Shown here: in pieces, positions 1 through 32,005 of the stretch
Position numbering within the stretch: position 1 is the first letter of the stretch
How the letters are laid out: each line of letters opens with the position of its first letter
NCBI GenBank assembly: GCA_022566355.1
Contig: JADFJB010000050.1
Location: forward strand, 1 to 32,005
DNA length: 32,005 bases
Source: a candidate division KSB1 bacterium
GTDB taxonomy: Bacteria > Zhuqueibacterota > JdFR-76 > DREG01
Direction: 5' to 3'
Notes under the pieces: generated by a model
Told to the model about the DNA's origin: nothing
Database searches by the model: none
Seen by the model: the letters and a program-made list of their open reading frames with translations, nothing else
Program-made: the position numbers and the translations under genes

Positions 1-2
1 CA

Positions 3-126
3 AAAACTCTAAGTCACTAAGAATATTAAAGTTATAAAGAAAATTACTATGAACCAATTTTATGTCAATATAAAAAATCAATCTTTCTTAACCTTTATTT
101 TTTAAAGCTTTGTGTCTTTGAGTCTT
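3..126. repeat. Imperfect inverted-repeat element, left copy
   Basis: Bases 3-21 (AAAACTCTAAGTCACTAAG) pair with 108-126 (CTTTGTGTCTTTGAGTCTT) at about 15 of 19 positions, enclosing about 86 AT-rich bases. The arms resemble the 'aagacacaaag / ctttgtgtctt' type of dispersed intergenic repeat seen in many environmental genomes. A related element lies at 1125-1199 on the other side of the lipoprotein gene. No reading frame was found in 1-189. Confidence 0.4.
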
Positions 127-189
127 GGTGGCTATGAATTATCCAGGTTAATTAATTAACTTAATCAAAATTATAAGGCAGGAAATATT

Positions 190-1050
190 ATGAGAACCAC
201 AATGCGAACTATTTTAACCTTTGTAACTGTGGCATTTATTTGGTCATGCAGTGCAAGTAAGATGAATTTAACTGAAATGAGCACGAAGGGATTCCAGATT
301 GTTTATAAGCCCAAGATTGGCTCTGTAGCAAAATACATGATTACTTCAAATTCTGATATTACCCAAAACATGATGGGGCAAGAACAAAATTTTGGAACGA
401 AGTCAGATATGAGTATGATTTTAAAAGTAAGCGGTGTAACTGAAAACGAGATTAACTATGATGTTACTTTTGAATCTGCTACTATCGAATCAAACGCACC
501 CGGGTTAACCGGCATCGGCGATTACAAAGAAAAACTACTAAGTTCCAATGTGAAAATAACCTCAGATCCTTTCGGCAAAGTAACAAAAATAACCGGCACT
601 GAGGCAATAAAAAAGTTGGCCCTGGGCAGTAATATCGATATATTGCTGAAAAATTTATTTATAATTTTCCCGGAAAAAGTTTTGAAAATCGGGGATAGTT
701 GGCCTCATAAAGAAACAAATACTGTGAAAAGCGGTCCTTTGAACCTTGATATCAATTCAAATACTACTTACAAATTTGTTGGTGTTGAAACCAAACAAAA
801 CACGGAATGCTTACGGTTTGACGTTGAAGTCTCGATGAAACTATCAGGTAAAGGGCAACAAAACGGAATGGATCTTGAATTTGATGGAATAGGTACCGGC
901 ACCGGAGTTTTTTACTTTGATTATGCGACCGGAGTTTTTGTGAACATCACTTCAAATTCGCAGACTGAAGGCGTTGTCGCCATACCTTCTCAAGGGATGG
1001 ACATTCCAATGACAGTAGTTCAAACAGCTGAAATCAATTTGGTAAAATAA
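190..1050 (+). CDS. Secreted lipoprotein of unknown function (DUF6263-like)
   Basis: This 286-residue protein has a lipoprotein-type signal: a hydrophobic stretch at residues 8-18 ends in I-W-S-C, so Cys20 would be lipidated after cleavage. The mature part is rich in beta-forming, polar and Thr/Asn/Gly residues and has no enzyme motif that I recognise. The pattern (K.G....Y..........M.....G, later 'P.K.L.IGDSW') recalls the DUF6263 family of envelope lipoproteins, but that is a weak recognition. The ATG at 190 has a good ribosome site (AAGGCAGGA, 175-183, six bases away); a second ATG lies at residue 5. It is a single gene, convergent with the signalling block to its right. The function is unknown; an envelope location is the only firm inference. 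Confidence 0.75.
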   Translation: MRTTMRTILTFVTVAFIWSCSASKMNLTEMSTKGFQIVYKPKIGSVAKYMITSNSDITQNMMGQEQNFGTKSDMSMILKVSGVTENEINYDVTFESATIESNAPGLTGIGDYKEKLLSSNVKITSDPFGKVTKITGTEAIKKLALGSNIDILLKNLFIIFPEKVLKIGDSWPHKETNTVKSGPLNLDINSNTTYKFVGVETKQNTECLRFDVEVSMKLSGKGQQNGMDLEFDGIGTGTGVFYFDYATGVFVNITSNSQTEGVVAIPSQGMDIPMTVVQTAEINLVK

Positions 1051-1124
1051 CTCAATTTTCTGTTTTATTGCATGGAAAACACATTTTGAAGAGAGGATCA
1101 ACCTGAAAAACAGGTTAATTAACG

Positions 1125-1199
1125 GTAGAGAGCGCAGAGTTTACCAAGAATCAAAAACCTGGTAAGTACACATGGTTCTTAGCGAGCACTGCGTTTTAC
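1125..1199. repeat. Imperfect inverted-repeat element, right copy
   Basis: The arm at 1125-1150 (containing GCGCAGAG...CCAAGAA) is an imperfect reverse complement of 1176-1199 (TTCTTAGCGAGCACTGCG...). An inner perfect pair, TTACCA (1141-1146) and TGGTAA (1160-1165), sits between them. The TTCTTAG(T/C)GA...TTTT arm is shared with the reverse complement of the left element (3-21), so both look like degenerate copies of one dispersed repeat. The stretch 1051-1255 between convergent genes holds nothing else except a small hairpin at 1100-1116. Confidence 0.4.
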
Positions 1200-1255
1200 A
1201 GTTCAGTTTGAACTTGACAGCTGCATCACCGAAATTGAAAAAATATAAATTGGGT

Positions 1256-2590
1256 TTAGACTGTTTCGATTTCTCGTTCCAAGATATCCAAAACATTAGA
1301 ATAGTTGTGGATGGTTAAGTCCAATTGCACAAAGGAATCCAACTCTAATTTATTTAAGTAAGAATTGATTCTCGCTGCCCTGGCTTCTGCAACTTGGGGT
1401 TCCGTGTAGGAAAAGAAAAGGATGAGTTCATTTGGGGCTTTACAAAACGCCGCATCCTGGGGTTGCATTAATTTTTTTACCATTAAAACAACATGGTTAA
1501 TTTTCTTTTTGTTTTCAGAATTATTTTCAGCTTGATTCATCGTCGAAAAGCGGAGATGAAGCACAGCATAAGGTTTTTGAGCCAAATGATGCTGGTGCTT
1601 TTCCAATCTTAAAAAATCCTCAAAAATACAACCGTCCAATGTTTGTAATCCATTTTCATTTAGAATCATCTGCAATGCATTATCGTCCGGTTTATCCGGA
1701 ACAATTCCAGGCTTCAATGAAAATGAATAAATAATTTGGGCGTTGGCCTCTTCCTCTTTAAATTCCGTTTCACATGACCAACAGCGTGCGAAAGACAATC
1801 CATGCTTAAATTCAGATTGGCATCTTTCACATCTGTTAAAATGAGAAATTCCACTATTAAATGAATTGCTTTCAGAGTTCTTAAATTGTATGTCCTGGGT
1901 GAATATAGGAGAATGGCAGTCAGGGCAAACGGTTCTAATATTTATTTGATAAGAGCTGCATGTAGGACAGGTCTTAACCATGTCATAAATTCGTTTCACT
2001 AACCATCCATCTTTTTCCACTTTTTCTAGAAATTCGATTTGTTGTTCGGGATTTAGTTCCTTATTATCCCATTTCGAAAGCAGTTTATAAGAAAACCCAA
2101 ACTTTGATTGTCCATCCGGCGCCGGTTTAATTGTTTTAATTTTCTTTGTAATCAAATACTCAACAAATGAAGGCTTGCTCTTGTTATCACTTGATCCATT
2201 AACTTTGGAATCTCTGGAATTGGAACTATAAATCCGTAAAGCTGTATTAATTTTTGCCAATAACATCTCCCGGTCAAATGGCTTTGTCAGGAAGTCCAAA
2301 GCGCCTGCTTGCAATGCTTCAAGCTTGACATTCATATCACGAATATCGGATAAAATATAGAACGGCATTTCGGGATAATGAATGTTGATTTCCCGGCATA
2401 ATTTAGAACTTGAATAACCTTTTAAGCTCCACTCAAAAATTGCAAGATGAGGCTTTACTGTCTTCCATTTCTCCAAAGCAGTTTCACCATCAGCATAGGA
2501 GAAGACTTCGAACCCAGATTCCTTCAAAACGTTATTCAGAACATTTCTGGCATTCATATCCGGTTCAATTATGCTAATCCTGAATTTCAT
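1256..2590 (-). CDS. Atypical response regulator: degenerate receiver, paired zinc ribbons, GGDEF-like C-terminus
   Basis: The N-terminal 120 residues are a receiver domain: acidic pocket E9/D11, switch Ser81 and conserved Lys103 in LTKPF. The phospho-acceptor position is Glu53 (HLAIFEWSLKG; the codon at 2432-2434 reads GAG) instead of Asp, so normal phosphorylation is not expected. Residues of about 208-280 hold four paired cysteine knuckles (CPTC, CPDC, CERC, CWSC), which look like two zinc ribbons. The last 125 residues (HLRFSTMN..., then PNELILFFSY where GGDEF would be) resemble a diguanylate cyclase fold without its active site; this last call is inference. The gene is last in the minus-strand run, nine bases after a histidine kinase. 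ATG start. Glu may mimic the phosphorylated state, or the domain may only bind partners. Confidence 0.7.
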   Translation of the reverse strand: MKFRISIIEPDMNARNVLNNVLKESGFEVFSYADGETALEKWKTVKPHLAIFEWSLKGYSSSKLCREINIHYPEMPFYILSDIRDMNVKLEALQAGALDFLTKPFDREMLLAKINTALRIYSSNSRDSKVNGSSDNKSKPSFVEYLITKKIKTIKPAPDGQSKFGFSYKLLSKWDNKELNPEQQIEFLEKVEKDGWLVKRIYDMVKTCPTCSSYQINIRTVCPDCHSPIFTQDIQFKNSESNSFNSGISHFNRCERCQSEFKHGLSFARCWSCETEFKEEEANAQIIYSFSLKPGIVPDKPDDNALQMILNENGLQTLDGCIFEDFLRLEKHQHHLAQKPYAVLHLRFSTMNQAENNSENKKKINHVVLMVKKLMQPQDAAFCKAPNELILFFSYTEPQVAEARAARINSYLNKLELDSFVQLDLTIHNYSNVLDILEREIETV

Positions 2591-2599
2591 TTTCTTAAA

Positions 2600-3739
2600 T
2601 TATCCTACAGCTTGCCGGGCTATTATTGGGTTCATTGCCTCCAAGCATACCGGCAATGAAAATGATACCTTGAAATATTTTCCATACTCGGTATCCACCC
2701 AAATGGATCCACCATGCTTCTTAATAATATGTTTTGCGTTATACAAACCAAGCCCGGAGCTTTTCATTCCAAGCTGGTTTTCAGATTCAATGCGGGTAAA
2801 TTTTTTAAACAAATTCTTCAATTGATTTCTTTTAACACCCTGGCCAGTATTCAGAACACTGATTTCAAAATTGTCCTCTTTTCTCACCATCTCAACGACC
2901 ACATTCCCTCCCTGGTTGGAGTATTTAACAGCATTTGAAAGGAGATTGTTAAAAACGACTCTCATTAACCCGGAATCACAATCAACCACAATGCTGTCCA
3001 GATCTGTTTCTACCCATACATTCAATTCTTTCCGGTTGTACTGTTCGGTCATTTCTTCCAACACAAACGAAAGAATATCTTTGTGTAAGTCAAACCTCTT
3101 TTTATCAATAACCAGGTCACCTTGTTCAATATTAGCCAAATCCAAATAATTCTTTATCATTTCAATTAATAATCTGGAGGACCGAATAATGACTGACACG
3201 GCTTTCTTTTGTTCGGTTTTTAGTTCTCCCAACAATTCCTCATCCAATAACTCGGCGAAACCGAGAATCGAAATCAACGGATTTCTTAATTCATGAGAGA
3301 CAAATCCCAGCATGTTCAAATATTGCTGATTCATTTGTTCGAGAAGATTATTTTGCTTCTCCAATTTTATCTTGGCTTTATATAAGTTTTTATTGGACTC
3401 CTCGAGATTATGAAATACTTCTGCATTCTCTTTTAAAACTATTGCATGTGACGCAAACATAACAAAAGATCTGAGCTTTTCTTTAACAAGGCATTTATCA
3501 TCCAATTGATCTACATTGACTAAATCGACTCCCGGAATTTCATCAAATCGATCATTATATTCTTTTAAGATCGTGTCCAACAATTCATCCAGATCCGTAC
3601 TTTTTTTTATGAGTTCAGTGCTGACATTGTAATTCCGGAACAATTCTTCGACCAGCATGTCAGCGTTCGATGATTTGGAATTTTTATTGTCAGTTTTTTT
3701 TTTATGTCCTGCTTCTTTCATAAACTTACTGTTACTCAA
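2600..3739 (-). CDS. Soluble sensor histidine kinase (HisKA + HATPase_c)
   Basis: No membrane segment is visible in this 379-residue protein. It has an uncharacterised N-terminal region (1-105), a coiled coil (about 108-140), the H-box VSHELRNP with His149, the N-box around Asn265/Asn269 (NNLLSNAVKYS), the G1 box NTGQG (297-301) and the G2 box SSGLGLY (from 328). All catalytic boxes are intact, so it should be an active cytoplasmic kinase. The listed start is a TTG whose first bases overlap the TGA of the upstream receiver (TTGA, 3736-3739), suggesting translational coupling. An in-frame ATG six codons later (3719-3721) is an alternative; neither has a strong ribosome site. The adjacent receivers are the obvious partners: the canonical one upstream and the Glu53 one downstream. 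Confidence 0.85.
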   Translation of the reverse strand: MSNSKFMKEAGHKKKTDNKNSKSSNADMLVEELFRNYNVSTELIKKSTDLDELLDTILKEYNDRFDEIPGVDLVNVDQLDDKCLVKEKLRSFVMFASHAIVLKENAEVFHNLEESNKNLYKAKIKLEKQNNLLEQMNQQYLNMLGFVSHELRNPLISILGFAELLDEELLGELKTEQKKAVSVIIRSSRLLIEMIKNYLDLANIEQGDLVIDKKRFDLHKDILSFVLEEMTEQYNRKELNVWVETDLDSIVVDCDSGLMRVVFNNLLSNAVKYSNQGGNVVVEMVRKEDNFEISVLNTGQGVKRNQLKNLFKKFTRIESENQLGMKSSGLGLYNAKHIIKKHGGSIWVDTEYGKYFKVSFSLPVCLEAMNPIIARQAVG

Positions 3740-4116
3740 TTTAAACCAAGTGTTTGATATACTTTATCAACCAATTTGATCGGACTAAACGGTTTACTAA
3801 AAACACCCTGGGCATTAGTTTCCCGGTATTTTAATTCAGGAATCGGAACAGCTGTGAGAAAAATTACCGGTATATCGCGAGTTTTAGAATCATTTTTAAT
3901 CTGCCGGCAGACTTCCAATCCATCGTATCGTCCCGGCATTCGAACATCCAACAATACCAGATCGGGAGCTTCATTAGCTATCATGTTCAATGCTCGATCT
4001 CCGTCTTCCGCTTCTACCACATTAAAATCATCAACCATCAGTGTTTCTCTAACCAACGATCTGATTTCCTCTTCATCATCAACAACTAAAATTTTTTTTG
4101 AGAAATATCCACTCAT
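3736..4116 (-). CDS. Stand-alone response regulator (CheY-like receiver)
   Basis: At 126 residues this is just a receiver domain. All key residues are present: acidic pair D13/D14, phospho-acceptor Asp57 in LVLLDVRMPG, switch Thr88 and Lys108 in SKPF. It has no output domain, so it must act by protein contact or as a phosphorelay intermediate. Its stop overlaps the start of the following histidine kinase by four bases, and it follows the PAS pseudokinase by 36 bases. ATG start at 4116. The R-Y-D insertion after PG is common in single-domain receivers of gliding and environmental bacteria. It is the most likely phosphate acceptor from the downstream kinase. Confidence 0.88.
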   Translation of the reverse strand: MSGYFSKKILVVDDEEEIRSLVRETLMVDDFNVVEAEDGDRALNMIANEAPDLVLLDVRMPGRYDGLEVCRQIKNDSKTRDIPVIFLTAVPIPELKYRETNAQGVFSKPFSPIKLVDKVYQTLGLN

Positions 4117-4152
4117 TTTATAACCTATTGCTTATTACAAATATTAATTTCT

Positions 4153-5331
4153 TTAATCCTTCATTAAAGCCTTTAATTCCGAATTCCAATTAGAAAATTT
4201 GATGACCAAAACCAAAGATTTCTTTCCCCGTATCTGAAATTTCCCACCATTCCATTCCACAATATCTTTTGCCAGCGCCAGGTTAATCCCTTGCTTATTT
4301 ATTTCGTGATCATTTTGTGTTTTCAACTCTTTCTTAAAATTCCTGGCTTTTTCTTCATTTACTGTTGAATTCTTACATTGAATTTCCATTTCACTTTGGT
4401 TTTGTACCAAATTAATCTTCAATACAGAATTTTGATGAGAACAGAAAACCAAATTTTTTATAATGTTTTCTACTGCTTTATTAAATAATATTTTGTCCGC
4501 TAAAATATAGACGTTGTCGGATTTTTCAAATTGAATTTGTACTTTTAGCCTATATGATTCCGAATCGATGTTGGCAATGGCACTTTTTATTGTTTCGTTC
4601 AATTCAACCGGAGAAACCTCTGAGTCATTTTCCGAAGCTAACGGAGAAAGCCTCATCAGGTCTTCCATTATTTTTTCCAAATTCTCTCCGGATTCTATTA
4701 AAAACCGAAAGTGTGCACTTTCATCTTCGTTTAATTTTGTTTTCAAATCACTGTACAAATAATTTAAAACCCCAATCAAACCATTTAAGGGAGTTTTAAT
4801 TTCATTGGAAGCAAAAGTGAATAAGCTAGTTCTAAGCTTTTCCAGGCGCTTGTTTTCCGTAATATCCCGGAGAACAAAAACAAAGCCACTCCTTTCTGTT
4901 TGTTGGCTGACGGTTTTGGTTACAGTAGCCAGGTAGACTGATTCGCCAAGGGAATTTATTGAAAATTCGAGAGTTAATACCGTGGAATCTTCAGTCTTAA
5001 ACTGATTGATTTTGGGGGTAAGATCTTGAATTGGCAGCAACCTAACAATCGACGATCCTTGAATGTTTTCCGGTGTTTTTTCAATTATATTTTCAAATGC
5101 CTTATTAAATTCTGTAATGACCAAATTGTTATCTGTTGCCACCATCGCATCTGAGATGCTGTTTACAATAGCTTTTAGTTTGTTGTGGGTTTCTTCCAAA
5201 TGGATACGGCGTTCCCGCTCTTTACGGTAGATTTGTGCAAAGTCTTTGCTGTAAACCAAAATTTGTTTTTGCGAAAGGATCAATCTTTCAAACAATTCCT
5301 GACGTGATAAATTAAACTTGGTATCTTTCAA
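4153..5331 (-). CDS. PAS-domain histidine kinase homologue lacking the phospho-acceptor histidine (pseudokinase)
   Basis: The protein is 392 residues long and has no membrane segment. A coiled N-terminus (to about 50) leads to a PAS domain (about 50-160: NSISDAMVATDNN...VLRDITENKRLE), then a HisKA-like region and an HATPase_c-like region. The H-box reads FASNEIKTPLNG, with Asn176 where His is required (codon 4804-4806 gives AAT). The ATP-binding half is also eroded: an N-box-like NIIKN is present, the G1 box is replaced by CKNSTV and the G2 box is only QGINLAL. It should therefore be unable to autophosphorylate. TTG start at 5331 is supported by an AAAGG ribosome site seven bases upstream. 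It lies between the PilP/GspC-like gene and a canonical receiver, so a scaffold or decoy role in a relay is plausible. Confidence 0.8.
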   Translation of the reverse strand: MKDTKFNLSRQELFERLILSQKQILVYSKDFAQIYRKERERRIHLEETHNKLKAIVNSISDAMVATDNNLVITEFNKAFENIIEKTPENIQGSSIVRLLPIQDLTPKINQFKTEDSTVLTLEFSINSLGESVYLATVTKTVSQQTERSGFVFVLRDITENKRLEKLRTSLFTFASNEIKTPLNGLIGVLNYLYSDLKTKLNEDESAHFRFLIESGENLEKIMEDLMRLSPLASENDSEVSPVELNETIKSAIANIDSESYRLKVQIQFEKSDNVYILADKILFNKAVENIIKNLVFCSHQNSVLKINLVQNQSEMEIQCKNSTVNEEKARNFKKELKTQNDHEINKQGINLALAKDIVEWNGGKFQIRGKKSLVLVIKFSNWNSELKALMKD

Positions 5332-5349
5332 AACTTGCCTTTCATTAAA

Positions 5350-5814
5350 CTAAAACAGGTAAAGCACTCGGATGCTTTTGTTGTTCGCCAGAACAACTTT
5401 GTCATTACGAATCATGATTACTCTCATATTACGAACCCAATCTCCAAGGGCTACCATTTTTCCACCAATTAATGCGTATTCTTTCTCATCACGATAGACC
5501 AAACCTTCTAATAAACGTTTGGATGTCCGCTTATTCGAACCTGAATTAATATTTGATGGCAGAAACGGATCTCTTAATTGCATATCTATTTCATTCATAT
5601 CATTCGAAGTAGCCAATTGACTTCGGTTGTTAAGCAGACCTTTTAACGTTGGAATTAGGGAATTCGCAATATTCATCTGGCCAAAGTGAATGTTCTCAAA
5701 TTTATGTTTAATATCAATTCCACCAAGCCATAAACTTGTCGTAGCACCACCTATTGCAATTACCAATAATTTTACTACATTTTTCATGAGATAATTAAGT
5801 AAATAATGCTTCAC
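5350..5814 (-). CDS. PilP/GspC-like inner-membrane alignment protein
   Basis: This protein of about 154 residues has one N-terminal membrane segment (about 12-32), a low-complexity linker, and a small C-terminal domain starting with the typical RDPF (81-84) and continuing LEGLVY...ALIGGKMVALGDWV...V..I..DKVVL.N. That is the signature of the PilP / GspC homology-region fold, which in characterised systems links the inner-membrane platform to the outer-membrane secretin. It follows the PilO/GspM-like gene by eight bases. The GTG at 5814 gives the longest form; an ATG nine codons later (5785-5787) is equally possible, and neither has a good ribosome site. No secretin gene follows: the next gene is a sensor pseudokinase. 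Confidence 0.65.
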   Translation of the reverse strand: MKHYLLNYLMKNVVKLLVIAIGGATTSLWLGGIDIKHKFENIHFGQMNIANSLIPTLKGLLNNRSQLATSNDMNEIDMQLRDPFLPSNINSGSNKRTSKRLLEGLVYRDEKEYALIGGKMVALGDWVRNMRVIMIRNDKVVLANNKSIRVLYLF

Positions 5815-5822
5815 TTTTCAAA

Positions 5823-6398
5823 TTATAACAACCAACCTTCAAGGTAAAGATGCACTTTATCCATATATGTATCTTCGGCTATTTCGGGCTTCAGGTGTAC
5901 TGTTTTTATTTCAAAAACTACAAATTCCAATTCAATACCTTTTAAAAACTCTACAATGCTTGCAAAGGAAGCATTAAGTTGAAAACGATACGCATATCCG
6001 ACAGGGATCTCTTCCTGTGTTTGTACGGACAAGTCTATTAGATCTATCTTTTTCTCTAACCCCATCTTAATGATTCGCTGATAAACGTCCATATCATTTT
6101 CACATACCTGGAAATTTGGAATTGAATTTACCGGAAGCCAATTAAAAGCCTGTACGTCAACTTCTTCTAATTTTTGAAAATTATTGTAAGTAAGAGTAAC
6201 TTCATTACGAAGTTGGACTATTTCTGTGTTAAGATTAATTGTCTTTTTAATGATGGATGTAATTCTGGTTGACATCACATAAGTGGTTACAAAGGTTAGT
6301 AAGAGAATAAGAATAGTACTTATCCCCTTCTGGATCCTGGGTAAATACCTGCTAAATTTTGATGATCGATAATTAACTTTTAGTCGAAACTTTGACAT
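5823..6398 (-). CDS. PilO/GspM-like inner-membrane assembly protein
   Basis: A basic N-terminus, one membrane segment (about residues 24-42), a short coiled coil and a small alpha/beta periplasmic domain make up this protein of about 191 residues. This is the layout of PilO and GspM, and the sequence keeps the late feature of PilO-like domains, 'V..Y.F.L...ASF..IVEFLKGIE'. The ATG at 6398 is chosen because GAGAAAG precedes it; an upstream in-frame TTG at 6419 would add seven residues. The start lies inside the end of the PilM/PilN-like gene, implying coupled translation. Assignment rests on topology, size and gene order more than on sequence identity. Confidence 0.6.
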   Translation of the reverse strand: MSKFRLKVNYRSSKFSRYLPRIQKGISTILILLLTFVTTYVMSTRITSIIKKTINLNTEIVQLRNEVTLTYNNFQKLEEVDVQAFNWLPVNSIPNFQVCENDMDVYQRIIKMGLEKKIDLIDLSVQTQEEIPVGYAYRFQLNASFASIVEFLKGIELEFVVFEIKTVHLKPEIAEDTYMDKVHLYLEGWLL

Positions 6399-7983
6399 TA
6401 CTTTCTCGAATGTTAGCAATCAGTTTATAAGATATGAGATCGCTAGTATTATGATCTTCATCAATTTTTTTTAATAACAATTGTGAAAAATACCCAGTTG
6501 CTGACAACTTATTAAAAAATTCAGTGACGTAATTTCCGGACACGCTTTTGCCTTCTATGACGATGGATACTGGTTCTTTTTTTCTTTTTGATTTTCTCTT
6601 TGAGTTTTCTTTTGTAACTATTTTTATGTCAGTAACCCATATCCCCCGGGGAATTTGTTCACTCACCAAAGTCAAAATTGATGATAATTTTCTAAATGTT
6701 GTTCGAGGAATTTCCTTTTTTTGCTTATTAGTCAATAATAAATTATAATTATTTAATTTTCTAAAACTCGATAGATTACTTTCAATTTCTTTCTTTTGTA
6801 CACTTAAACGCGAAAACTCGTGAAGTTTTTGATTATAATTATAAGTCGTTAATACAAAAATAAAAAGTAGCGTAAAAGCCGTCGATAACCCAATTAAACG
6901 CACTCCTCTCATAACCGATTTATCGGTCGAAGTGTTTTCAGGAATACTTCTGATCAGATTTAATCTCTTCCTTTGCTTTGATTGAGCGCCAGCCATGGCT
7001 AAAGCTATTGCTTGAGAAAAAATTGGCTTAATATCATGCAGATGATCAAAATTATTTTTTGCCTTACCCATTGAGAGTTGTGTAAAGGGATTCACGTTTT
7101 GAATTTGTAGGTTCATATTCTGCGAAATATATTCTTTCAACCAGTTGTAAAGCCCGCCACCGCCTAATATTTTAATTTGGAAGATTTGAACATTGTATTG
7201 ATTTTTTAGAATCAATAATAATTCTTTTAGCTCATTTTCCAGTTCTTTTAAGTTTCCTTGAATATCAATCAAAATATTCCCAAACCCGACGATAAAGGCA
7301 TCCTCTTTATAAATCCAATTCTTATTCTCATAAGAAATTTGATCGGATTTTAAAGCATCAAATATTCTTTTCCGGGTTTGTTGATTTATATTTTTTGGAA
7401 TAATTGATTTGAATGAGAATTTGAGTGTCTTAATTTCGAGTATGTTTTGACCGAGTGAAAAAATTAACTGGCTCTTTTTATAACCAATATTTAAAAATAA
7501 ATAATATTCCTCTTTTGAAGTATTCTGCAGTAGTGGAATTGTCAGGTTATCTATTTCCAGTCTTTTCGGAAAACCTTTTAATGCTTTTCTTGGGCTCCAT
7601 TCACTTTTTACAAACTCTTCCGTAACATCAAGATTATATTTTTGATTGTCCAAATTATCTTCAAGCTGTTTTTTTTTGCGAGCATAATTTAGAATTTTCC
7701 TCAATATTGATTTATTCGTTGGATGCATCTTAACCCCATCAGATGGTAAACCAACAGTAATCTTAGCACCATAAAAATTAATTTTTTTCAACCTATGTTG
7801 AATCATTTTTGTTAAGTTTTTTGCAGAAGAAAAAACCGGGAGCTCAAAAAATAGTATATGAGTAAGTTCATATTTTGACTCCAACATCCTTAGCCCGATA
7901 AGTTTAACGGAATGCGTCCCCCAATCTAATCCGAAACTAAGATTCTTTTGCTTTCCCAATATTCTTTTTAAAAACCCTATCAT
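6373..7983 (-). CDS. GspL-like protein / PilM-PilN fusion
   Basis: Residues 1-335 form an actin-like cytoplasmic domain of PilM type: FGLDWGTHSVKLI near the start and LGGGGLYNWLKEYI...NPF at 273-300. Then comes LNLIRSIP (341-348), the PilN-type motif before its membrane segment, a single membrane helix (about 362-381), a coiled coil and a ferredoxin-like periplasmic domain (about 440-530) carrying IVIEGKSVSGNYVTEFFNKL. In type IV pili these halves are two proteins (PilM, PilN); in type II secretion the same layout is the single protein GspL. It anchors the assembly ATPase to the inner membrane. ATG start at 7983; an 81-base gap separates it from the pseudopilin. The gene is markedly AT-rich. 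Confidence 0.8.
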   Translation of the reverse strand: MIGFLKRILGKQKNLSFGLDWGTHSVKLIGLRMLESKYELTHILFFELPVFSSAKNLTKMIQHRLKKINFYGAKITVGLPSDGVKMHPTNKSILRKILNYARKKKQLEDNLDNQKYNLDVTEEFVKSEWSPRKALKGFPKRLEIDNLTIPLLQNTSKEEYYLFLNIGYKKSQLIFSLGQNILEIKTLKFSFKSIIPKNINQQTRKRIFDALKSDQISYENKNWIYKEDAFIVGFGNILIDIQGNLKELENELKELLLILKNQYNVQIFQIKILGGGGLYNWLKEYISQNMNLQIQNVNPFTQLSMGKAKNNFDHLHDIKPIFSQAIALAMAGAQSKQRKRLNLIRSIPENTSTDKSVMRGVRLIGLSTAFTLLFIFVLTTYNYNQKLHEFSRLSVQKKEIESNLSSFRKLNNYNLLLTNKQKKEIPRTTFRKLSSILTLVSEQIPRGIWVTDIKIVTKENSKRKSKRKKEPVSIVIEGKSVSGNYVTEFFNKLSATGYFSQLLLKKIDEDHNTSDLISYKLIANIRESNVKVSTKS

Positions 7984-8064
7984 CTATTCATCTAACCTTT
8001 TGTAAAAAAGAAAATCTTATTACTTCTAAACATTGTTTACGAATAATCCGCTGCAGATTAACGG

Positions 8065-8592
8065 CTAATAATAGGCATAATAATCCTTGAAGAATTTCCT
8101 ATTCAGGTTGGCTATAAGGAAACCAGTTTTCGCTTGAAACAACCACCCGCCTGTGGCAGTCGAATCATCTGCAGTTTTCAGTCTTAATTCCAGCAAAGTT
8201 TTAGATTCACTTGAATCAAGTTTGACAGTATGCAAATTTGAAATCGGCTCAATGGGAAATTCCGGAAGATACGGTCCGAACCTGTTTTCGCGATTCCTTA
8301 ATTTAGCCGGTTTTCCGTATTCGTTAGTATACCACAGCAATTGGTTCTGTAATATGCTCAAATCGCCTTTCTTGTTATAATCATTTTCAGAGCACGGATA
8401 ATGTCCATGGTCGAGAAAGTAATTATAAATAGCCAGACGAAATTCTTTTGAGGATTTTTGAAGATGGACTTCATTTTTTTGTTGGTTTTGGTTGGAGATT
8501 TTCATAAATGCCATACAACATAACACGATTAAAATTCCTGCAATAAATAGAATCTCAATGAACGAAATTCCTTTTTCTTCTGATATGTTCAT
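8065..8592 (-). CDS. Type II/IV prepilin-like protein (pseudopilin)
   Basis: This 175-residue protein starts with a short leader ending in K-G8, followed by ISFIE and a hydrophobic helix (about 9-28). Prepilin peptidase would cut after Gly8, and Glu13 is the required +5 glutamate. The rest is a pilin-like domain: an alpha-helix, then YNYFLDHGHYPCSENDY, which recalls the G-type pseudopilin pattern where a short helix meets a Y/P-rich loop. It lies 19 bases after the GAF-PAS kinase and just before the PilM/N, PilO and PilP-like genes, so it is probably the substrate or tip component of that machine. Only one pseudopilin is present here. ATG start at 8592 without a strong ribosome site. Confidence 0.78.
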   Translation of the reverse strand: MNISEEKGISFIEILFIAGILIVLCCMAFMKISNQNQQKNEVHLQKSSKEFRLAIYNYFLDHGHYPCSENDYNKKGDLSILQNQLLWYTNEYGKPAKLRNRENRFGPYLPEFPIEPISNLHTVKLDSSESKTLLELRLKTADDSTATGGWLFQAKTGFLIANLNRKFFKDYYAYY

Positions 8593-8611
8593 ACTTCAGT
8601 TTAAATTAGTT

Positions 8612-10258
8612 TTAATCCGGATTGGGTAGTGTAAAGATAAACGTAGAGCCCTTATTTGGCTCACTCTCTACCCATATTGTGCCCTCGTGTTCTTCAATAA
8701 TTTTTTTACAAAGCCATAGCCCAAGACCACTGCCACTTGGTTTGGTACTGGGATCATCCCTAAGCTGTTTAAATTTTTCGAATACGATAGTCCTGGATTC
8801 TTTAGGTATGCCTATTCCTTCATCCTTGATAGAAATTTTCAAATAGTTACATTTATCTTTCATGCCATTGCTTTTTATTTTCTCTGTCCATATTTTTATT
8901 ATTCCTCCATCAGGGCTGAATTTTATGGCATTCCCAATTAAATTGACAAACACCTGAATGAGCCGTTTTTCGTCACTAAGAACAATTTCGTTACCATTAA
9001 AATCGGCTTCAAAATTAATGCGTTTTGCACCGGCTACAGCCTGCAATACGAATAATGATTTCTTAAACACAGCTTTGATATTGATGAACCCGATTTCTGA
9101 ATTGAATTCTCCCCTGTTTATTTTACTGATGTCTAATAGTTCCTCGATTAATTGGATCAACCGGTCTGATTCTTTATCGATAATATCGAGGAATTCTCTT
9201 TGACTTTTGGCATCACAGTTTTCAAGATCTTTTAAAATACCTGTAAAAGATTTGATTGAGGTTAAAGGCGTTCTTAATTCATGAGAAACAGTCGAAATAA
9301 ATTCATCTTTCAATTGATCCAACTGACGTAACTGAGTCAACTCCTGCTGCTCTGTCAAATCGCGGCAAACGGCAATAGCGCCAATTTTTTCACCTTCATC
9401 ATTTTTAAGAATGGTGGCATATATTTCCATCAAAAATCGTTTTTTACTTATTGGATTTCGATAAGAAAATTCATCTCGGTTTTCACCTTTTGTAAGAGTC
9501 AAATCAAATAATTGATCTAAAAAATCAACAAATTCCTGGTCAAACAATTCATTGTATCGTAATCCAATCGCTGTGTCATGTTGAGGGCCTAAAATTTCAA
9601 CTGCCGCTGAATTGAACAGTGAAATCTTCTTATCAAGATCAATCGCTATAATGCCGTCTCCAACACTCTCGATTGAATTTTCCATAAATGATTTCATACT
9701 TGACAATACATGACTTTTTGTGGCCATTTCTTCATACAAGCGTGCATTCTCAAAAGCCACCCCAGCTTGCGATCCGATTAAAGTCAGTAGATCGGAATTA
9801 TTAGATGTTATATCCTTTGAATTTATTTTAAGGAAAACGACCAACGCGCCAATTATTTTTTTACCTGTTAATAATGGAATAATGAGTAACGGATGATTAC
9901 TTGCAATCTCATCATCCGGTGGTATTAATGATACTGTATCAGATTCACTAACCCATTTTAAATACCCGGAGCGTTCCAACCAGCGAAGATGTTTATCAAG
10001 TTTGCTATTTAATTTATATTCATTTTTTAGATGGTAATGATCTGCAAATTTCTCTTTTTCAATAAAAGCAGCTCCGGAAAACTCAACAACCTGCTGCAAA
10101 ATTTTGATCACACATTTAAATACTTTATCGACTTGATGAATATCGCCTAAGCGTCTTGTTTCTTGAAAAATATGTTTATATTCCTCAAAATTATTTTGAA
10201 AATCTGCCTGTCCCTCTCCATTTGACCTTGTATAGTTTTCTTGTAGTAACGTTTTCAC
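8612..10258 (-). CDS. GAF-PAS sensor histidine kinase
   Basis: The protein is 548 residues long and soluble. A GAF domain (about 40-175), a PAS domain (about 188-300: VGDGIIAIDLDKKISLFN...VCRDLTEQQ), HisKA with VSHELRTPL and His326, and HATPase_c with Asn443 (IGNAIKFSPDGG), DEGIG (479-483) and GSGLGL (509-514). Every catalytic box is intact. The GTG start at 10258 is firmly supported by a perfect GAGGTGAT ribosome site seven bases upstream. It sits between an HDOD gene and the pseudopilin gene in one orientation. The GAF and PAS domains suggest a cytoplasmic small-molecule or redox signal, which cannot be named from sequence. Confidence 0.9.
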   Translation of the reverse strand: MKTLLQENYTRSNGEGQADFQNNFEEYKHIFQETRRLGDIHQVDKVFKCVIKILQQVVEFSGAAFIEKEKFADHYHLKNEYKLNSKLDKHLRWLERSGYLKWVSESDTVSLIPPDDEIASNHPLLIIPLLTGKKIIGALVVFLKINSKDITSNNSDLLTLIGSQAGVAFENARLYEEMATKSHVLSSMKSFMENSIESVGDGIIAIDLDKKISLFNSAAVEILGPQHDTAIGLRYNELFDQEFVDFLDQLFDLTLTKGENRDEFSYRNPISKKRFLMEIYATILKNDEGEKIGAIAVCRDLTEQQELTQLRQLDQLKDEFISTVSHELRTPLTSIKSFTGILKDLENCDAKSQREFLDIIDKESDRLIQLIEELLDISKINRGEFNSEIGFINIKAVFKKSLFVLQAVAGAKRINFEADFNGNEIVLSDEKRLIQVFVNLIGNAIKFSPDGGIIKIWTEKIKSNGMKDKCNYLKISIKDEGIGIPKESRTIVFEKFKQLRDDPSTKPSGSGLGLWLCKKIIEEHEGTIWVESEPNKGSTFIFTLPNPD

Positions 10259-10291
10259 AATTTATCACCTCATTTCAAAACTGTATTTCCC

Positions 10292-11167
10292 TTATTTACT
10301 CACCATTAATTCGAGAAAACCAATAGCTTTATCATATTCATCGAAAATTTCTTCTTTTAACTCATAAATCTCAGGTTGCGTTATCCCCAATATTTGTTCA
10401 ACAATTGGATCAATTGCTGGCATAAATGGATCGCCGCCATTGCCTAATGATTCTTCTATTGCAATCGAATTTGCCAGGTGAACCAGGCTAACCAACTCTT
10501 TATTGATCGTGGCTTTCCTGGGGTTATGATGAAATGCAACTGCTTCTTGCAGATGTAATGGAAAATTCCACTTATCACACAACCAAAATCCAATTTCGGT
10601 ATGATCTATCCCTTGTATAGTTTGCTCAGCTTCCTTAAACGAAACATGAGTTTTGTCAATACAAGTAAGAATCTTGTCAAAATTATCATGAAGAAATTGA
10701 TCTTCTACAATCTTTCCTATATCGTGAAACAAACCGGCGATGAATGCTTCCTCTGGTAAACCGATGTGGATTTGCCTGCATATTATTTTGCTTATTGTAG
10801 CACAACCGATGGAATGTAACCAAAATTCCTCCCTGTTAAATCTACTAACTCCACTACCTTTAAAAATGGAAAACACGGATGTCGCTAAGACCAAATTTTT
10901 AATCGTATTAAACCCTAATACAACAGTTGCCTGAGTAATGGTGGACACCTGCTTGGGTAAACCATAATATGCAGAATTTGCAGCTTTTAAAACTCTGCTA
11001 ACCATAGCAGCATCCGTAGAAATAGCCCTGGCCAAACAAGCTGGAGACGTTTCCGGATTTTCTACTAACTCAATAACACGCTTAACAACCTTAGAAAGCG
11101 TAGGTAGAGTCTGTATCTGGCTGATGATGTTTTTCAGATTGTCCGGTTTTTTCATCATTTCTCGCAT
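10292..11167 (-). CDS. HDOD-domain signalling protein
   Basis: This 291-residue protein has the HDOD hallmarks: the N-terminal LPTLSKVVKRVIELVENP, the STDAAMVSRVLKAANSAYYG stretch, QATVVLGF, and a C-terminal part with FHDIGK (His148-Asp149) and a later DHTEIGFWLC. An intact HD pair is notable because many HDOD proteins have lost it, so phosphohydrolase activity cannot be excluded. Such proteins act in motility, pilus control and second-messenger responses. The first ATG (11167) overlaps the upstream receiver gene by 77 bases; internal ATGs at residues 4 and 5 shorten this only slightly, and the last has a weak GAG ribosome site. The overlap suggests coupled expression with the receiver. Confidence 0.87.
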   Translation of the reverse strand: MREMMKKPDNLKNIISQIQTLPTLSKVVKRVIELVENPETSPACLARAISTDAAMVSRVLKAANSAYYGLPKQVSTITQATVVLGFNTIKNLVLATSVFSIFKGSGVSRFNREEFWLHSIGCATISKIICRQIHIGLPEEAFIAGLFHDIGKIVEDQFLHDNFDKILTCIDKTHVSFKEAEQTIQGIDHTEIGFWLCDKWNFPLHLQEAVAFHHNPRKATINKELVSLVHLANSIAIEESLGNGGDPFMPAIDPIVEQILGITQPEIYELKEEIFDEYDKAIGFLELMVSK

Positions 11168-11537
11168 TTAGAATTTCTCGCATCCGTCTAGTGATTTTGG
11201 AAGGGCTGAAAGGCTTTGTCATATACTCATTAATTCCCACAAGCTTTGCTTTTTCGATGTCGTATTTACGCCATCGGTCCGTTATCCAGATTACATAAAT
11301 ATTTTGATGTTGTGAATTCTCTTTGATTTTTTGGCACAATTGCAGCCCACAAAAATCCGAAGCCAGATCATCGACAAATAAAACATCAGGATTAAAACCA
11401 TTTTGGATATGCTCCCAAGCTTGTTTGGAAGAACGTACAGTTTCTACTCTATAGCCTTTTTCCGTCAACAACAAAGAAAGAGATCTGCTAATAAATATTT
11501 CGTTCACAGCAATTAGAATATTCGTTTTTCCAATCAA
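11091..11537 (-). CDS. Response regulator, single receiver domain
   Basis: This 148-residue receiver (ILIAVNEIF...PDVLFVDDLASDFCGL...WITDRW...YMTKPFSP) keeps the phospho-acceptor Asp56 and the conserved Lys. The acidic pocket is weakened, with Asn12-Glu13 in place of the usual Asp-Asp/Glu pair. A polar tail of about 25 residues follows the domain and contains no output module. The TTG start at 11537 is supported by AAGGAT seven bases upstream. Its 3' end overlaps the HDOD gene by 77 bases, and receiver plus HDOD is a known functional pairing (often fused), so the HDOD protein is its probable output. About 100 AT-rich bases separate it from the phosphatase gene upstream. Confidence 0.8.
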   Translation of the reverse strand: MIGKTNILIAVNEIFISRSLSLLLTEKGYRVETVRSSKQAWEHIQNGFNPDVLFVDDLASDFCGLQLCQKIKENSQHQNIYVIWITDRWRKYDIEKAKLVGINEYMTKPFSPSKITRRMREILNARNDEKTGQSEKHHQPDTDSTYAF

Positions 11538-11638
11538 AAATTATCCTTATACTTTATTTTCAGATTCTAACTTTTTTATATTATCGACATAAATGACAGC
11601 TTTAATCATACTTTGAAAGCATCATTTAACTATTTAGT

Positions 11639-13225
11639 CTATTTTATCTTCAAAACCAGCAAGGTTAGATCATCTTTTTGTATGGTATTATGATTGAAAT
11701 CTTGCACCCCTTCAAAAATTAATTTTACTAATTCTTTGGCAGATTCTCCTGCTGAATGAGCGATGTCACTCTTCAATTTATCGTATCCCAAAATTACTCC
11801 TTCAGGACTGTCGATCTCAACTAAGCCATCGGTATACATCACAAGAATATCTTTCGATTTAACAGTAACTGATTTTTCTTGGAATTGCACCTCAGGTAAT
11901 ACACCTAACAAAAGGCCTTCGGCATCCAGTTGGTTGATTTCTCTTGTTTTACCTCTATACCACATCACGGGGTGATGTCCACCATTCGCGTAGGTTAATT
12001 CTTTTGTTTTTCGATTGTAGCGAATTAGAAAAATCGAAATGAAAAATCCAGCTCGATTCAGATCTTCAAAGAGAGTCCTATTGGCTCGATTTAACACCTC
12101 TGATACCGGTATTGATTCCTGCATTAATGATTTAAGAACACTTCTTGTAACTGCCATCATTAGTGCAGCACTCACATTATGGCCCGATACATCTGCAATA
12201 ACCAAATCCACACGGTCTTCATTCTCTATATAAAAATCAAAATAGTCACCCCCAATATTGGTTGCCGACCAGCATCTTCCAAAAATTTCTAAATCAGGGA
12301 GAACAGGAAAGTGATTCGGCAATAACCCGAGTTGAATCGTTTCTGCAATTTCCAGTTCCTTTTTCATTCTCTCCGATTCTTTAGCTGTTTCAATGAGGCG
12401 GTTATTATAAATTGCAATTGCTGCAATAGAAGCCACGGAATTTAAGAGCTTCAAATCGCCAGAAGTTAAGCTTTTGGTATTTCTTTTTTCAGTCACATTA
12501 ATCACACCGATTGGTATTTCATTACCCTCGACATGTGTGCAAATCAGCGGCACGGAGATGAAAGACTCTGTTTTATAATCTCTGGTGTGAACTTTGACGT
12601 CATTTGGAATTTTACTACCATTTTGAACCAAAAGAGGCTCACCACGGCGTAGTACGTAACCACTGATACCCTCTTTTAATGAAATCCTGTGATTCTCCAA
12701 TTGCTTTACATCAAAACCTTTCGCAGCAACAACGATCAGTTCTTCCGTCTCTTCCTCGAAGAGCATAATGGATATTCTTGCTACATCGAGAACAATTTCT
12801 ATTTTTTCTATTAACACATCGAATATCTTATCCAGCTCAAAATCAGCTCCGATAGACTGACTTAATTCATAAAGAAGATTTAATTCCTCATAGCGATTCA
12901 ATAATTCGGCGGAAAAGGAGTTCATCTCGGCTTCAACCCGAGATTGATTATTAAGCACAAGCTGTAATAATTGAACAAAGGTTTCTTTAAGCCCTAAAGA
13001 ATACTTTTGAACATCTGGTGAGATTCCTAGGGTCAACGTTGTATCTTCACATTGCAGGCTTTCCTCCAGATATCCATTCTCAGTTCCATTTGAAGAAAAA
13101 ATTAAACAACCCTCTCTTTTAATCCAGAATGAGAACGGTATCAATTGATTGATTTTTAGCATAATGCCTTCAAAGCAATCAGTTTCCAGTGTTACCGCTT
13201 TCGGTGTTGTAGTATTATCCTTCAT
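11639..13225 (-). CDS. GAF-domain PP2C/SpoIIE-type serine phosphatase (RsbU-like)
   Basis: The protein is 528 residues long and has three parts: an N-terminal region (1-95) that I do not recognise, a GAF domain (about 115-275), and a C-terminal SpoIIE/PP2C phosphatase (about 300-528). Metal-binding acidic motifs are all present: IGGDYFDF (Asp327), ADVSGHN (Asp345), YTDGLVE (Asp466) and KDDLTLL (Asp518-519). Proteins of this type dephosphorylate a STAS-domain antagonist, releasing it to bind the anti-sigma-type kinase. Both partners are encoded immediately upstream (10 bases and 6 bases apart), completing a partner-switching set. ATG start at 13225. The GAF domain would be the signal input. 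Confidence 0.92.
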   Translation of the reverse strand: MKDNTTTPKAVTLETDCFEGIMLKINQLIPFSFWIKREGCLIFSSNGTENGYLEESLQCEDTTLTLGISPDVQKYSLGLKETFVQLLQLVLNNQSRVEAEMNSFSAELLNRYEELNLLYELSQSIGADFELDKIFDVLIEKIEIVLDVARISIMLFEEETEELIVVAAKGFDVKQLENHRISLKEGISGYVLRRGEPLLVQNGSKIPNDVKVHTRDYKTESFISVPLICTHVEGNEIPIGVINVTEKRNTKSLTSGDLKLLNSVASIAAIAIYNNRLIETAKESERMKKELEIAETIQLGLLPNHFPVLPDLEIFGRCWSATNIGGDYFDFYIENEDRVDLVIADVSGHNVSAALMMAVTRSVLKSLMQESIPVSEVLNRANRTLFEDLNRAGFFISIFLIRYNRKTKELTYANGGHHPVMWYRGKTREINQLDAEGLLLGVLPEVQFQEKSVTVKSKDILVMYTDGLVEIDSPEGVILGYDKLKSDIAHSAGESAKELVKLIFEGVQDFNHNTIQKDDLTLLVLKIK

Positions 13226-13235
13226 TATGACGAGC

Positions 13236-13667
13236 TTACTCGTTTACTATCTTTTCAATAATCAATTGATTTCTTTGTTTACCCTTGCTGTAATCTAAGC
13301 GATCAACCAGGTTGTGAATGATCCTAAGTCCTCTTCCATGGTCCAATAATAAATCATGATCATTTCGTTGAATGACTTGCTCAAGAGAAAATCCGTCTCC
13401 GGAATCAAATACACGAATACAAATTTTATTTCCCTTTCCTTCAATTTTATAAGTCAATTTCTCTTGGCAATTTTTATGATTTACATGAAGATGAACATTG
13501 GTCAGAGCTTCTGTAAGACAAAGTTCAACCTCAAAGGCTAGATTCGGATTATCAGGCCAAATGGATTGAACAATATTTTTCCCCACCACAGAGAACCTGC
13601 GAATATTTTCAACAGTTCCTAAAAACGAAAACTCTACCCGAAAACTATCAGTTAGTGTTTTACTCAT
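13236..13667 (-). CDS. Anti-sigma-type serine kinase (RsbW/SpoIIAB-like HATPase)
   Basis: This 143-residue single-domain GHKL ATPase has an N-box variant ELCLTEALTNVHLHV, a G1 box DSGDGF and a G2 box DHGRGLRII. That is the compact RsbW/SpoIIAB form: it binds a target (often a sigma factor) and phosphorylates the STAS antagonist. It sits six bases after the STAS gene and ten bases before the phosphatase gene. The target is unknown, since no sigma factor is encoded in the window. In several FCB and delta-proteobacterial systems such modules control non-transcriptional targets. ATG start at 13667. Confidence 0.88.
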   Translation of the reverse strand: MSKTLTDSFRVEFSFLGTVENIRRFSVVGKNIVQSIWPDNPNLAFEVELCLTEALTNVHLHVNHKNCQEKLTYKIEGKGNKICIRVFDSGDGFSLEQVIQRNDHDLLLDHGRGLRIIHNLVDRLDYSKGKQRNQLIIEKIVNE

Positions 13668-13673
13668 GTAAAA

Positions 13674-13979
13674 TTAAATTACTTCAAAAATTTTGTTTAA
13701 GCGGGTTATTGAAAACATAGAAGAGACATGTTCTGTGAGCCCGGAAACTCGAATCGAACCTTTGTAACGCCTTGCCTCTCTTAGTCCATAGACAAGTGCT
13801 CCTAAACCGGAACTGTCTATAAAGGTGACTTTCTGTAAATCTAAAAGTAAATCGGTATTACCGGTGTAAACTTGATCAATAAGAATCTCACGGAGCTGAT
13901 CTGCATTTTCAATATCAATGGTTTCCTCATCAACCAAAATCCTAATTGTATTATCCTGATTAAAGTAATTTACTTTCAA
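13674..13979 (-). CDS. STAS-domain anti-sigma factor antagonist (RsbV/SpoIIAA-like)
   Basis: The 101-residue STAS domain contains the phosphorylation loop VTFIDSSGLGALVYGL; the second serine (Ser57) matches the phosphorylated residue of SpoIIAA. It would be phosphorylated by the kinase encoded next and dephosphorylated by the GAF-SpoIIE protein. The start is a TTG at 13979. No other start is possible in this frame because TGA stops it six codons upstream. Only a weak GGGA lies in front, so poor translation of this first gene may be part of the stoichiometry. It is the first gene of the three-gene switch. Confidence 0.9.
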   Translation of the reverse strand: MKVNYFNQDNTIRILVDEETIDIENADQLREILIDQVYTGNTDLLLDLQKVTFIDSSGLGALVYGLREARRYKGSIRVSGLTEHVSSMFSITRLNKIFEVI

Positions 13980-14165
13980 TAAATTGTCCCAATATCAATG
14001 AGTTCAACCTTGAGGATATATTTTCCTTTATTTTATCTAAATCGGAAGGATTCGGTATTTCTTTAAAGAGGGTTCTGCAATCTTTCCTTTTTAAACTCTT
14101 ATGACACGTTATTTATAAATATAAATAAATTATTTTAGAAACGCGTTTGACTATTTTCTTGTTTT

Positions 14166-14314
14166 ATGAGATTCCGCTAAATAAGGTTTTACCCATAGCC
14201 GCTCTTTAAGCCGGAATCTCATCATTTCAAAGTGAAAAGATTGCGGCTAACAAAATCCGGAATTGTTAAAAAAGTTAATTTTCGTTCGGATGCAAGTTAA
14301 GAGAAGGGTAAAAC
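14166..14314 (-). ncRNA. Candidate structured leader RNA upstream of the partner-switching genes
   Basis: The gene-free stretch 13980-14340 contains several exact complementarities. ATGAGATTCCG (14166-14176) pairs with CGGAATCTCAT (14212-14222). GTTTTACCC (14186-14194) pairs with GGGTAAAAC (14306-14314). AGCCGC (14197-14202) pairs with GCGGCT (14243-14248). The last two use bases inside the loop of the first hairpin, so they would form a pseudoknot or an alternative fold. The strand is assumed from the flanking minus-strand genes. I do not recognise a known riboswitch or RNA family. It could also be a simple imperfect hairpin repeat. Confidence 0.35.
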
Positions 14315-14340
14315 TTTTATGGGAATTGTCTAAAAGGAAT

Positions 14341-14712
14341 CTATCGAAGAGCTTTCTGCAGGGCGTCTTGAAGTTTATTTATATCCATCGGTTTAACTAC
14401 ATATTCATCAGCACCCTTTTGTAAAGCTTCCGTTTCTAATTCCCCGTTACCATATCCTGAAATCAAAACCACAAATACCTCGTTATCTTGTTTTTTGATT
14501 TGTGTTAACAACTCCAGGCCATTCATTCCTGGCATGTTGTAATCAATGATTGCTGCCCGAATGGGTTTTTTCTTTATTTTTTCCAATGCCGCTTTACCGT
14601 TTTCTGCTGTAATTACTGAATAACCCATCCTGGTTACCAATTCAGCAAACAGATCTCGAAAGTCTTTTTCGTCATCAACAATGAGTACATTTACATTTTT
14701 ATTACCCACCAT
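14341..14712 (-). CDS. Stand-alone response regulator (CheY-like receiver)
   Basis: This 123-residue receiver carries all standard residues: D13/D14, Asp57 in AAIIDYNMPGMNGL, switch Ser85 (LISGYG) and Lys107 in VVKPMD. There is no output domain. It begins the signalling block in transcription order but is separated from the STAS gene by a 361-base gene-free region, so it may be a separate unit. ATG start at 14712 with only a short purine stretch (AGGG) close to it. A possible phosphate donor is either intact kinase of the block; sequence alone cannot pair them. Confidence 0.88.
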   Translation of the reverse strand: MVGNKNVNVLIVDDEKDFRDLFAELVTRMGYSVITAENGKAALEKIKKKPIRAAIIDYNMPGMNGLELLTQIKKQDNEVFVVLISGYGNGELETEALQKGADEYVVKPMDINKLQDALQKALR

Positions 14713-14868
14713 AGACCCTAACTTATTTGTTCCTTTTATATTTTAAATTAAGCATTAAGTGTTTGGATCACAAGAAAAAAGAAGGATTATCAAGCTTTAA
14801 TATCAATTACTCAATTACCAATTTAAGAAAAAACGTGGTGAAATTGTTATCCTGTATGAAAGGAGATT

Positions 14869-16782
14869 TTACAAAGTAATAATGAGCTTTTCCGAAACTT
14901 TGAACGAGCCATACTGAACAACAACAAAATAAATCCCGGTTTGCATTATTCTGCCCAGGTTATCTCTTCCATCCCATAAAATCAATTTTCCCGTACTATG
15001 AGTTAAGGAAAATTCATCATGATAAACTTTTTGGCCAAGAAGGTTGTAAATGGTAATTCTCCCAATTTGATTGGGATCATTAAACTCCCCTCTCAATAAG
15101 AATTTTGAGGCTCCTTTCATTGGGTTGGGAAAAATGGAAAATGTATAACTTTCCGGTTGGGTTGATGATTTACTTGTTAGAGCACTAGTTAGGGTTTCAT
15201 CCGTATCCAAGTCAAAAAGGACATCTTCTCCTTCGATTCGAATATTTTTAACCGAAATAAAAGTCACTTTGTTGTCATTGGTTCGCGTATTTGGAATTGA
15301 GTATTCACTAAACTCATCTTTATCTCGTTCTCCAAAAAAATCAGTCAAATCTTCATACCAATCGGAATAGCCAGGAAAGGGGTCGCCGTTATCCCCCCTG
15401 TTTCCGAAATTTAGAAATTGATATGAAGATAAATCTCTAGGTGAATCCAGCTGTTCAAACCAAGTGTCGTTTATCAAAATAGGACTTGCTTCTTCCACAT
15501 CTATTAATCTTCTGGAATCATCACTGTTGTGAAATCGGTTTTTGTTAACATGGTAAATGATAAGCCCGTTTGCCAATGGCCGGTTAAAATCAACTTGCCT
15601 GCGAGTTAATGCAGCATCAAATAATTGATTTTGCCTGTTCTCCAGTAAGAAATATTCGTCCGGATCACTTAAATTTGTTGACATAGAATCGTTCCAGACC
15701 TGAATAGCAAAGGGTTCACTTTCAACCGGGGGTAAACGATAACTATTGGAGCCAGATCTGACCATTTGCGGTTGAAGCCAACCAAGGCGCATTTTGGACC
15801 AGGCAGTAAAATGTGACGGCCGGGTTCCGAAACGATCTCCGGGAAGATGACACCACCCTCCACTTGCCATTAATCCCCATTCCCCGATTCCCTCGGAAGA
15901 TCTATCCGTATCATATAAATCCGGCAACCCTAAAGTATGGCCAAATTCATGACAAAAAACGCCAATCGTTCCGTTTTGCGGTTCAATGGTATACCGGCCA
16001 ACTTTTATACCGTCTGCCGTTTGATATTGAACAGAAGCTTGATGAGACCAAAAATAATTAAAATGGGCATCATAACTACTGATATACAATTCCTCAGCAC
16101 CGGGTCCTGCATGCACAATAAATAGCGCGTCGACTACATTGTCGCCATCTTCATCAAATTCCGAAAAATCAATATCCGCATCTGCTAATTCTAAGACTTC
16201 ATGAATAAATGATTTCAAAAAAACATAACCACTATTAAGACCATAGTCATCTGAAGTATTTGGTAAGCCATCATGATTTGAATAATATGAATACGGTTGG
16301 CTAACTGTATACCATGCCGTCACAGTCCCATCAACATCAAACTGCCCATATGAATTTTCAACATAATAATCTCGCATACTACCGGTTATCAAACTCTGGC
16401 TATATGGATCCTTAAATGAATGGATACTAAAAAGCATTTCTTCGTAATAACTGGTCTGGTAAAGTCCCTCAAATCCCGGCTCATTTATGGGATTAATAAA
16501 ATTTGAATCTTGTTGGGTATCCCAGGAATAATCAGGAAAATCAGCCAGAAGGATGATTGCTTTAACAGATCCTGTTACACTTTTCTTAATTTCCGGTAGG
16601 GATTGAATACGACTCAAATGCTCGTACGGAGGAGCGTCTTTAATAATCCCTTTGTTGAGGTGTTTTGAAGTTAATGTTCCTTTAAGCGCAGGCATAGGCA
16701 GTTGTGCATTAAGTAAAGACCATGGAAATAGCGCCAAAAACAGCGTTTGAACAAAGATTCTTTTTGTTTTGCTTTTGGGCAT
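14869..16782 (-). CDS. Secreted M6-type metalloprotease with FlgD-like/Por-type C-terminal sorting domain
   Basis: The 637-residue protein starts with a signal peptide (basic start, hydrophobic core about 10-23, ending LLNA-Q). The zinc site is CHEFGHTLGLPDLYD (His278, Glu279, His282, Asp288), followed by the Met-turn WGLMASGG; this is the immune-inhibitor-A/M6 family pattern. Before it, FDEDGDNVVDALFIVHAG looks like an EF-hand-type calcium loop. The last 90 residues (FSIFPNPMKG...IYNLLGQKVY...WDGRDNLGR...GIYFVVV) form the FlgD-like/Por-type sorting domain that usually directs export and surface attachment in FCB bacteria. It is a single gene divergent from the RCK_C gene, 156 bases before the receiver at 14712. 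ATG start without a strong ribosome site. Confidence 0.92.
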   Translation of the reverse strand: MPKSKTKRIFVQTLFLALFPWSLLNAQLPMPALKGTLTSKHLNKGIIKDAPPYEHLSRIQSLPEIKKSVTGSVKAIILLADFPDYSWDTQQDSNFINPINEPGFEGLYQTSYYEEMLFSIHSFKDPYSQSLITGSMRDYYVENSYGQFDVDGTVTAWYTVSQPYSYYSNHDGLPNTSDDYGLNSGYVFLKSFIHEVLELADADIDFSEFDEDGDNVVDALFIVHAGPGAEELYISSYDAHFNYFWSHQASVQYQTADGIKVGRYTIEPQNGTIGVFCHEFGHTLGLPDLYDTDRSSEGIGEWGLMASGGWCHLPGDRFGTRPSHFTAWSKMRLGWLQPQMVRSGSNSYRLPPVESEPFAIQVWNDSMSTNLSDPDEYFLLENRQNQLFDAALTRRQVDFNRPLANGLIIYHVNKNRFHNSDDSRRLIDVEEASPILINDTWFEQLDSPRDLSSYQFLNFGNRGDNGDPFPGYSDWYEDLTDFFGERDKDEFSEYSIPNTRTNDNKVTFISVKNIRIEGEDVLFDLDTDETLTSALTSKSSTQPESYTFSIFPNPMKGASKFLLRGEFNDPNQIGRITIYNLLGQKVYHDEFSLTHSTGKLILWDGRDNLGRIMQTGIYFVVVQYGSFKVSEKLIITL

Positions 16783-16870
16783 TTTTTGCTGATAAAACCT
16801 TCAATAATATGAATTGCTTAAATATCTAAAAGTCACTATCCTATCGGCTAATTAATCATATTTCGCTATG

Positions 16871-16888
16871 AATATTAACGTTAATATT
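16871..16888. promoter_or_regulatory. 18-bp perfect palindrome, possible operator
   Basis: AATATTAACGTTAATATT is a perfect 18-base palindrome in the 330-base divergent region between the metalloprotease (starting at 16782) and the RCK_C gene (starting at 17113). Its position 88 bases upstream of the protease start suits an operator for a dimeric regulator. Palindromes arise more easily in such AT-rich DNA, so the call is tentative. Apart from this and the promoter-like sequence at 17052-17081, nothing was found in 16783-17112. Confidence 0.35.
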
Positions 16889-17051
16889 TAATTCTTAAAA
16901 ATCAATACTAACTGCAGGTTACTAAAATTTATAGATGGTATTAAAACACAATAAACTCCCAAGTGTTGCTCAAATATTTATTACCAGCATAAACTCTTAA
17001 CCCTTTTCGGACAAACAAGAAGAAGATATTAATTGATTTACACAACTAATA

Positions 17052-17081
17052 TTGATAAGTTTAGAACTGCTTATGTATACT
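17052..17081 (+). promoter_or_regulatory. Possible sigma70-type promoter of the RCK_C gene
   Basis: TTGATA (17052-17057) and TATACT (17076-17081) are separated by 18 bases and lie 31 bases before the ATG at 17113. This fits a sigma70-like promoter. Members of the FCB group often use a different consensus, which lowers confidence. Confidence 0.35.
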
Positions 17082-17112
17082 CTCTACTAAAATAAAATTG
17101 GAGAATATAACA

Positions 17113-17727
17113 ATGGATGTCTTTGAAAAACTCAAATCCTCAATATCGGATTTTTCAAAAGTGAGTGCAGAAACAGCCCGAGAAGGTATTGAGAAATTAA
17201 GTGAAAAATCCACCGAATTCATTGTACTTAATAAAGCTAAAATGGAAAAAAAATCAATCGAAAAAAAGATAGAGGATTCATACACCGAATTGGGCAATGA
17301 ATTTCATGCTATGTACAATTCCAAGAAGTTAAAGAAATCATCGTCTGACTTAAAGGAGTTCTCAGATAAAATCGATGAATATAAAGCCGAACTGCACAAA
17401 CAAAAAATCGAAATTCATGAACTGTATTCAAAACTTTCTCCGGAGACTCTAAAAAAAGAGAAAATTAATTCTTTAACAGAACTCCTGGATGACGGCGGCT
17501 GTACAATCGAACAGTTAAGAATCGAAAAAAATTCGCCAATTGCCGGCAAACGATTAAAAAACATCAAGTTACCCAAGCAAGTATTGGTAGGGGTTGTACA
17601 GCGTGGTGACGAAACAATTATTCCGGATGGCACTTTTGGTTTTCAAGTTGCGGATCAAATCACACTACTGGGCAAAAAAAACGATGTAGAAAACACGATA
17701 AAAAAATTTAACCCCCCAAAAGAATAA
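17113..17727 (+). CDS. Coiled-coil protein with C-terminal RCK_C (TrkA-C) domain
   Basis: In this protein of 204 residues, about 40-115 are a charged, Lys/Glu-rich helical or coiled-coil region. Residues of about 128-200 (IEQLRIEKNSPIAGKRLKNI...VVQRGDETIIPDG...QVADQITLLGK) match the RCK_C/TrkA-C ligand-binding domain, which in potassium channels and transporters binds nucleotides such as c-di-AMP. No Rossmann RCK_N domain, membrane segment or transporter neighbour is present. The ATG at 17113 is chosen because the upstream in-frame TTG (17098) overlaps the ribosome site GGAG (17100-17103), which sits nine bases before the ATG. It ends 14 bases from the convergent pyrophosphorylase gene. The function is unknown; a ligand-sensing adaptor is an inference. 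Confidence 0.8.
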   Translation: MDVFEKLKSSISDFSKVSAETAREGIEKLSEKSTEFIVLNKAKMEKKSIEKKIEDSYTELGNEFHAMYNSKKLKKSSSDLKEFSDKIDEYKAELHKQKIEIHELYSKLSPETLKKEKINSLTELLDDGGCTIEQLRIEKNSPIAGKRLKNIKLPKQVLVGVVQRGDETIIPDGTFGFQVADQITLLGKKNDVENTIKKFNPPKE

Positions 17728-17741
17728 TCTGCAACTTCCCC

Positions 17742-19172
17742 TTAGCCTAAATAAAGTCCATCATTATATTGCAGTTCTGAGTGTGCTTTATTGACAAATT
17801 CGTTTTCATCTAAAGCATATAAAGGAGAAATTTCTACTTTCCCAAGGACATTCCCTGTTGCCGTATCACGCGGAACATCAAACCCGGCTTTTTCGAACCA
17901 GGAGCCAAATAAATTACACATAGCTTGATTTGCTGTAAGTTTCGAATTGTCTCCATTGGTATTTTTTACCGGGCTAAATTCTTCTTTTCGATTTACTTCC
18001 ATAACAACCGGATTGGCTGCATACTGTAATGCATCAAATATGAAAGTTTCGAACTTATAACCATTGGGCTCATCCGGGTTTATCTTTTCTCCCGATTCAT
18101 TTAGGTAAGGAATTTTTTTATGAGCCAGGTGAAAGGGAAGCGAAAGAGAGCCGTTAGTAAGTTTTTCGATAAATGAATGCGCCAGCATATGAACAGCAAT
18201 ATTTCCTGCCCCATATATTAATGAGCCGTCTTCATTCCTGGCAAACTTTAACTCTTTGGGGAGATCACTATATTCTATAACTGTTAATTTTTCATTGGAG
18301 TACCCCACAACACCCACTTTTTCTTCCGGGTTTTTCTTTTGGACGATCTTGCAAGACATATCAGAATTCGCTTTTGTATGGTAACCGACAAAAACAGGAT
18401 CACATATTTTTAGCAGAACATTATCTACTTGAAAATAATAGAGCTGTTCCAAACCGCGATCCGCCATATCTTTAAGCGCGCCGCTGTTTCTTAATGCACC
18501 AAGAGTTCCGCCATGGCCATCGGGATTAGTAAAAATTCTGTGTTGGGATTGCAATAATAACTTGCCTGATTCGTTTACTCCCGGAATCATATTTTGCTGA
18601 AAAAAGAATATATCCGATTGATTCAAGCCAAAGTAAGAGTTTTCTGCAAAAAAAGACTTTGTTTCATCATCGTTACTTTCACTTGTCATAATATACCATG
18701 GCAGGTTTGTTTGATATCTTCTCGAAAGCGCCAAAATCTTCTCTGCATGAATTTGGAAGAGGCTCTTGTTTTTAATCGGGGTCATAGGATATTTTCCCTT
18801 TGGTCCCGGAAATCCGAGTCGAGTTCCCTGGCCTCCGGCAACCAAAACCAAACCAACCTTGCCCGACCGAATAATTCCTTCACCGTATTGGACTGCGGTT
18901 TTAGCAATTTCCAGCTCTTCATGAGTTTGAGGAATTGAAATAACTTCCGGTGGGGAGAATTTTACTTCTGTCTCTGTTTTTTGCAGTCCATTCAGGATAT
19001 ATTTTTCAACTAAATTTTGAATCAGCTCCAAATCAACATTGCTTAACTGTTGCAGTAAAGTTCTTCGCTGTTCTGTGGATAAATTGGACCATCGACTCAA
19101 AACATGTTCTTGACTGTAAGAGCGGTATTTTTCTAACGTCTTTGAATAGTCAATTTTTTGCTCAGAACTCAA
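17742..19172 (-). CDS. UDPGP-family UDP-sugar pyrophosphorylase (UAP1-like)
   Basis: This 476-residue nucleotidyltransferase has the motif VAGGQGTRLG (111-120) followed by GPKGKYPM, the sugar/UTP site NPDGHGG (216-222) and the metal-site VDN (249-251). That pattern matches the eukaryote-type UDP-N-acetylglucosamine/UDP-sugar pyrophosphorylase family (UTP + sugar-1-phosphate to UDP-sugar + PPi), not the bacterial GlmU or GalU types. The exact sugar cannot be read from the sequence. It follows lon by 15 bases and is the last gene of the hsp20-lon unit. TTG start at 19172, with GGGAAG only three bases upstream; an out-of-frame ATG in the same place is not usable. Cytoplasmic, probably for envelope polysaccharide precursors. 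Confidence 0.85.
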   Translation of the reverse strand: MSSEQKIDYSKTLEKYRSYSQEHVLSRWSNLSTEQRRTLLQQLSNVDLELIQNLVEKYILNGLQKTETEVKFSPPEVISIPQTHEELEIAKTAVQYGEGIIRSGKVGLVLVAGGQGTRLGFPGPKGKYPMTPIKNKSLFQIHAEKILALSRRYQTNLPWYIMTSESNDDETKSFFAENSYFGLNQSDIFFFQQNMIPGVNESGKLLLQSQHRIFTNPDGHGGTLGALRNSGALKDMADRGLEQLYYFQVDNVLLKICDPVFVGYHTKANSDMSCKIVQKKNPEEKVGVVGYSNEKLTVIEYSDLPKELKFARNEDGSLIYGAGNIAVHMLAHSFIEKLTNGSLSLPFHLAHKKIPYLNESGEKINPDEPNGYKFETFIFDALQYAANPVVMEVNRKEEFSPVKNTNGDNSKLTANQAMCNLFGSWFEKAGFDVPRDTATGNVLGKVEISPLYALDENEFVNKAHSELQYNDGLYLG

Positions 19173-19187
19173 TATCTTCCCATTTAT

Positions 19188-21644
19188 TTAGTTTTCTTCA
19201 ATGCTTTCAGCAATGGGAACAACTTTTGTTCTTTTGCTGTTTTTAGCCGGTTTTGTTTCAAAAGCAAGATTGAACACATCATCCAAGGAATCAACATAGT
19301 GAAAATCCATAGCTTTTTTTACGTTTTCCGGAATTTCATCAAAATCTCTTCTATTTCTTTCCGGCATTAGAATTTTTTTAATTCCTGCTCTTTTTGCTGC
19401 CAATACTTTTTCCTTTAATCCTCCAATTGCAAGCACTTTCCCGCGTAATGTGAGTTCGCCTGTCATTGCCAGATCACTTCGAACCGGAATATTTTTGACC
19501 AATGAAAGAAGCGCAGTAGCAATTGTAATACCTGCCGATGGTCCATCTTTTGGAATTGCACCGGCAGGAATATGAATATGAATTTCGTAATCCATAAAGA
19601 ATTCAATATCAATATCTAATTTATCGGCATTAGCCCGAATATAGGATAGTGCTGCCCGGGCAGATTCTTTCATTACATCGCCAAGTTGGCCTGTTAAGAT
19701 GAGACCTGTTGTACCCTTCATTTTGGTTGCTTCAATGAATAATATATCGCCGCCGGCCGGAGTCCATGCCAGTCCGGTAGCAACCCCGGGTTCTCCGAGT
19801 CTTTGGGCCGTTTCAAAAATAAACTTTGGCGCGCCAAGGTATTCTTGCAGGCTTTTAGATGTAACTTTTCTACTTGCGATTTGTTTTTCTACAATACCAC
19901 GAGCTACTCTTCTACAAATATTAGCAACTACTCTTTCCAGGTTCCTTAATCCTGCTTCCCGGGTATATCCTTGAATAATCTTTAGAACTGCATTTTTATC
20001 AAATTTTAGTTGCTTTGAATTTAGTCCATGGGCTTCTAATTGCTTCGGAATGATATAAGTTTTGGCAATTTGAACTTTTTCTTCTTCCGTGTAACCCGGC
20101 AATTCGAGAACCTCCATTCTATCACGAAGAGGGGATGGAATCGGGTCGAGTAAATTTGCTGTTGCAATAAACATAACTTTGCTTAAATCAAAGGTGGTTT
20201 CCAAATAATGGTCTGAAAAAGTATGATTTTGTTCGGGGTCTAAAACCTCCAACAATGAAGAAGACGGATCACCACGAAAATCCATTCCCAGCTTATCGAT
20301 TTCATCAAGCATAAATACCGGGTTATTCGATTCTGCTTGACGAATCCCTTGGATGATTCGACCTGGAAGCGCCCCGATGTAGGTTCTTCTGTGCCCACGA
20401 ACTTCAGCTTCATCCCTAACCCCACCCAGGGAAATACGAACGAATTTGCGGCTAAGAGCTCGGGCAATAGAGCGTCCCAAAGAAGTTTTCCCAACTCCCG
20501 GTGGACCGACTAGACAAAGAATGGGACCCTTCATATCAGGTTTTAATGTTCGCACTGCTAAATATTCTAAAATTCGGTCTTTAACTTTTTCCAGATCGTA
20601 ATGATCTTTATCCAAAATGGTTTTGGCTCTTTTTATGTTAAGATTATCTTTCGTGGCAACTGACCAGGGTAAAGTAATCAGCCAATCCAGGTAAGTGCGG
20701 CTAACTGTATATTCAGCCGCTCCGGGGGGCATTTTTGCGAGTCGATCCAACTCCCGAAGCGCAACTTTATTGGCTTCCTCTGACATCTTGGCTTGCTCAA
20801 TCTTTTCCCTTAATTCATTAATTTCGACGGTTCGCTCATCCTGTTCGCCAAGTTCCTTCTGAATTGCTTCCAGCTGCTGCCGTAAATAATACTCACGTTG
20901 ATTTTTTCCAAGCTCCGATTGAACTTCGTTTTGGATTTTGCTGCCTACCTCTAATACTTCAAGCTCTCGGTTCATAAAAACTGTAAGCTTTTCCAGGCGT
21001 CTTTTTACATCTAATATTTCCAAAATAGATTGTTTTTCAGAAAGTGAGAGGTTTAGATTGCTCGCAATTAAATCACATAGCTTGCCAGGGTGGGAAATAT
21101 TCATAACTGCAATCTGCAGCTCATCCGGAAGATTTGGCACTACATTGACGATCTTTTGAAATTGTATCGTTATATTTTTGGTTAAAGCATCCAGCTCAAG
21201 TCCTTTTTCAAAATAATCTTCAACTGACTTGATCGTTGCTTCCAAGTATGGTTCTGTTTGCTCCCAATTTATGACCTGCATCCGGGATAAACCCTGGACA
21301 AGAATCCGAATACTGTTATCCGGAAATTTCAACATTTTTAGCACTGTTGCGACAGTCCCAACTTTATTAATATCATCGGGTTTGGGTTCTTCAATATCTC
21401 CATCTTTTTGAGCAACAAGGCCCAGCAATCTGTTTCCAAGAAGAACCTTATCGATTAGTTTGATTGATTTTGGGCGAGCGACAAACAACGGTGACACCAT
21501 AAACGGATAGATTACGGTGTCGCGCATGGGTAAAATTGGAATTCTGGTTGGGATTTCTAAACGTTCTATTTCTTTTTCATCTTTAATGTCTGGGATATCC
21601 TCGATTCCAATAGTTGCCTCTGTTTGTTCATTTTGTCCGGACAT
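19188..21644 (-). CDS. lon: ATP-dependent protease Lon
   Basis: The full-length 818-residue protein has three parts. These are the N-terminal substrate domain (about 30-230, starting RIPILPMRDTVIYPFMV), the AAA+ module with Walker A GPPGVGKT (380-387) and Walker B VFMLDEIDK, and the C-terminal protease with the catalytic dyad Ser703 (KDGPSAGITIAT) and Lys746 (GGLKEKVLAA). The 43-residue spacing of the dyad equals that of E. coli Lon. It degrades misfolded and short-lived regulatory proteins in the cytoplasm. A strong ribosome site (TAGGAGA) lies seven bases before the ATG. It follows the small heat-shock gene by 17 bases and precedes the pyrophosphorylase gene by 15, so the three are likely co-transcribed. 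Confidence 0.98.
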   Translation of the reverse strand: MSGQNEQTEATIGIEDIPDIKDEKEIERLEIPTRIPILPMRDTVIYPFMVSPLFVARPKSIKLIDKVLLGNRLLGLVAQKDGDIEEPKPDDINKVGTVATVLKMLKFPDNSIRILVQGLSRMQVINWEQTEPYLEATIKSVEDYFEKGLELDALTKNITIQFQKIVNVVPNLPDELQIAVMNISHPGKLCDLIASNLNLSLSEKQSILEILDVKRRLEKLTVFMNRELEVLEVGSKIQNEVQSELGKNQREYYLRQQLEAIQKELGEQDERTVEINELREKIEQAKMSEEANKVALRELDRLAKMPPGAAEYTVSRTYLDWLITLPWSVATKDNLNIKRAKTILDKDHYDLEKVKDRILEYLAVRTLKPDMKGPILCLVGPPGVGKTSLGRSIARALSRKFVRISLGGVRDEAEVRGHRRTYIGALPGRIIQGIRQAESNNPVFMLDEIDKLGMDFRGDPSSSLLEVLDPEQNHTFSDHYLETTFDLSKVMFIATANLLDPIPSPLRDRMEVLELPGYTEEEKVQIAKTYIIPKQLEAHGLNSKQLKFDKNAVLKIIQGYTREAGLRNLERVVANICRRVARGIVEKQIASRKVTSKSLQEYLGAPKFIFETAQRLGEPGVATGLAWTPAGGDILFIEATKMKGTTGLILTGQLGDVMKESARAALSYIRANADKLDIDIEFFMDYEIHIHIPAGAIPKDGPSAGITIATALLSLVKNIPVRSDLAMTGELTLRGKVLAIGGLKEKVLAAKRAGIKKILMPERNRRDFDEIPENVKKAMDFHYVDSLDDVFNLAFETKPAKNSKRTKVVPIAESIEEN

Positions 21645-21661
21645 CTACGTCTCCTACAATA

Positions 21662-22123
21662 TTATTCATCTGTAATGGGTATAATAACATGGCTAGATTT
21701 ATCTTTTTGTGCTTTGGATATGGAAATTTTCAGATAACCATCCTCATATTGAGCTACGATTTTGTTTTCATCCACCTCTGCTGGTAGTTCAACTTTTCTT
21801 ATAAATTTACCGTAAGCAATTTCTGCAATATTGAAATGTTTTCTGTCCTCACCCGGCTTATCGAATCGTATACCACTAATAATCAATATGCGCCGAGTCA
21901 ATTGAACCTTTACATCATTTTTATTGACTCCTGATAATTCAACTTTAACGATAAAAGCATTAGATGTTTCATACATATCTAGATGCGGGGTCCAGCCGTT
22001 CTCGGAAACCATAAGGGTCTGGTTCTTAGATAAAAAGAAATCCTTAAGAAGCTCTTCTACTTCTTTCTCCATTTCACGCAAATTGTTAAGAGCTTGATTT
22101 AGATCGTGATCCTTAAAAGGCAT
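21662..22123 (-). CDS. Small heat-shock protein (Hsp20/alpha-crystallin family)
   Basis: In this 153-residue chaperone the alpha-crystallin domain spans about residues 42-138 (WTPHLDMYETSNAFIVKVELSGV...LIISGIR...YGKFIRKVELP...DGYLKISISK). The conserved 'PK' after the GxLxI strand is changed to SK. The C-terminal I-P-I (148-150) is the IxI motif used in oligomer assembly. It holds unfolding proteins in an ATP-independent way. The ATG has a GGAGG ribosome site seven bases upstream. It is the first gene of the hsp20-lon-pyrophosphorylase unit, with a CIRCE-like sequence about 90 bases upstream, so heat regulation is likely. Confidence 0.95.
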   Translation of the reverse strand: MPFKDHDLNQALNNLREMEKEVEELLKDFFLSKNQTLMVSENGWTPHLDMYETSNAFIVKVELSGVNKNDVKVQLTRRILIISGIRFDKPGEDRKHFNIAEIAYGKFIRKVELPAEVDENKIVAQYEDGYLKISISKAQKDKSSHVIIPITDE

Positions 22124-22212
22124 TTCAAACCTCCATTACCTAACTAACTATTTCATTCTAAAAAGAGTCATTAAATTTTTTGAACTATTTAATATATCGA
22201 ATTTATTATGGT

Positions 22213-22238
22213 TTAGCATAATTTTCTAACAGTGCAAG
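22213..22238 (-). promoter_or_regulatory. Degenerate CIRCE-like (HrcA) operator upstream of hsp20-lon
   Basis: The sequence TTAGCATAA-N8-CAGTGCAAG matches the CIRCE consensus TTAGCACTC-N9-GAGTGCTAA at 6 of 9 positions in each arm, with a spacer one base short. It lies 90-115 bases upstream of the hsp20 start and just inside the dksA-family terminator. No HrcA gene is in the window. The match is partial, so this is a suggestion only. Confidence 0.25.
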
Positions 22239-22257
22239 GTTGTTTTAATTTTTCGAC

Positions 22258-22289
22258 AAAAAAAAAGAGAACAAATGTTCTCTTTTTTC
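22258..22289 (-). terminator. Intrinsic terminator of the DksA/TraR-family gene
   Basis: A perfect inverted repeat, AAAAAAGAGAAC (22261-22272), loop AAAT, GTTCTCTTTTTT (22277-22288), gives a short GAGAAC stem flanked by A and T runs. On the minus strand it lies 26 bases past the stop at 22315 and ends in a run of T. The A run on the other side would let it work in both directions, but only the minus strand has an upstream gene that needs it. It separates this gene from the hsp20 promoter region. Confidence 0.85.
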
Positions 22290-22314
22290 TTTATGAAAGG
22301 TTAAAACCATCTTT

Positions 22315-22728
22315 TTACTCATCAAACTCGAACATCTCAGATGGAATTGAAGTCGGACCTCTTTGATTAAGAGTCCGAGTTTGTAATTTTTCTTTTTTGA
22401 TTTTGCAAGCAACGCATAATTTAGCAGTGGGAACCGCTTCAAGTCTCTCAAAGGCGATTTCTTGGTTGCATTCATTACAAATGCCATATCCATCTTTTTC
22501 AATATTTTGAAGTGCCTCAATAATCTCTTCAATCTCTTCAGCTAAGCCACTTTCCTTTGCCATTAAACTATTGACTGCATCATCCAGGTTAACTCTATCC
22601 ACCCAATCAGCAGAATTTTCCCTTTGTAATTTATCAATGTCATCATTACTAGCCCCTAATTCCTGGAGAATTTCCTGCTGTCTTTCTAACAATAATTTTT
22701 TTAGAATTTCTATTTGTTTCTTTGTCAT
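22315..22728 (-). CDS. DksA/TraR-family C4 zinc-finger transcription regulator
   Basis: The protein has 137 residues. An N-terminal coiled coil (about 5-78) with tip sequence ADWVDRVNLDDA, near the DxxDxA of DksA, leads to the zinc finger CNEC...CVAC (Cys84, 87, 105, 108). Proteins of this family reach into the RNA polymerase secondary channel and modulate initiation, often together with (p)ppGpp. The ATG at 22728 is preferred because CGGGTGAT sits six bases before it; the upstream in-frame TTG at 22743 would place that site inside the gene. It is a single gene with its own terminator. It is slightly shorter than E. coli DksA (151 residues). Confidence 0.9.
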   Translation of the reverse strand: MTKKQIEILKKLLLERQQEILQELGASNDDIDKLQRENSADWVDRVNLDDAVNSLMAKESGLAEEIEEIIEALQNIEKDGYGICNECNQEIAFERLEAVPTAKLCVACKIKKEKLQTRTLNQRGPTSIPSEMFEFDE

Positions 22729-22831
22729 AAAAATCACCCGCAATAAATCATAAATGGAAACGTCTTTTTAAGTAGTGCTGCTAAAATCAAATGTGAAGTA
22801 TACTTTCATACTACTTGATTTGTTTCATTTT

Positions 22832-24115
22832 TTAAGTTTCACTTTGAAGAAGCACCTCTAAATTTCGAATGCTACATGGATAGCCACCATTCTGGTATTC
22901 ACAGTCTCCCCAATAACTGCATCTATAAGAACAAATAATTAAATCATTTGTTTTGTTGGATTCAGGTAATTCTAACATCTTCAAAAACTTCTTTATTCTT
23001 TTTCGGTCAAAATATCCTTGTAGTTTGGCTATTTTTTCTATTTTTTCAGTTGCAATGATGCCTAATTGCTTTGATACTTTTGAAGTTGGATCATGAATTA
23101 CAAATGGTTTTTGCAGCATAGATGCTTCATGTACTTTTTTATCAAACGGAATGCTTCCCAAAAAATCCAGATCTAAAGATAATAACTCACCAACAGCTGT
23201 TTGCAAAGAAGTCCCTTCCTTATACTCGTTTGAATTCATCACCATGTTCAATATTAATAAAGGTTGAACTTTTCCAAGAACTCCTCGAAACACACTTGCT
23301 GCTTCAACATCAACATTTTCGACTTCTTTATACAAACCTTTAATTGAATTTGCATTGGGATGATTCCATGTTCCTTTATCCAGGTCAAACAATGACGATA
23401 TTTGTTCCTGGTTTCTAAAGATATGAGCTAATTTTCGTATCAAAGCTTTTTTCAGAAAAAAGAAAGCCTCTTGAATCGATGCAGGTTCGGGAGTGGAAAC
23501 AATCAATCCTTTATTTGCGGCAAGGAAAAAATCAATTTCGTTGTACGATGAGCCTGCCCCGAGATCCAATAAGATGTAATCTGCATTCAATTTCTTTAAT
23601 TCAGTAATAAATCTTATTTTTTGAGAATATTTTGGATTAGCCAACCCGAGAGTTCCGCAAGCTCCCGAGATAATAGAAAGATTCTCAATCTCAGTCGATA
23701 AAACGATATCTTGCAGGTTTTCTTTTTTACGGGTATAAAAATCATAAAATGTTAACTGAGGACGATCGATCCCCATCAATGTATGTAAATTTGCCCCACC
23801 AAGATCCGCATCAACCAGGATAACCTTATTCCCTGCCGACGCCAGTAAAACGCCCAAAGATATAGTTAAAAAAGTTTTCCCAACGCCCCCCTTAGCTCCA
23901 CCAATCGCTATAATAATACGATCAAGATCATCAGGATATAAAAAATATTCTCGGATCAAATGTGATTCGATAGTTGGCAACCATTCCTGGGAATCCTGGT
24001 CCCAAATAAAATCCTCGGGTGTTAATTTTCTTTCTTTTATCATTGTCCCCAATTCATTTTGTGTAACTGGACCAACCTGGGCGCCTTGAATTTTCAAGAA
24101 AACATCTTCTGACAT
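22832..24115 (-). CDS. MinD/ParA-family ATPase with N-terminal GYF_2 domain and C-terminal cysteine cluster
   Basis: This 427-residue protein begins with a GYF_2 domain (about 4-52: VFLKIQGAQVGPVTQNELGTM...WLP). The MinD-type P-loop ATPase follows, with the deviant Walker A GGAKGGVGKT (72-81, signature Lys75 and Lys80), switch I DADLGGANLH and a DLGAGSS switch II. The closest architecture I know is the FlhG/MinD-like ATPases that position flagella, pili or other polar machines. The last 35 residues carry Cys395, 399, 405 and 414 (CX3CX5CX8C) in CSYRCSYWGDCEY..., a possible metal or Fe-S site not usual in this family. ATG start at 24115. It is flanked by gaps of 88 and 125 bases, so it is probably transcribed alone. 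GYF_2 domains bind proline-rich peptides, so this one may recruit a partner. Confidence 0.85.
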   Translation of the reverse strand: MSEDVFLKIQGAQVGPVTQNELGTMIKERKLTPEDFIWDQDSQEWLPTIESHLIREYFLYPDDLDRIIIAIGGAKGGVGKTFLTISLGVLLASAGNKVILVDADLGGANLHTLMGIDRPQLTFYDFYTRKKENLQDIVLSTEIENLSIISGACGTLGLANPKYSQKIRFITELKKLNADYILLDLGAGSSYNEIDFFLAANKGLIVSTPEPASIQEAFFFLKKALIRKLAHIFRNQEQISSLFDLDKGTWNHPNANSIKGLYKEVENVDVEAASVFRGVLGKVQPLLILNMVMNSNEYKEGTSLQTAVGELLSLDLDFLGSIPFDKKVHEASMLQKPFVIHDPTSKVSKQLGIIATEKIEKIAKLQGYFDRKRIKKFLKMLELPESNKTNDLIICSYRCSYWGDCEYQNGGYPCSIRNLEVLLQSET

Positions 24116-24240
24116 AGGTTCACTTCCGTATGAACATGATAGTTTAGACGATTAAAAATTGGACAATATATATATGATCAATTTACTTGTTTTTCAAGAA
24201 TTTAATCACAGAATTGTAATTCAATTTAATGAAATTTTTC

Positions 24241-24867
24241 TTAAGACTCATTTTGAAGGATAGACTCAATTTTGGTCTTTAATAAATCTATCGCAACAAA
24301 GTTCTTGCCCCCTTGGGGTATAATAATATCCGCATAGCGTTTGGAAGGCTCCACAAATTGGAGGTGCATGGGTCGAACCGTTTTTTCGTACTGCTCAAGA
24401 ATGGATTTAATATTTCGGCCTCTTTCATGCAAGTCCCGCTGTAATCGGCGGATCAGACGAATATCTGCATCCGTATCTACATAAACCTTAATCTTCATCA
24501 TTTCCCTTAATGGCTCACTATGCAGGACAAGGATCCCATCGAGTATGATAATTACTTGACCGCCTACTTTTTTTGACTCATTTTTTCTTAAATGTTGTGA
24601 AAAATCATAAATCGGTTGTTCGATAGTTCCACCTGAAAGTAAAATTTTAATATGATTTAATAAAAGTCTTTCGTCATAAGCATCAGGATGATCAAAATTT
24701 TGGGATGACCTATCTGCAAAACTCAAATGTTTTAAATTATAATAATATGCATCTTGCTGAATCATGGCAACATGATCATCACCCAATTTATCAATAAGAG
24801 TCTTAGCTACCAAAGATTTTCCCGAGCCTGTACCACCGGCGATCCCGATAAGAATATGCTTACTCAC
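24241..24867 (-). CDS. udk: Uridine kinase
   Basis: This 208-residue kinase has P-loop GGTGSGKS (11-18), the uridine-binding QQDAYYYNLKHLSF, NFDHPDAYDE, YDFSQHLR, the segment IILDGILVL and the lid RLIRRLQRDLHERGR. These are all family features. It phosphorylates uridine and cytidine to the monophosphates for pyrimidine salvage. The GTG start overlaps the stop of the cytidine deaminase gene by four bases (GTGA, 24864-24867), so the two salvage enzymes are translationally coupled. Cytoplasmic and full length. Confidence 0.95.
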   Translation of the reverse strand: MSKHILIGIAGGTGSGKSLVAKTLIDKLGDDHVAMIQQDAYYYNLKHLSFADRSSQNFDHPDAYDERLLLNHIKILLSGGTIEQPIYDFSQHLRKNESKKVGGQVIIILDGILVLHSEPLREMMKIKVYVDTDADIRLIRRLQRDLHERGRNIKSILEQYEKTVRPMHLQFVEPSKRYADIIIPQGGKNFVAIDLLKTKIESILQNES

Positions 24868-25274
24868 TCGGAATCCCCTTTATCTAAAAACTCACTGTCA
24901 AACGCTTCAGGATAAAGATCGCCGATTTTGTGTGTTTTTTGTTTTCCATTTTTATTCACAATTATGATTTCAAGAGATTTTGCAAAGTCCCACAAAACCT
25001 GGCGACACGCCCCGCAAGGTGGACAGAAATCTTCGGAATCTGTTATGACAACAATGCGACGAAAGGATCGATTCCCCTCAGAAATTGCTTTATACAAGGC
25101 GACTCGTTCTGCACAGATTGTTAATCCATAGGAGCTGCATTCGATGTTACAGCCGGTGTATATTTGTCCATCCTCTGCTTGAAGCGCTGCTCCTACTCTA
25201 AAATTTGAATATGGAGAAAAGGATTCTTTTTGCGCTGCAACTGCCTTTGCTACTAGTTCATTCAATTCGATCAC
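24864..25274 (-). CDS. cdd: Cytidine deaminase
   Basis: This 136-residue enzyme of the short, homotetrameric type converts cytidine to uridine. Zinc ligands are Cys54 (in the ICAE motif with catalytic Glu56), Cys87 and Cys90 (PPCGACRQVL). Substrate-binding FSPYSNFRVGAAL and GCNIECSSYG are present. The GTG start at 25274 has GAGG six bases upstream. It is the first gene of a two-gene pyrimidine-salvage operon with udk, and it follows the ssb terminator. Confidence 0.96.
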   Translation of the reverse strand: MIELNELVAKAVAAQKESFSPYSNFRVGAALQAEDGQIYTGCNIECSSYGLTICAERVALYKAISEGNRSFRRIVVITDSEDFCPPCGACRQVLWDFAKSLEIIIVNKNGKQKTHKIGDLYPEAFDSEFLDKGDSE

Positions 25275-25315
25275 CGATAACCTCGAGTCAGAACTTTAAA
25301 ATTCGCGTCTCAAAT

Positions 25316-25352
25316 AAAAAGGGACTGAAAAATTTTCATTTTTACAGTCCCT
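25316..25352 (-). terminator. Intrinsic terminator downstream of ssb
   Basis: AGGGACTG (25320-25327) pairs with CAGTCCCT (25345-25352), extended inward by an A5/T5 pairing. On the minus strand the hairpin is followed by TTTTTATTTG (plus-strand AAAAA at 25316-25320). It lies about 60 bases past the ssb stop and before the cytidine deaminase gene. The plus-strand side is A-rich rather than T-rich, so it acts on the minus strand. Confidence 0.85.
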
Positions 25353-25414
25353 ATAAATAAAAAATAAATTAAAAAATCAAAGAACAAATGCGTGTCTTAT
25401 GAGCTTGTTTTGGA

Positions 25415-25846
25415 TTAAAATGGAAGATCGGAACTTTCATCGCCTCCGGATTCTTGATCTGGTTCTGGTTCTACGGGAAAATTATCTGCAGCAGCAGGAG
25501 CGTCGTCATCTGATCGACGTCCTAACATTTGTAAATTCTGTGCTACAATTTCTGTTTGATAACGTTTAACACCATCCTTATCTTCCCATTGGCGTGTTTG
25601 AATTCGCCCTTCTATATAAACCTGACTTCCTTTTTTTAGGTATTCCCCTACGGTTTCTGCAAGTTTACGCCAGGTGACAACACGATGCCATTCCGTATGA
25701 TCAGTCCAGTTATTATCTTTATCAGGCCTTCTTTCGGTGGTTGCAACATTAAATGTCGCAACTGCATGACCATTTTGGGTATACTTGAGTTCAGGATCTC
25801 CACCTAGATTACCAATCAAAATAACTTTGTTAACGCCTCGTGACAT
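25415..25846 (-). CDS. ssb: Single-stranded DNA-binding protein
   Basis: This 143-residue protein has an N-terminal OB fold (about 5-108: [20 protein letters not shown]..., [40 protein letters not shown]). An acidic, flexible tail follows and ends in DLPF, the tip that recruits replication and repair partners. The ribosome site AAGGAGGGG directly before the ATG is the strongest in the window, fitting an abundant protein. It has its own terminator. Cytoplasmic homotetramer in known relatives. Confidence 0.97.
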
Positions 25847-25947
25847 GATTCCCCTCCTTAATGTTAGGGTTAAAAGTTTTAATTATTTTTTATTGTATGA
25901 AAAATATATTATACTGTCAAGAAAAATCTCATTATTGTAATATTTTC

Positions 25948-27390
25948 TCATCCTTTGATTACACCCATTGGCTTTAATTTAGCTACTTTCCTGGCAATAC
26001 CCGCACCATGAACCGCATCCACGACATCGGTGACATCTTTATAAGCCTCAGGAATTTCTTCAACCAATGTAGCCCTACTCGAAGCCATAGCTGTTACACC
26101 CATTTCTGCCAATTCTTTATAGATGTTCCTACCTTTTGCGCTTTTCATTGCTTTTTTTCGACTTAACCTTCTTCCGGCGCCGTGACAGGAAGAGCCAAAT
26201 GTTTCCAGCATAGATTTGGGTTCGCCGGCCAAAACGTAAGAATATCGCCCCATATCGCCGGGAATAATTACCGGTTGGCCAATTTGTTTGTATCTAAGAG
26301 GTATTTCGTCCATGCCCGCCGGAAAGGCCCTGGTTGCTCCCTTGCGATGTACAATCACTTCTTTTTCAACCCCATCAATCGTGTGGTTCTCAACTTTAGC
26401 TATGTTGTGTGCGACTTCGTAAACCACAGGTAAAAATGCTTCTTTTGGAGATAATTTTAACGTAACCTCAAAAGATTCCCTGACCCATTGTGTAATAACC
26501 TGTCGATTTGCAAAAGCAAAATTGATAGCACAGTTCATGGCTTCATAATATTCCTGTGCTTCAGGAGACCGGAAGGGTGCACAACAGAGTTGCCGATCCG
26601 GAAGATCGATTCCATATTTTTGAGCAGCGACTAACATCTTGCGGATATAATCATCACAAACTTGATAGCCAAATCCACGCGAACCGGTATGTATAATGAC
26701 TGCAACCTGGTCCAATTCCAATCCCATTGTACTTGCCGCTACTTCATCGTAGATTTCAGCCACATAGTCGATTTCCACGAAATGATTTCCGGAGCCAATG
26801 GTGCCAAGCTGGGGCAATCCCCTTCGTATCGCATTATCACTAATTCGTTCCGGATTGGCATTTTCAATCTGGCCGTTTTCTTCGATATATTCGATATCAT
26901 CTTCCATACCATAACCATTCTGCACAGCCCATTTAGCGCCTTTTAGCAAGACTTTATTGAGCTCCTTCGCAGAAAGCCGTAGTGGTCCTTTAGCGCCGAC
27001 CCCGGAAGGAATCCGTGAAAATAGTGCAGCCACGAGGTCTTTCATTTTCGGTAGTACTTCTTTTTTGTGAAGCTCAGAACCTAACAGGCGGACACCGCAA
27101 TTGATGTCATAACCGACCCCGCCCGGGGAAATCACACCATCGTCCAAATCGAAAGCTGCGACGCCGCCAATCGGAAAACCATAACCCCAGTGAATATCCG
27201 GCATTGCCATGGAGTATTTTAAAATACCTGGCAGATGCGCAACGTTCATCACTTGCTGAAGACTTTTATCGCCGCGAATATCCTCCATCATAGATTTTGA
27301 AGCATACACCCTGCCGGGAACGTTCATTCCGCCTTGTTTGGGAATTTCCCAGAGAAAATCAGAGATTTTGGTTATTTCGATTTCAGGCAT
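25948..27390 (-). CDS. rtcB: RNA-splicing ligase RtcB
   Basis: The full-length 480-residue protein joins RNA 2',3'-cyclic phosphate or 3'-phosphate ends to 5'-hydroxyl ends using GTP and Mn2+. The metal ligands Asp95, Cys98 (GYDINCGVR), His203 (GSGNHF), His234 (IIHTGSRG) and His328, and the guanylylated His403 (CHGAGRRLSR), fall within one residue of their positions in the archaeal Pyrococcus enzyme. The archaeal-length protein differs from the shorter E. coli RtcB. No archease, RtcA or RtcR neighbour is visible. ATG start at 27390. In bacteria it serves tRNA or rRNA repair. Confidence 0.97.
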   Translation of the reverse strand: MPEIEITKISDFLWEIPKQGGMNVPGRVYASKSMMEDIRGDKSLQQVMNVAHLPGILKYSMAMPDIHWGYGFPIGGVAAFDLDDGVISPGGVGYDINCGVRLLGSELHKKEVLPKMKDLVAALFSRIPSGVGAKGPLRLSAKELNKVLLKGAKWAVQNGYGMEDDIEYIEENGQIENANPERISDNAIRRGLPQLGTIGSGNHFVEIDYVAEIYDEVAASTMGLELDQVAVIIHTGSRGFGYQVCDDYIRKMLVAAQKYGIDLPDRQLCCAPFRSPEAQEYYEAMNCAINFAFANRQVITQWVRESFEVTLKLSPKEAFLPVVYEVAHNIAKVENHTIDGVEKEVIVHRKGATRAFPAGMDEIPLRYKQIGQPVIIPGDMGRYSYVLAGEPKSMLETFGSSCHGAGRRLSRKKAMKSAKGRNIYKELAEMGVTAMASSRATLVEEIPEAYKDVTDVVDAVHGAGIARKVAKLKPMGVIKG

Positions 27391-27457
27391 GATATTAATT
27401 TATTATATTCAAACAAACTCGCCATCTTTTTCTAATAATAATACGTGAATAAAAATG

Positions 27458-27580
27458 CTAATTTTTTTTCTTTAAATAGTAAGCGTTTTTATTTGCTTTT
27501 TCGATCCAGGCTTCAAATTCATTTGGTTTTGCCTGGGTAGTAAATCCATGAGGCCTCCATTTATCTCCTGAACTATTTGT
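27458..27580 (-). pseudogene. Remnant of a lost gene, C-terminal 40 codons
   Basis: In the 219-base gap between the surface-protein gene and rtcB, one minus-strand frame reads T-N-S-S-G-D-K-W-R-P-H-G-F-T-T-Q-A-K-P, continuing NEFEAWIEKANKNAYYLKKKN and a TAG stop. It is bounded upstream by an in-frame TAA (27581-27583) and has no start codon. The composition (Trp, Pro, Gly, Phe and a charged amphipathic end) is protein-like, unlike random AT-rich DNA. I do not recognise the parent family. Confidence 0.3.
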
Positions 27581-27609
27581 TTAATGTTTCGAATCAATAT
27601 TCTAAAATA

Positions 27610-28797
27610 TTATTCTACTAGGACCATCTTCTTATTTTGAATAAATCGCCCAGAAATCATCTGATAAATATACATTCCTGTGGCAACTTTGCTATTATAA
27701 GAATTTCTGCCATCCCAAATAATAGTATGATAACCCGCCTTGGTTTGCTGGTTATTAACAAGTGTTATTATTTCTTCTCCGAGTAAATTATAAATTCTAA
27801 TCGTTACTTTGCTATCAAAAGGCAATCCATAGCTTATAGCAGTAATTGGATTAAACGGATTTGGGAAATTCTGATATAATTCGTAGCTCTCTGGGACAAA
27901 GTCGATACTATCAAACTGGTTATCGATGTATTCTTGCTTTCCAACAACCAGTTTTAACTTTTTCGGATATTCTTTTCCGTAACTGGCAAATGTATACTCC
28001 TGTGTGCTACGCAAATTTAAAGAACTTTTTACTGCATCATCCACAAGCCATATTTCATAATCTTCAGGCACGCTTTCCAAAACTGCAAAATTTAACGTAA
28101 CTTTATCCTTTATATTGCTTTTAACCTCGAACTCCCAAATGTCGCCTTCCAAGGGCTCAGGTCGGGCATCCGTCGCATAGATTGGGCTGACTTTGCCCCA
28201 CTCAGGGTGGGGAAAATAAACGGATACGTATTCGCCAATCACCGGTGCTTCAGGTCGGTCATGCTGATCCCAGCCCTCTGAGGCTCCGGAAACCACAGAC
28301 GCAAAGTTGTACGTGTCCAGGGCTTCCTGGCATTGTGCCATAATCCGAATGGACCAAATCACATCTTCATTATCTGTCCCAGTAGTTCCTTTTTGTGACT
28401 GGCTTGTCGGAGGAAACAGAAGTGGGTCAACGATCAGTCGATCCGAATTTTCACTATACACCGCATAACCGTCAAATGGATTTAGGCTGCCTGTGAAAGT
28501 TGAGAATTGAGAACCGTTAAAAAAGCGAATATCCAGGTTGGTTCCGCTCTCCATCCTCACATTCGAAAGAGGAATCGGGAAATTAAACGGATTGGCTATG
28601 AAATTCCAGCCCGCGTGCAAATTAATTGCAAATTCAGCGGAAGTGGTGTTCGACCTCCCCGAGCCAGTATCGATGATTTTTCCTGCATCTTTTACTATTA
28701 GCCAGAATGACTTACCCGGAGTCATTCCTGAAGTGCTGGGAAATTCTGCATAGGACTGATCTGCTTTCAATTCCAAAATCATCTGTAATGGTAGCAA
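27610..28797 (-). CDS. C-terminal part of a broken secreted surface protein with FlgD-like/Por-type sorting domain
   Basis: The open frame has about 395 codons. From about residue 15 it reads SYAEFPSTSGMTPGKSFWLIVKD..., a module I associate with large secreted proteins of KSB1/Calditrichota-type genomes. Residues 310-395 are a typical sorting domain (YELYQNFPNPFNP...IRIYNLLGEEI...IIWDGRN...GMYIYQM). There is no signal peptide, and the nominal start is a TTG inside the upstream frame, without a ribosome site. The missing N-terminus is supplied by the overlapping frame at 28712-29107. The usual segment between the two modules (an Ig-like remainder and a 'RLISVPL..' stretch) is absent, so a deletion plus frameshift is inferred near 28770. 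Confidence 0.7.
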   Translation of the reverse strand: MLPLQMILELKADQSYAEFPSTSGMTPGKSFWLIVKDAGKIIDTGSGRSNTTSAEFAINLHAGWNFIANPFNFPIPLSNVRMESGTNLDIRFFNGSQFSTFTGSLNPFDGYAVYSENSDRLIVDPLLFPPTSQSQKGTTGTDNEDVIWSIRIMAQCQEALDTYNFASVVSGASEGWDQHDRPEAPVIGEYVSVYFPHPEWGKVSPIYATDARPEPLEGDIWEFEVKSNIKDKVTLNFAVLESVPEDYEIWLVDDAVKSSLNLRSTQEYTFASYGKEYPKKLKLVVGKQEYIDNQFDSIDFVPESYELYQNFPNPFNPITAISYGLPFDSKVTIRIYNLLGEEIITLVNNQQTKAGYHTIIWDGRNSYNSKVATGMYIYQMISGRFIQNKKMVLVE

Positions 28798-29107
28798 TAA
28801 TTGTGATGGCTTCGTTTGCGTTGACCAAAGTCTGGACCGTGTGAATAATCTCAGGTTCCTTATTTACCGAAACTACGACTGTAGCCGAGCCGCTCAATAG
28901 CGAAAATTGAGCGCTTCTCGCAGCTTCGCCGATGGGAGAGGCCTGGCCCCCCGCCGTCGCAGTAAGAGAAAAATTTTGAGATTGCGCCGTGCCGCCCAGG
29001 TTGCTTTGGGTGGAAGACTCAACGCTGGTTTGTGCGAATATTGGAGCGCTGCATATAAAGATACACAAGCTCAAAAACATCATTTTTATAAATTTTAACT
29101 GACACAT
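28712..29107 (-). CDS. N-terminal part of the broken secreted surface protein
   Basis: The frame starts with a signal peptide (MCQLKFIKMMFLSLCIFICSAPIFA-Q) and continues through a Gly/Ser/Thr-rich segment (TATAGGQASPIGEAARSAQF) to an Ig-like start, ITIIATITDDFGIE. There it leaves the frame of its downstream partner and ends after about 20 unrelated codons. The ATG at 29107 is chosen because AAAGGA lies eight bases before it; an earlier ATG at 29128 adds seven residues. With 27610-28797 it appears to be one gene whose middle has been lost. A real decay product or an assembly error are both possible. Confidence 0.65.
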   Translation of the reverse strand: MCQLKFIKMMFLSLCIFICSAPIFAQTSVESSTQSNLGGTAQSQNFSLTATAGGQASPIGEAARSAQFSLLSGSATVVVSVNKEPEIIHTVQTLVNANEAITIIATITDDFGIESRSVLCRISQHFRNDSG

Positions 29108-29183
29108 TTGAAGGTTCCTTTTAGTCATAATCCTGGAAAATTCTATTGGCCTTTACTTGCAAGTTTGAACCAGTAAGGCAAAA

Positions 29184-29690
29184 TTATTTATTTAGATCCT
29201 CCAAAGCTTGAATTCTCTTCTGCATTTCTGCAATCGTCTTCTGCTGTTCCTGTACAACTTTGGTCAGTACGGCAACAATATCCATGGGGCTAACCCCTTT
29301 GCGATCAGGAGTCGCCACGAGTGCCGGGACATCTTCGGCGACAAAGCCAATATGGAGGTCATTTTCATCCTCAGCCTTAAATTTGAATTTCACGGGTTTA
29401 AGGTCTTCCAGCGTTCCTACGGCTTCGGTAACTGAAAGGTCTTCAATGTTTTTTTTCAAATCTTTTGAAGAGACATCAACTATGGTTCCCGTAATGGTAC
29501 CGGTAGCCAGGATGTTACCGACGACATGAAGTTTCTCAGTGGGACCAGAACCTGTTCCGATGCCAACATTTCCTCCGGCATGAATCCGCATTCTCTCAAC
29601 ACCACCCTCAATAAAATGAATCGACGCTGGCATAAAAACAGTAGCGTAGTCTATATTAAAGATCATTTGTTGCGGACAGTCTCTGTACAC
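29184..29690 (-). CDS. C-terminal part of a frameshifted fibre-like protein: S74 intramolecular chaperone domain
   Basis: From about residue 30 the frame reads EGGVERMRIHAGGNVGIGTG, the continuation of the upstream repeats. It then has a peptidase-S74/endosialidase chaperone domain (about 75-150: SSKDLKKNIEDLSV...LKPVKFKFK...HIGFVAEDVPALV) and a C-terminal coiled coil. Such domains help trimeric fibres fold and then often cut themselves off. The nominal GTG start (29690) lies inside the preceding frame. Removing one T from the T3 run at 29658-29660 joins the frames as RLSATNDLNIDYATVFMP, so this is the third part of one gene spanning 29184-31475. Confidence 0.75.
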   Translation of the reverse strand: MYRDCPQQMIFNIDYATVFMPASIHFIEGGVERMRIHAGGNVGIGTGSGPTEKLHVVGNILATGTITGTIVDVSSKDLKKNIEDLSVTEAVGTLEDLKPVKFKFKAEDENDLHIGFVAEDVPALVATPDRKGVSPMDIVAVLTKVVQEQQKTIAEMQKRIQALEDLNK

Positions 29691-30831
29691 CAGCGGAGGT
29701 CATTTTGAAATTTCTATTGGCGAAATTTGCACTTTCTACGACAACTTCATCGTTGGCTTTAATGTGTCCAGTAACATGAAGCCTTTCAGTTGGCTCCATC
29801 GTCCCAATGCCGACGTTGCCGTCCTTTTCCGCGCTAACGAAAAAGTTAGGTGTTTTTTCTAATCCTTCGATGATCGTCCCACCCTCAAAGTCACCGTTGA
29901 AATTCACAATGAGCTCATCATTGAGGAAATGGACAAGGGCCCTTTGATCCGTTATGCTCCCAATATCCCGTCCATCGTTGGTTCCAATAATGAGATCTGC
30001 CCCCTGAATTCTCACGTCCCCCGCCACATCCAATGTAAAATCCGGGCTCGTCGTCCCAATGCCAACGTTTCCGGCTGTGTAGTTGATCGAGTTTTTGGCC
30101 CCACTATTCCACGGACTATCGGAGCCACCTGCACCCAGTGGGACACCGTTGACCAAAAATTCCGTGGCATTGACCGCGCCTGCTACATCAAGCTTGTAAG
30201 CGGGAGTGGTTATCCCAATTCCGACGTTGCCGTCACCGTCATCCAAAACATTCCTGATCTGGCCGTCTGTTTGCGTGGTAAACACTCTTAAGGTATTAGC
30301 CGCTGTTCTTTGAATGCCAAAACCAGAATGGATTGTAGCGCCCCCTAAGCCGGAGGTACCGCTGCCTTCATCGAAAGCAAACAAAAGAGCATTACCGGGA
30401 ATTGCCCCAGCGTCTACAACGCCAATAACTGCTTCTTGATTTGCCAAGGTGTTAGTCATCCTGATAAAACCGCTGCCATAACCTGATTTTTCAATATCCA
30501 ACTTGGATCCTGGACTCGTCGTACCGATGCCGACTTTGTTATTCGCACTATTCACGTACAAGGAACCGTTATCCACATTGAGGTTGCCGTTGATGTCGAC
30601 ATTGCCATTGTCCCCTATGAAGAATTTGGTATCCTTAGGAGCCGTGCCATTGGTCCTGAACTCAAATCCATTACTATTACCATCATACTGTATTGATGCG
30701 GTTTTCCCAGTCCCATTAGTAAAATATATTTTGGCATCAGGGTCCTGGATAAATCCAGAATCGAGGTGCAACAGAGCCATCGGACTTGTGGTCCCAATAC
30801 CCACGTTACCAGTGCTGTCCACGAAGACCAC
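29656..30831 (-). CDS. Middle part of the frameshifted fibre-like protein with GNVGIGTTSP repeats
   Basis: The frame has about 391 codons, built from repeated segments, each closing with NVGIGTTSP-like turns (VGNVGIGTTSP, NKVGIGTTSP, GNVGIGITTP, GNVGIGTTSP, GNVGIGTMEP) and L.V.G or LDVAG strands. This is the beta-helical fibre pattern that ends in an S74 chaperone. The frame opens further upstream as AAAGDLTDVVFVDSTG, so the listed GTG (30831) is not a true start. It joins the 30837-31475 frame by restoring one missing base near 30855 and the 29184-29690 frame by removing one T. GC content is visibly higher than in the genes to the left. Confidence 0.7.
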   Translation of the reverse strand: MVFVDSTGNVGIGTTSPMALLHLDSGFIQDPDAKIYFTNGTGKTASIQYDGNSNGFEFRTNGTAPKDTKFFIGDNGNVDINGNLNVDNGSLYVNSANNKVGIGTTSPGSKLDIEKSGYGSGFIRMTNTLANQEAVIGVVDAGAIPGNALLFAFDEGSGTSGLGGATIHSGFGIQRTAANTLRVFTTQTDGQIRNVLDDGDGNVGIGITTPAYKLDVAGAVNATEFLVNGVPLGAGGSDSPWNSGAKNSINYTAGNVGIGTTSPDFTLDVAGDVRIQGADLIIGTNDGRDIGSITDQRALVHFLNDELIVNFNGDFEGGTIIEGLEKTPNFFVSAEKDGNVGIGTMEPTERLHVTGHIKANDEVVVESANFANRNFKMTSAGVQRLSATNDL

Positions 30832-30836
30832 ATCTG

Positions 30837-31475
30837 TCAGATCTCCAGCTGCAGCGTTCCGTCCGGAAACTTAAATCCTCCCGAAGTAGACTCAAGGATA
30901 CCGGACACGCTTAGCTTTTCACCAGGCTCGGTCGTCCCAATGCCAACGTTGCCGGTGCTGTCCACAAAAACCACATCTGTCGGGTCTCCATCTTCAGCGT
31001 CAAGAGAATGGCCATCGGGAACTGGCCCAATAGACAACACTTCTCTCGCCACCTGCGCCGTATCCGCGTTCGCAGCAAAGATGGATGTATCTGCATTCGC
31101 AGTACGGATAGCAAATGCCACACTGGCAAAACGAAAGCGAGGAGTCATCTCGGGATCATTGTCCACTTTGATGCCCAGGTAACGCTCTCCGCTGGCGGTA
31201 AACAGATCATTCGGAAATGATGTAATGCTGCCCAAAAGTACGTTGAACACGCCGTTGGTTGCAGTTACAGTTTGGCTCTCTGTCCACAGTGGCGACACCG
31301 CTCCCGATTCTACCGCATAGACGGAAAAGGTAATGGAAAAAGTGCCGTTTGCCGGCGCCCCACCCTGATTCAATTTGCCCTGGTAGTTGATAAGCTGCGG
31401 CGCCTGGGCGAACAAAGAAGTTGCAGCCAGTACTAAAACCAGGCTTACAATTAAGGTAATTCTTTGCGTCTTCAT
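30837..31475 (-). CDS. N-terminal part of the frameshifted fibre-like secreted protein
   Basis: The frame starts with a signal peptide (MKTQRITLIVSLVLVLAATSLFA-Q) followed by APQLINYQGKLNQGG, the usual opening of secreted proteins with S74 chaperones. A beta-rich domain ('FSITFSVY..., LWTESQTV..., NGVFNVLLG..., ERYLGIKV') and a repeat with STGNVGIGTTEP follow. It stops at FPDGTLQLEI, where related proteins continue into a DLTDVV segment; that segment is present in the next frame. The ATG at 31475 is chosen because GAGGAGGAGGAAGAA precedes it. The longer frame from 31544 adds a 23-residue non-signal stretch and is unlikely. Confidence 0.75.
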   Translation of the reverse strand: MKTQRITLIVSLVLVLAATSLFAQAPQLINYQGKLNQGGAPANGTFSITFSVYAVESGAVSPLWTESQTVTATNGVFNVLLGSITSFPNDLFTASGERYLGIKVDNDPEMTPRFRFASVAFAIRTANADTSIFAANADTAQVAREVLSIGPVPDGHSLDAEDGDPTDVVFVDSTGNVGIGTTEPGEKLSVSGILESTSGGFKFPDGTLQLEI

Positions 31476-31576
31476 TTCTTCCTCCTCCTCAAGTTTTGAG
31501 GATTTTTGAATGTCTACACAATTGTAAATTTCCGTTAATATCAAACTGATAATGTTTTCAATTCATTCAAAAGTCT

Positions 31577-32005
31577 CTAGGGGATAGGTGGAATAGGCGG
31601 TGGCGATGGTAATTGGGTTGGGCCATTATCGCTTTTTTTACCTGCCAGAACCACTACAGCCACTATACCGGCTACAGCCCCTCCACCAGCGATCAATAAC
31701 CAATTTATACCGCCATCCATCTTCTTTTTCATCTCTATTCTAACTTCTTCTACCATGTCAACGTAGGCAGGTTTATCGTTAACGGGATCAGCTTTGTAAT
31801 TTGGAAACAGACGCAATAATTTTTCTATCGCTGCTTTTGCTTCATCCTCTAAACTTTTGGCTTCATAAGCCTTGGCTAAAAATGAGTGTGCGGTGACCAA
31901 TTGTTCATTTGGCAAACCGCTCTTGTCCAAACATTTATTCAACATGGTAATCACTTCATCACACTTGTTTTCTGTGTATTTTTTTTTTGTTTCTTCTATT
32001 TCTTT
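31577..32005 (-). CDS. C-terminal part of a TPR-like membrane-anchored protein (cut by the window edge)
   Basis: The frame is open without a stop to the right edge (the first visible codons read K-E-I-E-E-T-K-K-K-Y), so the protein starts outside the window. Helical TPR-like sequence (EQLVTAHSFLAKAYEAKSLE, then EAKAAIEKLLRLFPNYKADP) is followed by a basic stretch, one membrane segment (INWLLIAGGGAVAGIVAVVVLAG) and a proline-rich tail. It may be an envelope adaptor for the neighbouring secreted proteins, 32 bases or more upstream of them. The start at 31954 (GTG) sometimes given is internal. No function can be named. Confidence 0.6.
   Translation of the reverse strand, partial: KEIEETKKKYTENKCDEVITMLNKCLDKSGLPNEQLVTAHSFLAKAYEAKSLEDEAKAAIEKLLRLFPNYKADPVNDKPAYVDMVEEVRIEMKKKMDGGINWLLIAGGGAVAGIVAVVVLAGKKSDNGPTQLPSPPPIPPIP

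Follow-up and report, generated by a model that had tools for sequence, protein, structure and literature searches.

A partial secretion machine long kept inside a signalling block of a KSB1 bacterium suggests conversion to a sensor or scaffold

What parts of a type II secretion system (T2SS, Gsp) may do inside a block of regulatory genes that carries no motor, platform or pore is the question raised by the locus analysed here. The window is the whole stretch of DNA under analysis, 32,005 nucleotides in length, from a bacterium of the poorly known, uncultured KSB1 group. Its minus strand carries, at 1256–14712, a block in which genes for STAS, RsbW and SpoIIE phosphatase proteins, receivers, an HDOD protein and kinases surround those for a pseudopilin, a PilM–PilN fusion, PilO and PilP (Table 1); every gene named in the original prediction lies on this strand where it had been placed. 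Fourteen genes are tightly spaced below position 13979, and 361 bp separate them from a stand-alone receiver gene whose product most resembles, among receivers, that of the NtrC-type regulator occupying this place in relatives. Domains of the block genes were called with Pfam, and PilO and PilP by profile–profile comparison (hhalign).

Table 1. Genes of the minus-strand block and the state of their products.
Feature	Coordinates	Strand	Observation
Stand-alone receiver	14341..14712	-	Acidic pair, Asp and Lys intact
STAS antagonist (RsbV/SpoIIAA type)	13674..13979	-	Phosphorylatable Ser of DSSGLGAL kept
RsbW/SpoIIAB-type serine kinase (HATPase)	13236..13667	-	N, G1 and G2 boxes intact
GAF-SpoIIE (RsbU-type) PP2C phosphatase	11639..13225	-	Metal-binding Asp residues intact
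Receiver	11091..11537	-	Pfam receiver
HDOD protein	10292..11167	-	Pfam HDOD
GAF-PAS histidine kinase	8612..10258	-	All boxes intact
Pseudopilin	8065..8592	-	Marginal Pfam pilin-type match only
PilM-PilN fusion	6373..7983	-	Pfam PilN E=1e-6; PilM_2 fragment E=7e-4
PilO-like inner-membrane protein	5823..6419	-	No Pfam match above cut-off; hhalign
PilP-like protein	5350..5814	-	No Pfam match; RDPFxP motif and C-terminal homology-region domain conserved
PAS-pseudokinase (PAS-degenerate HK)	4153..5331	-	H-box His -> Asn; ATP-binding boxes degenerate
Receiver	3736..4116	-	Active-site residues intact
Histidine kinase	2600..3739	-	HisKA + HATPase; without membrane segment
Receiver-TackOD1 zinc-finger protein	1256..2590	-	Pfam

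The active sites of the partner switch are intact in the PP2C phosphatase, the STAS protein with its serine and the HATPase serine kinase. As in RsbU–RsbV–RsbW, all three are encoded within a single operon, but that of the window has no sigma factor gene and embeds the switch with T2SS-derived genes, HDOD and TackOD1. The receiver between the phosphatase and HDOD genes has AVNE instead of VVDDE, the acidic pair being missing in the window alone; in the receiver–TackOD1 protein, the phosphoacceptor Asp is replaced by Glu in all four order members. TackOD1 proteins occur once per genome, at a block-type locus. The predicted pseudokinase was borne out in the family of the window, where the H-box position holds Asn (window) or Gln (G002); it is His in G003–G006. 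The pilin, PilMN, PilO and PilP are the only clear membrane-spanning proteins of the block, the kinases being soluble. Scans of the window gave four sigma-54 promoter matches against 7.6 expected by chance, a general promoter signal no better than shuffles, terminators only slightly above shuffles and no Rfam match.

The four secretion-derived proteins are orthologous by position and sequence to the pseudopilin, PilM/PilN (GspL-like), PilO (GspM-like) and PilP (GspC-like) of complete loci in relatives; the block has both a major pseudopilin and the inner-membrane assembly proteins (L/M/C or PilM/N/O/P) of a T2SS. Over its full length, the pseudopilin is orthologous to the GspG-position pilins of complete T2SS loci, and Gly-1 and Glu5 are retained in all three genomes that carry the reduced form. 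EpsG of V. vulnificus and V. cholerae was among its top low-significance fold matches, a search that is not meaningful because the structure model is too weak (pLDDT 65). For the PilM part, a profile match to solved PilM (E=1e-27) is joined by a predicted-fold match to 2ych and 5eou, with modest model confidence (pTM 0.39), and the fusion retains the phosphate-binding motifs DWGTHSVK and GGGG. Compared with the bona fide core pilus proteins of the same genome, PilO was matched by hhalign at E=8e-7 and PilP at E=3.5e-11; a search of the PilP profile against the PDB gave no match. It should be noted that the PilO and PilP calls were weak from sequence alone, before profile–profile comparison.

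The block differs from a T2SS in having no GspE, GspF, GspD or minor pseudopilins, and from a type IVa pilus locus in having no PilB, PilC or PilQ of its own and no major pilin with a conserved filament-core helix. Neither sys-type E, F or secretin nor minor pseudopilins were found elsewhere in G002, G004 or the available assembly of the window's genome (G000). All E, F and secretin matches in G002 and G004, and all E and secretin matches in G000, are parts of a core type IV pilus encoded separately, and a dedicated GspE, GspF or secretin elsewhere in the genome was rejected on this basis. The core set of G000 comprises PilD, two PilB, PilMNOPQ and PilT; a suspected absence of core PilP was dismissed when the gene was located at L026 5725–6195. 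No T2SSF was found in the G000 assembly, which most likely reflects an assembly gap rather than biology, because contig C68 stops inside core PilB2, just before the place that PilC occupies in relatives.

We compared seven genomes at the level of the order, three of which (G000, G002 and G004) have the reduced form, one of them on short contigs. The gene order of the block is not due to chance, because it recurs in two other genera, in G002 and, across two short contigs, in G004. G003 has machine and signalling block on different contigs, with no pilin or PilMNOP genes in the block; the linkage is therefore strong but not universal. The reduced genomes form one clade in the PilB1 tree (98/97), with the full ones as its sister.

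In the sister families, represented by G005 and G006, the locus is complete, with GspE, GspF, four pilins, PilMN, PilO, PilP and secretin, and is flanked by the same kinases as in the window. The original prediction that secretin, ATPase and platform had been replaced by a pseudokinase and receivers is not supported by this arrangement; its proposal of a dedicated regulatory system linked to an envelope machine is supported. It is most likely that the lineage of the window lost the motor, platform, minor pilins and pore rather than having them replaced. Since the sister families have the same signalling genes and all the missing parts, the loss points to a locus already under signal control. 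Outgroup families f23 and f12 have a full T2SS locus of the same type without the signalling block.

The loss is stepwise across families: the locus is full in f4, reduced to pilin and PilMNOP in f1, the family of the window, and in the related family f3, and to the pilin only in the distant family f9. There, SpoIIE–RR–HDOD–HK genes accompany a pilin without the canonical prepilin cleavage site, and no sys-type F or secretin was found. The gene for the GAF-PAS kinase adjoins the pilin gene in f1, f3 and f9. Kinship of f9 rests on the HDOD tree, in which the window protein groups with locus-type HDODs, including that of f9, apart from core-pilus HDODs (100/100), because the GAF-PAS kinase tree is weak, f9 joining the locus type at 81/92 only and on long branches. 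A pilin scan of the genome collection returned four loci only, all in genomes of this comparison.

Such a series could also be read as a decaying relic, with pilin and PilMNOP on the way to loss inside a useful signalling operon, and the block of G003 without these genes and the erosion of some protein parts would fit it. We consider this improbable. The genes are intact and ordered in three genera that share 66–70% identity in PilB1, and random decay would not spare the parts that are spared here. In alignments at 20–50% identity, the pilin head shows 51% identity among reduced systems, 62% among full systems and 48% between full systems and the outgroup, with nearly equal counts of identical positions (66/113 in reduced vs. 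67/113 in full systems). The periplasmic domains of PilP and PilN are at least as conserved in reduced as in full systems, the C-terminal, secretin-binding type domain of PilP being 47% identical in the former and 43% in the latter.

Erosion is seen in another part of the pilin and in PilM. Identity in the filament-core helix of the pilin is 35% among reduced systems against 90% among full ones and 77% between full systems and the outgroup; the contrast between reduced and full is significant for the helix (Fisher p=9e-4) and absent for the head (p=1). Generally faster evolution of the reduced lineages was rejected, since G002 and G004 share 24 of 24 positions of this helix in their core pilins and head identity is equal. 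PilM_2 is matched over its full length (E about 1e-32) in full systems and as a fragment or not at all in reduced ones, and the 1C region of PilM (motor-side domain) is eroded in all three reduced genomes. To judge from these alignments, the remnant looks functional but altered, and a scaffold role would seem to fit the pattern of erosion best.

The main rival explanation is that pseudopilin and PilMNOP borrow the core machine, assembling or secreting via PilB, PilC, PilQ and PilD and serving, under their own signal control, as an accessory pilin or as an alternative to the core alignment complex. The core set of G000 is available for this, with PilC expected just past the end of C68, and conservation of the PilP C-terminal domain equals that in full systems. 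Since Gly-1 and Glu5 are kept in all three reduced genomes, processing of the pilin, and perhaps its assembly by the core pilus, may still occur; this weighs against a non-assembling complex, as does the secretin-binding type domain retained in PilP, which could dock to core PilQ. We nevertheless regard a borrowed machine as rather unlikely, since the filament-core helix is without constraint and unlike that of core pilins, the 1C region of PilM is eroded throughout, and f9 couples signalling to a pilin without the cleavage site, sys-type F or secretin.

We put at about an even chance that the former secretion machine is now a non-assembling envelope sensor or scaffold. What we observed is the content and conserved order of the genes, the losses compared with relatives and the protein parts that stayed under constraint; the model that we propose goes further, and its complex, signalling direction and output we infer. 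The starting point would have been a type II secretion/type IV-filament locus that was complete and under signal control. In the ancestor shared by f1 and f3, GspE, GspF, minor pseudopilins and secretin would have been lost, and pseudopilin, PilMN, PilO, PilP and the signalling genes retained. PilMN, PilO and PilP may build an inner-membrane platform. Its periplasmic domains, together with the membrane-anchored pseudopilin head, would signal a state of the envelope, or one related to pili, to cytoplasmic proteins encoded in the same operon, namely the kinases, receivers, HDOD protein and partner switch. More tentatively, and with somewhat less than even confidence, we suggest the broader statement that a T2SS minus motor, platform and pore became, in the course of family-level divergence, a transmembrane sensor or scaffold for a network of two-component and partner-switch proteins, and that both an intermediate state (pilin and PilMNOP) and an extreme one (uncleavable pilin with SpoIIE–RR–HDOD–HK) are extant.

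The PilMNO-derived FcpMNO flagellar cage of C. jejuni and H. pylori (PMC11870540) offers a precedent. As there, homologues of PilM, PilN and PilO are kept without a pilus motor or pore, apparently in a new role, judged here from the genes; the operon of the cage has no pilin or PilP gene and is linked to flagella, whereas the window keeps both with a signalling operon. Flagella occur in some KSB1 clades (PMC9012183), and the block might accordingly encode a structural part of another machine, such as a flagellar-motor cage like that of Campylobacterota; this is very improbable, as no flagellar gene occurs in the block or the related loci examined and signalling genes are linked instead.

Pilin signalling is known elsewhere from minor pilins/PilY1–FimS–AlgR (PMC5979040) and CpaL (PMC12607857), in which pilin-like proteins convey information on the envelope or surface into a regulatory pathway, as we propose for the window; they act with a functional pilus, whereas the window has no dedicated assembly machinery. 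The literature searched yielded no description of a system that combines these genes, in agreement with the original prediction. If the sensor or scaffold reading is true, a secretion nanomachine has become a signalling device with full ancestral, partial and minimal forms in living relatives, a second exaptation of PilMNO different from the flagellar cage and a natural experiment that separates the parts of a type IV-filament machine required for sensing from those required for assembly. It predicts a non-polymerising pilin head and periplasmic contacts of PilP and PilN. In the full-form relatives, the locus also includes CheW, two MCPs, CheA-receiver, CheB and CheR, as in chemosensory pilus control of the Pil-Chp and Hmp type, from which the window differs in having lost all chemosensory genes and in the T2SS-like nature of its machine.

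All the genes named in the original prediction, secretion- and pilus-type genes embedded in a minus-strand signalling block, are present where it placed them; the window is the entire contig C50 of a 4.62-Mb KSB1 genome (G000; 213 contigs, 98.5% complete). Because the intergenic gaps from the STAS gene (13979) to the TackOD1 gene (1256) are only −77 to 101 bp, a single long transcript across them is plausible. The predicted fold of the PilM-PilN fusion resembles PilM-PilN 2ych, at only modest model confidence. The block PilO and PilP gave no match above the cut-off in a Pfam search; profile-profile comparison matches them to PilO and PilP of the core pilus, a separate type IV pilus of the same genome. 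Along its full length, the pseudopilin is orthologous to the pilin of complete T2SS loci across the phylum.

Features of the window and of related loci
Feature	Location	Strand	Observation
DUF6263 protein	190-1050		Lipobox-like start; convergent to the block
TackOD1	1256-2590	-	
PilM-PilN fusion	6373-7983	-	PilN Pfam, E = 1e-6; solved-PilM profile, E = 1e-27
Receiver	14341-14712	-	361 bp apart from the rest of the block
M6-type peptidase and another protein	14869-16782, 27610-28797		C-terminal Por secretion-type (T9SS) sorting domains
ORFs	29656-30831, 30837-31544		No Pfam match
f4 locus, first part	G005, G006		NtrC-RR-STAS-RsbW-SpoIIE-CheW-MCP(s)-CheA/RR-CheB-CheR-RR-HDOD
f4 locus, second part	G005, G006		(GAF/PAS HK)-GspE-GspF-pilin-minor pilins-PilMN-PilO-PilP-secretin-PAS HK-RR-HK-TackOD1
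f9 orphan pseudopilins	L102 5043-5582; L104 852-1397		Behind SpoIIE-RR-HDOD-HK

Gene order, mapped by phmmer against the ORFs of fetched loci, revealed four forms of the locus. In the full form (family f4: G005, G006), the signalling frame surrounds a complete T2SS and is followed by a convergent gene with a DUF6263 Pfam match; the GAF/PAS kinase between HDOD and GspE is present in G006 and absent from G005. The reduced form (the window and G002 of f1; G004 of f3, split across two short contigs) has the same frame without the Che genes, E, F, minor pilins and secretin. The minimal form (f9: G011 and G023, 99–100% complete) comprises only SpoIIE-RR-HDOD-HK-pilin, and families f23 and f12 (G070, G072, G032) have a T2SS without the block. 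The DUF6263 gene also adjoins the block in G005 and G006; none was found there in G002. G070 carries two similar complete T2SS loci (L093, L094).

The observation was confirmed, and its interpretation as a dedicated regulatory system for an envelope machine, with non-catalytic members as scaffolds, is partly supported. In seven of the eight genomes readable there, a T2SS gene lies downstream of the GAF-PAS kinase, either directly or separated by no more than one or two small genes. The exception, G003 (f2), has the signalling block (STAS to the kinase HK2600) and the machine on separate contigs; in G076 (f12), GspE, an HK2600-like kinase and TackOD1 come after HDOD-HK-RR, and the F and pilin genes lie elsewhere. 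These two arrangements show both the linkage of signalling with the machine and its limits.

With PilB2 and GspE paralogues as the root, the PilB1 tree splits (G002, G004, (G000, G001)) (98/97) from (G003, (G005, G006)) (88/87), and every reduced genome sits in the former clade. Since outgroup families also possess complete T2SS loci with orthologous pilins, loss of the secretion-machine genes in that clade is the simplest history. The E, F and secretin genes of G002 (95% complete) and G004 (82%) are the core-pilus ones only, as are E and secretin of G000, whose PilC is missing most likely because contig C68 stops within PilB2. In G001 (77% complete), the SpoIIE-RR-HDOD-HK part is present and the contig stops at that point.

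Constraint on the pseudopilin was compared in pairs at similar species distance (PilB1 66–70% identity). The head is equally conserved in the reduced pair G002-G004 (66/113 identical) and the full pair G003-G005 (67/113; Fisher p = 1), whereas the N-terminal filament-core helix is identical at 10/25 versus 22/25 positions (p = 9e-4). Mean helix identity is 35% among reduced pilins, 90% among full ones and 77% from full to outgroup; in the corresponding helix of the core type IV pilins, used as a control, G002 and G004 are identical at 24/24 positions. Gly-1 and Glu5 are retained in all three reduced pilins. In the f9 orphans Gly-1 is replaced by Pro or Lys, so that the canonical prepilin cleavage site is absent from the sequences.

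The PilM of full systems is matched by the entire Pfam model (E about 1e-32); in reduced systems the model matches only a C-terminal fragment or gives no match, and there the 1C region is eroded and the DWGxxSVK and GG(G)G motifs are retained. Identity in reduced versus full systems is 47% versus 43% for the PilP C-terminal domain and 35% versus 24% for the periplasmic part of PilN, both as conserved as in full systems, and 9% versus 26% for the less conserved cytoplasmic tail of PilN. Across pilin, PilM, PilN and PilP, reduced systems thus keep the periplasmic side and have let go of the side that serves motor and filament. All these regional figures, including those for the pilin, come from low-identity alignments of few genomes.

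The partner switch is expected to be functional, since the Ser of STAS, the boxes of RsbW and the Asp residues of SpoIIE are all intact. Of the receivers, 3736 and 14341 are intact, and 11091 lacks its acidic pair, a loss confined to the window. In the PAS kinase, a pseudokinase, the H-box His is replaced by Asn in the window and by Gln in G002; G003 to G006 retain it. Glu at the phospho-accepting Asp position of the TackOD1 receiver, in the four order members tested, suggests a locked-on state; G076 has Asp. TackOD1, whose function has been called obscure (PMC5847659), is confined to this locus in every genome possessing it.

None of the block's signalling proteins shows a convincing membrane segment (one hydrophobic stretch in the GAF-PAS kinase falls within its GAF domain); the membrane segments are in the pilin and PilMN/O/P. 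In the full form, the MCPs serve as sensors, and their loss leaves the secretion remnant as the main envelope contact of the locus, which is our main argument that the remnant may act as a sensor or scaffold. The evolutionary interest of the reduced locus is good; its function is inferred. The remnant derives from a T2SS or type IV pilus, and fails as either because it has no motor, platform or pore, which define these systems. PilMNO are retained without a pilus in the Campylobacterota flagellar cage (PMC11870540), and pilins feed signalling pathways in systems with a working pilus (PMC5979040, PMC12607857); a pseudopilin/PilMNOP remnant coupled to a partner switch was not found in the open-licence papers searched.

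The approximately 30-kb f4 locus (L031/L064 in G006; L032/L065 in G005) combines NtrC, a partner switch, a complete T2SS and TackOD1 with a complete chemosensory set (CheW, MCPs, CheA-receiver, CheB, CheR), a signal-controlled secretion island worth separate study. The order's core type IV pilus locus, PilD-(HK)-RR-HDOD-PilB1-RR-PilB2-NtrC-PilC-pilins (L027, L060, L061, L062, L066), encodes a pair of PilB-type ATPases and contains two-component genes of its own, embedded among the others. Over 28000-32005 of the window, G+C increases from roughly 0.36 to 0.47.

Follow-up and report, generated by a model that had tools for sequence, protein, structure and literature searches.

A pseudo-histidine kinase without its phospho-accepting histidine or G1 box, adjoining a single-domain receiver in a pilus-linked locus of a KSB1 bacterium

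What could a histidine kinase do when its gene is intact and its key catalytic residues are missing? The question is raised by a protein encoded in a 32,005-nucleotide stretch of DNA (the window) from a candidate division KSB1 bacterium. A first-pass annotation had described this protein as a kinase that keeps its PAS and helix-bundle framework, carries Asn176 in place of the phosphorylated His in the H box FASNEIKTPL, and lacks the G1 box. Each of these observations held: the frame is open and the codon at 4804-4806 is AAT, the G1 position reads QCKNSTVN in an aligned survey of kinases, and Pfam recognized both the PAS domain (1.2e-10) and the HisKA domain (2e-6). The gene and its parts are listed below.

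4153..5331, minus strand: putative PAS-DHp-degenerate CA pseudo-histidine kinase; open frame, 392 aa, TTG start
5182..5331, minus strand: N-terminal segment, residues 1-50, which includes SQKQILVYSKDFAQIYRKERERR; conserved across the order in the alignment
4861..5181, minus strand: PAS domain, residues 51-157 (Pfam PF00989)
4639..4830, minus strand: HisKA (DHp) hairpin, residues 168-231 (Pfam PF00512)
4804..4806, minus strand: Asn176 codon at the phospho-accepting His site; the ExxT motif (E177, T180) is retained
4228..4491, minus strand: HATPase_c-like CA remnant, residues 281-368; 15.6 bits, below the 26.4 cut-off
4357..4380, minus strand: former G1 box, residues 318-325, from the profile alignment, with numbering from the translation

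The DHp hairpin of a canonical kinase is thus present, with a HisKA score that barely passes (28.2 bits against a cut-off of 26.9), whereas the phospho-accepting His and the complete N, G1, F and G2 set of ATP boxes are not. The earlier statement that much of the ATP site had been lost is a fair one, given the missing G1 box and an HATPase_c score far below the 81 and 103 bits of two other window kinases scanned with Pfam, but to say that all of it had been lost would be unfair: the N-box pair N289 and N293 is retained, and G2 is partly left (QGINLALAK). Judged by its sequence, the protein would belong to the pseudo-histidine kinases, in which key catalytic residues are missing from the product of an intact gene. 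An AlphaFold2 model built from an alignment of three window proteins was too poor for use (pLDDT 43, pTM 0.27).

The motif losses cannot be put down to chance, because both motifs are nearly universal among the kinases that we surveyed by profile alignment: 88 of the 91 that cover the His column have His, and 87 of the 92 with a scored G1 box have [DN]xGxG. The survey started from 114 profile-matched proteins, which collapsed to 97 distinct kinase-type sequences. It takes in, at E 1e-10, all 16 matches from the window's own genome and all 22 from genome G002, together with 9 of 12 from G005, the phylum-search loci listed, and kinases from the fetched blocks of other genomes of the order. His is missing from the window protein and from two G002 proteins, the orthologue and one other kinase; the five without [DN]xGxG are four members of the pseudokinase family, the window protein included, and one protein that has no H-box column. 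A published census likewise gives His-less HisKA domains as a small minority, 0.9% (722 of 76,471; PMC12632262). With no recognizable G1 box and, in the window species, no His, the pseudokinase would be unable to make phospho-His. The other G002 kinase (locus L083, 200-1108, minus strand) has Asn at the His position (IRNEIVNPL) and intact G1 and G2 boxes.

We looked for the same gene in the order to which the window belongs, which comprises seven genomes here (the window genome and G001 to G006). A profile search returned a full or long match in six of them (E 1e-144 to 1e-195); in G001 the contig ends next to the receiver gene, leaving only what appears to be the part that encodes the C terminus. 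The G1 box is missing from all six readable orthologues, window included, as read from the profile alignment for the window, G002, G005 and G006 and from the alignment plus a contig-end piece for G003 and G004. The residue at the His site varies: the window has Asn (AAT), G002, a genome of its family, has Gln (CAG), and the other four, G003 to G006, have His. The second Asn of the N box is gone in G002, G003 and G004 and retained in the window, G005 and G006. HATPase_c scores were 15.6 bits in the window protein, 18.6 in G002, 32.6 in G005 and 30.9 in G006, the last two above the 26.4 cut-off; Pfam found no HATPase_c match in G003 or in the contig-cut G004 fragment. The partner kinase described below (HKp) scored 81-88 bits in the four examples scanned. 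With G1 gone in six of six, HATPase_c weakened and His absent in two of six, the sequences indicate that the ATP half has decayed throughout the pseudokinase family, to differing degrees, and that, as far as sampled, His was probably lost solely within the window's family. The first-pass annotation had taken the two catalytic halves to be lost together, and had named orthologues with His as the finding that would speak against it. The G1 part of that claim stands in every readable orthologue; the His part does not, as four of the six aligned orthologues carry it. The Asn and Gln codons are each one base away from a His codon and two from one another, which is compatible with two independent changes or with a single loss followed by drift.

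Relatives beyond the order were considered as further orthologues and set aside as ordinary kinases. They score at most 161 bits in a phylum-wide profile search (E 1e-38), against 480-647 bits for the pseudokinases within the order, and all 24 loci read beyond the order, among the matches listed (L021-L044), have both His and DxGxG. A scan of contigs for relatives gave one candidate, an Ignavibacteria kinase, whose boxes are intact.

Is the protein maintained, or is it decaying? Open frames persist in orthologues that are just 30-36% identical to the window protein; the window and G002 frames are both intact at 36% identity. Mean pairwise identity within the pseudokinase family is 54.9% in the DHp domain, 44.3% in the N-terminal segment (residues 2-50), 34.1% in PAS and 26.5% in CA, compared with 79.6% in DHp and 50.1% in CA for HKp, so the pseudokinase evolves faster than HKp throughout. 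For G005 and G006, both of which keep His, dN/dS was about 0.09 over the whole gene (dS 2.3) and 0.064 over DHp (dS 1.0), with dS near saturation; this was the one pair taken, and its values for the pseudokinase CA domain and for HKp were not computable. Between these two genomes the pseudokinase is under purifying selection. A gene free of selection would be likely to pick up stop codons. The view that this is a maintained pseudokinase is thus borne out by the open frames, by selection in G005 and G006, by DHp being the most conserved domain and by the neighbours having been kept. In a quick tree of 88 sequences (rows shorter than 150 aa left out, midpoint rooting), the six orthologues form one clade (SH-aLRT 100), within which the window protein, the G002 protein and the other four (support 83) join in an open fork, which fits either course of His loss. 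The tree gives the family no firm sister group; HKp falls on its side of the tree (support 88), with long branches.

The genes around the pseudokinase lie on the same strand.

5350..5814, minus strand: PilP-like protein gene, upstream of the pseudokinase; named from position and synteny
3736..4116, minus strand: single-domain receiver with phospho-Asp D57, T88 and K108 retained (Pfam PF00072 5e-25)
2600..3739, minus strand: canonical partner kinase HKp with His149, N box, NTGxG and GLGL; its first 4 bases are also the last 4 of the receiver gene
1256..2590, minus strand: response regulator made of a receiver with Glu53 at the phospho-site, a TackOD1 zinc domain and a C-terminal region that aligns with GGDEF-like domains

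A Pfam scan of the PilP-like protein gave no match. The PilP-like gene is separated from the pseudokinase by 18 bases, the pseudokinase from the single-domain receiver by 36, and HKp from the TackOD1 regulator by 9, the receiver and HKp genes overlapping as noted; from this spacing, the block is probably co-transcribed.

Each of the seven genomes of the order has the receiver beside the pseudokinase. It adjoins a full pseudokinase frame in four (the window genome, G002, G005 and G006) and the contig-cut C-terminal end of one in G004 and G001; in G003 a single 494-aa frame joins a pseudokinase with a shortened CA domain to the receiver. All seven receiver orthologues aligned have the Asp, Thr and Lys residues in place. 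HKp is more widely distributed: of the phylum's 82 genomes, 17 have an orthologue at E 1e-60, 10 of them outside the order. We fetched the neighbourhoods of nine of these ten (that of G074 was left out), taking frames of at least 85 aa; several of the stretches are short contigs. In all nine a TackOD1 regulator directly follows HKp (at L113 it is split into two frames), and no pseudokinase or single-domain receiver was found between or directly beside the pair. As neither adjoins the pair at any of the nine loci, this suggests that the pseudokinase and receiver entered an older HKp-TackOD1 unit together; the alternative is loss outside the order. Weak receiver-type frames (27.8-43 bits) do occur farther away, past neighbouring genes, in three of the nine stretches (L111, L112 and L114), which makes the novelty of the receiver in the block less sure than that of the pseudokinase. 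Residues at His+7, His+11 and His+12 were considered as a sign that HKp and the pseudokinase share a receiver and were rejected: Gly-Phe at His+11/+12 is common to HKp and the His-keeping orthologues, but it also occurs too frequently (31 of 91 kinases) to be informative. The window protein has Gly-Val there.

With moderate confidence, on grounds of sequence and of analogy, we favour the reading that an ancestor resembling ChpT or Spo0B has become, in this lineage, a DivL-like non-catalytic protein that docks the receiver. Two sets of observations lead to it. Within the protein, G1 is lost in six of six orthologues and His in two of them, the orthologues form one clade, DHp is the best conserved domain and CA the least, and dN/dS is low between G005 and G006. 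In its surroundings, the receiver is linked in seven of seven genomes with its Asp, Thr and Lys kept, the two are fused in G003, and the pair is absent beside HKp at the nine loci fetched from outside the order. The precedents of DivL, PhyT and ChpT complete the case. HKp would autophosphorylate and then charge the receiver at D57. The pseudokinase would serve as a dimeric DHp platform for the neighbouring receiver, its hairpin binding the phosphorylated state preferentially, and the PAS domain and CA remnant would relay the state of the receiver by contact to another component, as DivL does with DivK~P. In the His-keeping relatives G003 to G006 the protein could still accept phosphate from the receiver, in the manner of ChpT, Spo0B and PhyT; the ATP half would have been lost first and His afterwards, in the window's family. 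Here we infer the dimer, the binding, the phospho-preference, the kinase for the receiver, the output target and the order of losses. The DHp domains of the window and G002 proteins are only 41% identical, so this domain drifts too where His is gone, which counts against the docking reading.

The likeness to DivL of Caulobacter lies in the PAS-DHp-CA layout and in the replacement of the phospho-His. DivL is described as binding DivK~P under PAS control without kinase or phosphatase activity (PMC4211667). Its partner DivK is a single-domain receiver phosphorylated by other enzymes; the pseudokinase is tied to its receiver by gene order and the G003 fusion. DivL has Tyr for His, yet, according to the same paper (PMC4211667), keeps the H, N, G1, F and G2 motifs, whereas the window's family has no G1 and bears Asn or Gln at the His site. 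The DivL structure 4q20 shows low sequence similarity to our protein (E 2.3e-9) and ranks under many ordinary kinases. ChpT, Spo0B and PhyT are portrayed as degenerate kinases whose His shuttles phosphate (PMC3433190 and PMC5898713); they share with the pseudokinase a kinase-like architecture, a preserved DHp domain and receiver partners. Their CA domain has no role in autophosphorylation, and the loss of G1 from six of six orthologues suggests that the same may hold for the pseudokinase. They act through the His that the window and G002 proteins lack, and fit the His-keeping orthologues G003 to G006 better.

A dedicated phosphatase, in which DHp and its ExxT motif would strip phosphate from the receiver with neither His nor ATP, is unlikely. 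E177 and T180 are retained in the window, and His is reported to enhance HisKA phosphatase activity without being required for it; the same text, however, records lowered phosphatase activity for CrdS H371A (PMC3510030), and H260 is stated to participate in the HK853 reaction (PMC5727384). At the T/N position, moreover, G002 has Val and G004 has Ala, which leaves the motif residue in four of the six orthologues. PhyP is a cautionary case: initially called a phosphatase, it was inactive as such in vitro and turned out to be a phosphotransferase (PMC5898713), and the census authors (PMC12632262) argue against phosphatase activity as a general role of His-less kinases.

Distinctly unlikely, in our judgement, is a modulator that pairs with HKp through DHp and alters its activity, as has been proposed for ChrS and HrrS of C. 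glutamicum. The two genes do share one block in seven of seven genomes of the order. PMC9491836 reports that catalytically dead ChrS increases output via HrrS and that native ChrS and HrrS associate in two-hybrid assays, but also that the truncated ChrS pseudokinase gave no two-hybrid signal. Evolved ChrS resembles the pseudokinase in having a dead CA domain and still acting through a partner system; it differs in that a laboratory frameshift in CA left the DHp His in place, and it is a different protein (PMC9491836). Against pairing, HKp and the pseudokinase form separate clades on long branches, and the G003 fusion joins the receiver, not HKp.

We give little probability to a relaxed remnant, a histidine phosphotransferase in the His-keeping relatives of which the window copy is an open but non-functional relic. 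Evolution is indeed fast: in one and the same tree, the path from the window to G002 measures 2.08 for the pseudokinase and about 0.80 for HKp, and the window CA domain shares 17-30% identity with those of the others. Both His-less proteins are nonetheless full-length, with N-terminal segments 53% identical, and the gene is closely packed among its neighbours, one of them an intact receiver. Finally, a base error at 4804-4806, although AAT is one base from CAT and the draft assembly has 213 contigs, is scarcely credible, since G002, of the same family, has a different residue (Gln, CAG) at this site and the loss of G1 is independent of any single base.

The first-pass annotation had placed the gene between pilus alignment complex genes and a canonical receiver. 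The receiver is adjacent as stated; the pilus side of the claim is weaker. Pilus assembly genes precede the pseudokinase in the window, whereas in G003 pil genes are absent between the upstream kinase and the pseudokinase, and a secretin gene (Pfam-confirmed for G005) separates the PilP-like gene from the pseudokinase in G005 and G006. At four of the nine loci outside the order (L111, L114, L115 and L116) a gene for a MshEN-T2SSE (PilB-like) pilus ATPase directly precedes HKp; MshEN is a c-di-GMP-binding domain. The block is therefore pilus-linked, yet the receiver is the tightest partner of the pseudokinase. Farther upstream, a single frame of 536 aa (6373-7983) has both a PilM-like and a PilN-like part (Pfam PilN 1e-6, and PilM_2 7e-4, below the cut-off), an apparent PilM-PilN fusion. 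Past the upstream kinase (8612-10258), genes for HDOD, receiver, SpoIIE-type phosphatase, RsbW-like and STAS proteins, named from reading the sequence, occupy 10292-13979 and stand in identical order in G002 and G003.

At the other end of the block, the TackOD1 regulator has Glu at the phospho-site in all six members of the order read and in three f9 genomes; among the other genomes outside the order it is Asp in four and Ser in two. The Glu-bearing regulator lacks the Asp acceptor that a relay needs, which counts against the downstream output of the docking reading. We rejected a tie between this Glu and the gain of the pseudokinase, as the three f9 genomes have Glu with no pseudokinase beside HKp. 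The C-terminal region of the regulator aligns with the GGDEF-type domain of relatives at L108 (3978-5600; Pfam GGDEF 5e-9), L112 (1167-2513; 3e-9) and L053 (17315-18718; 5e-6). The window regulator itself has no GGDEF Pfam match, and a GGDEF signature was found in none of the 14 rows covering the region, of 15 aligned (G063 does not cover it). The TackOD1 domain is reported from some bacteria as well as from type IV pilus loci of archaea (PMC5847659), and the present locus sets such a regulator beside bacterial pilus genes.

Pseudo-histidine kinases are already a recognized class; new here is a family in which G1 is lost throughout and His in part. Among the matches listed from the openly licensed PMC literature, no paper on pseudo-histidine kinases of this group was found by title. 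More tentatively than the docking reading, we suggest that the locus may record a passage from a phosphotransferase-type degenerate kinase, with His kept and the ATP site dead, to a contact-only reader of receiver state, with His replaced by Asn or Gln, possibly independently, in two genomes of one family. The receiver would have been built in as a hybrid in one relative, and the pathway would be a pilus-linked one in which the pseudokinase, the Glu-bearing output receiver and the GGDEF-like tail each lost catalytic residues. The bacterial cases compared lost one half each: His in DivL, and the ability to use ATP in ChpT, Spo0B and PhyT. Among plant ethylene receptors there are some that have neither. 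The pseudokinase family has both His-kept and His-lost members at one locus and with unchanged partners, and would let the effect of losing His, after ATP use had gone, be compared directly.
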